64,000 bases of DNA from Aquirufa beregesia (GTDB lineage: Bacteria > Bacteroidota > Bacteroidia > Cytophagales > Spirosomataceae): NCBI RefSeq assembly GCF_011090385.1, contig NZ_SEWW01000001.1, forward strand, positions 744,001 through 808,000, read 5' to 3'. The position numbers and the translations under genes were made by a program. The notes beneath the pieces are model-generated. The model worked only from the letters and a program-made list of their open reading frames with translations. It was not told the DNA's origin and ran no database searches. This document shows positions 1-64,000 of this stretch, in pieces (the stretch's first letter is position 1; the number at the start of each line of letters is the position of its first letter).

Positions 1-102
1 TGGTACCCAAAGCTACATCGCTTGTCGATTGCTATTGGCGAAAGGCATTTCATGCCAGAATCTGGAGGGTGGATTGGAGGGGTATTTGGGGATATAATTT
101 AA
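1..102 (+). CDS. C-terminal fragment of an unidentified protein (cut by window edge)
   Basis: Frame 1 is open from the first base to a TAA at 100-102 and encodes 33 residues, beginning WYPKLHRLSI and ending GGVFGDII. It lies 50 bases before the DUF4062 gene on the same strand. The Gly/Trp-rich tail looks like real protein rather than random translation, but I do not recognise the family and the start lies outside the window. Confidence 0.4.
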   Translation, partial: WYPKLHRLSIAIGERHFMPESGGWIGGVFGDII

Positions 103-152
103 TAGTTATTAAAAATTATAATTCATAACTTCAAACTGACTATAAGACAAAT

Positions 153-1133
153 ATGGCTAAACCAAGAATTTTCGTTAGCTCAACATTCTATGACCTTCGT
201 CAAGTAAGAGCAGACCTTGATAGATTTATAAAAGACTTAGGATATGAACCGGTTCTGAATGAATTAGGTAATATATCTTATGGAAAAGATGAAAAACTGG
301 AAGAATATTGTTACAAAGAAATTAGCAATGTAGATATATTAGTTTCGATTATTGGGGGGCGTTTTGGTAGCGAAAGTCAACATAAAAATAATTCAATATC
401 ACAAATTGAAGTTAGGACAGCTTTAGAATTAAATAAACAAGTTTATATTTTCATAGAAAAAAACGTATTTTCTGAATACCAAACCTTCCTATTCAATAAA
501 TCTACTAATGAGTTTAAATGTAGATTTGTCGACAATATAAAAGTATATGAATTTATTGAACAACTTGAATCACTTCCCAATAACAACAATATTCATTCAT
601 TTGAAACCTCTCAAGAAATCACAAATTACTTAAAGGAACAGTGGGCAGGTCTTTTTCAACGATTTTTACAAGAACAGCCAAGAATAAAAGAAATAAATTT
701 ACTCAAAGGAATAGAAGGAACGGCAAAAACTCTAAATCAATTAGTTTCATTTTTGACTGAAGAAAGAAAAGACAAAGACCAAGCTATTCATGACATATTA
801 CTAAGTAATCATCCAGCTATGGAAGAAATGAGACAATTACTTAATGTTAATTATAGAGTATACTTTACCACTACGGATGAAATGAATGAATGGCTATCTG
901 CAAGAGGTTATAAAACTCCTGAGCTAAATTTTTTATTTGGTGATGAAAATTTATACGAATACACACTAATTGACAACAGACAAAAAAAGCAATTCACGTT
1001 AAAAGTAAAAAAAGAAATTTTTAATAGTGAAGGAAAACTAAAGGTTTTCACTAAGGATGAATGGCGAAATGACTATATTTTATTAACAGAAGAGCTATTT
1101 GACAAAAAAGATGATGATGCACTTCCATTTTAA
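153..1133 (+). CDS. DUF4062 domain protein
   Basis: A 326-residue protein with an N-terminal DUF4062 domain (about residues 4-110). The family signature is clear: RIFVSSTFYDLRQVRADL at the start, then an Asp-rich strand (NVDILVSIIGGRFG) and a helix with QIEVRTALE. DUF4062 has a TIR/nucleoside-deoxyribosyltransferase-like fold and is often the N-terminal module of NTPases suspected in defence or signalling. Here it stands alone with a roughly 200-residue tail that I do not recognise. No NTPase P-loop is visible. The gene is strikingly AT-rich compared with genes after 4100, and it sits with a toxin-antitoxin pair and repeats, which suggests horizontal acquisition. The biochemical activity is unknown. 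The family call is solid; the defence role is inference. Confidence 0.75.
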   Translation: MAKPRIFVSSTFYDLRQVRADLDRFIKDLGYEPVLNELGNISYGKDEKLEEYCYKEISNVDILVSIIGGRFGSESQHKNNSISQIEVRTALELNKQVYIFIEKNVFSEYQTFLFNKSTNEFKCRFVDNIKVYEFIEQLESLPNNNNIHSFETSQEITNYLKEQWAGLFQRFLQEQPRIKEINLLKGIEGTAKTLNQLVSFLTEERKDKDQAIHDILLSNHPAMEEMRQLLNVNYRVYFTTTDEMNEWLSARGYKTPELNFLFGDENLYEYTLIDNRQKKQFTLKVKKEIFNSEGKLKVFTKDEWRNDYILLTEELFDKKDDDALPF

Positions 1134-1138
1134 AAAAC

Positions 1139-1158
1139 ACCAAAACATACATTTTGGT
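1139..1158 (+). terminator. Weak hairpin after the DUF4062 gene
   Basis: Inverted repeat ACCAAAA (1139-1145) and TTTTGGT (1152-1158) around a 6-base loop, 6 bases after the DUF4062 stop. There is no clean T-tract, so terminator function is uncertain. Confidence 0.3.
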
Positions 1159-1278
1159 AATGTATGAACTTATTTTCCCATGTATTTAAAGAGAATAATT
1201 ACATCATGTTTCTCATAAATTAGGCACACAAAAGTTCAGTAATTTTTGGACATTATTGAAGACAATTAATCCTTTGCC

Positions 1279-1351
1279 CCATCTCGAAAAGTGTGTAAGT
1301 AGAAAATAATGTTGGATTCAGCCCTCACTATTTTTTTACATTTAAACACTT
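1279..1351. repeat. MITE-like repeat, copy 1
   Basis: A 73-bp sequence that recurs with scattered mismatches at 3212-3285. Near its ends it has an inverted pair, AAGTGTGTAA on the left and TTTAAACACTT on the right. That layout fits a small non-autonomous transposable element or IS-end remnant. The two copies bracket the toxin-antitoxin and map genes. Confidence 0.55.
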
Positions 1352-1750
1352 CCTAGATGGAGATGGACACAAAAGAGCCAATTCTCTTCCCTTTCTAACT
1401 AATTCTAATTATCGGCAATATTTTAAATTTACTGCCGTATTATAGTATTCTACACTTTTTTTAAGGTCTGAAAGGGCATGTCGAACGACTGAGAATTTGG
1501 ATTTGTAATCCAAAATAAAATCAAACTATTTATAAGATAAGCCACTGCCATCGCTTGGAAATTTGTTCCATTATTAGTTAACTTTGCCAGTGTTCAAAAT
1601 TTCTATTGGAAACGGTAAGACAAATCATCTTACAAGGATTTCTTTCTTGACTTTTTAAATAACCAAACAGAGAAAGTCAAAGAAAAAATCGATTACGTTT
1701 TATATGTCATCACAGTTACAGAAAGAGTACCAAAGAAATTTTTTGAGTAC

Positions 1751-1957
1751 TTGGAAGGAACAGATGGACTTTATGAGGTACGCGTTGAATTCCAAAGTAA
1801 TATTTTTAGAATATTTTGTTGTTTTGACGAAGGGAAAGTAGTTGTTCTATTCAATGGCTTCCAGAAAAAATCTCAAAAAACGCCTCAAGGAGAAATTGAC
1901 AGAGCTTTAAAAATTAAAGTCGAATATGTTGAAGAAAAAAATCAAAAATTAAGATGA
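1751..1957 (+). pseudogene. RelE/HigB-like (Gp49-type) toxin, probably frameshifted at the 5' end
   Basis: The open segment from TTG 1751 gives 68 residues (EGTDGLYEVRVE, NIFRIFCCFDEGKVVVLFNGFQKK) typical of the C-terminal two thirds of Gp49-like RelE-superfamily toxins, which are mRNA interferases. The family is normally about 105-115 residues. The same frame continues upstream without a stop to 1619, encoding YKDFFLDFLNNQ and KIDYVLYVITV, which match the family N-terminal region, but has no good start. The missing first residues (ETVRQII) are found one frame over at 1609-1629, so an extra T near 1630 would join them. The toxin is therefore likely broken, or this is a sequencing error. It overlaps the antitoxin start by 4 bases, the usual HigBA order. 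Confidence 0.65.
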
Positions 1958-2265
1958 AAGCTATAAATGAGAATAATAAGACCATCACGACCTTTGAGGA
2001 ACATCTTGAAAATCGCTATGGCAAAATAGGGTCTGTAAAAAGAATAAATTTCGATATCAAAGCCAAAGCTTTTGCGATTGGTGAAGTAATCAAAGAAGAA
2101 CGACGTTTATGTTCAATGACCCAGGAACAACTAGCAGAAAAAACGGGAACGAAAAAAAGCTTCATATCCAGAATAGAAAATGGACACAGTGACATTCAAC
2201 TTTCAACTTTGTACAAACTTTTAGAAGTAGGTTTAGGACGAAAAATCACTTTTACGATAGAGTAA
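1954..2265 (+). CDS. XRE-family (HigA-like) antitoxin
   Basis: A 103-residue protein with a helix-turn-helix of the Cro/C1 (XRE) type in its second half: CSMTQEQLAEKTGTKKSFISRIENG, followed by STLYKLLEVGL. This is the standard HTH_3 pattern of HigA antitoxins that bind the toxin and repress the shared promoter. It is translationally coupled to the RelE-like toxin (ATGA overlap at 1954-1957). The toxin looks damaged while this gene is intact, so the antitoxin may persist as a solitary regulator. Family assignment is firm; pairing rests on overlap and gene order. Confidence 0.8.
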   Translation: MKAINENNKTITTFEEHLENRYGKIGSVKRINFDIKAKAFAIGEVIKEERRLCSMTQEQLAEKTGTKKSFISRIENGHSDIQLSTLYKLLEVGLGRKITFTIE

Positions 2266-2289
2266 ATGTTCCTCAGGGTCATGTCGAAC
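2266..2289 (-). repeat. 24-bp repeat, inverted relative to 3987-4010
   Basis: These 24 bases are the exact reverse complement of 3987-4010 and nearly that of 3704-3727. The core is CAGGGTCATGTCGAAC. It starts one base after the antitoxin stop, so the inverted pair flanks the map gene. A shorter related piece lies at 1473-1489. Confidence 0.7.
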
Positions 2290-2414
2290 GACAAATGATG
2301 GGAATTTAATGCTGCCCGCATTATTTACAAGTTTGATAGATTGAGAAGGATTTATGGCTGGTTTGAATAATTATCAAACAGGCTTGAAAAAATGACAATA
2401 GAAAATATAATAGT

Positions 2415-3179
2415 ATGTCTATAACAACAGAATCAGAATTAATTGGAATGAAAAAAGTAAGTGACGTTGTTGCTTACACGTTAAAAGAAATGAAAAATTA
2501 CGTCAAGCCTGGTATGACAACCAAAGAGCTTGATGATTTTGGGGCGAGTATTTTAAAAGATTTTGGAGCAAATTCAGCACCATTTATGACATACAAGTTT
2601 CCAGGTTGGACTTGTATTAGTGTAAACAATGAGTTCTGTCACGGTATTCCTTCCAAAAACAAAATTCTAAAAGAAGGCGATTTAATCAATATAGACGTTT
2701 CTGCTGAACTTGATGGTTATTGGTCAGATAATGGAAATTCATTTGTGCTTGGAGAAGACATCAATCAACACCAAAATTTAGTTAATGCATCAAAAAATAT
2801 ATTGCAAAAAGCTATCAGTAATATTAAAGGTGGGGTAAAAATAGCAGACATAGGACTTCTTATGGAAACTGAAGCTAAAAAAAGAGGCTATAAGGTTATT
2901 AAAAATCTTGGTGGACACGGAATCGGCAGAAGTCTACACGAGCAACCAGACGAATTACTGAATTATAAAAATAGATTTGACCAAAGGCGATTTAAAAAGA
3001 ACTCTGTTGTAGCTATTGAAACATTCATTTCAACTTCTTCAACTTATACTGTGGAGCTTAATGACGGTTGGACAATGGTAGGGAATAAAGGAGGATTTAT
3101 GGCACAGCACGAACATACTATTGTTGTTACAGATGGAAAGCCAATTATACTAACTGAGATGAATGGCGTTTGGAATTAG
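2415..3179 (+). CDS. map: Type I methionine aminopeptidase, divergent extra copy
   Basis: Removes the initiator methionine from nascent proteins in the cytoplasm. The 254-residue length fits the family. All five metal ligands can be placed: D94 (NIDVS), D105 (SDNGNSF), H168 (GGHGIG), E202 (IETF) and E233 (QHEHT). The substrate-site histidine is H76 (FCHGIP). The sequence departs from housekeeping Map at several places: IETF instead of IEPM/IEPF and SDNGNSF instead of a GDTS-type motif. It sits in an AT-rich repeat-filled island away from ribosomal genes, so it is likely an accessory paralogue, with the essential map elsewhere. Activity is expected from intact ligands; the reason for a second copy is unknown. 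Confidence 0.85.
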   Translation: MSITTESELIGMKKVSDVVAYTLKEMKNYVKPGMTTKELDDFGASILKDFGANSAPFMTYKFPGWTCISVNNEFCHGIPSKNKILKEGDLINIDVSAELDGYWSDNGNSFVLGEDINQHQNLVNASKNILQKAISNIKGGVKIADIGLLMETEAKKRGYKVIKNLGGHGIGRSLHEQPDELLNYKNRFDQRRFKKNSVVAIETFISTSSTYTVELNDGWTMVGNKGGFMAQHEHTIVVTDGKPIILTEMNGVWN

Positions 3180-3211
3180 TAAAACCCTAACAAGACAAGA
3201 AATTCTCGGCA

Positions 3212-3285
3212 CCATCTCTTAAAGTGTGTAAGAAGAAAATAGTGTTGGTTTCGGCCTTCACTATTTTTTTTACATTTAAACACTT
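3212..3285. repeat. MITE-like repeat, copy 2
   Basis: Direct repeat of 1279-1351 with a handful of substitutions and one extra T in its T-run. The same end inverted repeats are present (AAGTGTGTAA and TTTAAACACTT). It lies 32 bases after the map stop codon. Confidence 0.55.
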
Positions 3286-3405
3286 AATGGGCTAGTGTCT
3301 TTATTTTCCCAACGGTCAACTTGTTAATGGACAAGACAATCCTTTTTAAGCATTCATTTTAAGTAAATCATTAACAATGCCTTTTTTTTGTATTCTACAT
3401 TGAAA

Positions 3406-3739
3406 GGTTAATCCCAACGAAAGATTGGAACGAAGCTTGAGCGAAGCGGCAGGCGGGAAGGAAGTTATAAATGATGAATTATAAATTGTGGATGCCTGAA
3501 TGACATTGATCATTTTATCAATTTTTGGATTCTACATTCTACATTTTCCATTCTACATTCTAACAGCCGTAAGCGGAGAGACAATCGGTTCTGCGCAGCA
3601 GAATTCGTCTTAGGATTAACCGTTTTTCTTCAGTTTTTTTTGTTTCTTTTTTTATAAAAAAAATGCCTTAAATTCTATGCTTAATCATTTCTTATTATGG
3701 AGAATTCGACATGACCCTGCGGAACATCGAACAGCTAGT
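3406..3739. repeat. Composite repeat, unit 1
   Basis: It opens with GGTTAATCCCAACGAAAGAT, has a variable middle, then a conserved block from 3565 (AGCCGTAAGCGGAGAGACAA) that ends with GGATTAACC at 3613-3621, the reverse complement of its first nine bases. The block includes a hairpin TTCTGC-GCA-GCAGAA. A roughly 115-bp tail with T- and A-runs follows and ends in ATGACCCTGCGGAACATCGA. The same order recurs in unit 2. Confidence 0.7.
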
Positions 3740-3745
3740 TTTCTA

Positions 3746-4023
3746 GGTTAATCCCAACGAAAGATTGGAACGTAGCTTGAGCGAAGCGGAAGGCGGATAT
3801 TTGACCCTGCGCATAGGCCATGTGCGATAGCGTCAAAGATTAAAGCCGTAAGCGGAGAGACAATCGGTTCCGCAAAACGGAATTCGTCTTAGGATTAACC
3901 GCATTCCTTCTGTTTTTTTTGTTTCTTTTTTTATGAAAAAAAAGAAATGCCGTAGAATTCTATGCTAAATCATTTCTAATTATGGGGTTCGACATGACCC
4001 TGAGGAACATCGAACAGCTAGAT
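3746..4023. repeat. Composite repeat, unit 2
   Basis: Tandem, same-orientation partner of unit 1 with a shorter middle. It starts with GGTTAATCC at 3746 and reaches GGATTAACC at 3892-3900, then has the same tail ending near 4023. Its internal hairpin is TTCCG-CAAAA-CGGAA, with paired bases changed on both sides relative to unit 1, so the stem is conserved though the sequence is not. Confidence 0.7.
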
Positions 4024-4104
4024 TTTGATGCAGCTTAATTACTATTTACAATGTTTATTAATAAACCCCAATTCAACCTATTTCAGGACAAGACATTTTA
4101 CATT

Positions 4105-5001
4105 CTACATTCCTAACAACTCCCCCCTCGCTTCATCCGGATGCATAAACCTAAATTCCCCCTGATGTCTGAACCAAGTCAGTTGTTTTTTGGCATAATG
4201 CCGACTATTTCGCTTCAATAAACGGATCATTTCTGCTTCATCGTATTCTCCCCTCAAATGTCCATAAACCTCTTTATAGCCCAGGGTTTTCAGGGCATAC
4301 AGATGCTGGAAATCTTGGTATTGGATAGCTTCGTTCACGAGTCCGTGGGCTAACATCTGGTCCATGCGTTGATCGATGCGGGCATATAATTCTTCTCTAG
4401 GTCTATCCAAGCAGATTTTAATGGCTTGGAAAGGTCGGTCGGCCGACTGCTTTTTTCTGAAATCAGAATACGGTTTGCCCGTAGATAAACATACTTCCAA
4501 GGCTCTCACGATACGCTGAGGATTCTGTTGATCTACTTGAGCAGCATAGGCTGGATCTAATCGCTGCAATTGCTCCCACAATGGCGCAATTCCCTCCTTA
4601 TCTAATTGTTGCATCAACTGATCTCTTAGCGCCAAATCCACTTCGGGCATTTCATCCAAACCTTCCAATAAAGCTTTGATGTATAATCCCGATCCACCCG
4701 TTAAAATGACCACATCATGCTTTTGAAATAGCTTTTCCAATAAAATTAAAGCCTCTCGCTCAAAATCCCCCGGTGAGAAATATTCTTGGATGGAATGGGA
4801 ATCGATGAAATGATGTTTGATGCCCCCTTGCTCCTCTTGAGTAGGTTTGGCAGTACCAATCGACAATTCCCTATAAAACTGTCGGGAATCGGCTGAAATG
4901 ATCTCTGTATGCAGCTTTTGAGCTAACTCGACACATAGAGCCGTTTTACCCACCGCCGTAGGACCTGCAATCACCAATAAAACGGGCAATTTTTCCTTCA
5001 T
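4105..5001 (-). CDS. miaA: tRNA dimethylallyltransferase
   Basis: Transfers the isoprenyl group of dimethylallyl diphosphate to N6 of A37 in tRNAs reading UNN codons. The P-loop GPTAVGKTAL lies near the N-terminus, followed by DSRQFYRELSIGTAKP and GGSGLYIKALLEGL, all family signatures. From M at 5001 (MKEKLPV) the protein has 298 residues, the usual length. A longer reading frame to 5079 exists but would run into the upstream membrane-protein gene and adds residues not found in the family. The gap to that gene is 5 bases, so the two are probably co-transcribed. Confidence 0.93.
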   Translation of the reverse strand: MKEKLPVLLVIAGPTAVGKTALCVELAQKLHTEIISADSRQFYRELSIGTAKPTQEEQGGIKHHFIDSHSIQEYFSPGDFEREALILLEKLFQKHDVVILTGGSGLYIKALLEGLDEMPEVDLALRDQLMQQLDKEGIAPLWEQLQRLDPAYAAQVDQQNPQRIVRALEVCLSTGKPYSDFRKKQSADRPFQAIKICLDRPREELYARIDQRMDQMLAHGLVNEAIQYQDFQHLYALKTLGYKEVYGHLRGEYDEAEMIRLLKRNSRHYAKKQLTWFRHQGEFRFMHPDEARGELLGM

Positions 5002-5006
5002 GGATG

Positions 5007-5657
5007 CTAAGCTTTTTGGGTATATTTCTTGACAAAGCGTCCAATCAATGGACCCACGATGAAGCCAGGTAATAACCAAAAAACAAAGGAAGGAATAAAA
5101 TGAGGGAAAATGGAACTATTGACCACTAAAAATGCGGTTAATGAGGCTATATACGTTCCCATCATGCGTTGAATATGCTGAGAAAGCCAGGCCAAACGGA
5201 TACTGTAACCCGACTGCTGAAATTGATAATCCTGCCAAACAAATCGAAGTCCGATACTTCCAAAGACTAAAAACACAATACCGAAATTCTTGGCTTGAAC
5301 AAGTAGGTAGATTCCAAAAGCGATGAAAACGATTCCAAAGACCAACATGAATGTCGAAATCACATAATCTAGCAACTGAGCTTCCTGCCCTTTCTTCTTA
5401 AATCGAAGATAGCGTTTAGCACTCAAATTCATGTACAAGGTGAAAATCCCGACGATGAATAAGAAGTAATTTGGATGCAACACGGCCATGACCAAAGATG
5501 TGGCACCTGCTAAGCACATGCCCCCATAAAAAAGAAGGCCTAGTTTTCGATGGTTGCGATCCCCTTTCCTTAAAAAGAGTATTAAAGTCCCCATCAATAA
5601 GCCTAGGCCTCCTCCTGCAATATGTAAACACAAAAGAATGAAAAAGACTTCTTTCAT
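5007..5657 (-). CDS. Multi-pass membrane protein, DUF2306-like
   Basis: A 216-residue protein with about six hydrophobic segments. Conserved-looking polar positions within the membrane region are HIAGGGLGLLMG (segment 1), RNHRKLGLLFYGGM, and SQHIQRMMGTYIASLTAF. The His-Arg spacing resembles DUF2306/cytochrome-b561-like small membrane proteins of Bacteroidota, but no function is established. It is packed between the symporter gene (9-base gap) and miaA (5-base gap) on the same strand. Confidence 0.6.
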   Translation of the reverse strand: MKEVFFILLCLHIAGGGLGLLMGTLILFLRKGDRNHRKLGLLFYGGMCLAGATSLVMAVLHPNYFLFIVGIFTLYMNLSAKRYLRFKKKGQEAQLLDYVISTFMLVFGIVFIAFGIYLLVQAKNFGIVFLVFGSIGLRFVWQDYQFQQSGYSIRLAWLSQHIQRMMGTYIASLTAFLVVNSSIFPHFIPSFVFWLLPGFIVGPLIGRFVKKYTQKA

Positions 5658-5666
5658 GTTTCGAGA

Positions 5667-7340
5667 TTACCAGAAATAGGTATATAAGAATGTCAAAACA
5701 GTACAAATCACCACCGAACCTACAATGAAGGAAGGAGATAATTTGAACATACTTGCATCAATCTCTAATCCCTTAGGATTGTTTTTACTTTCTGGGTCAG
5801 CCAATGAAATAATCACCATACAAGTCACACAGAAAATAAATACCCAAGCCATACGATCCATGAAGGGTATCATCATACGGCCAGTTTCATCTGGGAAAGA
5901 AGAGTAGAACATACACTCGGTTACCCCTGTCCATGTAGGAATGTATTTGGTCAAAATAGAAAATGTCACACCTCCCAATAAGGCGACTAAAGCTGCTTTG
6001 GAAGTAGCTCTTTTCCAGAAAAATCCTAAGGTAAACAAAGCAAAAATACCCGGTGATACATAACCCGTATACTCTTGGATAAACTCAAAACCTCCTTTTT
6101 TATCAATACCCATCATTGGGGCAACAATCACCGAAGTTACCATGGCTCCCACCACAGCGAAACGACCCACATTCACTAGTTTCTTTTCAGATGCGTTCGG
6201 GTTAATGTATTTTTTGTAAATATCTAGCGTAAAAATGGTTGAAATGGAATTGGCCTTACCTGCCATGGATGCTACTACCGCAGCAGTTAATGCCGCAAAA
6301 GAAAGTCCTTTCAAACCTGTAGGCAATAAATTCAATAATACGGGATAGGCATTATCCTTATTCAACACGCCATCTTTCAACATCTCCGTTTGGAACATGC
6401 CATCCTTATATAACAAATACGCCGCAATACCCGGTAATACCACAATGATGGGCATCATCAACTTCAAGAAAGCCGCAAATAAAATACCATTTCTAGCTGT
6501 TTTTAAATCTGCTCCCAAAGCTCTTTGAGTAATGTATTGGTTACATCCCCAATAGTTCAAATTGATAATCCACATACCCCCAACTAACACGGCTAAACCT
6601 GGTAAACTTGGGTAATTAGGATTTCCTTTTTGCAAAATCATGTGGAAATGCTCCGGTGCCTTGGTTAATAAGTGATTCACACCATCTACAACTCCTGAAC
6701 CACCAAAACGGTCAGTCACCATATTCAAAGCCAAATAAGAAGTAGCTAAACCTCCTAATACTAAGAACACCACTTGAATTACGTCCGTATATCCAATCAC
6801 TTTCATACCTCCCAAGGTGATGAAAATAGCAAATACCGACATACCTATCATACATACCGTAAAGTCGACACCCGAGATCGTCGTAACGGCCAAAGCCCCT
6901 AAATACAAAATAGATGTTAAGTTAACGGTAATGTACAACATCAACCAGAACACCGCCATGATCAAACTGACCGTAGGACTGTAGCGTTGAGTCAAGAATT
7001 GAGGCATGGTAAAAATCTTATTCTTCAAATAAATCGGCATGAAGAAAATAGCCACAATTAACAAGGTAGCTGCTGCCATCCACTCATACGTAGCAATGGC
7101 TAAACCTAATCTAAAACCATCACCCGAAGTACCGATAAACTGCTCTGCGGAGATATTGGAGGCGATTAATGACGCTCCGATAGCCCACCAAGTCAACGAC
7201 CCTTCAGCTAAAAAAAAGTCGGTGGAATTAGAAATTTTAGATTGTCTTTGTTTGTAAATCCAGTAACCATATCCGGAAACAACAATAAAATAAAAGAGGA
7301 ACACGAGGTAATCGAGTAATTGTAAACCTTGAGATTGCAT
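5667..7340 (-). CDS. Sodium:solute symporter, SGLT type
   Basis: An inner-membrane Na+-coupled transporter of the SSS family, 557 residues with about 14 hydrophobic segments. The segment AAVVASMAGKANSISTIF followed by TLDIYKKYI matches the SGLT signature near the Na2 site, and the N-terminal AIGASLIASNISAEQFIG is also typical of the vSGLT branch. The probable substrate is a monosaccharide or a related polyol; which one cannot be read from sequence. It leads a leftward group with the DUF2306-like gene and miaA. Confidence 0.85.
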   Translation of the reverse strand: MQSQGLQLLDYLVFLFYFIVVSGYGYWIYKQRQSKISNSTDFFLAEGSLTWWAIGASLIASNISAEQFIGTSGDGFRLGLAIATYEWMAAATLLIVAIFFMPIYLKNKIFTMPQFLTQRYSPTVSLIMAVFWLMLYITVNLTSILYLGALAVTTISGVDFTVCMIGMSVFAIFITLGGMKVIGYTDVIQVVFLVLGGLATSYLALNMVTDRFGGSGVVDGVNHLLTKAPEHFHMILQKGNPNYPSLPGLAVLVGGMWIINLNYWGCNQYITQRALGADLKTARNGILFAAFLKLMMPIIVVLPGIAAYLLYKDGMFQTEMLKDGVLNKDNAYPVLLNLLPTGLKGLSFAALTAAVVASMAGKANSISTIFTLDIYKKYINPNASEKKLVNVGRFAVVGAMVTSVIVAPMMGIDKKGGFEFIQEYTGYVSPGIFALFTLGFFWKRATSKAALVALLGGVTFSILTKYIPTWTGVTECMFYSSFPDETGRMMIPFMDRMAWVFIFCVTCMVIISLADPESKNNPKGLEIDASMFKLSPSFIVGSVVICTVLTFLYTYFW

Positions 7341-7437
7341 AGTTTTTTATAAAAGTGAATGGGTCAAAAGTTTACTAATTTAGAGGAATCCGAAGGAAAA
7401 TAAAAAAATATTGCAGAATAGTTAGACAAAATGTGAT

Positions 7438-8994
7438 TTAATCTATTCTTGCCGGTGGCACAAGGATCACTTCTTCGCGGTCTACAATCACCTGACCGGC
7501 TAATAAATCTTTCGTCTTTCTAATGTACTTTTTTGAACTGATGATCACTGGGCATAAACTCTCATGTTGTCTTTTGGAAAAATGTGCGGCTAAGCCCGCA
7601 GCCTCCTCGATGACTTGCTTAGGTACTACCTTTTGCTGGGGATTACGAATCACGACATGAGAACCTGCTACATCCCGTGCATGCAACCAAACATCATGAC
7701 GTTTGGTATACTTCATCGTCAACAAATCATTGTTTTTGGCATTTCTACCTACCCAAACGGTCCAACCTTGTACATCAAATACCTTAAATGGAATTTCTTC
7801 TACGGCCTTGGGGGAGGTATCCTTAGTCAATAAGGGGATATAAGCTTTCAATTGCTTTCTATTGGTGGCTTGATGCACTTGCTCCCAACGCTCCTCCCAA
7901 AGCTTGATTTCATCCCTTTTACGATCCACTTGTTCTTGCCAATGGGCTAGTTCTTTGGCATAATTTTTCGACTTGCGGTAATAATTCTCTGCATTTTGAC
8001 TAGCACTTAAACTAGCATTTAGCTTGACTTTAATCGTACTATCTCGGTAAAAATCAGGCAGTTCTATCGAAGTGACATTCGCAGGAATCAAATGCAATTG
8101 CGCCATCATGATATTGGCTATTTCTTCATAAGGCACACTAGCCCCTCGCTTGCTACCTTGATTCTCTAAATCCTGAAGATAGATTCGGGTCTTATCTTGG
8201 GCTCTTTGAAAAAAAGTAAGCAATTGATTTTTCTCTTTGAGAAACTCACCAATGGAATAGTGAAACTTATAGAGCGCATTTAATGCTTCCAAAGGATCAT
8301 GTCCTACGTACAAGGCTTCTCCCTCAGATTTCAATAAACTAAGATATACCCCATCCTCTCGGTGATACACATATAAGATTGGGTTTTCTAAATCGGCTTT
8401 TAATGATTTTAGTATATCCCAGCGAGCATTCAAATAGACATTTTCATACCCTAAACGAAGTAGATGAATCTTTATCTCTTTACCAAAAGTGGGAAACAAG
8501 GCAGAATAATTTCCATCATGCGCTTGGAAAGCCTCCCAACTTTGATCTATGGGTCGATGTAGGTTAGAAAGCAAAATTTCAGCATCCTTCTTTAACCTCG
8601 ATTGAAATAGACTTTGAAACTCCCCATCACGAAACAAGATGATGTTGGCTCTATTGCCATACATTTTGAACAGTAGCACAAAATCCCCTAAAAAATGAAG
8701 GCTGAAAGCACGTTCATTCTCATACATTTCTACTTCTTGAACCTCGGCCAGCAGGACATCAGAAAACAAATCGACGGAATTCCTTCCCGCCCGATGAAAA
8801 CTTTCAGGAAATTGCAAACAAGAAAATTGAGGTCCCAAACAGCATTTCATCCAAAATTCTTCCCCATTTTGGCGTTCAAAACCTAGAACTAATTCATCCT
8901 TTTCTTGGGAAAAACATTGCTTCAAACGAGCATACATCAGTTTTTGACGTAAGGTAGAAGCAAGAACTCGCAAGAAATAATAATTATTGTGCAT
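7438..8994 (-). CDS. rqcH: RqcH-like NFACT protein (ribosome quality control)
   Basis: A 518-residue NFACT-family protein. NFACT-N fills the first part (for example FVLLFKMYGNRANIILF), a coiled-coil stretch lies around 330-385 (KSKNYAKELAHWQEQVDRKR), and the C-terminal NFACT-R domain carries DVWLHARDVAGSHVVIRN. Bacterial RqcH binds stalled 50S-peptidyl-tRNA complexes and adds C-terminal alanine tails that mark the peptide for degradation. It is divergent from the YigZ-family gene with only 26 bases between the start codons, so promoters must overlap the coding starts. Confidence 0.87.
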   Translation of the reverse strand: MHNNYYFLRVLASTLRQKLMYARLKQCFSQEKDELVLGFERQNGEEFWMKCCLGPQFSCLQFPESFHRAGRNSVDLFSDVLLAEVQEVEMYENERAFSLHFLGDFVLLFKMYGNRANIILFRDGEFQSLFQSRLKKDAEILLSNLHRPIDQSWEAFQAHDGNYSALFPTFGKEIKIHLLRLGYENVYLNARWDILKSLKADLENPILYVYHREDGVYLSLLKSEGEALYVGHDPLEALNALYKFHYSIGEFLKEKNQLLTFFQRAQDKTRIYLQDLENQGSKRGASVPYEEIANIMMAQLHLIPANVTSIELPDFYRDSTIKVKLNASLSASQNAENYYRKSKNYAKELAHWQEQVDRKRDEIKLWEERWEQVHQATNRKQLKAYIPLLTKDTSPKAVEEIPFKVFDVQGWTVWVGRNAKNNDLLTMKYTKRHDVWLHARDVAGSHVVIRNPQQKVVPKQVIEEAAGLAAHFSKRQHESLCPVIISSKKYIRKTKDLLAGQVIVDREEVILVPPARID

Positions 8995-9020
8995 AAATTG
9001 CGGGGAATTTAATCCTCTTC

Positions 9021-9611
9021 ATGTCCAAGCAAGATTCGTATTTAACCATTGCTTCTCCTTCAGAAGGTCTGTACAAAGATAAAGGAAGTAAATTCATCGG
9101 CATGGCCTACCCGGTGAAAGATCTGGAAGAAATTAAAAGCCGGCTTCATGAATTGGCTTTATTGCATCCTAAAGCCCGACATATTTGTTATGCCTACCGA
9201 TTGGGTTTCAGTCAAGAAGAAGCTCGTTCTAATGACAATGGAGAGCCATCAGGAAGTGCGGGTAAACCGATTTTGAATACCATCTTATCGCAACAATTAC
9301 ATTATGTATTCATAGCCGTTATTCGCTATTTTGGTGGTACCTTGTTGGGAGTTCCTGGTTTAATTCATGCGTATAAAGAAGCGAGTTTAGATACTTTAGC
9401 ACAGGCAGAAATTATAGAATTTGAACCTTTGGTAGAAGAGGAAATTCAATTCCCCTATTCCGAACTGAATGAGGTCATGAAAATCTGCAAAAAATTGCCA
9501 ATTCGAATACTAAATCAAAAAATTGACAATCTTTGTACTTTCAATCTTTCCTTTACACAAAGAAATGCTTCCGAAGTGATGAAAGCATTGGAAAAGATTA
9601 GCCGACATTAA
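9021..9611 (+). CDS. YigZ/IMPACT family protein
   Basis: A 196-residue UPF0029/YigZ protein. The conserved block runs from KGSKFIGMAYPV through HICYAYRLG, NDNGEPSGSAGKPIL and RYFGGTLLGVPGL, with a smaller C-terminal ferredoxin-like domain. Eukaryotic IMPACT regulates GCN2 and the bacterial proteins are thought to bind nucleic acid or ribosomes, but the activity is not settled. It is followed after 18 bases by the dehydratase gene. Confidence 0.85.
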   Translation: MSKQDSYLTIASPSEGLYKDKGSKFIGMAYPVKDLEEIKSRLHELALLHPKARHICYAYRLGFSQEEARSNDNGEPSGSAGKPILNTILSQQLHYVFIAVIRYFGGTLLGVPGLIHAYKEASLDTLAQAEIIEFEPLVEEEIQFPYSELNEVMKICKKLPIRILNQKIDNLCTFNLSFTQRNASEVMKALEKISRH

Positions 9612-9629
9612 TACATAAACCTATTTCAA

Positions 9630-10469
9630 ATGAACTATTTTAAGCTGTACCGTACCCCTCACGGACATGTCATTCAATCCAGTCAATCGGATAAATCCAT
9701 TTTTCATCAAGCTACTTCTTGGGATGACTTCATCAATCAAGAGAACCTATTTGAAGCTTGTGCTAGCGCCTTTGCGCATGGTACTGAAGTGAACTTTGGC
9801 GATATCCATTTGTTACATCCTGTAGATCAACAAGAAATTTGGGCAGCTGGTGTTACTTATTTGCGCAGCAAAGTGGCACGTATGGAAGAATCCAAGGAGT
9901 CGGGAGGAGATACATTTTACGACAAAGTATATTCGGCACCAAGACCAGAAATTTTTTATAAAGGAAATAGCCATCGGGCCGTAGGTCATGGTGGTCAAGT
10001 GAGAATCCGTAAAGATTCCGCTTGGAACGTCCCAGAACCCGAATTAACGCTTTTCGTTAATGCTCAAGGTCAATTAGCCGGTTATACTATTGGCAATGAC
10101 ATGAGTTCAAGGGATATTGAAGGAGAAAATCCATTGTATTTACCTCAAGCCAAAGTATACGATGGTGCTGCGGGCATTGGACCTTGTTTATTGGTAACTG
10201 ATCAGCCATTAGCTCCTGAAACGGTGATTGACATGCGTATTTTCCGTGATGGCAATGAGGTTTTTCAGGGAGACACTCAAATATCTCAAATGAAGAGAAC
10301 ACATGCTGAATTGGTGGAATACCTTACTCGTGAAATGACCTTTTCTAAAGGCACTTACCTGATGACTGGAACCTGTGTGGTACCAGATCATCCTTTTACC
10401 TTGCAATCAGGCGATCGCATTGAAATTCAAATTGAACCCATTGGAACTTTAATTCAAATTGTAGCATAA
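9630..10469 (+). CDS. FAH-family 2-keto-3-deoxy sugar acid dehydratase
   Basis: A 279-residue fumarylacetoacetate-hydrolase-fold protein. EIWAAGVTYLRSK, WNVPEPELTLFVN (metal-ligand glutamates), GYTIGNDMSSRDIEGENPLY and KVYDGAAGIGP match the branch of 2-keto-3-deoxy-arabinonate/xylonate dehydratases. The reaction would yield alpha-ketoglutarate semialdehyde. That fits the next gene, which overlaps by one base and encodes the dehydrogenase oxidising that semialdehyde, the last two steps of the Weimberg pentose route. The upstream steps (pentose dehydrogenase, pentonate dehydratase) are not in the window. The family is sure; substrate assignment rests mainly on the neighbour. Confidence 0.8.
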   Translation: MNYFKLYRTPHGHVIQSSQSDKSIFHQATSWDDFINQENLFEACASAFAHGTEVNFGDIHLLHPVDQQEIWAAGVTYLRSKVARMEESKESGGDTFYDKVYSAPRPEIFYKGNSHRAVGHGGQVRIRKDSAWNVPEPELTLFVNAQGQLAGYTIGNDMSSRDIEGENPLYLPQAKVYDGAAGIGPCLLVTDQPLAPETVIDMRIFRDGNEVFQGDTQISQMKRTHAELVEYLTREMTFSKGTYLMTGTCVVPDHPFTLQSGDRIEIQIEPIGTLIQIVA

Positions 10470-11959
10470 TGAACCTTACAGGTGAACAAATCATAGGAAA
10501 TTCATTTTCCAAATTAGGTACGAGTACTTTTCAAGGCATGCAAGCCGATTCAGGCATTGCGATTTCTACGCCATTTTATGAAGCAACTACCGCAGAAATA
10601 GACTTGGCTATTGCCAAAGCTAAAACAGCATTTGCTAGCTTAAGAAAAATATCAGACGAAAAAAGGGTCTTGTTTTTAGAAGCTATTGCAGAAGAAATCA
10701 TTGCCATAGGAGATCCATTAATTGAAATGGCCTGTTTAGAAGCAGGATTACCCACAGCTCGCATTCAAGGAGAGCGAGGCCGTACCACGGGACAGGTATT
10801 GGCTTTTGCTAATTTCATTAAAAACAAAGCTTGGGTCATGCCTATTGATGATCCAGCACTGCCTGACCGTCAACCATTACCTAAACCCAGCTTATTTCAA
10901 AAACAGATTCCACTAGGACCTGTGGCTGTATTTGGTGCAAGTAACTTCCCATTGGCCTTTTCAGTAGCTGGTGGCGATACCATGTCGGCATTAGCCGCTG
11001 GCTGTCCTGTCGTTTTCAAGGCCCATCCAGCACATCCTAATACCTGTGAAATGGTGGGAAGGGCAATACAAAAAGCTGCTCAAAGAACGGAAATGCCTGA
11101 AGGAATTTTTTCTTTGGTACATACTACATCCCATGAAATAGGAGGCTATTTAGTGCAGCACCCAAACATTCAAGCGGTAGCATTTACGGGTTCATACCGA
11201 GGAGGAAAAGCATTATATGATTTAGCTGTCAGGCGTCCTAAGCCCATTCCAGTATATGCAGAAATGGGAAGCATCAATCCTGTGGTATTACTTTCAAATG
11301 GTCTAGCTGCCAATGGAACTAGTCTGGCAGCCAATTTCAGTCAGTCAGTATGTTTAGGACAAGGACAATTCTGTACCAATCCAGGATTAATCGTGATTCA
11401 AAAATCTGATGAGGCTTTCTTACAGGAATTAGCGAAGCAATTAGACACCATGTCTTTGAATGCATTTTTAACCCAAGGAATAGCACAAGCCTTTACCAAA
11501 GGTTGTGAAAAATTAGACCAACATCCCGAAGTTAAGCGTTACACAACTCAGGCCATTCCTTCACCTAGTTTGTTTGTCACAACTGCCCAAGCAGCTATGA
11601 AAGATCAAGAGATATTAGAAGAAGTTTTTGGACCAAGTACCTTGGCGGTGGTGGTGGAAGACCAGGCAGAAATGATTGCCTTTATGGAGTCATTACCAGG
11701 TCAATTAACCGGTACTATTCATGGGACAATCGATGAGATTAAAGCATTTCCTGAACTAATCGAAGCTTTAAGTTTACGCGTAGGTCGGATTTTATTGAAC
11801 GGATTTCCCACTGGAGTGGAGGTTTCTCCAGCCATGGTTCATGGAGGCCCATTCCCTGCCACGAGTGATTCCAGAGGGACTTCGGTAGGTACTCAAGCCA
11901 TATACCGTTTTACTCGTCCGATTTGCTACCAAAATTTCCCGGCTGAGTTAATCAGTTAA
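10469..11959 (+). CDS. Alpha-ketoglutarate semialdehyde dehydrogenase (2,5-dioxovalerate dehydrogenase)
   Basis: A 496-residue NAD(P)-dependent aldehyde dehydrogenase. The catalytic set is present: N159 (FGASNFPLAF), E265 (YAEMGSINP) and nucleophile C302 (GQGQFCTNPG). FGASNFPLAFSVAGGD and GQGQFCTNPG are characteristic of the KGSADH branch that oxidises 2,5-dioxopentanoate to 2-oxoglutarate. Its start codon overlaps the dehydratase stop by one base, so the two are coupled. Transcription probably ends in the hairpin at 12025-12050. Confidence 0.87.
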   Translation: MNLTGEQIIGNSFSKLGTSTFQGMQADSGIAISTPFYEATTAEIDLAIAKAKTAFASLRKISDEKRVLFLEAIAEEIIAIGDPLIEMACLEAGLPTARIQGERGRTTGQVLAFANFIKNKAWVMPIDDPALPDRQPLPKPSLFQKQIPLGPVAVFGASNFPLAFSVAGGDTMSALAAGCPVVFKAHPAHPNTCEMVGRAIQKAAQRTEMPEGIFSLVHTTSHEIGGYLVQHPNIQAVAFTGSYRGGKALYDLAVRRPKPIPVYAEMGSINPVVLLSNGLAANGTSLAANFSQSVCLGQGQFCTNPGLIVIQKSDEAFLQELAKQLDTMSLNAFLTQGIAQAFTKGCEKLDQHPEVKRYTTQAIPSPSLFVTTAQAAMKDQEILEEVFGPSTLAVVVEDQAEMIAFMESLPGQLTGTIHGTIDEIKAFPELIEALSLRVGRILLNGFPTGVEVSPAMVHGGPFPATSDSRGTSVGTQAIYRFTRPICYQNFPAELIS

Positions 11960-12056
11960 CTGATACAATAATCGTGATTTTCCCAACGTTGGCAAGGTTC
12001 CAAACCTTGACAACGTTACAAAAAAAGCCTGAGAAATTATCCTCAGGCTTTTCTAT
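11959..12056. repeat. 98-bp direct repeat, copy 1 (double hairpin)
   Basis: Nearly identical to 12669-12767 (three substitutions and one A indel by eye). It contains an imperfect palindrome at 11985-12017 (arms AACGTTGGCAAGGTT and AACCTTGACAACGTT) and a terminator hairpin. It fills the whole space from the KGSADH stop codon to the yoeB stop codon. Confidence 0.85.
12025..12052. terminator. Terminator shared by KGSADH (+) and yoeB (-)
   Basis: Stem AAGCCTGAG (12025-12033) and CTCAGGCTT (12042-12050) with an 8-base loop, preceded by seven A and followed by TT. It can act in both directions between the two convergent genes. Confidence 0.75.
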
Positions 12057-12313
12057 TCATTGTAGTGAAATTGACATTTAGCGATTAAAATTTTTCCTTC
12101 CCGAAATTGATATATCAAGCGATGTTCTTCGTCTATTCTTCTTGACCAAAATCCCGCATATTTAAATTTTAATGGCTCGGGTTTACCAATACCATCAAAT
12201 GGATTTCTGGAAATATCTTTCAATAATTCATTGATTCGCTTTAATTTCTTTTTATCAGTCTGTTGCCAATACACATAATCCTCCCAAGATTCATCTACAA
12301 AGATGTATTTCAT
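12053..12313 (-). CDS. yoeB: YoeB toxin, ribosome-dependent mRNA endonuclease
   Basis: An 86-residue Txe/YoeB toxin of the RelE superfamily. It cleaves mRNA in the ribosomal A site. The catalytic positions known from E. coli YoeB are all present at the same numbers: E46 (KPEPLK), R65 (EEHRLIY), H83 and Y84 (QFHYNE). It is encoded after and overlaps the antitoxin by 4 bases (12310-12313). Its stop codon lies inside copy 1 of the 98-bp repeat, so the gene boundary coincides with the insertion boundary. Intact in sequence, likely active. Confidence 0.93.
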   Translation of the reverse strand: MKYIFVDESWEDYVYWQQTDKKKLKRINELLKDISRNPFDGIGKPEPLKFKYAGFWSRRIDEEHRLIYQFREGKILIAKCQFHYNE

Positions 12314-12564
12314 TCCTCCATTAGACTTTTAGTTTGAATATCCCCTGATCTCAATTTTTCTATGGCAGCGTCAAGCCTTTTTTCATTCTCCTTAGATGCC
12401 AACTCATGCTGAGTAGCACAAAGTGAATTATACTCCGTTAATGACATGATTACCACCCCATTATCTTTTCCTCGATTAATAATCAAAGTTTCAAAATTTC
12501 CTGTTACTTGATCTAAGTAGCGTTTGATATCTTTCCTAAAATCGGAGATGGAAGTCGTCAGCAT
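12310..12564 (-). CDS. yefM: YefM-type antitoxin
   Basis: An 84-residue Phd/YefM antitoxin that neutralises YoeB and represses its own operon. DFRKDIKRYLDQV forms the DNA-binding region, VVIMSLTEYNSL is the family core, and RLDAAIEKLRSG leads the toxin-binding tail. I chose M at 12564 (MLTTSISDF): it gives the usual length and leaves the triple operator at 12579-12608 just upstream. A longer frame to 12609 adds an untypical Tyr/Lys-rich stretch and would place the operator inside the gene. Confidence 0.9.
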   Translation of the reverse strand: MLTTSISDFRKDIKRYLDQVTGNFETLIINRGKDNGVVIMSLTEYNSLCATQHELASKENEKRLDAAIEKLRSGDIQTKSLMEE

Positions 12565-12578
12565 AGTTGAATATTTTT

Positions 12579-12608
12579 TGTACAAATATAAGTACAATAT
12601 TATGTACA
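12579..12608 (-). promoter_or_regulatory. YefM-YoeB operator: three TGTACA-type motifs
   Basis: TGTACA at 12579-12584, AGTACA at 12591-12596 and TGTACA at 12603-12608. Centres are exactly 12 bases apart. E. coli YefM-YoeB binds TGTACA cores at 12-bp spacing, so this is a strong operator call. It lies 15-44 bases upstream of yefM. Confidence 0.85.
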
Positions 12609-12668
12609 TTCATAAAAGACAAACTGATTTCTTTTTTATTATTTAAAATGAATAATCATTATCAAAAA

Positions 12669-12767
12669 ACTGATACAATATTCCCGATTTTCCCAACGTT
12701 GGCAAGGTTCCAAACCTTGACAACGTTACAAAAAAAAGCCTGAGAAATTATCCTCAGGCTTTTCTAT
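12669..12767. repeat. 98-bp direct repeat, copy 2 (double hairpin)
   Basis: Second copy of 11959-12056, 13 bases from the clpB stop codon. The palindrome lies at 12695-12727 and the AAGCCTGAG/CTCAGGCTT hairpin at 12736-12761. The two copies bracket the YefM-YoeB module exactly. Confidence 0.85.
12736..12763. terminator. Terminator of clpB
   Basis: Stem AAGCCTGAG (12736-12744) and CTCAGGCTT (12753-12761). Read on the minus strand the A-run at 12730-12737 becomes a U-tract, right after the clpB stop. Confidence 0.75.
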
Positions 12768-12780
12768 AAATTACCCCAAT

Positions 12781-15384
12781 TTATACAACTTCTGGATTCG
12801 GAACATTATCAAAAATTACATTTCCATCCGCATCTAAATCCATCAATACGGCCGAATCCTTTTTCACTTTACCCGATAGAATCTCTTTCGATAATGCATT
12901 CAAGACTGCCCTTTGAAGTACTCGTTTCATCGGTCTTCCTCCATAATTAGGATCATACCCATCTTTGGCCAATTTAGCTAAAGCCTCATCCGTGGCCTCC
13001 AAGGTAATTTGTTGTTCAGCCAATCGACGTTGGATTTCTTTGAACTGAATACCCAAAATCTTACGAGCATGTTCTTCAGACAAAGGTTCAAATAACACTA
13101 CCTCATCCACACGATTCAAAAACTCCGGACGCACCACTTGTTTCAATAAAGTCATCACCTCTTCCTTCGTCTCATCCATGATGATTTGATTATTCCAACC
13201 CTCCATTTGGCCCATTTTTTCTTGAATCAAATGACTACCAATATTGGAGGTCATGATGATAATGGTATTTTTGAAATTGGCTGTTCTCCCCTTATTATCT
13301 GTCAATCGACCTTCATCTAGCACTTGTAATAAGATGTTCCAAACATCCGGATGGGCCTTTTCTATCTCATCCAACAATACCACCGAATAGGGTTTTCTAC
13401 GCACCGCCTCCGTCAATTGTCCTCCCTCATCATATCCCACATATCCCGGAGGCGCTCCAATCAATCGACTTACCGCATGACGCTCTTGATACTCTGACAT
13501 ATCAATGCGAACTATCGCATTCTCGTCATTGAATAAATAAGAAGCCAGCGACTTCGCTAATTCCGTTTTACCGACACCCGTTGTACCTAAGAAAATAAAG
13601 GATCCAATCGGACGACGAGGGTCTTGTAAGCCTGCTCTTGAACGTCGAACTGCATCTGAAACCAATTCAATGGCTTGATCTTGCCCTGCCACACGTTTGT
13701 GCAATTCATCTTCTAAGTGCAATAATTTATCTATCTCGGTTTGCAACATTTTACTCACCGGAATACCTGTCCACTTAGCTACTACTTCGGCTACATTCTC
13801 CGCAGTTACTTCTTCTTGCAACATCGTATTTTCTCCAGTAGAAGCAGATTGTAAGTCTTTCAACTTTTGTTCCGATTCCACTAAACGTCCATAACGAATC
13901 TCCGCTACTTTGCCATAATCACCTTGACGTTCCGCTTGTTCAGCCTCCAGTTTCAACTTGTCAATCTTCTCTTTTTCGGACCGAATCGTATCTAAAACGG
14001 ATTTCTCTGCTTGCCAACGTGCCTTTAAGGCATCTCTTTTTTCAGATAAATCAGCTAAATCTCTGGATAAAATCGTTTCTTTTTCCTTATTATTCTCTCG
14101 ACGAATCGCTTCTCGCTCAATCTCCAATTGCATGATTTTGCGTTGGATATCATCAATTTCCTCTGGCACAGAATCTATCTCCAGACGCATTTTAGCAGCT
14201 GCTTCATCAATCAAATCAATGGCCTTATCAGGTAAAAAACGATCAGAAATATAGCGATTGGATAATTCCACCGCTGCAATAACGGCATCGTCCTGAATTC
14301 TAACCCCGTGGTGTAACTCATATTTATCTTTAATACCACGTAAAATGGAAATCGCATCAGCCACATCAGGTTCCTCCACCATAACCGCTTGGAAACGTCG
14401 CTCTAAGGCTTTATCCTTTTCAATATACTTTTGATATTCTTTCAATGTTGTGGCACCAATGGCATGCAGTTCTCCACGAGCCAAGGCTGGTTTCAATAAA
14501 TTAGCTGCATCCATAGCACCCTCTCCTCCTCCACCCGCACCAATCAAGGTATGGATCTCATCAATGAACAACACTATCTCCCCATTGGAGTCTGTTACTT
14601 CCTTGATGACCGCTTTTAATCGCTCTTCAAACTCTCCTTTATATTTAGCACCTGCCACCAATAAACCCATATCCAAGGACATGACAATCTTAGATTTCAA
14701 GTTCTCTGGCACATCACCCGACACAATTCTTTGAGCCAAACCTTCTACAATGGCTGTTTTACCCACACCAGGTTCTCCCAATAAAATGGGGTTATTCTTT
14801 GTCCTACGAGATAAAATCTGCAAGACACGTCGAATCTCCTCATCCCGACCAATCACGGGATCAATTTTCCCCGCCTTGGCCAAATCATTCAAATTCTTAC
14901 CATATTTTTCTAAGGATTGGTAAGTACCCTCTGCATGTGGATCGTTCACTTTTCTATTTCCTCTAAGTTCTACAATGGCATTTTTTAACGAAGCGGTACT
15001 GAGGCCTAAGGATTTCAATGCATCCGCAACGGCGTCATTTCCATCCAGCAAAGAAATAAATAATACTTCTACGCTGACATACGAATCCCCCAGGGTTTCC
15101 TTCCATTTTTCTGCCTTTTGGAGGGATTGTTGCAATCCATTACTCAAAAAGGGCTCTCCTGAAACCTTGGGATACGAACTACTAATTTTACCTAATTTTT
15201 CTTGAATTTGTTGGGAAGAAACACCCAACTTCTTCAGCAAAAATGAAACCGTTTGGGTATCATCTTGCAAGATAGCCGCCAACAAGTGACCTGTTTCAAT
15301 GGCTTGTTGGCCTGCATTAGCAGCCAATTCCACCGAATTTTGAATCACAATACTCGCTTGGGAAGTGTAATTTTTTGGATTCAT
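12781..15384 (-). CDS. clpB: Chaperone ClpB
   Basis: A cytoplasmic Hsp100 disaggregase that works with DnaK to pull apart protein aggregates. The 867 residues from M at 15384 ([11 protein letters not shown]) contain a Clp-N repeat domain (1-145), AAA-1 with Walker A GEPGVGKT at 203-210, a coiled-coil M-domain (about 405-530, [20 protein letters not shown]), AAA-2 with GTTGVGKT near 605, and a D2-small domain with [10 protein letters not shown]. The frame runs further to 15471, but those residues are not part of the family. No heat-shock operator was recognised upstream. Confidence 0.95.
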
Positions 15385-15500
15385 CTGTTTATTTACAATT
15401 TGACATCTTACTTTCAAATTGTAATCCACAGAGAAAAATCGGAAATAATGACCTATTTGTCCTTTATACAAATTTCAAAATACGCCATTTTGTCCGAAAA

Positions 15501-18500
15501 TCAGGCATATTGTACGTGAACCGCCTCTTCAAAGCGATGCAAAGCTTGCTTTAATAATTCTATTTCCAATTCAAATTCCTTGAAATCACATACTTTAGCT
15601 TTGCCTTCAATTTTCCGACAAATCGTATATACTTCTGCAGCGCCAAGGGTACCTGAATTCCCTTTCAACGTATGAAGCTCCGATTGGACTCCTTTGCAAT
15701 CATTCTTTTGATAAAATTGCTCAGCATCTTGAATCTGCTGCTTGGCTTCATGAATAAAATCACATAACATACTTTTAACGAATTCCTCATCTCCTCCTGT
15801 AGCTTCTAATAAGGAATCCAAAGCTTCTTGATCAATAGGATTAACGGAATGTTCTTCACTAAATACCTCTTGCTTCACATGAGGTTTAACCCCTTTTATA
15901 ACCCAATGATTCACCATTTGAATCAATTGCTGTGCTCGAATAGGTTTAGCTAAATAATCATCCATACCCACCGCTAAAAAACGCTCCCGATCTTCCTTCA
16001 TGGCATAAGCCGTCATGGCTACGATAGGCGGTAAACTTTCTAAGCCCAATTGTTTTAAATGTTGCGTAGTCTGCATACCATCCATTTCTGGCATTTGAAT
16101 ATCCATTAATATTAAATCAAACTCATTGGCTTTACTTAACAAACTAATAGCATCCTTTCCACTCGATGCCGTTTGAACAATACAACCCGCTTTGGCCAAG
16201 ATCTGTGAGGCCACTTTCCTATTGGTTGAATTATCATCAACCAACAAAATATGGGGCTGTATATCCTCCAATTTCCCTTGAATAACAAATTTATCCGCTT
16301 CCTTATTTCGCTGCACCAATTCTTGCTTTCCGACTTTTAAATGCACTTTAAACCAGAAAGTACTTCCTTTTCCTAAAGTGGATTCAACCCCAATATCTCC
16401 TTGCATCATTTTACAGAATTCACGGGAAATCGCTAATCCTAAACCCGTACCTCCATACACTTTGGAGGTTGAATTATCTAGTTGCTGAAATGCACTGAAC
16501 AATATTTTCAAATTTTCAGGACTTATACCAATACCCGTATCTTTCACTCGAACCACTAAATCCAAGGATTCTTTTGAAATATTTTCCCCAGAAACATCAA
16601 TACTCACTTTACCATTTTCGGTGAATTTCAAGGCATTGGATGTCAAATTGGATAGAATTTGTAACAAACGCGTCTCATCGGCCACCACCACCTCAGGTAA
16701 TTCCTTGGACAAATGATACTCCAAGGTATTTCCTTTTTGGCAAGCCACTTGGGAAAACAAAGCCATCAAACGATCCAACACATCATCCAAGACTAAATCA
16801 CTTGGATGTAATACCATTTTACCCGCTTCAATCTTGGCTAAATCTAAAATGTCATTCAAGATATGAAGTAAAGTTTCCGAAGATTTCTTAATCGTTTGCA
16901 CATAATCAACCTGATCTTCATTCAAAAGGGTATCACTTAATAAATCCACCATGCCAATAACCCCGTTCATCGGCGTACGAATCTCATGACTCATGTTCGC
17001 CAAGAATTGTTCTTTTACTTTTAAGGAACGTTCTGCTTGCTCACGTGCCTCTACTAAAGCATGCTGATATTTCTTTAAATCGGTAATATCTCGGGCAATA
17101 CCCGATACCTCCTCAATGGTACCATGTTCCAAAAAAATGGGATTCAAATAAATTTCAAGCCATTTCTCCTCCCCTGTTTTGGTTAATAACTCCAATTCAA
17201 AATGTTGTTTTTGACCTCTAAATGCCATTTTATAGCCATCCTCCATCCGTCTACGTTCTGGAGGAGCTAATAACTGGAAGCCCATTTTTTCAGCACTAAT
17301 ATTGATCTGAGGACTAATACTGATTTGCTCCACCAATAAATCGGAATATTCATGGTTAAAACTGGTCAAAAACAAACGCTTATTCACCGACCACATTAAG
17401 TGAGAGCTCCCTTCAAAAATGGCATTCAAACGGGCTGTTTCCCGTGCCAAAGCCTCTTCAGCTTGTTTTCTAGCAATGGCCAAGGCCACCTGACCCGAAA
17501 TAAAGTCCAATAATTCTAAATCTCGGTTTTCGTATTTATTGGACCGCTCATAGGATTTAACCCCGATAATCCCGGTTACCCGATCACCAATCCGCAGAGG
17601 TACACAAAGCATCACCTTGGGAACTACCCCATACAGGTAAATTTTCTTCTCATTGGCTAATTGATGGATATCATCATCATGTAAAATCAAGGGTTTATTG
17701 GCCATGATGGCATATTCCGTCAGTCCATTTCCTAATTTTCTTTTAGTAAAATGAACCCTAGAATTAAAATATTCATCCACATAATAAGGAAAATACAAGA
17801 AGCTTTTCGCAGGGTCATATTGGGCAATGAAGAAATTCTTCACATCAATCACTTCCCCTAATTGCTTGTGAATATTGGTATATAAATCATCCAAGTTGGA
17901 TGAGTTGATGGTAACCTGGGCAATGGATGAGTATAATTTACTGGCTCGTTCCGCACGTACTTTAGCCGTGGAGTTGTGTAAAATACAGCGAAAAGCAGTA
18001 GGTACTCCTTTTTCAAATCGACAAGTGGCTGATCCACTGACATATAATCGTCGGCCGTCTTTTCTTCTAAATACCGCTGTAAATTCAGGAATCTCCTTTC
18101 CTTTACTGAGCAAATCCAATTGTTCTAATGTATTGGAAGCAAATTCTGGGTGAAGGACATCTTGCAATTTCAAATCCCTCGCCTCATCTTCCGTGTAACC
18201 CATGGTTTCTAACCAAGCTCGGTTTACAAACAGAAAACGGCCCGTAATTCCTGTAATTTGGATTAAGTCTGTCGTATTATTAATCAAATCCTGCAACTGC
18301 GCATTGGATCGGGTTAATGCTTCACTGACTTTTTTCCTTTCACTGATATCTTCACCTATGATACTCAAATAAGTCTGCTCATCCAGCTCACTGACTATGG
18401 TAGAGTTAACCTCCACCCATTTAATTTCCCCGGATTTCGTTACATAGGTTCTTTCTCGTTCTTCAAATAAACCCCCATTAGCAACAGCTTGATTAAATGA

Positions 18501-18800
18501 AGACCTTCGTCCTTGCCTTTCTTCTACGGGCAATAAGGTGGTAAAAAAGTCTTTCCCATTTAACTCATTCGGCTCATATCCTAGGAGTTTATGGGTATAC
18601 ACATTGGCATGAGTGATAGTTCCATCCAGCGCCATGATGATTCCAAAAAGCTTTAAACTTTCTAAAGTCCGAATTAGATTCTCTTTGGCAGAAGTCCCAG
18701 TAAAGGTTGATTCCGTCATTTCGAGTACATCCAACTGATTTTTTAGTTGTCTAATTTCCTGAATTAATTCTTCTTTGGATTTCTGTGCCCAACCTGCCAT
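15501..18800 (-). CDS. Hybrid sensor histidine kinase (PAS-PAS-GAF-PAS-HisKA-HATPase-REC-Hpt)
   Basis: A soluble multi-step phosphorelay kinase of about 1100 residues with no transmembrane segment visible. Numbering from the longer start at 18833: PAS domains about 55-170 and 180-290, GAF 300-460, PAS 465-590, HisKA with H616 (MSHEIRTP), HATPase with N-box [14 protein letters not shown] and GGTGLGL, receiver with D911 ([12 protein letters not shown]), and a C-terminal Hpt with H1054 ([12 protein letters not shown]). I prefer M at 18800 ([12 protein letters not shown]); 18833 is also possible. No output regulator is adjacent, so the Hpt must hand the phosphate to a receiver encoded elsewhere. 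Signal unknown. Confidence 0.9.
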
Positions 18801-18872
18801 GGCTTTATTCAAAATTTTGCTTACAATGTACAAAAAAGGGCGTAATTTTACTTCTTAAAGCCCCATCAGCCC

Positions 18873-19655
18873 GTGCAAGTAAGAGCAAAAAAGAGTTTAG
18901 GACAACATTTTTTAAATGATTTAGACGCCGCCCAGCGTATCGTCAATGGACTGAATCCGCAAGGTGCCTACCAAAAAGTATTGGAGATTGGTCCAGGAAT
19001 GGGTGTTTTAACTCAATATTTAGTCAAAAAGAAAGACTATGAAACCTACCTCATAGAGATTGATCAAGAGTCTGTCGCCTACCTAAGAAAGAATTATTTA
19101 GAATTCACTGGGCCCCGCTTAATCGATGGGGATTTTTTGAGATACCCTTTAGAAAACATCTTTGGAGAGGAAAAATTTGCCATTATAGGTAATTTCCCCT
19201 ACTTCATTTCGACCCAAATATTTTTTAGAATCCTAGAGTATAAGGATCAATGTGTGGAAGTAGTAGGTATGTTACAAAAAGAAGTAGCTGAGCGATTAGC
19301 CGCTAAACCAGGCAATAAAGATTATGGCATTTTAAGTGTTTTACTTCAAGCCTATTTTGATGTGGAATACTTATTCACCTTAGGTCCTGAAGTATTTACC
19401 CCACCTCCAAAAGTCAATTCAGGAGTTATTAGGGTGGTAAGAAATTGGGACAAAAAATTAGACTGTGATCCACAAAAATTCAAACAAGTGGTAAAAATGG
19501 CCTTTAACCAGCGTCGTAAAACATTACGAAATGCACTAAGAGCCATGCAGTTACCCGATCACCCTTTGTTAACCAAACGTGCCGAGCAATTGGGAGTCGC
19601 TGAATTTACCGAACTGACCGAATTGTGGAAAGCCAACGGTTATATCGGAGCATAG
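18873..19655 (+). CDS. rsmA: 16S rRNA dimethyladenosine transferase
   Basis: Dimethylates A1518 and A1519 of 16S rRNA during 30S assembly. The 260-residue protein begins with GTG and the family opening KKSLGQHFLND. The SAM-binding motif is VLEIGPGMGVLTQYL, the acidic motif II is IEIDQE, and the catalytic motif IV is GNFPYFIS (commonly NLPYNIS, so the Asn before Ile is replaced by Phe). It is divergent from the histidine kinase gene. Confidence 0.93.
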   Translation: MQVRAKKSLGQHFLNDLDAAQRIVNGLNPQGAYQKVLEIGPGMGVLTQYLVKKKDYETYLIEIDQESVAYLRKNYLEFTGPRLIDGDFLRYPLENIFGEEKFAIIGNFPYFISTQIFFRILEYKDQCVEVVGMLQKEVAERLAAKPGNKDYGILSVLLQAYFDVEYLFTLGPEVFTPPPKVNSGVIRVVRNWDKKLDCDPQKFKQVVKMAFNQRRKTLRNALRAMQLPDHPLLTKRAEQLGVAEFTELTELWKANGYIGA

Positions 19656-19715
19656 CCGAAATCCAGCAAATATTTCTTAATTTAGATACGAAATTTTCAA
19701 CCCTCAGCGAAATCC

Positions 19716-21092
19716 ATGGAAGTAGTCAACCCACAACACCTTCCGTTTGAACTCACCAAAGAGTTTTTAGAGGAGATCAAATTACTTATCGTTGAGCAAT
19801 CCAATGAGGCTATTCTAGCTAAAATTGAAGATTTATTTGCTGCAGACATTACCAGTATTTTGGATGAATTAAGTGGAGAAGAAGCCAAATACATTGTTCA
19901 ATTACTCGATACGAAATTAGCGGCTGAAATCATTTCAACCATGGATTCAGATGACCGTAAAAAGTTTCTGAAAAATTTCAATTCCAAAGAAATCGCAGGA
20001 TACATCAATGTCATCGATTCCGATGATGCTGTGGATATTTTAAACGAACAGCCAGTACGCGTTCGTGAAGAGGTGATTGCCTTATTAAAAGACCGTGAAC
20101 AAGCTCGCTTCATCATTGATTTAATGCATTATGATGAAGATTGTGCAGGTGGTTTAATGCAAAAAGAGTTAATCAAAATCAATGTCAAACAAACCGTAAC
20201 GGAGTGTGTTGAGGAGATTCGTCGACAAGCTGAAGACGTTGAAAAAGTATATGCTGTATATGTCGTGGATGACGATGGTTTATTGATGGGAACCGTTTCC
20301 TTGAAGAAAATCATTTTGGCAAAAAGAGGCTCTAAAATCCAAGACGTTTTCGATGCCGATGGAATTGTTTCTGTTCAGACGTATATTTCTGGGGAGGAAG
20401 TAGCTGATTTAATGCAAAAATATGACTTAGAAGCCATTCCTGTGGTCAATATCCAAGGCCGTTTATTAGGAAGAATTACCATCGATGACGTGGTCGATTT
20501 CATTACCGAATCCGCACAAGAAGATATCCAGGTTATGGCCGGTATTTCGGAAGACGTAGAAGAAGATGACTCTATTTGGTTATTGGTACGTTCCCGTTTA
20601 CCTTGGTTAATTGGAGGTATGGTTGGTAGCTTTTTAGCGGCTAAAATCATTGACCGTTTCGATAGCTCCATTTCCATCATGCCTGCCATTTCTGCCTTTA
20701 TTCCTTTGATAGGTTCCACGGGTGGAAATGTGGGAATTCAATCCTCTTCCCTTATTGTACAAAGTTTAGCGGATAAAAGCGGTTTAGACACTACCCTCTG
20801 GAAACGTCTTCAAAAAGTATTAATTGTGGCCTTAATCAATGCCATAATCGCAGCGGCATTTGCTTTTGGTTGCTCCATGTTAATAGACCATGGCGCCATT
20901 ATGCTATCCGTAACCGTCTCTATTTCCTTGTTTGCTGTGGTTATGTTAGCCTCGCTCATGGGAACCTTAACGCCTTTGGTATTGAATCAATTAAATATCA
21001 ATCCAGCGGTGGCAAGTGGGCCATTTATTACGACCACCAATGACATTCTAGGTTATGGGGTATATTTCCTCATCGTCTATTTATTGCTGTAA
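19716..21092 (+). CDS. mgtE: Magnesium transporter MgtE
   Basis: An inner-membrane Mg2+ channel gated by cytoplasmic Mg2+. The 458 residues split into an N-terminal helical superhelix (about 1-130, SGEEAKYIVQLLDTKLAAEI), a CBS pair (about 135-255, YDEDCAGGLMQKELI and DLEAIPVVNIQGRLLGRITI) and five membrane helices (about 285-455) with the pore-region sequence IGSTGGNVGIQSSSLIVQSL. It leads a tightly packed four-gene group: dtd starts 2 bases after its stop codon. Confidence 0.93.
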   Translation: MEVVNPQHLPFELTKEFLEEIKLLIVEQSNEAILAKIEDLFAADITSILDELSGEEAKYIVQLLDTKLAAEIISTMDSDDRKKFLKNFNSKEIAGYINVIDSDDAVDILNEQPVRVREEVIALLKDREQARFIIDLMHYDEDCAGGLMQKELIKINVKQTVTECVEEIRRQAEDVEKVYAVYVVDDDGLLMGTVSLKKIILAKRGSKIQDVFDADGIVSVQTYISGEEVADLMQKYDLEAIPVVNIQGRLLGRITIDDVVDFITESAQEDIQVMAGISEDVEEDDSIWLLVRSRLPWLIGGMVGSFLAAKIIDRFDSSISIMPAISAFIPLIGSTGGNVGIQSSSLIVQSLADKSGLDTTLWKRLQKVLIVALINAIIAAAFAFGCSMLIDHGAIMLSVTVSISLFAVVMLASLMGTLTPLVLNQLNINPAVASGPFITTTNDILGYGVYFLIVYLLL

Positions 21093-21093
21093 C

Positions 21094-21546
21094 ATGTTAG
21101 CGGTCATTCAACGTGTTTCGGAAGCTAAAGTTGAAATTGATGGTCAAATCAATGCGCAGATACAGCAAGGCTTTTTGATATTAGTAGGCATTCACCAAGC
21201 TGATTCAGAGTCTGATTGTCAATACTTAGCCAACAAAATTAGTGCTCTCCGTATATTTTCGGATTCAGAAGGAAAAATGAATCTAGACCTCAAGGCCGTG
21301 AATGGTCAAATCATTTTGGTGAGTCAATTTACCTTACATGCTCAAACCAAAAAGGGAAATCGGCCTAGTTTCATAGATGCTGCTAGACCAGAGCAAGCCA
21401 TTCCTTTGTACCAACTCCTCATTGAACTTTTAGAAAACAAAATGGGCTTCCCCATGCAAACCGGCATATTTGGAGCCGATATGCAAGTTAGCCTAGTCAA
21501 TGACGGTCCCGTTACCATCATCATCGATTCTCAACACCCAAACTAA
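21094..21546 (+). CDS. dtd: D-aminoacyl-tRNA deacylase
   Basis: Hydrolyses D-amino acids, and Gly mischarged on tRNA-Ala, off tRNA. The 150 residues from M at 21094 (MLAVIQRVSEAKVEIDG) fit the family. The SQFTLHA and NDGPVTI motifs (the latter with the cross-subunit Gly-cisPro) are intact. The frame opens earlier, at 21055, but that part overlaps mgtE and is not family-like. Confidence 0.93.
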   Translation: MLAVIQRVSEAKVEIDGQINAQIQQGFLILVGIHQADSESDCQYLANKISALRIFSDSEGKMNLDLKAVNGQIILVSQFTLHAQTKKGNRPSFIDAARPEQAIPLYQLLIELLENKMGFPMQTGIFGADMQVSLVNDGPVTIIIDSQHPN

Positions 21547-21875
21547 TGACGATACAAGAAGCACAAGAACAAGTAGACCAATGGATTAAAACCGTGGGGG
21601 TTCGTTATTTTAATGAATTAACCAACATGGCCATGTTGACAGAAGAAGTAGGGGAAGTGGCCCGCATCATTGCCAGAAGGTATGGAGAACAGTCGGAAAA
21701 AGAATCTGATAAACAAAAAGATTTGGGTGATGAAATGGCCGATGTCCTATTTGTATTAATTTGTTTGGCCAATCAAACTGGCATCAATTTAGAAAAAGCG
21801 CTTGAGCAAAATTTAGCCAAAAAAACGATTAGGGACCAAGATCGCCACCATAATAATCCAAAACTAAAAGCATGA
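21546..21875 (+). CDS. MazG-like nucleotide pyrophosphohydrolase
   Basis: A 109-residue single-domain MazG/YpjD-type protein that would cleave NTPs or dNTPs to NMP and PPi, a house-cleaning role. Metal-binding residues are visible: E33, E34 and E37 (TEEVGEV) and E63, D66 (GDEMADV). Its start overlaps the dtd stop by one base and its end overlaps the next gene by 4 bases, so translation is coupled. Confidence 0.85.
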   Translation: MTIQEAQEQVDQWIKTVGVRYFNELTNMAMLTEEVGEVARIIARRYGEQSEKESDKQKDLGDEMADVLFVLICLANQTGINLEKALEQNLAKKTIRDQDRHHNNPKLKA

Positions 21876-22816
21876 AAATCGTTATCCTAGATGGCTTAGC
21901 CTTATTTCAACAAGATATTTCAAGAACCTCTTTGAGTACTTTTGGAGAAGTCGATTTCTATGAAAAAACGAGTGAAGAAGATATTCCCTTACGTGATCCT
22001 AATGCCCTTGTTTTAGTAACGAATAAATGCTTGGTCAATGAAAAAGCCTTATCCCATTTCACCCAATTAAAACTAGTGTTAGTAGCAGCCACAGGTTATA
22101 ATTCAGTGGACATTCAAGCATGCAAAGCTCGAGGAATTCAAGTATCCAATGTCCCTGCTTATGGAACCTACTCTGTGGCCCAGCATACCTTGGCCTTATT
22201 ATTGGCATGGAGTAATCGAGTGGAACAACACAATCAATCCGTTCAGGCAGGAGAATGGAGTAAAAATGATTGGTCTTATTCTTTGAGTCCTTTAACCGAA
22301 TGGGCCAATAAAAAAATGGGCATCATAGGTATGGGAAACATTGGACAATGTTTTGCGAGTATGGCAGAAAGTTTAGGAATGCAGGTTTATTATCACCATA
22401 CCCGTGATTTACACCTAACAAACAGGACCTTTTTATCTAAAAAAGAATTAGCTCAAACCTGTGATGTCATCAGCTTACATTGCCCATTAAACCCGCAAAC
22501 GGATCAGCTCATCAATGCTGAATTTTTATCTTGGATGCCTCAGCATGCGGTATTAATCAATAGCTCCCGGGGAGGACTTGTGGATTCATTGGCTTTAGCT
22601 CAGGCATTAAAAGACAAGCAGATTACCGCTGCATTATTGGATGTATTAGACCAAGAACCACCCTCTAGTAATCATCCATTAATTGGCATTCCCCATGCGT
22701 TTATTACACCGCATAATGCCTGGCTTAGTCGAGAAGCTAGAACCAGAATCATTCAAAGTCTCTTAACAACTCTGTCTGGATTTATGGCAAGGAAAGCCAT
22801 CAATCAGGTTAATTAG
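21872..22816 (+). CDS. D-isomer-specific 2-hydroxyacid dehydrogenase (glycerate dehydrogenase-like)
   Basis: A 314-residue NAD-dependent dehydrogenase. The Rossmann motif is GIIGMGNIGQ. The catalytic residues are the Arg in NSSRGGLVD, the Glu in DVLDQEPP and the His in TPHNAW. The overall pattern resembles glycerate dehydrogenase/hydroxypyruvate reductase; the actual hydroxyacid cannot be fixed. It is the last gene of the mgtE group and overlaps tail-to-tail by 4 bases with the opposite lipoprotein gene. Confidence 0.87.
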   Translation: MKIVILDGLALFQQDISRTSLSTFGEVDFYEKTSEEDIPLRDPNALVLVTNKCLVNEKALSHFTQLKLVLVAATGYNSVDIQACKARGIQVSNVPAYGTYSVAQHTLALLLAWSNRVEQHNQSVQAGEWSKNDWSYSLSPLTEWANKKMGIIGMGNIGQCFASMAESLGMQVYYHHTRDLHLTNRTFLSKKELAQTCDVISLHCPLNPQTDQLINAEFLSWMPQHAVLINSSRGGLVDSLALAQALKDKQITAALLDVLDQEPPSSNHPLIGIPHAFITPHNAWLSREARTRIIQSLLTTLSGFMARKAINQVN

Positions 22817-23502
22817 GGCTTTTTCTTACTCTTGGGAATTTGGGTTTTGGTAATATGAGTACCCATAGACTGACCTTCTGATTTAGTAGGGACATAAGGT
22901 TTCACGATGGCCAATTGATCTAGCCTTGGATTTAGTTTTTGAATCAAAGGATGGCGAATATCAAATTCTGCCTCTCCAGATATTTGGCTATATTCCATAT
23001 CTGAAAGCCCTTCATGTTTGTTTTCTGCATTACTAAATTGAACCACATGCGTAAGATTATCTCCTCCTAATTTCCCTCCTTCCCAACTTACTACCATACC
23101 TCCATTGACCCAATTAAATCCAGAAACAGTAAAATTCTTTTGATTCAATTTTTCCACATCAAGCATTTTTAACCCAAGATATAAACCAGAATTTGTTTTC
23201 CATAAAGACTGCTTTCCAAGTACAGAAACATCCAATATTTGTCCCTGATGATACATGATATACGCTTGCTTATTGGTATTGGGATACAATATTGAACCTC
23301 TCAGGGTATCTTCATTCAAGATCCAGCTCGTATCTGCCACTAAAGATTCAGCACCATACTGAGCTTGAAGTCCGGCTAAATCCTTACAAGCTAATACATC
23401 ATTTAAGATCAAATTAGGGACTAGTGTTTCTTGATTTTCCGTATTGGAAGATTGACAAGAAAGCACGGCTAGTAGAACAAGGGAGTACAAGTAATTTTTC
23501 AT
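22813..23502 (-). CDS. Lipoprotein of unknown function
   Basis: I start it at 23502 (MKNYLYSLVLL), giving 229 residues with a signal peptide and lipobox LAVLSC, so it should be lipid-anchored. The body is rich in beta-type sequence, ending with a basic KTQIPKSKKKP tail. No family recognised. It follows the GntP permease on the same strand after about 90 bases; whether they are linked is unknown. Confidence 0.65.
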   Translation of the reverse strand: MKNYLYSLVLLAVLSCQSSNTENQETLVPNLILNDVLACKDLAGLQAQYGAESLVADTSWILNEDTLRGSILYPNTNKQAYIMYHQGQILDVSVLGKQSLWKTNSGLYLGLKMLDVEKLNQKNFTVSGFNWVNGGMVVSWEGGKLGGDNLTHVVQFSNAENKHEGLSDMEYSQISGEAEFDIRHPLIQKLNPRLDQLAIVKPYVPTKSEGQSMGTHITKTQIPKSKKKP

Positions 23503-23590
23503 AAAAATCAGAAATGTTCGAACTAATTTAGACAAATCTATTCGATGAAACAATGACTTAGATCAGTCTTGGAGAATCCTATGAAATCCC

Positions 23591-24895
23591 TTAAAAAAGA
23601 ATTTGATCTAAAATTAACACGCCTATCAGTCCAGTAATAGAGACTAAAGTGTCCATCATGGTCCAAGAGCGGATTGTATCCTTAAAATTCAATGAAAAAT
23701 ATTCCCTGAATAACCAAAATCCTGTATCATTCACATGGGAAAACATCATACTACCCGCACCTAAAGCTAATACCATCAAGTTCGGATCTGCAGTGGAATT
23801 TACCAATATCACCTTCATAAAACCTGCAGCCGTTATACCCGCTACTGTAGATGAACCCACGCAAACACGAATGCTGGCAGCCATAGCCCATCCTAATACA
23901 TAGACATTCCAGGTAGATGAACCTAAACCATCAGCCACAGCCTGACTAACTCCCGCTACGACTAACACTTGCTTTAAGGCACCTGCCCCACCAAATATCA
24001 ATAGTATACCAGCTATATCTTTTATGGATTCCATAGAAGAATTCAATAATGCATCCGAACTGAATCCTATTCGTTTTAAAAGAATACCTGCCAATAAAAC
24101 AGATAAAAATAAGGAAAACACGGGATTGGATAAATAAGCCGCTATCTCTGGAAAATAGCCTGAACCGAAAGATCCAAGAGCTAATAAAAATATGGGAAAT
24201 AACACGATCAAGAAACTTGGGAATGTAGACAAAATGGGGCCCTTAACTCGATTTTCATCTTCTACAAACACAAAAGCTTGATTAGCGGGCGTCAAGATAT
24301 TTTTTGTGGTCATACCAAACCACAAACCAGAAACTAAAATGGCTGGAATAGCAATTAAAATGCCGTATGTCATGGTTTTAGATAAGTCGGCACCAAACTC
24401 TTGCATAATTGCCAAGGGAGCTGGATGAGGGGGTAAATATCCCTGTGTGACCGTTAAAGAGGCCAACATGGGCAAAGCCAAAAAGGTGGCTGGCTGTTTT
24501 AATTTAGCTGCTGCTGTAATAACTAATGGTGCCAACAACATAAAGGCCACCGAATAAAAAAGAGGAAGTCCTACCAGAAAACCCGCCATCATAAAAGCAA
24601 TCCGAGTGTATCGAGTTCCCGAAAGCTTCAATAATACTTCGGTCATTTTTTGCGCAGCACCACTGATTCCTACCCATTTACCTAATATAGACCCAAAGGC
24701 TAATATTCCAGCTATTGACCCTAAGGTACTACCCATCCCCTCTTGAATGGCTTTAAATATAAATTCTGGACGTAAATGAAAGGCCAGTCCAGCTAGGATA
24801 CTTACTCCAATAAAAGCAACAAATGGAGGTAATTTTAGCCAGGTCATAGCTAAAACCAAGGACACAATGGCACTTAATGTAATCAGAAATAGCAT
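23591..24895 (-). CDS. GntP-family gluconate:H+ symporter
   Basis: A 434-residue inner-membrane transporter with about 12 hydrophobic segments. GSILGKWVGISGAAQKM, YLPPHPAPLAIMQEFGADL and MMFSHVNDTGFWLFREYF are signatures of the GntP family, which imports gluconate and related sugar acids. A sugar-acid importer fits the keto-deoxy acid genes at 9630-11959, but they are 12 kb apart. It follows the GT9 gene after 3 bases. Confidence 0.88.
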   Translation of the reverse strand: MLFLITLSAIVSLVLAMTWLKLPPFVAFIGVSILAGLAFHLRPEFIFKAIQEGMGSTLGSIAGILAFGSILGKWVGISGAAQKMTEVLLKLSGTRYTRIAFMMAGFLVGLPLFYSVAFMLLAPLVITAAAKLKQPATFLALPMLASLTVTQGYLPPHPAPLAIMQEFGADLSKTMTYGILIAIPAILVSGLWFGMTTKNILTPANQAFVFVEDENRVKGPILSTFPSFLIVLFPIFLLALGSFGSGYFPEIAAYLSNPVFSLFLSVLLAGILLKRIGFSSDALLNSSMESIKDIAGILLIFGGAGALKQVLVVAGVSQAVADGLGSSTWNVYVLGWAMAASIRVCVGSSTVAGITAAGFMKVILVNSTADPNLMVLALGAGSMMFSHVNDTGFWLFREYFSLNFKDTIRSWTMMDTLVSITGLIGVLILDQILF

Positions 24896-24898
24896 AGG

Positions 24899-25876
24899 CT
24901 ATTTATTTTCTTGAAGAGCACGCAATTGCTGCCATACTTCATCAAAGGCTAATCCTTCTGCTTTACCATGTAGATTAAACATCACTTTCGTTTGTTTACT
25001 TTCCTGATAAAAACCAGAATAAGACATATATTTTTTAAAGTAAGTAAATTCCCCACAAATCACCAATCCTGGAATTTGAAATGCATTTGCCATATGGGTA
25101 GGGCCTGAATCTAAGCCGATAAAAAAGGAGGCGCCTTGAATCAATTTCATGGTTTCCATCAAATTACATTGACCTACCAATGAGGTGAATTGAGGGTGCT
25201 CCAATTTCAATGGATGCTTCATTCCTATTTCTATCACATGTATCCCCCAAGTCGAAATTGCATCCAAAATTAGTTGATGCCAATGCTCATCTTTCCAATC
25301 TCTCAAACCTGCATTGGATTTGCAATGAATAATCCAATAAGACTTTGGTAAATCAAATCGCAAAGGTTGATCATCTACATACAAACGAGGCTGCCCTTGA
25401 ATAATCCCCAAGTCAGCTAACTGTGATGAAATTTCTAATAAATTAAACTGATGGTAATAATTATTCAATCGAATACCCAAATCGTCGGCTTTTTTATTCT
25501 CCAAGGATATGTGAAAAACGGGATCTTTTCTAAAATCACTTAATTGTAAAAAATAAAAATGGTTAAAAGGATTCCAGGTCAACAAGCACCGAGCCACTAA
25601 TAAGGAATATTCATCCAGCATTTCTGTGATTAAGGGGTGAAGAGAGAACAAGGGAAAATAGCGTTTTTCGGTAATCCAGTAAATAGCAACATTCCCAAAT
25701 TTCTGGTGTAAAGCGTCTAAAATAGGCTCGGAGGCTACCATATCGCCTAAATCCCCATCCATAAGAATGCCAATATGGACTTTAGCTGGTTGAAAAATAC
25801 GTTTTAAAAGAATACGGAAAATAAAGCGTAAAAAATACGACAATGAACCTATCGCATAGGTCACTCGATAAAACAT
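24899..25876 (-). CDS. Glycosyltransferase family 9 (heptosyltransferase-like)
   Basis: A 325-residue GT-B protein of the ADP-heptose:LPS heptosyltransferase superfamily. The N-terminal GDLGDMVASEPILDAL stretch and the C-terminal donor-site FFIGLDSGPTHMANAF are the family marks. An amphipathic N-terminus (about residues 1-30) suggests membrane association. It probably builds part of the LPS core; donor and acceptor are not known. It is divergent from the GT-C-like membrane protein gene at 26049. Confidence 0.8.
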   Translation of the reverse strand: MFYRVTYAIGSLSYFLRFIFRILLKRIFQPAKVHIGILMDGDLGDMVASEPILDALHQKFGNVAIYWITEKRYFPLFSLHPLITEMLDEYSLLVARCLLTWNPFNHFYFLQLSDFRKDPVFHISLENKKADDLGIRLNNYYHQFNLLEISSQLADLGIIQGQPRLYVDDQPLRFDLPKSYWIIHCKSNAGLRDWKDEHWHQLILDAISTWGIHVIEIGMKHPLKLEHPQFTSLVGQCNLMETMKLIQGASFFIGLDSGPTHMANAFQIPGLVICGEFTYFKKYMSYSGFYQESKQTKVMFNLHGKAEGLAFDEVWQQLRALQENK

Positions 25877-26048
25877 GATTTATAGTATTTAAATAGGTTT
25901 AAAAGAACTGGAAATTTCTTCCAGAACTGTATGGGTTTTCAAAAATAAAACTAAAAAATTAGAACCTTGCATACATCATGAAATAAGCTACAAATTCCTT
26001 CAAGCCTATTCTTTAAATTTTCCCTAAATTTGAAGATTATTTTGTCCC

Positions 26049-27752
26049 ATGCCCAAAGCCCTTACTAATATTTCAGCCATTGTCATTTTAACTTTGATTG
26101 GAATATTTGTGTGTTACATACATTATTTCAGCTTTGATTTTCCATATCAAGATGACGTAACATTATTGGAGTTCATCAATAGTACTCAGAATACCCCTTG
26201 GAATTGGTCTCATTTTTTTCAATCGCTATTCCGAGTAGATAATGACCATTCCATTGTTATACCCAGACTTATCACATGGGTTGACTATTTGATATTCGGT
26301 CAGGTTAATTTCCAGCATTTAATCCTGGTTACTTTAGGCGAGCTAATCCTCATTTTATATCTCCTGTATCGTTTATTCAAAAGACAGCAAATTCATCTGG
26401 TATATTTTATCCCCGTAGCTTTCCTTTGGCTACAACCTCAATATCACGAAGTTTCGAATTGGGCTATAACGGGTCTCCAGCACGGTCATGTTACGTTATT
26501 TTTACTCGCTAGTCTTCTGTTTATTACTGAAGACAAAGCCTATGCCTTAGCTTGGGCTATCACATTAGCTTTCTTAGCTTCATTCACTTTTGGTAATGGT
26601 TTTATTGTTTTTATAGCTCTTGCTTACGTTTATTTATTACAAAAAAATTGGAAAAACGCCCTCATTGTGGGGATCTGCTTAATGCTATTCTTTGCTTGCT
26701 ATTTACAAATTTACCAGATGGGGCAAGCGGCCAAATTCCATTGGAATATCAACCATATCCTATTTTCATTCTTGGGCTTTATTGGAGCTAGCGCCATGGA
26801 ATTCCCTAAAATTGGTCTCGTGCTTTCCTGGTTTATAGGCTTTTTAGTCGTGTCCATATTTATTTTCTATAGCATAGACCATGGGAAGTTCAATTTAAAA
26901 AACAAAGATCAAGGCACTTATTTAGGCATATTAACCTTCATTTTATTTTCGGCTGGTTTAATTGCTTTGGTTCGTTCCGCTGAGAACTATACTATTTACA
27001 GTCGTTTTCAATTATATGCTGCCTTATCCATCATCATCGTGTATTTGCATATCCTTCTACATACCAATAAACGATTTCACTCATTCCTATTAATAGGCAC
27101 ACTGCTATATTGTATCCCCTTTTATTGCCTCTCATTTTTCAATCATAGTATTGCACAACAATACCAAAAGATGAGTTTTTTAGCAGATCGAATCAATTGG
27201 AAAAATAATCAATGTATACTATCTGTCAGCTCCGGGTTTTTATGGAACGCCAAACCCATTATACTTGAAGCAGAAAATAACCGAGTCTATTCCATGAATT
27301 ATCCCTGGGATAATCCTTTTCAGCATCAGGAAGCTATTTCTCTACCAAAGGAGTCTTTAACATTCCAGGCTAAAGAATATAAAGAAATCATGCGGCAAAA
27401 GCATGCTACCTGGATCAATCATTATTATTGGTTAGAATTTCAGCATTTCCCTTTTAGCACAGAATTCAAGAAACAGTGGTTCATTATACTCCAGTCAACG
27501 AATCAACATGCCAACAGCTACATTCTTCCTATTCAATTTGCATTAAATGGCAAAAAGAACTTCCTATCCATGGAAAACTATAGAGCTAACTATGGTTCGA
27601 TTAAAATCAACCACGAATCCCTTAAAGCTGGTAACTACGAGATGTATCTATGGAATTTAGATCCAGAAAATCCAGCATCTAAAAATCGATTGTATGCCCT
27701 AAAACAGCTAATGCAAGTAGACACAAGTTTGCATACACTTAAGTTAAACTAA
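26049..27752 (+). CDS. Multi-pass membrane protein, GT-C glycosyltransferase-like
   Basis: A 567-residue protein with about ten membrane helices in the first 360 residues and a roughly 200-residue soluble C-terminal part. An acidic pair in the first extracytoplasmic loop (FPYQDDVTLLEF) resembles the catalytic DD/DE motif of GT-C lipid-sugar transferases. The neighbour on the other strand is a GT9 enzyme, which fits surface-polysaccharide or LPS modification. No family match can be claimed beyond this architecture. Confidence 0.5.
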   Translation: MPKALTNISAIVILTLIGIFVCYIHYFSFDFPYQDDVTLLEFINSTQNTPWNWSHFFQSLFRVDNDHSIVIPRLITWVDYLIFGQVNFQHLILVTLGELILILYLLYRLFKRQQIHLVYFIPVAFLWLQPQYHEVSNWAITGLQHGHVTLFLLASLLFITEDKAYALAWAITLAFLASFTFGNGFIVFIALAYVYLLQKNWKNALIVGICLMLFFACYLQIYQMGQAAKFHWNINHILFSFLGFIGASAMEFPKIGLVLSWFIGFLVVSIFIFYSIDHGKFNLKNKDQGTYLGILTFILFSAGLIALVRSAENYTIYSRFQLYAALSIIIVYLHILLHTNKRFHSFLLIGTLLYCIPFYCLSFFNHSIAQQYQKMSFLADRINWKNNQCILSVSSGFLWNAKPIILEAENNRVYSMNYPWDNPFQHQEAISLPKESLTFQAKEYKEIMRQKHATWINHYYWLEFQHFPFSTEFKKQWFIILQSTNQHANSYILPIQFALNGKKNFLSMENYRANYGSIKINHESLKAGNYEMYLWNLDPENPASKNRLYALKQLMQVDTSLHTLKLN

Positions 27753-28055
27753 TTCTCCATTCCTTAGGGCACAAAAAAAATCCAAGATTCATTGAATCTT
27801 GGATTTACATTACTCCGTGTTCTAAATTATATCGTTCGTGGAGGTTATAAGAAAACTCTTACAGAAACATCACTTACCGTCTTAAGAGTATTTTCATTTT
27901 TATAACACTTCAAAGGTACGCTAATAATTTACAATCACAAACAGATAATTCAGAGTATATGTAAAGAAAAATTAACCCCAAAATATTCTTTACGAATTTT
28001 AAAAAGAGAACAATTCATTCGTTAAAATTTTATTTGAAATTTAAACAAGAGAACA
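27753..28055. other. Intergenic region between two convergent genes
   Basis: It contains the hairpin at 27779-27806 and a second possible stem (ACTCTTA and TAAGAGT, about 27862-27895) that could end transcription of the AraC gene. I see no gene in it. Confidence 0.5.
27779..27806. terminator. Bidirectional-type terminator hairpin
   Basis: Perfect 12-bp stem AATCCAAGATTC and GAATCTTGGATT with a 3-base loop, flanked by eight A on the left and TTTA on the right, 26 bases after the GT-C-like gene. Confidence 0.7.
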
Positions 28056-29240
28056 TCAGTTCATGTACTTTGCAAAGTACTGTCCGGGGGAAACTCCCTT
28101 AAGCTTCTTCACTGCCGTATTAAAACTCTGCCGAGTACCAAAACCCGATTCTGTGGCTATAACCTCTATTTTAAAAGATTTCCAGCGAGAATTATCGCGA
28201 CATTGCTCTTCTGCATATTGAATTCTCCACGAATTTACATAGTCTGTAAAGGAAAAGTCAAGCTCCTCTTGCAAGGATATACGTATCAGCCTGGGTTTAA
28301 TTTTTAAACTTTGAGCTACTAAATTCAAAGATATATTTGGTTTCAAAAAAATAAACTCCGATTCAAAATATCGATCCATTTTTTCTAAAATTGATTTATT
28401 CTTTACATTAATTCTTGATTTGTCAGTATCAAATACCCTTAAATCCTCTATTTTTTCTTGAATCTCTCGATGAGAATGCTGAAAAACGAGGCCTTTTAAA
28501 TAAGGTCCATCCAATAATCGAGGATTCAAAAACAGAAATAAAGCCATGAGGGCAAACTCCCCCGCATATAGAAAATCCCGAGCAACCGCCTGAACTTGAT
28601 CCTGATAGATGATATTAAAAGTAATATGACAAGCTAATACAATGATTTTTAACACTAGATCACCTGTCAACCAAAAAACGATAAGGCGATTCTTCAGTAA
28701 AAAGGACTTTGACACTGACTGATAATATTTGAATAATTCATAAGCAGTCCATATCATATAAGAAATATAGGATAGCCCCTTTAAATAGACATGTGTTCTC
28801 ATGGAAAACAATCCAAAGCTAGAATGATTGGTATTAAAAGTACTTTGTTTAATTACCTCGTTGATTTCAGCAATTTTGACGGCTTCTGTACTAAGATATA
28901 ATGGCACAAACTCAAGAAAATGGAAGGCAAATGGAAGGAAGTGTAAAAAATAAATGGGTTTAAACTTTCTTTCTGGATACAATAAAAAATGTTGAAACAG
29001 AAAGGATAATGGCCCTATTACATAAAACAAAGGAGAAATAACTCTAAAAAAATGAGGATGATCTACTATGAGGGGTAATTGAATGTAATAACTACAATAG
29101 AGCTGTATACCTAATTGCAAAAACTGAAGCCCGAGAAGTCGAGTCGCCAATAGACCCTTTTTCAACATCAGACTAGCACCAAAAGCAAAAAACAAGAAAC
29201 CTAAAAAATACAGATAATAGTTTATGGTAATTTTTTCCAT
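28056..29240 (-). CDS. AraC-family regulator with membrane N-terminus
   Basis: A 394-residue protein with about seven hydrophobic segments over the first 240 residues and a C-terminal AraC-type double helix-turn-helix (about 290-392: SLNLVAQSLKIKPRLIRISL and ESGFGTRQSFNTAVKKLKGV, then SPGQYF). It is therefore a membrane-embedded one-component regulator, a type common in Bacteroidota. It stands in front of the large cytochrome/propeller gene and may control the carbohydrate region; no binding site was identified. Confidence 0.8.
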   Translation of the reverse strand: MEKITINYYLYFLGFLFFAFGASLMLKKGLLATRLLGLQFLQLGIQLYCSYYIQLPLIVDHPHFFRVISPLFYVIGPLSFLFQHFLLYPERKFKPIYFLHFLPFAFHFLEFVPLYLSTEAVKIAEINEVIKQSTFNTNHSSFGLFSMRTHVYLKGLSYISYMIWTAYELFKYYQSVSKSFLLKNRLIVFWLTGDLVLKIIVLACHITFNIIYQDQVQAVARDFLYAGEFALMALFLFLNPRLLDGPYLKGLVFQHSHREIQEKIEDLRVFDTDKSRINVKNKSILEKMDRYFESEFIFLKPNISLNLVAQSLKIKPRLIRISLQEELDFSFTDYVNSWRIQYAEEQCRDNSRWKSFKIEVIATESGFGTRQSFNTAVKKLKGVSPGQYFAKYMN

Positions 29241-29350
29241 AAATGATGAAAAACTAGGATAATGCTCCTAAGGTTTACTATTGAGAGAGATCAGAGTCTA
29301 ATTTAAGTAAAGTACAAAATGGGTAAATTATACTTTGTTTCAAAAAAATA

Positions 29351-29379
29351 AAAAGCAGCCTAAAAAATAGGCTGCTTTT
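29351..29379 (-). terminator. Terminator after the SGNH/propeller/cytochrome gene
   Basis: Stem AAAAGCAGCCTA and TAGGCTGCTTTT (29351-29362 and 29368-29379) with a 5-base loop. On the minus strand, the direction of the gene ending at 29393, it is followed by a T-rich run. Confidence 0.8.
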
Positions 29380-29392
29380 CAGATAAAAAAAA

Positions 29393-32300
29393 TTAATCTT
29401 CCATAGGATGTTCAGAAAGAAGCTTATCCACTTGATAAAAATCTTTTTTACCTAATACGTTTGCTCGTACTTCTTTGACCTTTTGTGGAGTAATAACAGA
29501 CCCCTTATTGCCAAAAGCATTACGAATATAGGTCAATACATCAGCTACTTCTTTATCATTCATTAGCCCCCCAAAAGGAGTCATAGGTACCTGTCCGGAA
29601 TATTTGACACCATTGACAGACATAGGGCCCATTAAACCTTTTAAAACCAATTTAATTAATCTATCCTGATTTCCAGTCACCCATTTAGAGCCTGATAAAG
29701 GAGGAAATCCTGAGGCTGTAAGCCCTTTCCCATCCAATTGATGGCAAGTGCCACAATACCCTTCTTTTCCAAACAAGGCTCCTCCTGCGGTATAAGATTC
29801 TAAATCCGCCCCCTTTAAGTTAGTTGCACCATAGACTTCTTTTTTACGCTCTACTCCTCTTCCACTCAGGTGAGCCAATGCCGTTTCATAGGTATGAATC
29901 ATCCAATCATCTAAAGGTTTGGTCTTGGCAATAGCTAAAATAGGTAAACCTTTTGCTGGACCAATCCAAGACGCAGCTACAATGGCCTCCAGTCGAACTC
30001 GACCATGCTTATCTTGGGCAGCTTGACTTAATAAAGCTGCTTGATTAGGTAATTGATGTCCATTATACCGGACAGCCCTTACTGCTGCAGCCCGTACATG
30101 GTAATCTTTAGCTTTTAGTAATTGAGCCAATAAAACCTGATCTATTTTATTCATCCCCCAAGTAACCCATAATGCCTCTAACGCATGATGCTCATAGGAG
30201 GGGTCATTTTTATCCAATTTAGCTACCCAAGCTTTGGTTTTTGAAATTACCTCAGCAACATTACGTCCTCTCAATTCTCGGCGTGTTCTGTATCTAGTTC
30301 GATATTCTGGCAACTTTAAATTCTCCAATAATTCATCGATGGAAGCACCAAAGACCTTGGCTGGTTTAACTAATGGACGCGACGGATAAGTAATCCGATA
30401 AATACGACCATGGGTATGATCTCTCAATGGATCACGTGCATTATGTTGCATATGACCAATGAGTATATTGTGCCAATCAATGAAATAAAGGGACCCATCT
30501 GGGGCAAATTCCATATCCACAGGTCTGAAATTACGGTCCTCACTTTTGACCAAATCTACCCGATGTTTAGACTTATAGCCTGTACCATCATCCCAGATTT
30601 GATGCTGCTTCATACCTAAAAATCCTATGGTATTGTTAATCAACATATCTCCCTGAACTTCATCCGGAAAATGTCTACTTGAGATAAATTCCAAACCTGA
30701 GGTAGGTCTTACTCGATGCGCTTCTTCAATCAAATTATATGATTTATGGTTGGCTTCTCCATATCGGCTTAAGACACTACCTGGCATCATCCAACGAACA
30801 TCTGGCCCTGAAGTTTCGGCAAAGAAATTTTGACCCCAACGATCAAAAGCTATTCCCCAAGGATTTGGGATAGATAATTGGGCAACTCTTTCTAAATGCC
30901 TACGAGTAGGATTAAATCGATAGAAACCTCCATTGGTTCCGCGTACCGTTCCATAAGGAGTCTCCACATTGGTATGTAAGAATACCCCTTCTCCCATGTA
31001 AATAGCCCCTGATTCATCAGAAACAAAGGCATGGATTTCATGGTGAGAATCGTGGTCATCAAAACCACTGTAAATAATTTCTTTACTATCTGCCTTATCA
31101 TCTCCATTCGTATCTTTCAATAGTACCAAATTGGTTCCTTGGCTCACAAAGACTCCTTCTTGCGTGATTTCAAAACCCACAGGCAATTGTAAATGGTCAG
31201 CAAATATAATTTCGCGATCTGCTTTCCCATCTCCATTGGTATCCTCATAAATCAATAATTTATCATTCGGTTTTGGATCACCCGGTTTATAATGGGGATA
31301 GGTAGGCATAGACGCCACCCAAAGTCGGCCTTTATTATCAAATGTCATTTGAGAAGGCTTAGCCAAATTGGGAAATTGCTCTTCAGAAGCAAATAATTCC
31401 AATTTATATCCTGCTGGAACTTGAATCGATTTCAAAGCCTCCTCACCATATAAATAGCGTAAACTTCCGTTTTTATCTGGATTGTAATTGGTAGTAACGG
31501 CAGGTAAAGTTCTAGTTTTTTTGTCTTCCGCCTCAATATCCAAGACCTTACCTTCACGGGCTGCTAACCAGATTGCCTGTTGGCGTACTTGCGTCATCTG
31601 ACGTATTTTTTCAATTTCCGCTGGATAATTATCGGGGCCAAATGGATTGTAACGTCTACCATATACGTGTACTCCATTGGGGATTTTGAAATCATTGTGC
31701 CACATCCAGTTTTTTTCATCCACAGCTGCCTGAACTAAAGCTCTACGAGATGCTATTTCTGTCGATTTTTTTCCGAACAATTGATCGGCTAAAAATAAAG
31801 ACAAACGCTGGTATCCTGCATTATTCAATTGTAACCCATCAATGGTCAAAGGTTCTTGACTTTCTTCATACCATTTTTGAGATATGTCAAAAACATTTAT
31901 AAACAATACATTATTTTGATCTGCCACTTCTTTCATGGCTTTGGTATACATAGCCAAGCGCTCATTTTCCATTTTACCATTGGGTAAATCTCGCAATGTA
32001 CTGATGTCTTCAAAGGCAATCGGAGAAACCAAGGCTAATTGTGGCGCTTTCAAGCCATTGTATTTTTGATTTTGAGTATGTTTGATGAAAGCTGTCAATT
32101 CCGCTTTATAATTATCTACTCTAGTAGCACCTTCGGTGGATTCAGGATATCCAAAAAAGGCCACGACAATATCCGTTTTTAAACGACTTAACCAGACGTC
32201 ATGTTTTTCCAAATGGCCTTCACTTCCTGAGTTTTTAGCAAATTCCAGTTGGAATTTTTCTGCTCCTGGGAAAACCCAGGGATTATTTCGGGAAGAATGA

Positions 32301-32551
32301 GGTCTAAAACCAGGAGTATCTCCTCCATCACACAGATTTCTTACAGTCAATAAACTATCAGGATATCTCAGGTGCAATTCTGTTTCAAAATGATCGAAAT
32401 TGATCATTCGGGAGCCTAGATTATTGCCAATCAACGATATACTTGTGTTCTTTTTGATTGGTAAATAGGGAGAAGAGGAAGGCTGAAAAGAGCTAAAAGC
32501 AATGATAGCTAAAACAATACCTACTATCCCGAATTTAATTTTATAGGACAT
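29393..32551 (-). CDS. Exported SGNH hydrolase-like / PVC-type dehydrogenase with cytochrome c domain
   Basis: A 1052-residue periplasmic protein. An N-terminal signal or anchor (IVGIVLAIIAF) precedes an SGNH/GDSL-hydrolase-like domain (about 35-260), then a PVC-type membrane-bound-dehydrogenase beta-propeller (about 375-730, with Asp-rich loops DTNGDGKAD and DTNGDDKAD), HEAT-like repeats (about 780-880) and a C-terminal class I cytochrome c (YCGTCHQ heme site, later MTPFGG as the likely axial Met). Proteins of this type are predicted to oxidise sugars or alcohols and feed electrons to the respiratory chain, but the substrate is unknown. It is co-directional with the Gfo/Idh/MocA gene upstream. 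That gene has its own terminator. Confidence 0.8.
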   Translation of the reverse strand: MSYKIKFGIVGIVLAIIAFSSFQPSSSPYLPIKKNTSISLIGNNLGSRMINFDHFETELHLRYPDSLLTVRNLCDGGDTPGFRPHSSRNNPWVFPGAEKFQLEFAKNSGSEGHLEKHDVWLSRLKTDIVVAFFGYPESTEGATRVDNYKAELTAFIKHTQNQKYNGLKAPQLALVSPIAFEDISTLRDLPNGKMENERLAMYTKAMKEVADQNNVLFINVFDISQKWYEESQEPLTIDGLQLNNAGYQRLSLFLADQLFGKKSTEIASRRALVQAAVDEKNWMWHNDFKIPNGVHVYGRRYNPFGPDNYPAEIEKIRQMTQVRQQAIWLAAREGKVLDIEAEDKKTRTLPAVTTNYNPDKNGSLRYLYGEEALKSIQVPAGYKLELFASEEQFPNLAKPSQMTFDNKGRLWVASMPTYPHYKPGDPKPNDKLLIYEDTNGDGKADREIIFADHLQLPVGFEITQEGVFVSQGTNLVLLKDTNGDDKADSKEIIYSGFDDHDSHHEIHAFVSDESGAIYMGEGVFLHTNVETPYGTVRGTNGGFYRFNPTRRHLERVAQLSIPNPWGIAFDRWGQNFFAETSGPDVRWMMPGSVLSRYGEANHKSYNLIEEAHRVRPTSGLEFISSRHFPDEVQGDMLINNTIGFLGMKQHQIWDDGTGYKSKHRVDLVKSEDRNFRPVDMEFAPDGSLYFIDWHNILIGHMQHNARDPLRDHTHGRIYRITYPSRPLVKPAKVFGASIDELLENLKLPEYRTRYRTRRELRGRNVAEVISKTKAWVAKLDKNDPSYEHHALEALWVTWGMNKIDQVLLAQLLKAKDYHVRAAAVRAVRYNGHQLPNQAALLSQAAQDKHGRVRLEAIVAASWIGPAKGLPILAIAKTKPLDDWMIHTYETALAHLSGRGVERKKEVYGATNLKGADLESYTAGGALFGKEGYCGTCHQLDGKGLTASGFPPLSGSKWVTGNQDRLIKLVLKGLMGPMSVNGVKYSGQVPMTPFGGLMNDKEVADVLTYIRNAFGNKGSVITPQKVKEVRANVLGKKDFYQVDKLLSEHPMED

Positions 32552-32614
32552 GATCTAAATATTTTTGTTCAATGTTTAGAGAGTAATATTAATCGAAATA
32601 AAAATGGCAAAAAA

Positions 32615-32643
32615 AAGATGGACCCTGAGGCAGGATCCATCTT
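32615..32643 (-). terminator. Strong terminator after the Gfo/Idh/MocA gene at 32652
   Basis: Arms AAGATGGA-C-CCTG and CAGG-A-TCCATCTT with an AGG loop. Read on the minus strand it is followed by a run of eight T. It separates this gene from the 29393-32551 gene. Confidence 0.8.
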
Positions 32644-32651
32644 GTTAGGTG

Positions 32652-34103
32652 TTAGTTTCCTAATGTCCAGCCTTCGCGGTAAGTTCTCTTGACAAAGGCA
32701 TTGGCTGCGTCATAATTGGTGACACGCATGTTTTGATTATCCCAAAGCAACTTGGTGTTTGAACCTGGATAATGCATTCCATTTCCTGTTTTTCTAGGTA
32801 CAGGAATATCTGCCACACGAATAGCTAAATTCGCCATCAAAATAGCTTCTGTCAAAGGACCTGCCATTTCAAATGGTGAGCTCAATTGTTTTTTACCATA
32901 TCCTGCAATACAGCCTTCTACCCATTGGGCATAGTGACCATCAGCACTACCTGGTACCCGTTCTAATTTACGAGGTACTTTTACTTCTTCATTTCTAGAT
33001 AAAGGCAACAAACGAGGATTAGCCGCATATTCACTGGCCATCATTTTACCTTTGGTTCCGATGAATAAAATACCTGAATTACCATCACCAAACATTTCAT
33101 CTGGACCTAATTCTTCTGGTCTTTCTGGTTTAATACCACCATCCATCCAATGCATAGTAATAGGTCCTTGAGTACGATCTGTTTTAGGGAAAGTTAAGGT
33201 AGCATGACTTGATGGAGGGCAACTATCTGGGAAAAATCCACGTTTTCCGAAAGCCGTAAATACACTGCTGACCGAAGCCTGTACATCTGATGCATATTTT
33301 AAATTCAATACGCGGAAAGGAGCCTCCATTAAATGGCAACCTAAATCCCCTAAAGCACCAGTACCATAATCCCACCAACCTCTCCAGCTTCCTGGAATCA
33401 AATTATCTACATAATCTTTGTAAGGAGCTGTACCTAGCCATAAATCCCAATCCAATCCTTGTGGAACGGCAGGCTTATTGCTTGGCCAAGGGATACCTTG
33501 TGGCCAAATAGGGCGATTTGTCCAGATTTGTACCGTATGTACATCTCCGATGATACCCGCATCAAACCATTCTACCAACTGTCGAACACCGTCGCCAGAG
33601 GATCCTTGGTTACCCATTTGGGTGACTACTTTGTATTTTTTAGCTGCCTCTGTTAAGGCTCTTGCTTCATAAATATCATGCGTCATTGGTTTTTGCACGT
33701 ATACGTGTTTACCTAATTGCATGGCGGCCATTGCCTGAATAGCGTGGTTGTGATCGGGAGTAGAAACGGATACTGCATCAAAGTTCTTTGACTCCTTTTC
33801 TAACATCACACGCCAATCCTTATAATATTTTGCTTTGGGATAAGCTTCTACTGAATCTTTTGCCTGACGATCATCTACATCACACAGAAAACCAATATCT
33901 GCTTTGCCACTTTGAGCAAAATAACGTAAATCTGATTTTCCTTTTCCTCCAACTCCAATACCGGCAACAACGATTTTATCACTGGGTGCTGTAAAGCCTT
34001 TTCCACCTAATACATGGCGGGGAACAATCATAAAACCAGCAGAGGCTAAACTGGCAGACTTAATAAACTCCCTTCTGGAAGCATCGGATTTTTTTAGTTT
34101 CAT
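32652..34103 (-). CDS. Tat-exported Gfo/Idh/MocA oxidoreductase
   Basis: A 483-residue protein from M at 34103 (MKLKKSDASRREF). The twin-arginine motif SRREFIK is followed by a hydrophobic stretch. The NAD(P)-binding start is VVAGIGVGGKGKSDL, and HVYVQKPMTHD carries the catalytic Lys of the EKP type. Proteins of this branch oxidise sugars or polyols, some to 3-keto-sugars, with a tightly held nicotinamide cofactor. It is followed by a strong terminator. Confidence 0.85.
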   Translation of the reverse strand: MKLKKSDASRREFIKSASLASAGFMIVPRHVLGGKGFTAPSDKIVVAGIGVGGKGKSDLRYFAQSGKADIGFLCDVDDRQAKDSVEAYPKAKYYKDWRVMLEKESKNFDAVSVSTPDHNHAIQAMAAMQLGKHVYVQKPMTHDIYEARALTEAAKKYKVVTQMGNQGSSGDGVRQLVEWFDAGIIGDVHTVQIWTNRPIWPQGIPWPSNKPAVPQGLDWDLWLGTAPYKDYVDNLIPGSWRGWWDYGTGALGDLGCHLMEAPFRVLNLKYASDVQASVSSVFTAFGKRGFFPDSCPPSSHATLTFPKTDRTQGPITMHWMDGGIKPERPEELGPDEMFGDGNSGILFIGTKGKMMASEYAANPRLLPLSRNEEVKVPRKLERVPGSADGHYAQWVEGCIAGYGKKQLSSPFEMAGPLTEAILMANLAIRVADIPVPRKTGNGMHYPGSNTKLLWDNQNMRVTNYDAANAFVKRTYREGWTLGN

Positions 34104-34236
34104 AGGTCTAATTTTAAAAGTCTTTCGAATTGTCAAATTCTGTATAGCAATTCAATCTTCAAAGCTATAACAATTTTGCATTTGAACAATTCAATTTAAA
34201 CTATTTTTAATCCTACGATGACTTGTAGGCTTAAAG

Positions 34237-35556
34237 CTATTTGTTGGTCCATTGTTGTATCACTTGATATGGAACAGATACAGAAGTCATGTAAACGGGG
34301 TTTTGTTGATACGATTCAGTAAAACACTCCCAGGGTGCTCCAAAGCCCTTCCCTTTTCTAAAATCGCCCTTTCTTAGGTCCTTAATCAATTCTTGAATAA
34401 GCTGTTGTCCTAGGGAAAAATGGGTCAAAGTCAATGTATAAGCTACCCACCCTGTAGCAGTCGACCAATAAGCCCCATTTTGATAGCTCTCCTTTTTCAC
34501 TAAACTTCCCTCCCAGGCAGTGAATTCACTAAAGTCATCTGATTTCAAAACGTGTCGAACTGCTCCTCGATAAGCCAATGTATTATTTTGATAGGCTTGA
34601 CTCAATCTTCTGGAGGCTTTAAGAGCATCTTCACCCGCTAACACTCTGGTATATACGGCCCAAGCCGTACTCCACACATCGACTTGTGCACTCTTCCCAG
34701 TTGATGCTTTCAACATACCATTGGGTTCAAGAAACACGTTCACAATATTTTGCTTTAGGATTGCGGCCTTTGCCTTTTGTCTTCGGCATTCCTCCTCATT
34801 TCCCCTCCATTGATACAATTCTGCTAATTGACATAAAGCTTGATACCTCAATAAGGAAGGAAAACATAAATCACCTGTCATATGTATGGCATCTCGAAAC
34901 CCAAAATCGACACCTCGGTTGGAATCTGTAACACTGACCAGTTGATTTTTAGGGTTTATTGGCACAGATTCCAATGCTAAAATCAAGCGATTGAACAAGC
35001 TGATTCCGTGAATTTTTTGGTCCAGTATAGCCAAATCTTCACTTTGCTTGACATATTCATAGGCCATGTGAATAAAAAAGAACATATCATCCAAAGGTGG
35101 CTGATAGCCCCATTGAATTTCTCCTTGATTTTCAAATGAATAAGTTCCTGGAAAATAAATCGGTTTAGCATCATCTATCCGAATATGATCAGCAATGGCC
35201 CCTTTAGGAATGGTAGATCCATATTTTGTTTTCTTAATTTGCTCATTTTGGGTAGCAGCCGTTAAGCATAGCATGTGCTTTTGCTCTTTGATCGTGATCA
35301 TGCCTGTACCTACCGACATGGCATAATCCCGAATCCAAAAGGCAGGATAGGAAGTTCGAGCTCCTGGACGAATCAAGGTGCCGCCTGTTTGATTAGGCCC
35401 AAAATCTGGTGAGATTCGTTGATGGGGCCTTATCCTTGAACTATCAATGACCGCTTGTGTCAATTCTTTCAAAAATTGCCAATCATCCTGACTGATCAAT
35501 GATTGTGCATTGATTTGAATAAAAGGCCAGAAGATGAGTAGTAGAAATAAACGCAC
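34237..35556 (-). CDS. Exported six-hairpin glycosidase-like protein
   Basis: A 439-residue protein with a Sec signal peptide (cleavage probably after INA). Aromatic and acidic motifs fit an (alpha/alpha)6 barrel glycoside hydrolase: PAFWIRDYAMSVGTGM, WGYQPPLDDMFFF, ENQGEIQWGY, WSTAWAVYTR and AYWSTATGWVAYTL. I cannot assign a GH family. It sits between two Gfo/Idh/MocA genes, which points to breakdown of a glycoside in the periplasm. Confidence 0.6.
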   Translation of the reverse strand: MRLFLLLIFWPFIQINAQSLISQDDWQFLKELTQAVIDSSRIRPHQRISPDFGPNQTGGTLIRPGARTSYPAFWIRDYAMSVGTGMITIKEQKHMLCLTAATQNEQIKKTKYGSTIPKGAIADHIRIDDAKPIYFPGTYSFENQGEIQWGYQPPLDDMFFFIHMAYEYVKQSEDLAILDQKIHGISLFNRLILALESVPINPKNQLVSVTDSNRGVDFGFRDAIHMTGDLCFPSLLRYQALCQLAELYQWRGNEEECRRQKAKAAILKQNIVNVFLEPNGMLKASTGKSAQVDVWSTAWAVYTRVLAGEDALKASRRLSQAYQNNTLAYRGAVRHVLKSDDFSEFTAWEGSLVKKESYQNGAYWSTATGWVAYTLTLTHFSLGQQLIQELIKDLRKGDFRKGKGFGAPWECFTESYQQNPVYMTSVSVPYQVIQQWTNK

Positions 35557-35823
35557 CTGTAAATTATGAATTATAAATGTATGTTGACAATAACAGAAAT
35601 GTGGAAACTAGTCTGTTCTTTCAAATTTAATCTTTAATTACAATTTATTTGTAAAGGCAGCCTATTGCCATTTTATTCAGGCACTTACAAATAGCCCTCC
35701 ATAATTCATCATTTATAATTTCTTCCATTGCAACTCAGGCTTGCAAAAATGAATGCAATGAATAACTTTGAAAAAGCTTAGCCTTTCATGGCTCAACAAA
35801 TAAACCTATTTTAACTCAAAATA

Positions 35824-37167
35824 ATGAAAAATTCGCGCAGAAACTTCATTAAAAAGGCTTCCACTGGGGCAGCCGTTTTATCCATAGGAGGAATTCTTCC
35901 TAGCTTCTCAGCTAAAAGTTACGGACATATTTTAGGGGCCAACGAAAAAATTACCGTGGCCTGTATGGGTGTGAACAGTCGTGGATTAGCTGTTGGTAAG
36001 AATTTTGCAGCACAAAAAAACTGTGAAGTATTACATGTGAGTGATGTGGATACCCGTGCTGCCGATATTTGTATCAATGCCATCGAGAAAATACAAAATA
36101 AACGTCCAAAAGCTACGCCCGACTTCCGTCATGCCTTGGAAGATAAGGATGTCGATGTATTAATTGTTACCGCACCAGACCATTGGCATGCCCCAGCAGC
36201 TATTTTGGCTTGTTCGGCGGGTAAACATGTGTATTTAGAAAAACCTTGTTCCCATAATCCGCATGAAGGCGAACTGCTTGTCAAAGCAGCTGCTAAACAC
36301 AAGCGAATCTTGCAGATGGGTAATCAGCGAAGATCTTGGCCCAATGTGGCTGCCGCTATAGCCGAATTACATGCAGGAGTTATTGGTAAACCATATTATG
36401 CGAAAACTTGGTATACCAATAATCGAGCATCCATCGGAGTTGGTAAAGAAACAGCAGTACCTTCTTGGCTCAATTATGATTTATGGCAAGGACCTGCACC
36501 TAGAAAAGCCTATAAAGATAATTTGATTCACTATAACTGGCATTGGTTTTGGCATTGGGGAACTGGAGAAGCTTTAAACAATGGAACACACATGGTTGAT
36601 TTAGCACGCTGGGGACTGAATGTGCATTATCCCACCAAGGTAAGTTCCAATGGTGGCAGATACCGTTACCAAGATGATTGGGAGACTCCTGATACACAAA
36701 TGATTAATTTAGAATTTGAGAATAAATCACTCATTACTTGGGAAGGCCGGAGTTGCAATGGAAAATCTGTTGAAAACCAAAGTGTAGGGGTAATTTTTTA
36801 TGCCGAACAAGGCTCCATGTTGATTGAAAGCGGTAATTCCTATAAAATTTTCGACCTAAAGAATAACCTAGTCAAAGAAGTGAAAAACGATTTTGCTGTA
36901 GATGCTCGCAATTTGGCTGATCCTGCTTCTAATCTAGATGCCTTACACATTCAAAACTTATTTGACGGAATAAAAAAGGGAGTGGCAGTCAATTCCGACA
37001 TTTTAAGTGGTCACCAAAGTACGCTATTAGTCCAGTTAGGTAATATTTCTCAGCGCATAGGTCGTAGTCTCCAAATAGATCCTCAAAATGGCCATATCTT
37101 ACATGATAAAGAAGCTATGAAATTCTGGAGTAGAACTTACGAAAAAGGTTGGGAGCCTAAAATCTAA
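35824..37167 (+). CDS. Tat-exported Gfo/Idh/MocA oxidoreductase
   Basis: A 447-residue protein with twin-arginine signal SRRNFIKKAS and then the NAD(P)-fold start ITVACMGVNSRG. VYLEKPCSHNPHEGE contains the catalytic EKP Lys. HWFWHWGTGEALNNGTHMVD is typical of the exported branch. It heads a rightward operon with NagX-, NagB- and NagA-like genes: the gap to the next gene is 4 bases. This ties keto-sugar formation in the periplasm to amino-sugar catabolism in the cytoplasm. Confidence 0.87.
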   Translation: MKNSRRNFIKKASTGAAVLSIGGILPSFSAKSYGHILGANEKITVACMGVNSRGLAVGKNFAAQKNCEVLHVSDVDTRAADICINAIEKIQNKRPKATPDFRHALEDKDVDVLIVTAPDHWHAPAAILACSAGKHVYLEKPCSHNPHEGELLVKAAAKHKRILQMGNQRRSWPNVAAAIAELHAGVIGKPYYAKTWYTNNRASIGVGKETAVPSWLNYDLWQGPAPRKAYKDNLIHYNWHWFWHWGTGEALNNGTHMVDLARWGLNVHYPTKVSSNGGRYRYQDDWETPDTQMINLEFENKSLITWEGRSCNGKSVENQSVGVIFYAEQGSMLIESGNSYKIFDLKNNLVKEVKNDFAVDARNLADPASNLDALHIQNLFDGIKKGVAVNSDILSGHQSTLLVQLGNISQRIGRSLQIDPQNGHILHDKEAMKFWSRTYEKGWEPKI

Positions 37168-37171
37168 GCTG

Positions 37172-38293
37172 ATGGCTAGCCCAAATAATGACCATTTTAT
37201 AAGCCAGCGCTTACATTCCTTGGATGCACTAAGAGGCTTTGATATGTTTTGGATTATGGGGGCTGATGAGCTACTCCATAAAATAGCGGAGCATACCCAG
37301 TCGCCATTTTGGCAAGGAATAGCCCATCAATTTAAACATGTCAAATGGGATGGATTTCGGGTTTACGATTTAATTTTCCCTTTATTTTTATTTCTAGCAG
37401 GCGTTTCTACACCTTTTTCCATTGGTCGCTCCTTAAATCAAGGCAAAAGTAAATCGGATGTGCTGAAAAAGGTGGTTCAAAGAGGTCTAACCCTGGTTAT
37501 ATTAGGTATTATTTACAATGAAGGATTAGAATTAAAACCCATAGCAGAAATCCGCTTTTCTAGCGTATTAGGGAGAATTGGTATAGCGTATATGCTGGCT
37601 AATATCATTTATTTATATACCAAAGAAAGAGCTCAAATCATCTGGTTTGCGAGTTTACTCATTGGCTATTGGCTCATACTCAAATTTACCTCTGCCCCGG
37701 GTTTTCCCATGGGTGACTTAACAGAGGCTGGTAATTTCGCTTCATATGTTGATCGCAGCATTTTACCTGGTCGGCTTTCTCGTGGAATCCATGATACTGT
37801 CGGTTTTTTCAATAATATCCCCGCCATTAGTACGGCATTAGCAGGAATTATCACGGGTATATTTCTTAAAAAACAAACATACCAAGCCATGGAGAAAGTT
37901 AAATGGATGATTTATGCTGGCATTACGTCCCTCCTTTTGGCACAAATTTGGAATCTCGATTTTCCCATCAATAAAAATATGTGGTCCAGTTCTTTTGTGC
38001 TACAAACCACTGGCCTAAGCTTACTTTTATTAGCACTGTTCTACTATATCATCGATGTAAAAGGTTATCAAAAATGGACCTTTTTCTTTCAAGTCATTGG
38101 GATGAATTCCATCTTGATTTATTTATCAGGCCATTTTATTGATTGGGATTATACCAACAATGCTCTATTTACCTGGCTATTTCAAATTTGCGGAGAAGGC
38201 TATTCAATTATTATCTCTGTGGTTTGTGTGATCCTAATTAAATGGGTATTTTTAAGATTCCTTTACAAGAAAAAGGTCTTTTTACGCGTCTAA
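37172..38293 (+). CDS. nagX: NagX-like transmembrane acyltransferase (DUF5009/HGSNAT)
   Basis: A 373-residue membrane protein with about ten hydrophobic segments. The opening [15 protein letters not shown] and [18 protein letters not shown] are marks of the family related to heparan-alpha-glucosaminide N-acetyltransferase. Bacterial members occur in chitin and N-acetylglucosamine gene clusters and probably acetylate glucosamine across the membrane. Here the gene is followed directly by a GlcN-6-P deaminase gene and a GlcNAc-6-P deacetylase gene, supporting that role. Confidence 0.82.
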
Positions 38294-38304
38294 AGCCTAT
38301 TAAT

Positions 38305-39069
38305 TTGAAACTACATATTTTTTCCGATCCTAAGAATCTAGGACAATCCGCTGGCAGTTTAGCCTCCGAGCACATCCAGCAAGCCATTCAATCTCATGGT
38401 CAAGCTAATATCATCTTAGCCACAGGTACCAGTCAATTTGAAACCTTGAATCAATTGATTCAAGAAAAAGCCATCGATTGGAGCAAAGTTGTTTTATTTC
38501 ATTTGGATGAATACATTGGCTTGAAGGATACCCATCCAGCGAGCTTTAGAAAATATTTGAAGGAGCGATTTATTCAATTGGTTCCTACCTTAAAATCTGC
38601 CCATCTAATCAACGGTGAAGAGGATGCTTTAGCTGAATGCCAACGATTGAACGAGATAATTCTCCAGCACCCCATTGATGTAGCTTTAGTTGGCATAGGT
38701 GAAAATGGGCATTTAGCATTTAACGATCCACCAGCCAATTTTGAAACCAAAGATCCCTACATTGTAGTTCAATTGGATGATGCTTGTCGCAAGCAACAAA
38801 TGGGTGAAGGTTGGTTTCCTAGTTTGGAAGATGTCCCCCAACAAGCCATTAGCATGTCGATTCAGCATATCATGGCTTCGAAAAAAATCATTTGTTCGGT
38901 TCCTGATTTTAGAAAAGCGGAAGCAGTAAAAAATTGCCTTGAAAACGAAGTGAGCCCTTCCTTTCCTGCCAGTATCCTCCAAAAACATACCAATTGCTCC
39001 ATGTATTTAGATCAGCATTCAGCCGAATTACTTTCTCCTACGTTCAGAAAACAAGCCTTTAACGCCTAA
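38305..39069 (+). CDS. nagB: Glucosamine-6-phosphate deaminase
   Basis: Converts GlcN-6-P to fructose-6-P and ammonia. [38 protein letters not shown] and [11 protein letters not shown] are family motifs (Glu replaces Asp in the more usual GIGxDGH). The start is a judgement: an ATG at 38242 would overlap the nagX gene by 52 bases. I chose TTG at 38305, because translation then begins KLHIFSD, the usual NagB opening, 11 bases after the nagX stop. The stop overlaps the nagA start by one base. Confidence 0.88.
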
Positions 39070-40262
39070 TGGAACCGAATAATTCCCGATATAAAATTCA
39101 TCATGGTGCTGTCATTTTAAAGGACCAAATTCTACCTGATGGGTGCGTATTAGTAGAAAATGGCAAGATCGTGGAGGTTGCGGCGGGCGACTTAGATTTC
39201 CCTGGTGCTATTGAGATCAATGCGCATGGAAATTACATTTCGCCTGGTTTTATCGACATCCACATTCATGGAGGTGGTGGACATGATTTCATGGATGGAA
39301 CGGTGGAAGCTTTTTTAGAAATTGCCAAGACCCATGCTCGCTATGGAACTACGGCCATGCTTCCAACCACACTGACGAGTGAAAAAGAGGATTTGATTTT
39401 AACTTTAGAAGCCTACCAACAAGCCAATCTCATCAATACGGAAGGAGCTAGTTTTATAGGTATGCACTTAGAAGGCCCCTATTTTGCGCTAAGTCAGCGA
39501 GGGGCTCAAGACCCCAAATACATCCGAAATCCCGATCCTAAAGAATATCAATTTATCCTGGAAAATTACGATTGCATCAAACGCTGGTCAGCAGCACCAG
39601 AATTACCAGGTGCTATTGAGTTTGGACAATATGTGAGTTCCAAAGGTGTTTTGGTTGCCTTGGCGCACACGGATGCCATATATGAAGAAGTAGAAAAAGC
39701 TTTTGCTCATGGCTATCGTTTGGCTACTCATTTTTATTCTGCCATGTCGGGCGTCACCAGAAAAAATGCTTTTCGCTTTGCTGGAGCGGTAGAAGCAGGT
39801 TACCTGATTGATGATATGGATGTAGAAATCATAGCCGATGGTGTTCATCTTCCTGCCCCACTCTTGAAACTCGTTTATAAAATCAAAGGGGCTAAAAAAA
39901 CGGCCTTGATTACCGATGCTATGAGAGCTGCAGGCTTAGCTCCTGGAAATTCTATTTTGGGTCACAAGGATAAAGGACTAGCTGTTATTGTAGAAGATGG
40001 CGTTGCCAAATTACCCGATCGAAGTGCGTTTGCTGGCAGTATCGCTACTGCTGATCGATTGGTTAGAACCATGCTTCAAAAAACAGATGCGCCTTTACTA
40101 GAAATTATCCAGATGATTTCGGATGTTCCAGCCAGAATCATGAAAATTGATTCGGAAAAAGGTAGTTTGACAAAGCACAAAGATGCAGATATCCTTATTT
40201 TTGACAAGGATATCAACATTCAGATGACTATGGTCAACGGCCGAATCGTATATAGCTTATAA
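39069..40262 (+). CDS. nagA: N-acetylglucosamine-6-phosphate deacetylase
   Basis: Removes acetate from GlcNAc-6-P to give GlcN-6-P for NagB. The 397-residue amidohydrolase has the metal and active-site motifs DIHIHGGGGHDFMDG, HLEGPYF, ALAHTDA, ATHFYSAMSGV and the catalytic Asp in ITDAMRAAG. It is coupled to nagB. Its end overlaps by 6 bases the end of the DUF1080 gene on the other strand. Confidence 0.92.
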   Translation: MEPNNSRYKIHHGAVILKDQILPDGCVLVENGKIVEVAAGDLDFPGAIEINAHGNYISPGFIDIHIHGGGGHDFMDGTVEAFLEIAKTHARYGTTAMLPTTLTSEKEDLILTLEAYQQANLINTEGASFIGMHLEGPYFALSQRGAQDPKYIRNPDPKEYQFILENYDCIKRWSAAPELPGAIEFGQYVSSKGVLVALAHTDAIYEEVEKAFAHGYRLATHFYSAMSGVTRKNAFRFAGAVEAGYLIDDMDVEIIADGVHLPAPLLKLVYKIKGAKKTALITDAMRAAGLAPGNSILGHKDKGLAVIVEDGVAKLPDRSAFAGSIATADRLVRTMLQKTDAPLLEIIQMISDVPARIMKIDSEKGSLTKHKDADILIFDKDINIQMTMVNGRIVYSL

Positions 40263-40973
40263 TTCCTTAATCTTGATATTTCGGAAGGCTACATTATGTC
40301 CATGATCTTGCAACAAGATATGTCCTTCTTGAATGGTGGGATAATTGAGAAATGATTTAAACTTACTCTGTTGGAAACCATCCATAAATGCTTTGGATTT
40401 ACGATTGATTGAAACAATCAATTTGCCATCTAAATAATGCTCTATCTGATCATTATTAAAAACGATTCTAGAAGTGTGCCAAGTAGAAATATCCACATCA
40501 GGCTTTTTAGCGGCCGCAATTTGATATAAAGATCCTGTTTTAATTTCGGCTGGTAAGTGCTTGTCATTGTAAATAAAATCGGCATCATCAATCAATTGGT
40601 ATTCGTAACCAGGTTGTGAGCCACCTGTGGCTTTCGGTAGTTTTTCTTCGACCAAATACTTGACACCAGAATTACCTAGTTTTCCTAATTTCCAATCAAA
40701 TCGTAAATCGAAGTTTCGGTATTTTTTCAAACTAACAATATCCCCTCCATCGGCTGCCTCTCCTCCATCACTCAGCTCACCCAATAAGGCTCCATCCCGA
40801 ATCACCCATCCTTTCTTAGGAAATTCATTCATGAATGCTCCCCGCCAACCCTGAGTGCTTTTGCCATCAAACATCAGAATAAATCCATCTGACTTTTCAA
40901 TCTTGGTTAATACATTGTTTCTGGAACAAGCACATAAAATACTAACAATCAATACACTATATAAAATTTTCAT
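40257..40973 (-). CDS. DUF1080 lipoprotein, 3-keto-disaccharide hydrolase family
   Basis: A 238-residue lipoprotein (lipobox ILCAC) with a single DUF1080 concanavalin-type domain: ILMFDGKSTQGWRG, FDWKLGKLGNSGVKYLV and WHTSRIVFNNDQIEHYLDGK. Members of this family have been shown to hydrolyse 3-keto-glycosides, so it could act on the product of the Gfo/Idh/MocA enzymes nearby. It follows one such gene after 14 bases. The specific substrate is not known. Confidence 0.85.
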   Translation of the reverse strand: MKILYSVLIVSILCACSRNNVLTKIEKSDGFILMFDGKSTQGWRGAFMNEFPKKGWVIRDGALLGELSDGGEAADGGDIVSLKKYRNFDLRFDWKLGKLGNSGVKYLVEEKLPKATGGSQPGYEYQLIDDADFIYNDKHLPAEIKTGSLYQIAAAKKPDVDISTWHTSRIVFNNDQIEHYLDGKLIVSINRKSKAFMDGFQQSKFKSFLNYPTIQEGHILLQDHGHNVAFRNIKIKEL

Positions 40974-40987
40974 CGTTTAATTGAGGT

Positions 40988-42013
40988 TTATTTTTTCGAA
41001 TACATATCGACCAAGCTTACCGTAGCTCCATTTCTGTTTTTACTGACATCAGCGGCTTCCATAAAGGCAAAAATTTCCAAGGTTTCTTCCTTAGAAACAG
41101 GAGGAGTTCCTGTTTGGAAAAAATCAATAATCTTCATCAATAATGGATCATATCCACCATAAGAACCCAAATGAGCGACCGAATTGGAACCAAAGGCTGT
41201 ACCTCCATATTCTTGTTTCCCATTTTTTAATCCTCGAAAGGTGCCAACACGTCCGTCATTCCATACACCTACCACTACTTCCTGTTCTTCATTGATGTAG
41301 CGATTTACTTGTTTACAACCCGTTCCCATCAGGGTAAAAAGTGTTTCAACCCCATGTATTCCATACCAAAATAAATCGGGGTGAGTCTTTTCTAGCTTCA
41401 TAGGGCTAAAAGCATCAGCCCCTATAACCTTCCCTACCTTTCCAGCTCTAATTTCTTGGGCACTAGGAGAAAAACGCAAAGAGGACGCAGAAAATATAGG
41501 CACTTTATATTTTTCAGAAGCAGCAAAAATGGCTTGAGCGTCTTTCAAAGATGCAGCGATGGGCTTATCAATGAACATCCTTTTGCCAGCTTTCAAAACT
41601 TCTAAGGCTTGTTCCAAATGCAACCTCCCATCGTTGGTTTCCAACATCACCACATCTACTTTGGTCAATAATTCTTGAATGGAATTCACAATTTCTACCC
41701 CATATTTCTGCACTTCAACCGTGTAAGCAGGAACTCTTTCTGTGCTAGATACGATATCTTTACTACCCTTTGGATAGGCCGCAACTATTTTATAACCGGC
41801 ATATTGGCTGGCATCTGGAGCATTTAAGGCTTTGGTAAATGCCGTAGCATGGGAGGTATCTAAGCCAATGATGCCTATTCTTTTTCCCACTTCTGGCTGG
41901 TTGCCTAAAGGTTTAGTCGATGCACTCGACCAAGGGCTGGAACCAACTAGCGCTAGTCCAGCCAATGAGCTTTGTTGTAAAAATAGTCTTCGAGAGTTAG
42001 TCAATTTTTTCAT
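40988..42013 (-). CDS. Tat-exported Gfo/Idh/MocA oxidoreductase
   Basis: A 341-residue protein with the twin-arginine signal NSRRLFLQQSSLAG, NAD(P)-fold start IGIIGLDTSHATAF and FIDKPIAASLKDAQ with the catalytic Lys (DKP rather than EKP). It is shorter and different from the two other exported oxidoreductases. It lies between the FucP-type permease (18-base gap) and the DUF1080 gene (14-base gap), which suggests a three-gene operon for sugar uptake, oxidation and cleavage. Confidence 0.82.
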   Translation of the reverse strand: MKKLTNSRRLFLQQSSLAGLALVGSSPWSSASTKPLGNQPEVGKRIGIIGLDTSHATAFTKALNAPDASQYAGYKIVAAYPKGSKDIVSSTERVPAYTVEVQKYGVEIVNSIQELLTKVDVVMLETNDGRLHLEQALEVLKAGKRMFIDKPIAASLKDAQAIFAASEKYKVPIFSASSLRFSPSAQEIRAGKVGKVIGADAFSPMKLEKTHPDLFWYGIHGVETLFTLMGTGCKQVNRYINEEQEVVVGVWNDGRVGTFRGLKNGKQEYGGTAFGSNSVAHLGSYGGYDPLLMKIIDFFQTGTPPVSKEETLEIFAFMEAADVSKNRNGATVSLVDMYSKK

Positions 42014-42031
42014 AATGAGGAATTCAGAAAT

Positions 42032-43336
42032 TTATTTTCTGATTTTATGGCCGTAAACAGAGTAAAAAACAAGGTATAAATAACAAGGAAACAGTACCCA
42101 ATAAGCAGAACGCAAATCGTATAAATCGGCCAAATACCCATAAAACAAGGGCATGATGGCATTTCCGCATAAACCCATGATCAAAATGGAAGCACCTAAT
42201 TTGGTAAATTTACCTAAACCATCCAGTGCCAAAGGCCATATACCTGCCCAAATTAAAGAGTTTGAAAACCCCAATAAAACCACGAAACAAATGGAAATAT
42301 CGACCTGATGCCCCAGAAATTGAACATCTCCATGTCCAAAAATGATTCCCATGGTAAATAAGGTGCCCAATATAGTACAGATTCGGAAGGCATTCACCTG
42401 AGAAATGAATTTGGGAATGAATATGATTCCTACAATATAACCTGCAATAGTAGCTAATAAGGTATAAGATGGAAATACCTTAGCTTCTAATAATTGAATG
42501 TTCATGGAACCCGCATACCCAATAATCGTATCAATAGCGATGACTTGTGTACCCACATGCAGAAAGATAGCTATGGCCCCCAAGATTAGATGTGGAAATT
42601 GAAAAATACTGGTTTTTGTCGAATTGGCTAATGCTTGTTCATCCGACTCAGAATCCGTATCAATCTCTGGCAATGGAGAAAATCGAACGAGCAATCCTAA
42701 TAGAAATAAAACGATACCAACGATGGTATAAGGAATAGTCACCCGACCAACCAATTCATCCAATGCCGCATTTCGGGCCTCACCTGTCATGGATGCCAAG
42801 TTTTTAAACAAATCACTATCGGTTGCTTTCAATATGACAGCCGCAAAAACTAAGGGGGCTAAAACTCCGGCTCCTTTATTGAATATTCCCATAATGGATA
42901 TTCGCTGTGCAGCACTTTTTTGGGGACCTAAAACGGTAATATAAGGATTGGCGGCTGTTTGTAAGATGGCTAAACCTGCACCTAAGGTAAATAGACCTAC
43001 TAAAAAAATAGGGTAAGTCCGAGTCATGGAGGCTGGCAAAAAGATAAAAGCGCCCAAAGACATGAGCCAAAATCCCAACATCATTCCGCGTTTAAATCCG
43101 ACTTTTTTCAATAAAAAAGACGCAGGCACAGACATCACAAAATAGGAAATATAGAAAGCAAAGGTGACAAAATAGGCTTGAAAATTGCTCAATTCGCATC
43201 CAATTTTAAAATAAGGAATCAAAATAGCATTTACCCAGGAAACGAAACCAAAGATAAAAAACATGAATCCAATAATCAGGATGGAGACTTGCGTATCTCT
43301 CCTACTCAAAGCAGATACAGAAACCGCTTTATTCAT
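42032..43336 (-). CDS. FucP-type sugar:H+ symporter (MFS)
   Basis: A 434-residue inner-membrane permease of the major facilitator superfamily with 12 hydrophobic segments. FIFGFVSWVNAILIPYFK, LQTAANPYITVLGP and FSNSLIWAGIWPLALDGLG are typical of the FucP/GluP/NagP branch. The close presence of nagX-nagB-nagA makes N-acetylglucosamine or a glycoside a reasonable substrate, as with NagP, but fucose or glucose transport cannot be excluded. Confidence 0.85.
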   Translation of the reverse strand: MNKAVSVSALSRRDTQVSILIIGFMFFIFGFVSWVNAILIPYFKIGCELSNFQAYFVTFAFYISYFVMSVPASFLLKKVGFKRGMMLGFWLMSLGAFIFLPASMTRTYPIFLVGLFTLGAGLAILQTAANPYITVLGPQKSAAQRISIMGIFNKGAGVLAPLVFAAVILKATDSDLFKNLASMTGEARNAALDELVGRVTIPYTIVGIVLFLLGLLVRFSPLPEIDTDSESDEQALANSTKTSIFQFPHLILGAIAIFLHVGTQVIAIDTIIGYAGSMNIQLLEAKVFPSYTLLATIAGYIVGIIFIPKFISQVNAFRICTILGTLFTMGIIFGHGDVQFLGHQVDISICFVVLLGFSNSLIWAGIWPLALDGLGKFTKLGASILIMGLCGNAIMPLFYGYLADLYDLRSAYWVLFPCYLYLVFYSVYGHKIRK

Positions 43337-43643
43337 AATTCGTGATGGATGTTGATTGAAACAATTTCAAAAATGAAATGGTGTCACTCGTTGGTTTAAA
43401 TAGGTTTTTACTTGTCCTAATTTAATTGAATTCTTAAGAAAATCAAACCTGATTAATGTGCTACAAAATCTATTTTCTAATAAGGACCCCTATTTTCAAG
43501 GATTAATGTTTATTGAATTAAGCTGTCATAAATTAGAAGAATGTTCTCCTATAAGTTTTTCCTGTTAACATTCAATTTTTCATAAAGCGCAGAAATTGTA
43601 TCATTATTCATTTATCTTGGTGCTAACAACCTATTTAATCATC
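43337..43643. other. Divergent promoter region, no gene seen
   Basis: 307 bases between the FucP-type permease (-) and the DegT-type aminotransferase (+). It must contain promoters for both directions, but I cannot point to a convincing Bacteroidota -33/-7 pair or to a regulator site. Confidence 0.4.
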
Positions 43644-45017
43644 ATGAAAACAACTCAAAGACGACAGTTTCTGAAGCAATCGGGACTTTTAAGCGCTGCT
43701 GCGGTACTGCCAGCATTGCAAGGAAAACGATTATTACCTCAGACACACAAGCAACATATTCCTGCCATATTGGGGGGCAAATCCCATGTAAAAATTGACA
43801 ATTGGATAAAATGGCCCATCTGGGATAGTGAAAATGATGAAAAATTACTGTTAGAGGTCATGCGAAGTGGGGTTTGGTCAAGAGCCCAAGTGGTCAATCA
43901 ATTTGAAAAAGCATGGGCAGATACCATCGGCACTAAAAGATGCATGACAGTAGTCAATGGCACACAAGCACTAACAGTGGCGATAAACCAAGCTAAACTT
44001 GGACCAGGAGATGAAATATTAGTAACCCCCTATACCTTTATTGCAAGTATTCAAGCCATCTTAGCCAATTCCTGCATTCCTATATTTGTCGATGTGGATC
44101 CAGAGACTTTTCAAATGGATACCAAGAAAATAGAAGCTCGAATTAGTCGAAGGACCAAAGCCATTTTACCCGTGCATATTTTAGGCTTACCATGTGATAT
44201 GGTTCAAGTTATGGAAATTGCCAAAAAACATCAATTGATTGTCATTGAAGATGCTTGTCAAGCTCCATTGGCTGAAATTAATCATCAAAAAGTAGGGAGT
44301 TTTGGCCTAGCAGGTTGTTTTAGTTTTCAAAATTCTAAAAATATTGCCATTGGGGAAGGAGGTGCTATTATAAGTAATGACGAAGGATTTATGGATCGCT
44401 GCTATTCCTATCATAATTTAGGTTTACCTTTTGGAATTGCTACGGGTTCCATTAGTTCGGGGAGTTTCATGCGAGGAACTAAAGTACGATTCACCGAATA
44501 TCAGGCCGCTATAGGATTGGCACAATTGACCCGATTAGAATCCCAAACTCAAGTACGGAATGAACGAGCAGCCTATTTATCATCCATGTTGAAAAATATA
44601 CCTGGTGTAGTACCCTATCGACTTTATCCAGAGGTGACTAGAGCCGCATTTCATTTATATCCATTTCGCTATCAAGCAAATGAGTTTAAAGGTTTAAGTC
44701 GTTCCAACTTTTTAAAAGCCTTACAGGCTGAGGGAGTTCCCTGTAGTGGAGGTTATACGGCTTTAAATACCCAAGTTTTTCTGCAAGAGGCCTTTGAGTC
44801 AACCGCGTTTAAAAAACTCTATTCACGGAGTGAACTTAATTACTCGACTTATCTGATGGAAAATCAATGTCCCTTAAATAATCAACTTTGCGAAGAAGCT
44901 ATATGGTTTACCCAAAACCTATTATTAGGTTCAAAAGAAGACATGGAACTCATTTTCCAGAGTATCCAAAAAATTCATCGAGAAGCAGAATCCATTAAAA
45001 AGAAGTTACAGCCATAA
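43644..45017 (+). CDS. Tat-exported DegT/DnrJ/EryC1/StrS aminotransferase
   Basis: A PLP-dependent sugar aminotransferase fold: NGTQALTVAINQA, LVTPYTFIASIQAI, IEDACQAPLAE (PLP-ring Asp, residue 203) and CFSFQNSKNIAIGEGG (Schiff-base Lys, residue 232). From M at 43644 it has 457 residues. The N-terminus QRRQFLKQSGLLSAAAVLP is a twin-arginine signal, which is unusual, as this family normally works in the cytoplasm on nucleotide-linked sugars. Export as a folded, cofactor-loaded protein would place a transaminase in the periplasm. An upstream ATG at 43596 adds residues that would bury the Tat signal, so I reject it. It leads a three-gene operon. Confidence 0.85.
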   Translation: MKTTQRRQFLKQSGLLSAAAVLPALQGKRLLPQTHKQHIPAILGGKSHVKIDNWIKWPIWDSENDEKLLLEVMRSGVWSRAQVVNQFEKAWADTIGTKRCMTVVNGTQALTVAINQAKLGPGDEILVTPYTFIASIQAILANSCIPIFVDVDPETFQMDTKKIEARISRRTKAILPVHILGLPCDMVQVMEIAKKHQLIVIEDACQAPLAEINHQKVGSFGLAGCFSFQNSKNIAIGEGGAIISNDEGFMDRCYSYHNLGLPFGIATGSISSGSFMRGTKVRFTEYQAAIGLAQLTRLESQTQVRNERAAYLSSMLKNIPGVVPYRLYPEVTRAAFHLYPFRYQANEFKGLSRSNFLKALQAEGVPCSGGYTALNTQVFLQEAFESTAFKKLYSRSELNYSTYLMENQCPLNNQLCEEAIWFTQNLLLGSKEDMELIFQSIQKIHREAESIKKKLQP

Positions 45018-45026
45018 GCAAAAAAC

Positions 45027-46322
45027 ATGTCGGAAAACCCTCAAACCTTGCTGGCAAAAACTTTCAACTCCGGATTTGCCCAAGCACATGATAGCTATAA
45101 TGCCCTTTCATTGGCCTCCAATGGTAACATATACTACATCCTTTCTTCTGACAAGTTGGATGTAGCAGGACAAATGTATGAATTCGATCCAAAAACAAAT
45201 CAAATTCTTCATTTGGCAGACTTAAATGACATTTGTGGCGAAACAAACAAAAAACATATTCCCCAAGGAAAAAGCCATGTAAGCTTTTATGAATACCAGC
45301 AAAAACTTTATTTCTCCACCCATATTGGTTATTACCAATTGATTGATGGAATGGATCGACTGCCCATTCATGCACCTGATGGATATTCTTTATACTCAGG
45401 CGGACATATACTAAGCTACAACTTACTTTCTGGGGAATTCGAAGATTTAGCCCTACTTCCAGAAGGAGAAGGATGCGTTTCCATGGTCATGGATATTCAA
45501 AGGGGGCATATATTTGGAATTACTTGGCCAAGTGGAAAGCTATTTTACTTAGATGTAAAAAGTCGAAAACTTCAGTTGTTTCCAGCTGTTTCAGGAAATG
45601 GAGAAGCTGGAACTCCTGGTGAAGATTTTAGATCTCTTTGTCGTTCTCTTTTAGTCAATCCACACACAGGAATATGTTACTTTTCTACTTCAGAAGGCCA
45701 TATATACCAAATTAATCCTGACTCATGGCAAGTGGAACTCATAGAACAAGTGCATCTTCGTCTCGATTATTTTGGTCAATACCATCCACAATACCCGGGC
45801 AATATGGGCTATAATTGGCGACAAATTGTTTGGTATGTACCCGAGCAAGTAGCTTATGGCGTACATGGTAACTCTGGTTATTTATTTAAGTTTGACCCCG
45901 CACATCAACGCATTGAACTGGTCGATCGAATCACGTCGATTCCATCCAAAAAGTCGGGGATGTTTGATCAATTTAGTTATGGCTATTTAGGGTTTCAACT
46001 AGGTCCAGATGGAGAAACACTGTATTACTTAACGGGAGGCCCCATTTTTATCGATGGTAAACGTCTAGAAGGAGAAAAACAAATAGCCAAAGGTGCAGCA
46101 AAAGGATTAGAGTATTTACACCTGATTACGTATCACCTGCCTAGTCAACACTACCAAGATCATGGTCCTATCTTTTATGAAGATGGAAATTGGCCTCAAT
46201 ATGTCAACTCCATTGCCATTGATTATGATGGCAAAGTATATGCCTTAGCGAGAGTCACAAGAAACAAGCAAATAATTTGCGACCTCATTCAAATTAATTC
46301 TTCCTTTAATTCACCTTTATGA
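45027..46322 (+). CDS. Beta-propeller-like protein of unknown function
   Basis: A 431-residue protein with recurring blade-like units (YEFDPKTNQILHLADL, YNLLSGEFEDLALLPE, FYLDVKSRKLQLF, YQINPDSWQVELIEQ, FKFDPAHQRIELVDRI). No signal peptide is visible, unlike both neighbours, so it may be cytoplasmic. It starts 9 bases after the aminotransferase and overlaps the ceramidase-family gene by 4 bases, so these three are very likely one operon. I do not recognise a named family. Confidence 0.65.
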   Translation: MSENPQTLLAKTFNSGFAQAHDSYNALSLASNGNIYYILSSDKLDVAGQMYEFDPKTNQILHLADLNDICGETNKKHIPQGKSHVSFYEYQQKLYFSTHIGYYQLIDGMDRLPIHAPDGYSLYSGGHILSYNLLSGEFEDLALLPEGEGCVSMVMDIQRGHIFGITWPSGKLFYLDVKSRKLQLFPAVSGNGEAGTPGEDFRSLCRSLLVNPHTGICYFSTSEGHIYQINPDSWQVELIEQVHLRLDYFGQYHPQYPGNMGYNWRQIVWYVPEQVAYGVHGNSGYLFKFDPAHQRIELVDRITSIPSKKSGMFDQFSYGYLGFQLGPDGETLYYLTGGPIFIDGKRLEGEKQIAKGAAKGLEYLHLITYHLPSQHYQDHGPIFYEDGNWPQYVNSIAIDYDGKVYALARVTRNKQIICDLIQINSSFNSPL

Positions 46323-47677
46323 AAACATCACTCCATTGCCTCTTGATACTTGTCATTTCCATGCTTTGTTGGGAAGCATTAGGTCAAGAAATGCTTGTTG
46401 GATTTGCTAAAAAAAACATCACGCCCAGTTCTCCCATTTGGCTGACAGGTTATGCTAGCAGAACCCAACCTGCCACAGGGGTGGTGCATCATTTATGGGC
46501 CAAAGCAGTATATTTAGAAAGTTCTCCTAATGAAAAAGCCCTCATTGTCAGCACTGATTTATTAGGGTTAAGTCGAGAAGTCACTCAAGGTATCGTCCAA
46601 CAGCTACAATTAAAATATGGAATAACTCAAAAACAATTGATTATTAATTCCTCTCATACCCATTCTGGCCCCATGATCTGGCCAGCTTTGAGCGGAATAG
46701 CAGATTATCACCTAGAAGATCAAAGAGCCGTTTCAACTTATACCTTAGGCTTAATTAATACTATTATAGATTTAGTTGGTGAAGCTATCGCAAATAAGGA
46801 AAAAATGCAGCTTTCCTATGGCCATGGGCAGGTAGATTTTGCTATCAATCGCAGACAATTAGCTGCTTCTAAAGTAGGAAAGATGTTGGCAGGTCCAATT
46901 GACCATGATGTACCAGTCATCAAAGCGGAAGATGCTCATGGAAATGTGAAAGGGATATTAATGGGTTATGCTTGTCATAATACCACCGTCCAAGGAGACA
47001 ATTATTTAGTCAATGGAGATTATGCTGGATTTGCCCAAATTGACATTGAAAAAAAATATCCTCAAGCTGTTTCTATGTTTCTGCTAGGATGTGCAGGTGA
47101 CCAAAATCCCGAACCAAGAGGTAGTTTAGTATTAGCTGAAAAACATGGTAAAAAGTTGGCTGAGGCAGTCCACATGTTAGTTCAACAAAAATTAAAACCC
47201 CTTAGCAATTCTCTACAATACGATGCTCTACAAATTACTCTGGATTTTCAAAAAATGGACATTAGTACCTATCAAAAGGAATTAGTAGGTGATAATGTAT
47301 TTAAACAAAGAAGAGCAAAACTGATGCTAGAAGCTATCAATAAAGGCTGGAACATCGATCATTATACTTACCCTATACAAGCTTTACGCATTGGAAAAGA
47401 GTTTACTATCGTGGCTTTGGCAGGAGAAGTAGTCGTGGATTATTCGCTAAGAATCAAAAGAGAATTTGCGCCACAGGATATTTTTGTCGCTGGATATAGC
47501 CAAGAAGTCATGTGTTATATACCATCTAAAAATGTGCTAAGCGAAGGAGGATATGAAGCTGAATCCAGTATGATTTACTATGGTTGGCCGGGGCCATTTG
47601 CTGACACAGTGGAAGAAAAAATAATGAAAGGTGTACACCTAGTAATGAAAAACATAGGTATTCGTTCAAGACGATAA
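46319..47677 (+). CDS. Exported neutral/alkaline ceramidase-family protein
   Basis: A 452-residue protein with a Sec signal peptide, related to the N-terminal domain of neutral/alkaline non-lysosomal ceramidases: VGFAKKNITPSSPIWLTGYASR, NSSHTHSGPMIW (zinc His and active-site region), YACHNTTVQGDNYLVNGDYAG and LGCAGDQNP. It lacks the C-terminal domain of true ceramidases, so the amide substrate may differ; an N-acyl amino sugar would suit the operon. It is the last gene of the aminotransferase-propeller group. Confidence 0.8.
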   Translation: MKTSLHCLLILVISMLCWEALGQEMLVGFAKKNITPSSPIWLTGYASRTQPATGVVHHLWAKAVYLESSPNEKALIVSTDLLGLSREVTQGIVQQLQLKYGITQKQLIINSSHTHSGPMIWPALSGIADYHLEDQRAVSTYTLGLINTIIDLVGEAIANKEKMQLSYGHGQVDFAINRRQLAASKVGKMLAGPIDHDVPVIKAEDAHGNVKGILMGYACHNTTVQGDNYLVNGDYAGFAQIDIEKKYPQAVSMFLLGCAGDQNPEPRGSLVLAEKHGKKLAEAVHMLVQQKLKPLSNSLQYDALQITLDFQKMDISTYQKELVGDNVFKQRRAKLMLEAINKGWNIDHYTYPIQALRIGKEFTIVALAGEVVVDYSLRIKREFAPQDIFVAGYSQEVMCYIPSKNVLSEGGYEAESSMIYYGWPGPFADTVEEKIMKGVHLVMKNIGIRSRR

Positions 47678-47791
47678 CCCTCCTACCAATTCATTTTTTT
47701 CTTTCATTTTACTTGGTTAAAGGAAAAACTTGTCGAAAAATTACACTTTTCGCATTTTTATTTTAAAAATATAAAGTATTTCGCCAATTAC

Positions 47792-47906
47792 TATACTAAA
47801 ATTATATACTAACTAGGATAATCTATTTACTTTGCATGCAAGTTTTCAATTCAATAGATACTCAGACCTAAACTCTGAGGTTTTTTTAAATCAAATAGTA
47901 TACTAA
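47792..47906 (+). promoter_or_regulatory. Three TATACTAA motifs before the TonB receptor
   Basis: TATACTAA occurs at 47792-47799, 47805-47812 (13-base spacing) and 47899-47906. They are within the leader of the receptor gene. Could be regulator sites or simply AT-rich chance. Confidence 0.25.
47861..47887 (+). terminator. Leader terminator/attenuator-like hairpin
   Basis: CTCAGA (47861-47866) pairs with TCTGAG (47874-47879) and is followed by G and seven T (47881-47887). It lies 70 bases before the receptor start, so transcription from any promoter upstream would meet a terminator before the gene. Confidence 0.5.
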
Positions 47907-47958
47907 ATATATAGATTAAATTACTTATCAAATTATCCATAAACATCTCTAATAACGC

Positions 47959-50526
47959 ATGAAACAAATTTCTAAATTATTCATTCTACTAACGGCTTTG
48001 GTTTTACCTCTCCTAGCCTCCGCCCAAGACAAACCGACCATCAATGCCAAAATAACAGGGAAGGTCATTGATGCCAAAACAAATGAGTTCATCATAGGAG
48101 CATCTGTGTATATTAAGGGGATTACCAATGGAGCATCGACTGATGCCAATGGTGAATTTTCTTTAATTACGGCACAAAAATTACCTTTTACTTTAGTGGT
48201 ATCCTACGTAGGATACCAAAAGAAAGAAGTCATCATCAACAGCAATAAAGTGGAAATTACGATCGAAGAAAGTACCAACGAATTGAGTGATGTGGTGGTA
48301 ACTTCCAGAAGACGTCAAGAATCCATTCAAGACATTCCGATTCCTATTTCAGTCATTCGTGGAGCTGTGGCAGAAGATGCCGGTGCTTTTAACCCGAATC
48401 GTTTAAAAGAATTAATCCCTTCAGTACAATTGTATTCTTCCAATGGTAGAAATACAACCTTAAACATCCGTGGTTTAGGATCTTCATTTGGATTAACCAA
48501 TGATGGTATTGACCCTGGAGTAGGCTTTTATGTGGATGGGGTATATTACGCTCGTCCAGCGGCTACCGCCATCGACTTTGTCGATGTAGACCGTATTGAG
48601 GTTTTGCGTGGGCCACAAGGAACACTTTTTGGAAAAAACACTACGGCAGGTGCATTTAACATCACAACTAGAACTCCCAGTTTTACACCTGGTGCTACTT
48701 TTGAAGCTAGCTATGGTAACTTAAATTACATCCAAGTTAAAACATCCGTTACGGGACCTATCAGCAAAAAATTGGCTGCTAGAGTATCCTTTTCGGGTAC
48801 ACAAAGAGATGGTACCATTTTCAATACAACGACTTTAAAACCAACCAATGCGCTGAACAACTTAGGTTTTAGAGCTCAATTATTATATACGCCTTCAGAA
48901 AATGTCAACATCACTTTTGCGGGAGATAACGCCCGTCAAAGACCTGACGGAAATGCTACAGTGGTGGCTGGAGTAGTTCCTACGAAACGTGCAGCATACC
49001 GTCAATTCAATACCATCATTGCTGATTTAGGATATAAATTACCCACGACTAACCCATTTGATCGAATTACTGATGCGGATTCCCCTTGGAGAGTAAACAA
49101 CGATTTTGGAGGAGCCTCGATTAACGTAGATGCCAAAATTGGCAAAGGAACCTTAACTTCTACATCAGCATGGAGATACTGGATTTGGGACCCTTCCAAT
49201 GACCGTGATTTCATCGGCTTACCTGTATTAACTAAATCCCAAGGAAATTCAAGACATGACCAATGGACGCAAGAAATTCGTTATGCAGGACAGTTTTCGG
49301 AACGATTAAGCGGTGTTTTTGGTGTATTCCTAATTGACCAAATCCTAACATCCGACCCAGTTCAAACAGAAGAATCTGGTTCTGCCCAATGGCGATTTGC
49401 CCAGAGCTCTACTTCTGCTTTATGGAAAACACCTGGCTTATTTGATGGTTTTGGAACTAAAACTACTTCTAGATTACACACCTTAGGCGCAGCTGTATTT
49501 AGCCAAATTGATTGGAAAATTTCAGACAAATTGCACGTATTACCTGGTATTCGTTTCAACTACGATAAAAAAGATGTGGATTACAAACGTGAAACCTATG
49601 GTGGTTTACAGACCACCGATCCTGCTTTACTAGCCTTGAAAAATGGATTGTATACCAATCAAGCTTTCAACTTCAGTGTGAATGAAAACAATATTTCAGG
49701 TCAAGTGACTTTGGCTTACAAACCAAGCAACACATTTAACTTATTTGGAACATATTCAAATAGCTATAAACCCGTAGGTGTTAACTTAGGTGGACTACCT
49801 ACCGCCAATGGAGTAGTACTTTTAGACTTAGCCCGAGTAAATCCTGAATTTGTTACTCACTATGAATTAGGTGTGAAAACCAAGCCGAGTGCTCAGTCGA
49901 CGTTAAATGTCACTTTATACAATACAGACATCAAAGACTACCAAACTCAAGTTCAAACGGCTGAAGTGGGAGTAAACAGAGGCTATTTAGCCAATGCTGA
50001 AAAAGTTCGTGTAAAAGGGATCGAAGTAGATGGAAGTATTCGTTTAAGCAGTCATTTCTCATTTACAGGTGCTATTTCCTATACTGATGGCATATACGTA
50101 TCATTCAAAAATGCTCCAGTTCCTTTAGAAGAAACTGGCGGGGCTTCGGCTTTTAAGGATGTATCAGGTGGTGAATTACCAGGTATTTCTAAATGGGCCG
50201 GTTCATTGAGTGGAGAATACATTCATTCAGGCAAATTCTTAGCGCTAAAAGGTAATTATTTCATTGGCCTTGATACCTATGCTCGTTCAACTTTCTCCTC
50301 TAGCGCCTCTCCTTCTCAATACTTACATATTACAGGGTACAACATGGTTAATGGAAGAATCGGCTTCCGTGCTTCCAATGGTTTCTCGGTATTGCTTTGG
50401 GGAAGAAATATCCTAGATCGTGATTACTTTGAACAATTGTTACCAGCAGCAGGAAATGCAGGTCACTATGCGGCAGTATTAGGTGATCCAGCTACGTATG
50501 GGGTAACTCTTCGCTTCACTTATTAA
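47959..50526 (+). CDS. TonB-dependent outer-membrane receptor
   Basis: An 855-residue receptor: signal peptide ending LASA, a carboxypeptidase-regulatory-like domain (about 30-110, KVIDAKTNEFIIGASVYIKG), a plug (about 115-235, IQDIPIPISVI, GPQGTLFGKNTTAGAFNI) and a 22-strand barrel ending TLRFTY. The plug resembles receptors for siderophores or small organic ligands rather than SusC, and no SusD gene follows. The ligand is unknown; a leader hairpin and a strong terminator frame the gene as a single transcription unit. Confidence 0.9.
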   Translation: MKQISKLFILLTALVLPLLASAQDKPTINAKITGKVIDAKTNEFIIGASVYIKGITNGASTDANGEFSLITAQKLPFTLVVSYVGYQKKEVIINSNKVEITIEESTNELSDVVVTSRRRQESIQDIPIPISVIRGAVAEDAGAFNPNRLKELIPSVQLYSSNGRNTTLNIRGLGSSFGLTNDGIDPGVGFYVDGVYYARPAATAIDFVDVDRIEVLRGPQGTLFGKNTTAGAFNITTRTPSFTPGATFEASYGNLNYIQVKTSVTGPISKKLAARVSFSGTQRDGTIFNTTTLKPTNALNNLGFRAQLLYTPSENVNITFAGDNARQRPDGNATVVAGVVPTKRAAYRQFNTIIADLGYKLPTTNPFDRITDADSPWRVNNDFGGASINVDAKIGKGTLTSTSAWRYWIWDPSNDRDFIGLPVLTKSQGNSRHDQWTQEIRYAGQFSERLSGVFGVFLIDQILTSDPVQTEESGSAQWRFAQSSTSALWKTPGLFDGFGTKTTSRLHTLGAAVFSQIDWKISDKLHVLPGIRFNYDKKDVDYKRETYGGLQTTDPALLALKNGLYTNQAFNFSVNENNISGQVTLAYKPSNTFNLFGTYSNSYKPVGVNLGGLPTANGVVLLDLARVNPEFVTHYELGVKTKPSAQSTLNVTLYNTDIKDYQTQVQTAEVGVNRGYLANAEKVRVKGIEVDGSIRLSSHFSFTGAISYTDGIYVSFKNAPVPLEETGGASAFKDVSGGELPGISKWAGSLSGEYIHSGKFLALKGNYFIGLDTYARSTFSSSASPSQYLHITGYNMVNGRIGFRASNGFSVLLWGRNILDRDYFEQLLPAAGNAGHYAAVLGDPATYGVTLRFTY

Positions 50527-50545
50527 TATTCTATTCAACAATAAT

Positions 50546-50581
50546 ACATCAAAGCCCCGGCAAATGCTGGGGCTTTGATGT
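50546..50581. terminator. Bidirectional terminator between convergent genes
   Basis: Arms ACATCAAAGCCCC and GGGGCTTTGATGT pair perfectly around a short GC-rich loop. It lies 19 bases after the receptor stop and 15 bases from the BNR-protein stop on the other strand. Confidence 0.85.
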
Positions 50582-50595
50582 ATTATCTAAACGCT

Positions 50596-51753
50596 CTAAT
50601 TGACTTCTTTCACCTGGATACTCCTATCCTCCCCTTTCCATGATTCATAGGCTACAAGCCAAGATTTTCCGTTCCATTGTATGACTGGATAGGAACAATC
50701 TGAATCAGGACTAGACACAAGTTGATGTCGCATTTTACCTCGCTTATCTTTTATATACATGCCTATTTGCTTGAAATATCGCTCACCCTCTTGTTTTATT
50801 TGAGCATACACTAAGGCTACTTCTCCTTTGGGGTTTGTGGCTAACTGGGCTTGTCTGTATTTATCTCCCTTCAAATGTAAAATCAACTCTTTTTTATCTT
50901 GATAGGCCCATTTAATACCCGAACCACTACTAGCTCCGGTATACCAAGTGGCTTCTAAACCATGTGGCCCTCTCACTAAACTTGGTCCAGCATGCGGACA
51001 AGCATTAACTTGCCAATGGTCAGCCATCCAAGTAGTGGGTTGATTAAATGTCTTTCCAAAATCACTGGAATGGACATAGGCCATATCTCTTTCTCCTTGA
51101 TCATTCAAATCACGATAAATGAGATCGATGTTCCCGTGTTTATCTGCCAAAGCATCAATCCTACAGCATTCACAAGTCTGTTTATCCAGTATACGCATCT
51201 CACCAAAACCCTTTCCTTCAGAGGTTTCTGCATAAACCAAAGTCCGTCCTTTGGGTCCAAGTTTAACATCGAGCCAGAGTGCACCAACTTGGCCATTGGC
51301 TAAAGGAAATATTTTTCCAAAAGAATGGCTCAAGCCAGCCGTAGTATCACGATGAATGGTCTGAGCTTGAGACCAGCTACCTTGCTTTTCTAAGGCATAA
51401 AATAGATCTCCACTAAATCGAGATTTCTCACTGGGTTTATTTACTTCAAACAACAAAATGCAAGTGCCATCTGATTTATAGGCAAGTTTGGGCATTCCTT
51501 CAGCATGAGTAGATGCGTGTGAATGTATCGGAATAAACTCGCTGTCGGACCAAGACTGACCTGCTTTATCCCAGACTTTTCGAAAAAACAAGGTAGAATC
51601 CCCCTGTTTTTCTACCCAAGAAAGGACTAGGCTACCATCAGGTTTGCTCGCATAAGAAGGATCCATAGCGATGCGCGTAGGATGAGAGATTTGTTGCCCT
51701 ACACTCAAGTAGGTCAACAAAACTAAGGAGAATATCAAAGAATATTTCATCAT
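50596..51753 (-). CDS. Exported BNR/sialidase-fold protein with CxCC motif
   Basis: A 385-residue protein with a Sec signal peptide and Asp-box-type repeats of a six-bladed propeller (SDGTCILLF, SSDFGKTFNQP, WNGKSWLVAY). It is often annotated sialidase, but catalytic residues are not evident. A C194-x-C196-C197 cluster, C252-P-H254 and a His-rich stretch H78/H80/H83 could bind a metal such as copper. It is the last gene of the regulator-membrane-Cys-protein-receptor operon, overlapping the receptor by one base, so a role as a surface or periplasmic copper partner is a reasonable inference. Confidence 0.6.
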   Translation of the reverse strand: MMKYSLIFSLVLLTYLSVGQQISHPTRIAMDPSYASKPDGSLVLSWVEKQGDSTLFFRKVWDKAGQSWSDSEFIPIHSHASTHAEGMPKLAYKSDGTCILLFEVNKPSEKSRFSGDLFYALEKQGSWSQAQTIHRDTTAGLSHSFGKIFPLANGQVGALWLDVKLGPKGRTLVYAETSEGKGFGEMRILDKQTCECCRIDALADKHGNIDLIYRDLNDQGERDMAYVHSSDFGKTFNQPTTWMADHWQVNACPHAGPSLVRGPHGLEATWYTGASSGSGIKWAYQDKKELILHLKGDKYRQAQLATNPKGEVALVYAQIKQEGERYFKQIGMYIKDKRGKMRHQLVSSPDSDCSYPVIQWNGKSWLVAYESWKGEDRSIQVKEVN

Positions 51754-54125
51754 TATTTCGACTTAAACAATTGAAATACATCTACTTGCAATCCTAGATT
51801 AATGGTTCTAGGTGCAGCGGGTGTATAAGTACTTTTATCGCTGGCATTATTACCCCGACTTGCAGAATTGGCATATAATTCATTACTCAGGTTCATCACA
51901 TTCAAGAAGATTTGGTAGGCCTTCCACTGATAACCTAGGCGTAAGTTCAGTACTGAAACACCTGAAAGTCCACCAAAACCCGCATCCGCATATGAAACTG
52001 TGTTCACTTGATTTTGATACCAAGAGCTAATTCTTTGCCATTCCAAAGCTACTCGTGCACCTTTGATCCAATTCGGTTTATAGGTGATTTCCGCATTTGC
52101 AATGAAATGAGGAGCCTGAGGCATTTCTTTATTATTGACATTTTTTAAGACATCAGAAGCTTTTTGACTCAATACAAAATCCACAAACATGTGTCGGGCA
52201 TTCGTAGCTCCAAACCGGAAATTCCATTGATTATCTGGTCGATAGGAAATGGCATATTCAATTCCCTCATGAAGCGTCTTTCCTGCACTTTGATAGTCCG
52301 TGGAATTGTCGGGTTGACGGATACCCAATAATTCATTTTGACCATTCAAACGGTAAATAGAATAATCAATGAACAATTTGGATTGAAATAAAGATGCCCA
52401 ACCTCCTATTTCGAAATTATCAAAAACAGCTGGGTCAATGCTCAAATAATACTTCTCTCCCGTGGCGCTAGCTTGGGCTGCAGGACGTGCTCTAAATATG
52501 GCAGATAAGGCAGGGGGAGAAAAACCTTTAGAATAATTGGCATAAAAACCTACTTGTTGACTGGTCTCATAGGTCATACCGATTTTAGGTGAAAACTGTG
52601 CGTAAGACTTATTTCCTGTGCTTTGATCCATATAATTGCTATAATAGAAAGACATATCATCCAATCTTCCTCCTAATGAAATACGCAAACGTTCCAAGGG
52701 ATGAATATCCCATTGGGCATACATAGCCTTATTCCAAATAACGGCCTGATAATTGGACAAATGGGCATTGGGCAATACCTGAGCGATTTCATAATGCTCC
52801 ACCGATTTTTTATCTGGACGAAGAGTTGCGGACAAATTAATTTTATAAGCCCAATACCTATTAGGAGAACGATCCAGTAAAAAACCAGCAATGATTTTGG
52901 AATCAAGCCAAGAAAACTGTCGACTGTGCTGTCCCATGATACCCAAACTGGTAAAACTATTCGAGTTTATTTGACCTGAAGCGGTAGTAGAAGGAGCTGT
53001 CCAAACAATGCTATAAGCTGGGTTTTGACCTAGAGAGTTGTCTCGATAAAAAGCTGTCAAACTAGAAAAGGAATTATTGGGTCCTTTATGTTCTAAGGTA
53101 ATTCTTGAGCGAGATGAAAATGAACTACGGTAGGTAAAATCGGCTGGACTTTTATAGCTTCTGGAATAAAATCCCACACTATCAATATTGCCTCCAGTTT
53201 GGGAAAAATAGTCGTTATAGGCAAAAGATGACCACAATTTGGTAGAAGGTGAAATTTGATAATCCAAACGAACGTTGATGGATGATTTATCAAAATCAGA
53301 ATTAGAAGCCCAAGCATTTTTTTGTCGAGCTATATACCCTCCAGTCATCAATGACCATTTTTTACTCCATTGACCTCCTGCCGCAAATTGGGTTCTAGCA
53401 TAGCCCCATTCATCTGCCTGAAAGCCAATGGATGCGGTAGGAATCCCCGGCGCCATTTTACTGATCAAATTGATTGCGCCACCAACTGCTTCTGGTCCGT
53501 ATAATGAGGAGGCTGGTCCTTTGATTACTTCTACGGAATTTAGGCCTTGTAAATTGGTTTCAATCAGGGCATTGTGGTTAAAGACTCCCAATGGCCGCAA
53601 AGGAAGGCCATCTTCCATGTATAAAAAATAAGGTGAAGTCCCAAAAGGCTGTCGGATTCCCATGGCATGTTGTTCATTATTGTAATTCAACATGACTACT
53701 CCTGGCACTTTATTGATGATTTCGGTCAGCTGGATGGCTTTGGTATCTTGCAATAAGGATGCGCTAATTTTATGAATGGCCACGGGAGTTTCTGTTCGAA
53801 CTGCGGCTTGGCGTGAGGCGGTTACTACCACGGTGGCTAAATCCAAAGAAGCTTCTTCTAGCTGAATAATGGATTTGAGTTCAGAACCTTTCTTTTTTAT
53901 GGCTTGAAAGCCTAAAGAGGAAATAACATATTCTTCGGATGCATGTAAGGCACTTAGTATAAACTCGCCATGCTCATTACTTAAAGCGATAATTTTATTG
54001 AAATGGGTCAATGATGCACCTATGATAGGCTCTTGAGTAATGGCATGGAGAATTTTATAGGTATGTTGTTGCGCGTTACTTGCCAATGCCAGCAAGCAAA
54101 AGAACGCTAAGTATAAAGCTTTCAT
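51753..54125 (-). CDS. TonB-dependent receptor, possible copper (NosA-like) uptake
   Basis: A 790-residue outer-membrane receptor: signal peptide, carboxypeptidase-regulatory-like domain (about 20-95), plug (about 105-225, IIQLEEASLDLATVVVTAS then TEIINKVPGVVMLNYN, GPASSLYGPEAVGGAINLI) and barrel. In Pseudomonas stutzeri the TonB-dependent protein NosA supplies copper for nitrous-oxide reductase. This gene is in the operon divergent to nosZ, with a Crp/Fnr regulator and a Cys-rich small protein, so the same role is suggested. That function is inference; the receptor call is sure. Confidence 0.87.
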   Translation of the reverse strand: MKALYLAFFCLLALASNAQQHTYKILHAITQEPIIGASLTHFNKIIALSNEHGEFILSALHASEEYVISSLGFQAIKKKGSELKSIIQLEEASLDLATVVVTASRQAAVRTETPVAIHKISASLLQDTKAIQLTEIINKVPGVVMLNYNNEQHAMGIRQPFGTSPYFLYMEDGLPLRPLGVFNHNALIETNLQGLNSVEVIKGPASSLYGPEAVGGAINLISKMAPGIPTASIGFQADEWGYARTQFAAGGQWSKKWSLMTGGYIARQKNAWASNSDFDKSSINVRLDYQISPSTKLWSSFAYNDYFSQTGGNIDSVGFYSRSYKSPADFTYRSSFSSRSRITLEHKGPNNSFSSLTAFYRDNSLGQNPAYSIVWTAPSTTASGQINSNSFTSLGIMGQHSRQFSWLDSKIIAGFLLDRSPNRYWAYKINLSATLRPDKKSVEHYEIAQVLPNAHLSNYQAVIWNKAMYAQWDIHPLERLRISLGGRLDDMSFYYSNYMDQSTGNKSYAQFSPKIGMTYETSQQVGFYANYSKGFSPPALSAIFRARPAAQASATGEKYYLSIDPAVFDNFEIGGWASLFQSKLFIDYSIYRLNGQNELLGIRQPDNSTDYQSAGKTLHEGIEYAISYRPDNQWNFRFGATNARHMFVDFVLSQKASDVLKNVNNKEMPQAPHFIANAEITYKPNWIKGARVALEWQRISSWYQNQVNTVSYADAGFGGLSGVSVLNLRLGYQWKAYQIFLNVMNLSNELYANSASRGNNASDKSTYTPAAPRTINLGLQVDVFQLFKSK

Positions 54126-54188
54126 TTTAAACTAATTTACATGAGAAAATAAGCCTGATCGTTGTGATCAAGCCTTAGAATCAAGAAA

Positions 54189-54566
54189 TTAGCTCCACCG
54201 AGGAGGGTGAAAAGGTAAAAGAATGGAAGATTGTGATGCCATAGAGGCAACAGGGAAATGATCTTCTGAAAAATCAGAAAATACTGGCTTAAATACCCAA
54301 TTCAATAATTGGGCACAAGCTAATTGGACTTCAGGCAATTTTTCTAAACGCTCCGAATTCGTTTTTTGCTCCTTATCTTCCGCGGCTTTTAATTTCTTGG
54401 CCAAGTAACATTGACCATTACAATTCAATTTAGGTTTATCCCGATTTTCACACAGATTTTTAGCGATATAATTCCTGTTCACCTGATAATATGCCACAGA
54501 TGCCCATTGACTCATAAGAGGCAATTGAATGGCAATCAGCAATAGGATGGCAATGATTCGGTTCAT
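54189..54566 (-). CDS. Small exported Cys-containing protein
   Basis: A 125-residue protein with an N-terminal hydrophobic segment (IIAILLLIAIQLPL) and cysteines at 39, 49, 53 and 84. The C49-N-G-Q-C53 block followed by YLAKKLK is typical of small Bacteroidota proteins found beside metal-uptake receptors. No biochemical function is known. In this operon it may handle copper in the periplasm. Confidence 0.6.
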   Translation of the reverse strand: MNRIIAILLLIAIQLPLMSQWASVAYYQVNRNYIAKNLCENRDKPKLNCNGQCYLAKKLKAAEDKEQKTNSERLEKLPEVQLACAQLLNWVFKPVFSDFSEDHFPVASMASQSSILLPFHPPRWS

Positions 54567-54608
54567 GATGGTTCACAAAATTATACTATTATCCGTAAAT
54601 AAACATGG

Positions 54609-55841
54609 TCAATTTTGAATTAAATTTTGTCTAAATTTTTGACTCAAAAATACGCCTAACGCTCCTAAAAACATCAAAATAGCTACTCCAAACAACAGTT
54701 CATTGCTGAAGGAGATTTGTACTAAATTCAAAAAGCTCATTCCTTGCAGCATCAGAATCAGTTCATTGAGTAAAATCCCTCCTATAAATAATCCTAATGC
54801 TAACTTTAGAAAATAATTATATTGGATGTATCCTTTCCACCTAGCATATCCCAAAACAAATAAGCTCACGACCCCTAACAGTACTAAATGCAAATAAGCA
54901 ATGACTACAGGCCTAAATCCAAAGGCATATTCACTCAAACTTGGGATAATGGAGAGTAATTGTAAACTAAATTTTAAGCTGGTCGCCAATGCCACCAAAA
55001 TCCATAAAAACCAAACCGTAGCGGGCAGGCCCTGCTTTAGTTGTGAATGATTTTTCCTCACTTGAAAAAGCCAATAAAACCACGCCAAAAACTGTAGCAG
55101 GGCTGCTATAACCAGTATAAAATACCCAAACACGGGTAATTTGGCCCACATGATGGATAGCAGATAGGCAGGCGCTAAACTTGCAGCGAAAAGCCAAAAT
55201 ACAGGCCTTGAGTGGGCTAATTTGATTCCTACATGATCCAAAAAATAAGTAAATAGACCTAAGCAAGAGAAGATAAAATAACCATTGTATTGAAAATGTA
55301 AATAGTAATATACCGAGGCTAAGTATTTCTCTGGATGGTTGATTTTATTGGACATCAAATAGGCCAAAAAAATGGTTCCTAAGGAAGATAAGACATTAAA
55401 AATGATACTGGCTTGGATATAATAATCAGCAGTGGAGGATACTTTGCTTTGACGCAAGAAGGACCAAACACGAAAACAAAATAGGAAGTTTATAGCCGTG
55501 CTTAAGGTAGAAAAAAGGATGGAAATGGGACCATAGCCTTGATAAACAAAAGCAAAAAGCATAAAAAATGCCACTAGGCTATTCCAGGCAAGTAAATGAC
55601 TAAATTCAAAAGGCCCTTTACCTTGATTTCTTTCCTTCAAAGTAAAGGCTAGTAAAGTCATGATCATTTGACCTACCCAAGCCGAAAAGGCAAAATGAGA
55701 GTGTCCGTGCAACAGGTGTTTTTGATGAATTAATGGAAAGGAGAAGGCAATTTTATATCGAAGCAAGACACCCAATAGGGCCACTACCACTAGATTAAAC
55801 AAAGCTACTTGCAACCAAAAATTTGCTCCCTTCCCTTTCAT
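54609..55841 (-). CDS. Heme-copper-oxidase subunit I-like / NnrS-type membrane protein
   Basis: A 410-residue protein with about 12 hydrophobic segments. Helix 2 carries a striking His cluster, H39, H42, H45, H47 and H49 (LIHQKHLLHGHSHFAF), with later candidates in YYYLHFQYNG and IAYLHLVLLG. This resembles single-subunit heme-binding proteins related to heme-copper oxidase subunit I, including NO-linked NnrS-like proteins. No partner subunit is nearby. It lies between the Crp/Fnr gene (8-base gap) and the Cys protein, which suits a function in nitrogen-oxide respiration. Confidence 0.5.
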   Translation of the reverse strand: MKGKGANFWLQVALFNLVVVALLGVLLRYKIAFSFPLIHQKHLLHGHSHFAFSAWVGQMIMTLLAFTLKERNQGKGPFEFSHLLAWNSLVAFFMLFAFVYQGYGPISILFSTLSTAINFLFCFRVWSFLRQSKVSSTADYYIQASIIFNVLSSLGTIFLAYLMSNKINHPEKYLASVYYYLHFQYNGYFIFSCLGLFTYFLDHVGIKLAHSRPVFWLFAASLAPAYLLSIMWAKLPVFGYFILVIAALLQFLAWFYWLFQVRKNHSQLKQGLPATVWFLWILVALATSLKFSLQLLSIIPSLSEYAFGFRPVVIAYLHLVLLGVVSLFVLGYARWKGYIQYNYFLKLALGLFIGGILLNELILMLQGMSFLNLVQISFSNELLFGVAILMFLGALGVFLSQKFRQNLIQN

Positions 55842-55849
55842 GCTTTTAC

Positions 55850-56449
55850 CTATTCAAACAAAAAAACTTTTCGATTTTCAATTTTCAATTTTCCCTCCAA
55901 ATGTAAATTACGGATAACACGAATGACGGTTTCTACTCTCAGACCAGTAAAATCGGCGATTTGTTGACGAGTCAAATGCACCAGATGGTCTTCCAATGAA
56001 ACGTATTGCTGAGTGTCCTTCAAGTAATTCAGAACCGCCACTACTAGTTTTTCTGGCTCATTGCTGGTCATTTCTTTCAGCATAAAAAACTTAAAGCGCA
56101 GGTGCTGGGATAAGCGTTTAGATATCTCAAAATGGATATCTGGATGGTCTTTCAACATGGCATGAAAAGCCGCTTTGGGCAGTCGAATCACCGTAGATTT
56201 AACCAAGGCAAAAGAAGAAGCAGCAAAAGGACCATCATCAAACAAAGGCATCTCTCCCAAACTTTCTCCTGAATTGATCAATCTTTGTAAGTACTCTTTA
56301 CCATCATCGGTAATATTGACCCACTTCAATTGACCCTCAACAACCTGGTAATAAAACAGGCATTCCGTTCCCTCCGAAAAAAGGATCTCATTTTTTTCTA
56401 AAGTACGGTAAGTACCTCCCCAAGAAACCAACAATTTTTCGTCAATCAT
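55850..56449 (-). CDS. Crp/Fnr-family transcription regulator
   Basis: A 199-residue regulator: cyclic-nucleotide-fold sensor domain (about 15-115, INSGESLGEMPLFDDGPFAA) and a Crp-type HTH (about 158-195). The recognition helix is LRVETVIRVIRNL, with E173 and R177 matching the residues that read TGA half-sites in CRP and FNR. There is only one cysteine (C30), so no FNR-type iron-sulfur cluster; it may instead sense NO or another ligand as DNR/NnrR proteins do. It is divergent from the nos genes, and two fitting palindromes lie in the space between. Confidence 0.88.
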   Translation of the reverse strand: MIDEKLLVSWGGTYRTLEKNEILFSEGTECLFYYQVVEGQLKWVNITDDGKEYLQRLINSGESLGEMPLFDDGPFAASSFALVKSTVIRLPKAAFHAMLKDHPDIHFEISKRLSQHLRFKFFMLKEMTSNEPEKLVVAVLNYLKDTQQYVSLEDHLVHLTRQQIADFTGLRVETVIRVIRNLHLEGKLKIENRKVFLFE

Positions 56450-56494
56450 GATTGAAAATTTTAGCGAAACAAGTGTATTCTGATGAGTTCAAAC

Positions 56495-56508
56495 ATGAGC
56501 TAAATCAT
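56495..56508. promoter_or_regulatory. Crp/Fnr-type palindrome, site 1
   Basis: TGA-GCTAAA-TCA, extended to ATGA/TCAT, the TGA-N6-TCA pattern read by Crp/Fnr-family proteins. Its centre is 22 bases from site 2, about two helical turns, in the region between the regulator gene and the nos operon. Confidence 0.6.
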
Positions 56509-56517
56509 ACCAATTTA

Positions 56518-56529
56518 TGATTAAAATCA
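56518..56529. promoter_or_regulatory. Crp/Fnr-type palindrome, site 2
   Basis: TGATTAAAATCA, a perfect match to the core of the FNR-box (TGATnnnnATCA). It lies 173 bases before the cytochrome start and 69 bases before the regulator start, so it could serve both. Confidence 0.7.
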
Positions 56530-56690
56530 CATTTAGGCAAATATGCCGAAAACCAATTCAATTCGTTGATTTTCAGTAATTTAACACATGCACTATATAT
56601 ACGTATAGGCTCAAACGTAAGCTTTATGACTGCACGCATAAAGTTCAAGAAATATGGGCTCTAACATTGTCCCAACAAAAAATTAAAACA

Positions 56691-57170
56691 ATGAAAACAG
56701 TAACAATGATGCTTGCCCTGAGCCTTTGGCTATCATCCTGTGGAAGTAATGAAGGATCCAGTGCTTCCGCGGATTCAAGTGCCCAAGCTGCCTCCTCTGA
56801 AAGTGCAGGAGGAAACCCCGATTATGATCCTAAACGTGGTACTGGAAAATTCACGGATGTGGTCATCAGTCCGACCCTCGACAAAGCTTTAGCTGAAAAA
56901 GGAAAAGCGACATCCGATGTAAAATGCGGTAGTTGTCACAAATTAACCGATGAAAAATTAGTTGGTCCAGGTTGGAAAGGAGTGACTAGTCGACATACAC
57001 CTGCTTGGATTTTGAATTTCATGACCAATACAGATGAAATGATCAACAAAGATCCAGTGGCTCAAGCTCAGCTTGAAATATGCCTAGTAAGAATGCCCAA
57101 TCAAAACTTAAGTGACGATGAGGCTAAATCACTCTATGAGTACATGCGTCAAAACGACGGCGTCAAATAA
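56691..57170 (+). CDS. Lipid-anchored c-type cytochrome, probable NosZ electron donor
   Basis: A 159-residue protein from M at 56691 (MKTVTMMLALSL). It has a lipobox (LWLSSC17), a low-complexity Ser/Ala linker (20-42) and one class I heme site C79-G-S-C82-H83, with M135 (VRMPNQNL) as probable axial ligand. It precedes nosZ by 23 bases, so a role in electron delivery to nitrous-oxide reductase is likely. A TTG at 56667 opens the frame slightly earlier, but it would put residues before the signal peptide. Confidence 0.85.
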   Translation: MKTVTMMLALSLWLSSCGSNEGSSASADSSAQAASSESAGGNPDYDPKRGTGKFTDVVISPTLDKALAEKGKATSDVKCGSCHKLTDEKLVGPGWKGVTSRHTPAWILNFMTNTDEMINKDPVAQAQLEICLVRMPNQNLSDDEAKSLYEYMRQNDGVK

Positions 57171-57193
57171 ATTTCAACCAAATAATTAAGCAC

Positions 57194-59173
57194 ATGAAGA
57201 CTAATTTAACCAAAATCCTAGCTCTCTTGATGCTTGCCGGATTGACTATTCAATCCTGTAAGCCTAAAAATGCAGGAAATGCTTCTTCCTCAGGTTCTGC
57301 GGAAAAAGCCTACGTTGCCCCAGGTAAATATGATGAATTTTACAATCTAGTTTCCGGTGGTTTCTCTGGACAAATGAGTGTCTATGGACTACCTAGTGGT
57401 CGGTTATTCCGTGTTATACCTGTTTTTTCTGTTGACCCAGAAAAAGGTTATGGCTACAGTGAAGAAACAAAACCTATGTTGAACACTTCTCATGGATTTG
57501 TGCCTTGGGATGACCTTCACCATACAGAACTTTCTCAAACCAATGGAGAAGTGGATGGTCGATGGGTTTTCGGAAATGCCAACAACACTCCTCGTGTAGC
57601 GCGTATTGATTTAGCAAGCTTTAAAACAGCTGAAATCATCGAATTACCGAATAGTGCAGGTAATCACTCCTCTCCTTTCATCACGGAAAACACGGAGTAT
57701 GTGGTGGCAGGTACTCGTTTCTCCGTACCACCCGATAATGCCAATGGCGATATTCCAATCAATACCTACAAAGAAAACTTTAAAGGGTATATCAGTTTCA
57801 TCTCCGTGAAAAAAGAAAGTGGTGAAATGGATTTGGCTTTCCAAATTGAATGTCCAGGAGTAAACTTTGACTTGAGTCATGCTGGAAAAGGCAAATCCAA
57901 TGGATGGTTCTTCTTTAGCTGCTACAATACAGAACAAGCCAATACACTATTAGAAGTAAATGCTTCTCAGCGTGATAAGGACTTTATTATGGCAGTCAAT
58001 TGGAAAAAAGCAGAAGAGTACATCAAAGCCGGAAAAGCGAAACGCATAGCCGCTAAATATGCCCATAATAAGTACAATGAGAAAACTCATACGGCTACTT
58101 CGGAAATGAAAAAAGATGTCTTAGTATTAGATGCTAAAGCATTAAAAGATATCTGCTATTTCATTCCTTGCCCTAAATCTCCTCACGGATGTGATGTGGA
58201 TCCAACTGGAGAATACATCGTTGGTTCTGGAAAGTTAGCTGCCTTAATTCCTGTATTTAGCTTTGACAAAATGTTGAAAGCCATAGAGGGAAAACAGTTT
58301 GATGGTAGCTTTGAAGGTATTCCTGTTATTAAATATGAAGCCGCATTATATGGCGAGGTGAAAAAACCGGGACTTGGACCATTGCACACAGAATTTGACG
58401 GAAAAGGAAATGCCTATACTACCTTCTTCGTATCTAGTGAAGTGGTTAAATGGAATATTAAGGATTTGAAAGTGCTGGATCGTGCACCAACCTATTATTC
58501 TGTGGGTCACTTATGTATCCCTGGTGGAGACAGCAAAAAACCAAATGCCAAATACCTAATTGCTTATAATAAAATTACCAAAGATCGTTACTTGCCTACT
58601 GGTCCAGAGTTGACTCAAAGTGCACAATTGTATGATATCAGTGGTGATAAGATGGAGATGATTCTCGACTTCCCTACCATAGGTGAACCTCACTATGCAC
58701 AAGCTATATCTGCGGATTTAATCAAAGACCGTTCCATTAAGTTCTACAAAATCAATGAGAATGAGAACAAGTATGTAACCAAAGGTGAAGGTCAAGCCAA
58801 AGTGGTCAGAGAAGGCAATGTGGTCCATGTGTACATGACATCCATTCGTTCTCACTTTGCTCCGGACAACATAGAAGGGATCAAAATGGGTGATGTGGTG
58901 TATTTCCACGTGACCAACCTAGAGCAAGATTGGGATGTTCCTCATGGATTTGCCATCAAAGGTGCCACTAATGCAGAATTATTAATTATGCCAGGTGAAA
59001 CCCAAACCATGAAATGGGAACCTGATAAGGTAGGTATCTTCCCGATGTACTGTACTGACTTCTGTAGTGCATTGCACCAAGAAATGTCTGGATACATTCG
59101 GGTATCTCCAAAAGGAAGTAAGGTTCCAATCAGCTATAGTTTAGGTAAAACTAAAACCATAGCTAAAAACTAA
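57194..59173 (+). CDS. nosZ: Nitrous-oxide reductase, clade II (Sec-type)
   Basis: Reduces N2O to N2 in the cell envelope. The 659-residue protein has a Sec lipoprotein signal (LTIQSC22) rather than the Tat signal of clade I. The propeller holds CuZ histidine candidates H109/H110 (DDLHH), H158, H229 (LSHAGKG), H331 (SPHGCDVD), H398 (GPLHTEF), H439 (VGHLCIPGG) and H500 (GEPHYAQA). The C-terminal cupredoxin has the CuA set H584, C620, C624, H628 and M631 (YCTDFCSALHQEMSG). A strong hairpin follows the stop codon. Confidence 0.96.
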   Translation: MKTNLTKILALLMLAGLTIQSCKPKNAGNASSSGSAEKAYVAPGKYDEFYNLVSGGFSGQMSVYGLPSGRLFRVIPVFSVDPEKGYGYSEETKPMLNTSHGFVPWDDLHHTELSQTNGEVDGRWVFGNANNTPRVARIDLASFKTAEIIELPNSAGNHSSPFITENTEYVVAGTRFSVPPDNANGDIPINTYKENFKGYISFISVKKESGEMDLAFQIECPGVNFDLSHAGKGKSNGWFFFSCYNTEQANTLLEVNASQRDKDFIMAVNWKKAEEYIKAGKAKRIAAKYAHNKYNEKTHTATSEMKKDVLVLDAKALKDICYFIPCPKSPHGCDVDPTGEYIVGSGKLAALIPVFSFDKMLKAIEGKQFDGSFEGIPVIKYEAALYGEVKKPGLGPLHTEFDGKGNAYTTFFVSSEVVKWNIKDLKVLDRAPTYYSVGHLCIPGGDSKKPNAKYLIAYNKITKDRYLPTGPELTQSAQLYDISGDKMEMILDFPTIGEPHYAQAISADLIKDRSIKFYKINENENKYVTKGEGQAKVVREGNVVHVYMTSIRSHFAPDNIEGIKMGDVVYFHVTNLEQDWDVPHGFAIKGATNAELLIMPGETQTMKWEPDKVGIFPMYCTDFCSALHQEMSGYIRVSPKGSKVPISYSLGKTKTIAKN

Positions 59174-59180
59174 ACCAACT

Positions 59181-59212
59181 GGGAGAGTATGGCTTTCCAT
59201 ACTCTCCCTTTT
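59181..59212 (+). terminator. Strong hairpin between nosZ and the accessory genes
   Basis: Perfect 12-bp stem GGGAGAGTATGG (59181-59192) and CCATACTCTCCC (59197-59208) with a CTTT loop, then TTTT. It starts 8 bases after the nosZ stop. It may make nosZ far more abundant than downstream genes, or it may protect the nosZ mRNA end. Confidence 0.85.
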
Positions 59213-59235
59213 CCTCCATTAAAATTTGAACCATT

Positions 59236-59796
59236 ATGAAAATTTTATCCATAACTATTTTAGCTGCTATGTTTATGTTAACAGCAGCATGTTCAAGCTC
59301 GGAAGCAGATTCTTCTTCCAATACAACTGAAACGACCACAGTTTCAGGTGGTCAAGAAAATGTCAAAGATGATGATTCACAACAAGATGTAGTGAAGGTT
59401 GCTGTGGGTTCTAAAGATCATAGCACTTTAGTGGCTGCATTGAAACAAGCGGATTTGGTTACTTCCTTATCCAATGCAGGTCCTTTTACCGTTTTTGCGC
59501 CCACCAATGTCGCTTTTGATAAGTTGGATAAAGCTACCTTAACTGCCTTAATGACGGATGAGAAAAAAGCTGATTTACAAAATATCCTTCAATACCATGT
59601 AACCGTTTCTGCGCTTAAAGCTGATTACTTACAAGATGGACAAGTATTGGGCATGGTGAATGGTGACAATGTTACAGTAAGTGTGAAAAATGGCAAAATT
59701 ACCCTTAACAACTCAGCTACAATTATTGCATCCGTACCTGCATCCAATGGCATCATCCATGTGATTGATGGAGTTCTATTGCCTCCTAGTAAATAG
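59236..59796 (+). CDS. FAS1 (fasciclin) domain lipoprotein
   Basis: A 186-residue lipoprotein (lipobox LTAAC) with a Ser/Thr-rich linker (20-45) and one fasciclin domain (about 50-185): the H1 block SNAGPFTVFAPTNVAFDKL and C-terminal block ASNGIIHVIDGVLLP are complete. FAS1 domains mediate adhesion or protein contact. Its place between nosZ and the nosL-type fusion gene suggests a scaffold or assembly role in the N2O reductase complex, but this is inference. Confidence 0.85.
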   Translation: MKILSITILAAMFMLTAACSSSEADSSSNTTETTTVSGGQENVKDDDSQQDVVKVAVGSKDHSTLVAALKQADLVTSLSNAGPFTVFAPTNVAFDKLDKATLTALMTDEKKADLQNILQYHVTVSALKADYLQDGQVLGMVNGDNVTVSVKNGKITLNNSATIIASVPASNGIIHVIDGVLLPPSK

Positions 59797-59811
59797 TTTA
59801 AATTGCCTAAC

Positions 59812-60810
59812 ATGAATACGCAACAAATGAAAAAACCAGCACGCATGCTGCTGTTCATCTCCTCTATTTTATTACCCTTTGTGGTTTATTTACCCATCTG
59901 GAAAATTGAATTAGATGCTCCCCAATATCCGGAAGGATTGAGCCTTCAAATTCATGCCAATGATATCCGAGGAAACGTTGATATCATCAATGGTCTGAAC
60001 CACTACATAGGAATGAAGACCATGCACAAAGAGGACTTTATAGAATTTACAGTATTGCCTTATATCATCTTGGGGTTTTCCATTTTGTTTTTCATCGGGG
60101 CATGGGTAAACCGTAAAAAAGTACTCTATTTTCTGTTTTCAGCCTTTGTCTTGTTTGGTGTGATTGCCATGGTAGATTTCTGGAAATGGGAATACGATTA
60201 TGGTCATGATTTAGATCCGAATGCCGCCATTCAAGTACCGGGTATGGCCTATCAGCCTCCGCTCATTGGTTTCAAACAACTATTGAATTTTGGAGCTTAT
60301 TCCATACCCGATGTGGGTGGTTGGATATTTATTGGTATTGGTTTGATGTTACTGACTGGGGTCATTTTGGAATGGCGTAATTCCAAAAACCCCAGATCAG
60401 TTTTATCCATCCTTCCCCTCTTATTCTTTTTACATGGTTGTAGCCTAGAAGTCAAACCCATTCAAGTAGGTCGAGATAGTTGTCATTTTTGTAAAATGGG
60501 CATTAGTGATATTCGATTCGCATCTGCCTTACTAACGCAACAAGGAAAGACCTACCCTTTCGATGACCTTAAGTGCTTGTTGAATTACCTACAAATCAAT
60601 AAGGAAACACAGGTCAAAGACATTTATGTTAGTAACTTCTCTGGAAAACATGAATTAGTCCTTGCCTCTCAAGCCTATTTTATTTCCAGTCCTTCCTTGG
60701 GAAGTCCCATGACAGGCAATTTTGCAGCCTTTGTAGATAAAAATGAATTAATCAAAAACAACCAAGCTTTAGCTGGAGAAGAAAAAACTTGGGAAAGTAT
60801 TCGCCAATGA
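59812..60810 (+). CDS. nosL: Membrane protein fused to NosL copper chaperone domain
   Basis: A 332-residue protein from M at 59812. The N-terminal part has about four or five membrane segments (12-30, 83-100, 104-122, 170-186 and 199-208) and an outward loop with YGHDLDPNAAIQVPGMAYQP. The C-terminal part from about residue 210 is a NosL domain: C224-H-F-C227-K-M229 is the Cu(I)-binding motif, followed by DIRFASALLTQQGKTYPFDD. At the junction LFFLHGC210 looks like a former NosL lipobox now inside the fusion. NosL delivers Cu(I) to NosZ; the membrane part may link it to the NosDFY complex. A TTG at 59803 is an alternative start. The end overlaps nosD by 4 bases. Confidence 0.82.
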   Translation: MNTQQMKKPARMLLFISSILLPFVVYLPIWKIELDAPQYPEGLSLQIHANDIRGNVDIINGLNHYIGMKTMHKEDFIEFTVLPYIILGFSILFFIGAWVNRKKVLYFLFSAFVLFGVIAMVDFWKWEYDYGHDLDPNAAIQVPGMAYQPPLIGFKQLLNFGAYSIPDVGGWIFIGIGLMLLTGVILEWRNSKNPRSVLSILPLLFFLHGCSLEVKPIQVGRDSCHFCKMGISDIRFASALLTQQGKTYPFDDLKCLLNYLQINKETQVKDIYVSNFSGKHELVLASQAYFISSPSLGSPMTGNFAAFVDKNELIKNNQALAGEEKTWESIRQ

Positions 60811-62054
60811 TTGCCCCTAAAACTTACCTCATCTTATTCCTTTTAATCTCCATTTTTCTTCCCTCTGCCCAAGCTAGCATTTGGCATGTAGGAAAAAATG
60901 AACGGTTTAAAAACGTAGCTGACGCCATTCAGCACGCCCAAGTTGGTGATAGCATCTTGGTTAAAAAAGGCGTCTATCATGAGCATAACCTCATCATCGA
61001 TAAGGCCTTAAGCATCATTGGACAAGGCTTGCCTATTTTGGACGGAGAAGGAAAATATGAAGTCCTTTCCATCAAAGCTTCACATGTTACCATACAGGGT
61101 TTTCATATCCGCAATTCAGGCATTTCTAGTTTAAAAGATTTGGCTGGTATCAAAATCTACGATTCTCAGCATGTACAAATTATCAATAACTTAATTACCA
61201 ACTCCTTCTTTGGGATATATGTTCAATATGGCAAACATTGCACCATCAAAAATAACCATATCATTGCCTATGGTGTAGAGGAGCAACAAAGTGGCAATGG
61301 CATCCACTGCTGGAATAGTAGCTATTTACAAATCCAAAATAACCTCATCACGGGTCACCGCGACGGAATATATTTTGAATTTGTCACTCATTCAATCATC
61401 AAAAACAACCGTTCTTTCCGTAACCTCCGCTATGGCTTACACTTTATGTTTTCCAATAATGACACCTATATTTCCAATGTTTTTACCAACAATGGTGCTG
61501 GGGTAGCGGTCATGTTCTCCAATCATGTCAACATGTTTTACAACACCTTCCACCAAAATTGGGGAGATGCTTCATACGGTATTTTACTCAAAGAGATTTC
61601 AGATGGTATCATTCAAGGAAATCATTTTGAAAAAAATACGACTGGCATCTATTTAGAGGGAGTAAGTCGGGTTAAAATGACACGAAACACCTTTTCCAAT
61701 AATGGCTGGGGACTTAAAATTCAAGCCAGTTGCCAAGACATGGCCATCCATCACAATAATTTCATGAACAACACCTTTGATGTGAGCACCAATGGCACGC
61801 TGGTTCTGAACAATTTTAATGGTAATTATTGGGATAAATACGATGGCTATGATTTAAACCGAGATCACATTGGAGATGTACCCTTTAGACCCGTTAGTTT
61901 ATTTTCCATCATTTTAGAAAAAAACCCAACCACACTCATCATGTTCCGCAGTTTCATTTCTGCCTTGATGGACAAGACCGAGAAACTAATACCTAGTTTA
62001 ACTCCAGAACAATTAAAAGATCAATTTCCACTCATTAAACCGGTCCAATTATGA
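60807..62054 (+). CDS. nosD: NosD, periplasmic maturation factor of N2O reductase
   Basis: A 415-residue protein from M at 60807 (MIAPKTYLILFLL) with a Sec signal peptide and a right-handed beta-helix of CASH/PbH1 repeats (IIKNNRSFRNLRYGLHFMF, GIYLEGVSRVKMTRNTFSN). NosD works with the NosFY transporter to assemble the CuZ site. The ATGA overlap with the nosL-type gene and with nosF marks a coupled operon. TTG at 60789 would also open the frame; I prefer the overlap ATG. Confidence 0.93.
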   Translation: MIAPKTYLILFLLISIFLPSAQASIWHVGKNERFKNVADAIQHAQVGDSILVKKGVYHEHNLIIDKALSIIGQGLPILDGEGKYEVLSIKASHVTIQGFHIRNSGISSLKDLAGIKIYDSQHVQIINNLITNSFFGIYVQYGKHCTIKNNHIIAYGVEEQQSGNGIHCWNSSYLQIQNNLITGHRDGIYFEFVTHSIIKNNRSFRNLRYGLHFMFSNNDTYISNVFTNNGAGVAVMFSNHVNMFYNTFHQNWGDASYGILLKEISDGIIQGNHFEKNTTGIYLEGVSRVKMTRNTFSNNGWGLKIQASCQDMAIHHNNFMNNTFDVSTNGTLVLNNFNGNYWDKYDGYDLNRDHIGDVPFRPVSLFSIILEKNPTTLIMFRSFISALMDKTEKLIPSLTPEQLKDQFPLIKPVQL

Positions 62055-62749
62055 TTATCACTGAACATATCTCTAAGCGTTTTGGAAATCAGCAGGTACT
62101 CAATGATGTACATATCACTTGTCGACCAGGAGCTTGCATTGCCTTGATTGGTCCAAACGGGAGTGGAAAAACGACCTTAATCAAAAGCATTTTACAAATG
62201 GTAATTCCTGATACGGGGAAAGTCCTTTTTCAAGGAGAAGATATTGCTGGTCAATGGTCCTACCGGGGAAAAATCGGTTTTATGCCTCAAATGACCCGCT
62301 ATCCAGAAAACATGAGTGTTGGGGAAGTCATGTCCATGATGATTGATATTCGGAAAGATCAAAAAGACCTAGATGAAGAATTGATTGAACAATACCACTT
62401 AAAAGAAATATACCCTAAAAGGATGGGGACTCTATCTGGAGGAATGCGTCAAAAAGTGGGGGCTTGCCTTGCTTTTTTATTCCAACCAGATATCCTGATT
62501 TTAGATGAACCCACAGCGGGATTAGACCCTCTTTCTTCCGAAATACTAAAACAGAAAATTCTGAAAGAGAAAGCTAAAGGTAAATCCACCATCATTTCAT
62601 CCCACGTGCTGAGTGAATTGGATGAAATGATCACGGAAGTCATTTACATGCAAGATGGTCAGGTCTTATTTCAAAAAACCTTAGAGGATTTACAGCAAGA
62701 AACACAAGAAGTGAAATTATCCAAAATGATTGCCAAAATCATTGCTTAA
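62051..62749 (+). CDS. nosF: NosF, ABC transporter ATPase
   Basis: A 232-residue ABC ATPase: Walker A GPNGSGKTTL, Q-loop FMPQM, signature LSGGMRQKV, Walker B ILILDEPTAGLD and H-loop ISSHVLSEL are all intact. It powers the NosDFY complex needed for CuZ assembly. Starts within the last codons of nosD. Confidence 0.94.
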   Translation: MIITEHISKRFGNQQVLNDVHITCRPGACIALIGPNGSGKTTLIKSILQMVIPDTGKVLFQGEDIAGQWSYRGKIGFMPQMTRYPENMSVGEVMSMMIDIRKDQKDLDEELIEQYHLKEIYPKRMGTLSGGMRQKVGACLAFLFQPDILILDEPTAGLDPLSSEILKQKILKEKAKGKSTIISSHVLSELDEMITEVIYMQDGQVLFQKTLEDLQQETQEVKLSKMIAKIIA

Positions 62750-62755
62750 AAGCCC

Positions 62756-63523
62756 ATGAATAAGATATATAAACATGTGATTGCCGACATTATCCGAAAT
62801 CGGATTGTCCTTTTTTATACCCTCATTTTACTGCTTGCTTCATTGAGTGTATTTAGCTTAGAGGATACCTCTTCGAAAGGTCTACTGAGTATGTTGAACA
62901 TCATACTCATGATTGTTCCCTTGGTCTGTTTGATATTCTCAACGATATATATGTACAATAGTAGTGAATTTATTGAACTATTACTTAGTCAACCCTTACA
63001 AAGAAACGCCATTTGGTGGAGCCTGTTTATTGGATTAATCACAGCCCTGGGACTAGCATTTTTTGTTGGAGCAGGAATAGTCATCCTCATATTTGAACCT
63101 AGTTTTCTAGGATTGATGCTCGTGATTTGTGGCCTATTATTGACCTTCATTTTTACGGCCATTGCCCTATTGGCAGCCGTTCTGACCAAGGACAAAGCCA
63201 AAGGAATTGGCCTTTCTATCATTCTCTGGTTATTTTATGCCATTATTTTTGATGGTATTGTCTTATTCATGCTATTCCAATGGGCCGACTACCCCATTGA
63301 AAAATTTATGATACTCATTAGCATGCTTAACCCTATAGATTTAGCACGCATTTTAATTCTCATGCAAATGGACGTTTCTGCTCTGATGGGATACACTGGA
63401 GCCATTTTCAAAGATTTCTTCGGCACTTCGGGCGGAATTGCCATTTCATTTGGCACCTTGATATTATGGATAATGATTCCTTTTATCTGCTCCTTGCGCT
63501 ATTTTAAAAAGAAAGACTTATAA
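62756..63523 (+). CDS. nosY: NosY, ABC transporter permease
   Basis: A 255-residue membrane protein with six hydrophobic segments. The first (RIVLFYTLILLLASLSVFSL), LLSQPLQRNAIWWSLF and LNPIDLARILILMQMDVSAL are typical of the NosY/ABC-2 permease branch. It follows nosF after 6 bases and forms the membrane part of NosDFY. Confidence 0.9.
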   Translation: MNKIYKHVIADIIRNRIVLFYTLILLLASLSVFSLEDTSSKGLLSMLNIILMIVPLVCLIFSTIYMYNSSEFIELLLSQPLQRNAIWWSLFIGLITALGLAFFVGAGIVILIFEPSFLGLMLVICGLLLTFIFTAIALLAAVLTKDKAKGIGLSIILWLFYAIIFDGIVLFMLFQWADYPIEKFMILISMLNPIDLARILILMQMDVSALMGYTGAIFKDFFGTSGGIAISFGTLILWIMIPFICSLRYFKKKDL

Positions 63524-63532
63524 ATAAAAAAG

Positions 63533-63967
63533 ATGCTATACCATACTTTACTCTTGTTGCACTTGATTGGAGCCTGTATTTGGGTGGGAGGCCATTTACT
63601 ATTGAGCTTGCAAATTGTACCCAAGGCCTTATTGAACAAGGATATCCAGCTTATTCAGCATTTTGAAAAAAATTATGAACCCATCGGCATACCTAGTTTG
63701 GTCGTACAGATTATCACAGGTGTTTGGATGTCCATAATTCAATATGGAATTCAATTTAGCTGGGATAACCCAATACAAAGAAATATTATTATCAAATTAA
63801 GCTTACTGGTACTTAGCCTAGTACTGGCCCTTCATGCCCGTATTTTCATCATTCCTAAGCTAAGTGTAAACAAACTGCCTTTGATGGTACTCCACATCCG
63901 ATTCATCACCCTAGTTGCCCTCCTTATGGTGTTTTTCGGCTTACAATTTAGATTTGGAGGGCTTTAA
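63533..63967 (+). CDS. CopD-like small membrane protein
   Basis: A 144-residue protein with four hydrophobic segments. The opening LLHLIGACIWVGGHLLLSL and the later HIRFITLVALLMV resemble the CopD/DUF2269-type copper-resistance or copper-import membrane family, with conserved-looking His in segments 1, 3 and 4 (LLHLIG, LALHARIF, LHIRF). Its place after nosY suggests copper handling for NosZ, but the family match is by eye. Confidence 0.65.
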   Translation: MLYHTLLLLHLIGACIWVGGHLLLSLQIVPKALLNKDIQLIQHFEKNYEPIGIPSLVVQIITGVWMSIIQYGIQFSWDNPIQRNIIIKLSLLVLSLVLALHARIFIIPKLSVNKLPLMVLHIRFITLVALLMVFFGLQFRFGGL

Positions 63968-63977
63968 TAATAAGCAG

Positions 63978-64000
63978 ATGAAAAAGATTATTTATTTCCT
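63978..64000 (+). CDS. Start of a further gene (cut by window end)
   Basis: ATG at 63978 begins MKKIIYF, 11 bases after the CopD-like stop, open to the window edge. The short Lys-rich then hydrophobic start fits a signal peptide, and the spacing suggests continuation of the nos operon. Product unknown. Confidence 0.45.

Follow-up and report, generated by a model that had tools for sequence, protein, structure and literature searches.

A 64,000-nt stretch of the Aquirufa beregesia genome (GCF_011090385.1, contig NZ_SEWW01000001.1, positions 744,001–808,000; the window below) encodes enzymes with twin-arginine signals close to genes for amino-sugar catabolism. Does this locus transaminate sugars in the periplasm, and if so, with which genes and in which direction? 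An initial annotation had drawn a path in which a glycoside is oxidised, the keto-sugar and amino-sugar are interconverted by transamination, and the product is imported and degraded.

Gene Content of the Region

Coordinates are positions within the window, and the region discussed spans 32652..47677. The open reading frames of the initial annotation were recovered in place; the genes of the region are as follows.

32652..34136 (-): Gfo1, Tat-motif Gfo/Idh/MocA oxidoreductase (NF058561, 480.7 bits; RRxF motif)
34237-35556: six-hairpin-like protein of the initial annotation, matching no Pfam or NCBIfam family
35824..37167 (+): Gfo2, Tat-signal-bearing Gfo/Idh/MocA oxidoreductase (PF01408/PF19051; TIGR01409, 20.3 bits)
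37172..38293 (+): NagX-like transmembrane glucosamine acetyltransferase (NF046061, 327.8 bits, cut-off 480)
38242..39069 (+): NagB-like glucosamine-6-phosphate deaminase (TIGR00502, 149.8 bits, cut-off 236.9)
39069..40262 (+): NagA, GlcNAc-6-phosphate deacetylase (TIGR00221, 285.3 bits, cut-off 225.65)
40257..40973 (-): accessory 3-keto-disaccharide hydrolase (DUF1080), which by eye resembles a lipoprotein (PF06439, E=1e-40)
40988..42013 (-): Gfo3, Tat-signal-bearing Gfo/Idh/MocA oxidoreductase (PF01408; TIGR01409, 18.0 bits)
42032..43336 (-): NagP/FucP-type MFS permease (NagP model, 384.6 bits, cut-off 625)
43596..45017 (+): Tat-signal-bearing DegT/DnrJ/EryC1/StrS aminotransferase (PF01041, E=9e-90)
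45027..46322 (+): beta-propeller protein, signal peptide not evident (propeller fold by model, pLDDT 68)
46319..47677 (+): ceramidase-like protein, PF04734 N-terminal domain (E=2e-26), Sec-like N-terminus by eye

The start of DegT is probably the ATG at 43644, 48 bases into the listed TTG reading frame, as judged by eye. The glycosidase assignment of the six-hairpin-like protein found no backing in the Pfam and NCBIfam profile searches. Relatives of NagX, NagP, NagA and NagB are all linked between 37172 and 43336. NagA passed its equivalog cut-off; the NagB, NagP and NagX models were the best matches of the other three proteins, which scored below the cut-offs. The permease, closest to NagP, scored above the gluP subfamily cut-off. 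A MurQ homologue above its own cut-off was found elsewhere in the genome.

Tat Signals and the Aminotransferase Active Site

The motif RRxF[LIVMFA] occurred in the first 60 residues of 4 of the 45 window ORFs of at least 150 aa, with 0.05 expected by shuffling. These four are exactly the enzymes to which Tat signals had been attributed from the outset. TIGR01409, the NCBIfam Tat model, recognised Gfo2 and Gfo3; Gfo1 gave no match at E<=0.01 in the NCBIfam search, and DegT scored 16.7 bits, equal to the cut-off of 16.7, in a match that appears with the N-terminal fragment only and not with the full protein. Residues R22, R23 and F25 of DegT were invariant in the 40 relatives of the Tat set (40/40). 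TIGR01409 matched 28 of these 40 N-termini, the other 12 falling short of E<=0.1, and 0 of 11 control N-termini. Twin arginines were absent from all 11 sister-group DegT proteins examined, and the single non-Tat sequence within the Tat clade was the second DegT of locus L080. Among the family members listed, RRxF was present in 16/16 Gfo3 and 14/15 Gfo2 proteins. The genome encodes TatC, and a PF10518 search of it gave one match, on another contig. Export of the aminotransferase and of the Gfo enzymes to the periplasm is well supported as a prediction.

The catalytic lysine K248, the PLP-site residues D219 and S243, and N274 were invariant in 52/52 sequences. Together with the PF01041 domain these residues place the protein in the DegT family, and at the level of active-site residues nothing suggested an inactive aminotransferase. 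The structure model of DegT (pLDDT 36) was too poor for use. The DegT enzymes among its PDB sequence matches, NtdA structures included, were named for sugars and cyclitols, and the best-scoring solved relatives include enzymes named for free cyclitols (scyllo-inositol, 2-deoxy-scyllo-inosose).

Conservation of the Neighbourhood

The close DegT loci comprised 31 of the 51 matches at >50% identity (including the window, L032 and L033) and four further loci. Eleven of the 57 DegT matches at roughly 36–44% served as controls, and the diverged Tat-DegT loci were L059, L060, L061 and L073 (four of five further matches; G032, whose motif was not checked, was left out) and L081. The searches that supplied the four further loci and L081 scored at most four candidates per genome. 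Neighbours were labelled by BLAST at E<=1e-8. Loci were chosen by hand with a view to spread, and the absences within 9 kb given below include loci truncated at contig ends.

In other genera the operon reads Gfo3-DegT-ceramidase-like-propeller-Gfo2-NagP-NagA-NagB, the whole series being present in 7 of the 27 close loci outside the genus. The ceramidase-like gene was found in 22 of these 27 loci (missing within 9 kb from 5) and the propeller in 21. Gfo3 lay within 9 kb in 16 (absent from 11) and Gfo2 was present in 13; NagP lay within 9 kb in 12 (15 without), NagA in 9 and NagB in 9 (18 without each). A SusC/D-type receptor was near DegT in 17/27 loci, and amidohydrolase-2 genes in 7/27, ThuA accompanying them in two. 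The eight conserved genes do not include a canonical glycoside hydrolase. Within the genus, NagP, NagA, NagB and Gfo3 each lay within 9 kb in 4/8 loci. NagX was seen among the fetched loci in same-genus-type ones only (window, L032, L033, L034, L036, L037). Within 9 kb of DegT in the 11 control loci, the ceramidase-like gene occurred once, a Gfo gene once, a NagP-like permease four times and DUF1080 twice; DUF1080 also occurred in 4/8 same-genus, 1/27 outside-genus and 2/5 diverged Tat-DegT loci.

The linkage of the DegT cluster is well supported by this comparison: the genes co-occur across genera and the Nag genes stand in an operon with DegT. The path of the initial annotation was to be refuted by a cytoplasmic or inactive aminotransferase or by missing co-occurrence; the checks of signal, active-site residues and co-occurrence did not refute it. 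From its gene list DegT, Gfo2, Gfo3 and the Nag linkage were retained; Gfo1, the six-hairpin-like protein and DUF1080 were not conserved with DegT, and neither Gfo1 nor the six-hairpin-like protein was seen in the 27 close loci outside the genus. The closest partners of DegT, the ceramidase-like protein and the propeller, were absent from that list; both genes lie closely downstream of DegT on the same strand. The comparison across loci ruled out that all genes of 32652-47677 form one system. That DegT is an isolated oddity was ruled out by the conserved linkage and the conserved signal.

Among 150 genomes of the family, DegT was found in 49, the propeller in 47 and both in 46 (Fisher p=8e-34), with group membership typed by hand from the lists of relatives. 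The two genes shared a contig, at most 2.5 kb apart, in 44 of the 46. A fold search with the propeller model returned varied propellers in its top rows, naming no function, and sequence comparison with solved structures gave designed proteins or weak, chance-like matches.

The ceramidase-like protein (452 aa) scored 53.7 bits against the 636-position neutral ceramidase equivalog NF041649, far under the cut-off of 1200. His, His, Glu and Tyr residues, which we take to correspond to the metal ligands of neutral ceramidase, were invariant in 33/33 sequences; on alignment to the solved neutral ceramidase 2zws, the His residues fell in the main alignment and the other two residues in a second, weak one. 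Neutral ceramidase uses a catalytic Ser nucleophile. The position taken for it by eye, outside the computed 2zws alignment, is Asn in 33/33 sequences and Lys in two haloarchaeal copies. We propose that the protein is a metallo-amidohydrolase; given the Asn, amide hydrolysis is not assured. Against NF058561 (glycoside 3-dehydrogenase, BT_2158 family, cut-off 750), Gfo2 scored 149.7 and Gfo3 20.7 bits, so that all three oxidoreductases stayed below the cut-off. The closest solved relative of Gfo2 was 8tdf (100.7 bits), named just 'Dehydrogenase', and those of Gfo3 were weak and mixed.

A Proposed Pathway

We propose that the cluster removes extra nitrogen from modified amino sugars in the periplasm, the leftover GlcN or GlcNAc entering the ordinary Nag pathway, a reading to which we give somewhat less than an even chance. 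A SusC/D-type receptor would take the compound in, and the secreted ceramidase-like enzyme would cleave an N-acyl amide to expose an amine. The Tat-exported DegT would transaminate this amine to a ketone, which the Tat-exported Gfo enzymes would reduce; they may also open the glycosidic bond via a keto intermediate. In the window organism NagX would acetylate free GlcN, NagP would import GlcNAc, and a kinase, NagA and NagB would finish. Every catalytic step, its direction and the substrate are proposed on the basis of the signals, active-site residues and linkage described above. Besides signals, residues and operon, the MurQ-type loci with their kinase and permease, the GH109-type protein of L075, the ceramidase-like genes of other lineages and the lack of a canonical glycoside hydrolase among the conserved genes speak for the model. 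The apparent lack of a signal peptide in the propeller counts against it, as do the hydride source that Gfo reduction outside the cytoplasm would need and the amine acceptor that transamination would need in the periplasm. The loci in which Gfo3, Nag or ceramidase-like genes are missing within 9 kb, the amidohydrolase-2 genes, the MurQ-type loci in lacking a Gfo relative, the Asn of the ceramidase-like family and the alphaproteobacterial operons in lacking an annotated DegT also weigh against it. The best-fitting substrate, though in itself improbable, would be a 3-acylamido-GlcN (GlcN3N, known from lipid A in certain bacteria); this hypothesis implies GnnA/GnnB chemistry run in reverse, outside the cytoplasm. 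A wider version is unlikely: Bacteroidota would run extracytoplasmic sugar transamination, PLP-DegT and NAD(P)-Gfo enzymes exported by Tat stripping (di)amino sugars, for instance the GlcN3N of lipid A, of their acylamido groups through reverse GnnA/GnnB chemistry with closed cofactor cycles, and the signal-less propeller possibly being carried through Tat on a partner.

The deaminating direction is proposed because there would be little point in aminating a sugar whose amine NagB then removes. The reverse, the direction read from the initial annotation, has DegT aminate a periplasmic keto-sugar and NagX acetylate the product before import and degradation. The Gfo enzymes and DUF1080 do suggest keto-sugars, and NagX is proposed for free periplasmic glucosamine in the accessible part of its description (PMC9007349), from which the role of NagP is also taken; since NagB would release the newly added amine and NagX was seen in same-genus-type loci only, we consider this direction very doubtful. 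Still less probable is that periplasmic transamination is absent, the Tat-like N-termini being non-functional or DegT catalysis lost: the borderline TIGR01409 score of the window DegT and the 12/40 relatives short of E<=0.1 are outweighed by the invariant RRxF (40/40), its absence from the sister clade, the catalytic residues (52/52) and TatC.

Scavenging of peptidoglycan (MurNAc/GlcNAc peptide), in which the ceramidase-like protein would be an amidase of the MurNAc-alanine kind and DegT would act on a muropeptide-derived amine, is also an unlikely explanation. MurQ adjoins Tat-DegT and the ceramidase-like gene in three loci of two families, and the genome has its MurQ homologue; yet MurQ lay within 9 kb in 0 of the 35 close (>50%) DegT loci, the subset of neighbours that was annotated showed no recognisable peptidase or lytic enzyme, and the PDB names point to sugars and cyclitols. 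The cyclitol enzymes among the solved relatives, together with the amidohydrolase-2 and ThuA genes, would fit a pathway that breaks down different amino compounds, namely aminocyclitols or glycosides of these, with partners that vary from locus to locus, and in which the Nag genes do no more than take up one of the sugars set free; the NagP/NagA/NagB linkage in the densest clusters points instead to hexosamine, and we regard this possibility as unlikely.

Relation to Known Systems

To our knowledge, DegT-family sugar aminotransferases have been studied as cytoplasmic biosynthetic enzymes. GnnA is of the Gfo type and GnnB of the DegT type, and both are cytoplasmic. In the available portions of their descriptions, this dehydrogenase and aminotransferase pair, similar in kind to ours, serves lipid A GlcN3N synthesis, a hexosamine being oxidised at C3 and the ketone transaminated (PMC5644692, PMC3342949). 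Their reactions are nucleotide-linked and biosynthetic, whereas the window enzymes bear Tat signals and are encoded next to Nag genes of catabolism and a gene for a ceramidase-like protein. The kanosamine route of NtdC/NtdA likewise sets a Gfo dehydrogenase and a DegT enzyme on a non-nucleotide hexose, glucose-6-phosphate, but is cytoplasmic and serves antibiotic synthesis.

The pathway had been put forward as undescribed. A literature search, mostly of titles and abstract openings, agrees in giving nothing on exported DegT or ceramidase-like genes in sugar clusters; Tat-exported periplasmic PLP enzymes as such are known, namely PvdN and the transaminase PtaA of pyoverdine tailoring, as far as the source was available (PMC6206403). 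Compared by description, these resemble DegT in the export of a folded PLP enzyme with its cofactor by Tat, and differ in acting on the glutamate side chain of pyoverdine and not in sugar catabolism. Relatives of the permease, acetyltransferase, deacetylase and deaminase of NagX-NagP-NagA GlcN/GlcNAc use are in the window, whereas the exported aminotransferase, the Gfo pair, the propeller and the ceramidase-like enzyme are not described in the accessible part of that report (PMC9007349). From the same part, periplasmic 3-keto-glycoside pathways (LacABC, BT2157, DUF1080) share exported dehydrogenases and a DUF1080 hydrolase with the region, but conservation of the DegT cluster outside the genus does not extend to DUF1080 and Gfo1. 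What appears to be new is the cluster conserved in some Bacteroidota, predicted to combine an exported sugar aminotransferase, oxidoreductases and a ceramidase-like enzyme with Nag genes. If the proposal holds, glycan breakdown would gain a periplasmic PLP step through a conserved exported DegT clade linked with amino-sugar catabolism, and this clade would offer a candidate route for the use of diamino sugars, for example those of lipid A. Genetics and enzyme assays could test the proposal directly.

Diverged Loci and Other Lineages

In loci L060, L061 and L081 a diverged Tat-DegT has MurQ, a kinase and a permease resembling NagP as neighbours, with a Gfo relative nearby in 0/3. The L060 kinase gave a weak BadF match and the L081 kinase is 44% identical to that of L060. 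Locus L075 holds a GH109-type protein inside the cluster, and its propeller relative has a signal-like N-terminus of its own.

The ceramidase-like family occurred in NagB-like/SIS/NagA-like/ABC operons on the three alphaproteobacterial plasmids examined (3/3), out of seven such records among the matches listed; profile models were run on two of the three, and in the operons examined no DegT is annotated alongside the ceramidase-like gene. If the proposal is right, it would suggest what ceramidase-like proteins encoded near amino-sugar genes do in both Bacteroidota and Alphaproteobacteria. On two Natronococcus plasmids the ceramidase-like gene immediately follows a non-Tat DegT. GH2-type genes were observed in the neighbourhood of non-Tat DegT loci.

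Genes of the Region and Twin-Arginine Signals

The initial annotation had read positions 32652–47677 as a candidate system of periplasmic keto- and amino-sugar conversion by Tat-exported Gfo oxidoreductases and a DegT aminotransferase. The open reading frames (ORFs) it described were real and belonged to the families it named, apart from the ORF at 34237–35556, labelled six-hairpin-like, which matched no Pfam or NCBIfam family; among the fetched loci a relative of this ORF was seen only in L033. The main genes are the following:

32652–34136, Gfo1
35824–37167, Gfo2
37172–38293, NagX-like
38242–39069, NagB-like
39069–40262, NagA
40257–40973, DUF1080
40988–42013, Gfo3
42032–43336, permease, nearest model NagP
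43596–45017, DegT
45027–46322, propeller
46319–47677, ceramidase-like

NagA scored above its equivalog cut-off, and the NagX, NagB and NagP relatives scored below theirs. Beside Gfo1, a 1052-aa protein (29393–32551) combines a GDSL-like region (below the Pfam cut-off), DUF7133, HEAT repeats and cytochrome c; the pair occurs again in locus L038 (71% and 90%). Just downstream of the cluster (47959–54125), a BNR-repeat protein lies between two proteins that look TonB-receptor-like by eye, an arrangement present in the window, L032, L033 and L034.

The carriers of RRxF[LIVMFA] among the window ORFs were exactly the four proteins for which Tat export had been claimed. The motif occurred within residues 1–60 in 4 of the 45 ORFs of at least 150 aa, versus 0.05 from shuffled N-termini, and TatC is encoded in the genome. 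Residues R22, R23 and F25 of DegT were the same in all 40 aligned N-termini; TIGR01409 matched 28 of the 40 at E ≤ 0.1 versus none of the 11 controls, the window DegT scoring exactly the cut-off value. All 16 listed members of Gfo3 carried the motif, as did 14 of the 15 listed for Gfo2, the exception being a protein predicted with a long N-terminus. The motif is also present in Gfo1, for which no TIGR01409 match was reported.

Linkage of Genes around DegT

In a draw of 150 genomes of the family, close DegT was found in 49 (51 rows), the propeller in 47 and both in 46 (Fisher p = 8e-34, the relatedness of the genomes being ignored). A single contig held both genes, at a distance of 12–2502 bp, in all but two of these 46 genomes (44); in those two they were on separate contigs.

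Genes near DegT (number of loci with the gene within 9 kb; loci hand-picked for spread, some clipped by contig ends)
27 close loci outside the genus: ceramidase-like 22, propeller 21, SusC/D 17, Gfo3 16, Gfo2 13, NagP 12, NagA 9, NagB 9, amidohydrolase-2 7, DUF1080 1
8 same-genus-type loci: propeller 8, ceramidase-like 7, Gfo2 6, Gfo3 4, NagP 4, NagA 4, NagB 4, DUF1080 4
5 diverged Tat-DegT loci: ceramidase-like 4, NagP-like 3, MurQ 3, DUF1080 2, any Gfo 1, propeller 0
11 non-Tat control loci: NagP-like 4, GH2 4, DUF1080 2, ceramidase-like 1, any Gfo 1, propeller 0, NagA 0, NagB 0

Seven loci showed the full one-strand series Gfo3-DegT-ceramidase-like-propeller-Gfo2-NagP-NagA-NagB, unbroken in L046, L047, L055, L056 and L057 and with SusC/D inserted between Gfo3 and DegT in L042 and L045. 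The same gene set was spread in a different order over both strands in the window, L032 (labelled Flectobacillaceae in the DegT tree), L033 and L034, so the linkage has outlasted rearrangement. That of Gfo3 is less telling, because its relatives are common (87 of the 150 genomes).

DegT is rare outside the family. It was found in 6 of 395 genomes of a phylum draw (E ≤ 1e-75), a count that takes in the genome of the window and two more of its family, and in 7 of 395 of a class draw (E ≤ 1e-90), where that genome and three more of its family are counted; one of the others there, G828, is a 43% relative. The genome scan gave two DegT relatives with names, one from Aquirufa ecclesiirivi (80%) and the other from a Cytophagaceae MAG (81%), which places the window in an Aquirufa-like bacterium of the Bacteroidota. 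Residues K248, D219, S243 and N274 were invariant in all 52 DegT proteins; at position 222 the 11 non-Tat sister proteins have His and the remaining 41 have Gln. In the tree, 15 non-Tat rows stood apart from a group made up of the 40 Tat rows and a single non-Tat row, and the program warned of long branches meeting. The best-scoring solved relatives included 7b0d, 5w71 and 2c7t, named for free cyclitols.

The Ceramidase-Like Family outside Bacteroidota

Thirteen plasmid records matched the ceramidase-like family, of which seven were read; three of the seven alphaproteobacterial records were among the latter. On two Natronococcus plasmids a non-Tat DegT gene is directly followed by the ceramidase-like gene, with a 4 bp overlap in CG52 (AD-5 versus CG52: DegT 93%, ceramidase-like 88% identical). 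In Natronosalvus the latter starts about 4 kb past DegT, and none was annotated in the stretches read of Haladaptatus and a Chloroflexota plasmid. In all three alphaproteobacterial plasmids read, the ceramidase-like gene lies inside an operon of NagB-like, SIS, NagA-like and ABC-transporter genes (family models were run on two), with no annotated DegT. Because of these Nag-type operons, the gene content indicates that the family is linked to amino-sugar use independently of DegT. This alphaproteobacterial operon (L088, L089 and L090) comprises LacI, NagB-like, SIS, NagA-like and ceramidase-like genes and a sugar ABC transporter, and reads as an amino-sugar operon.

Proposed Pathway

Passages of PMC9007349 propose that NagX acetylates glucosamine in the periplasm, the GlcNAc then being imported by NagP; an amino sugar is therefore likely finished in the periplasm of the window organism. 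An amine added by DegT would be wasted since NagB strips the amine at the end, and we therefore prefer the removal of a second, acylated amine. The ceramidase-like protein would hydrolyse the acylated amine, DegT would transaminate the freed amine and a Gfo would carry out a reduction.

Capnocytophaga canimorsus belongs to the Bacteroidota. GlcN3N would fit as the substrate because, in the passages cited, it is made from GlcNAc by GnnA/GnnB through oxidation and transamination (PMC5644692), carries amide-linked fatty acids and is found in the lipid A of C. canimorsus (PMC3342949). The proposal is weakened by the MurQ-type loci without Gfo, by an Asn where the nucleophile of the ceramidase is presumed to lie, by the requirement for an amine acceptor and a hydride source, and by the variation of gene sets between loci. 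A GlcNAc kinase is weakly indicated in the genome (22.5 bits versus a cut-off of 370), and a MurQ homologue is encoded elsewhere in it.

Tat export of PLP-loaded enzymes and a periplasmic transaminase are already established, as passages of PMC6206403 describe for PvdN and PtaA. GnnA/GnnB likewise pair a dehydrogenase and an aminotransferase on hexosamines, but in biosynthesis. For the exported, hexosamine-linked combination of the two, a search of open-licence PMC papers returned no report.

Variant Neighbourhoods and the Propeller

In L060, L061 and L081, the latter of another family, a 42% DegT relative is accompanied by MurQ, which scores above NCBIfam subfamily cut-offs, by a NagP-like permease and the ceramidase-like protein, and by a kinase-like protein that in L060 matches BadF weakly. 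Two of the seven loci with amidohydrolase-2 genes also have ThuA (L044 and L054). An amidohydrolase-2 pair, one member Tat-like at its N-terminus, adjoins close Tat-DegT in L044, L054, L074 and L080. L075 has an additional GH109-type protein with a Tat-like N-terminus. The non-Tat sister clade lies close to GH2 proteins in L065, L066, L067 and L070, that of L065 having an exo-glucosaminidase-type Ig domain, and near an approximately 785-aa protein without a Pfam family in L062, L063, L065, L066 and L068.

By eye, no signal peptide was visible in the propeller or in 24 listed relatives, a 25th, from L049, having a garbled long N-terminus; Tat hitch-hiking or a cytoplasmic role is possible. The propeller copy at L075:10650–11996 starts with a Sec-like signal.
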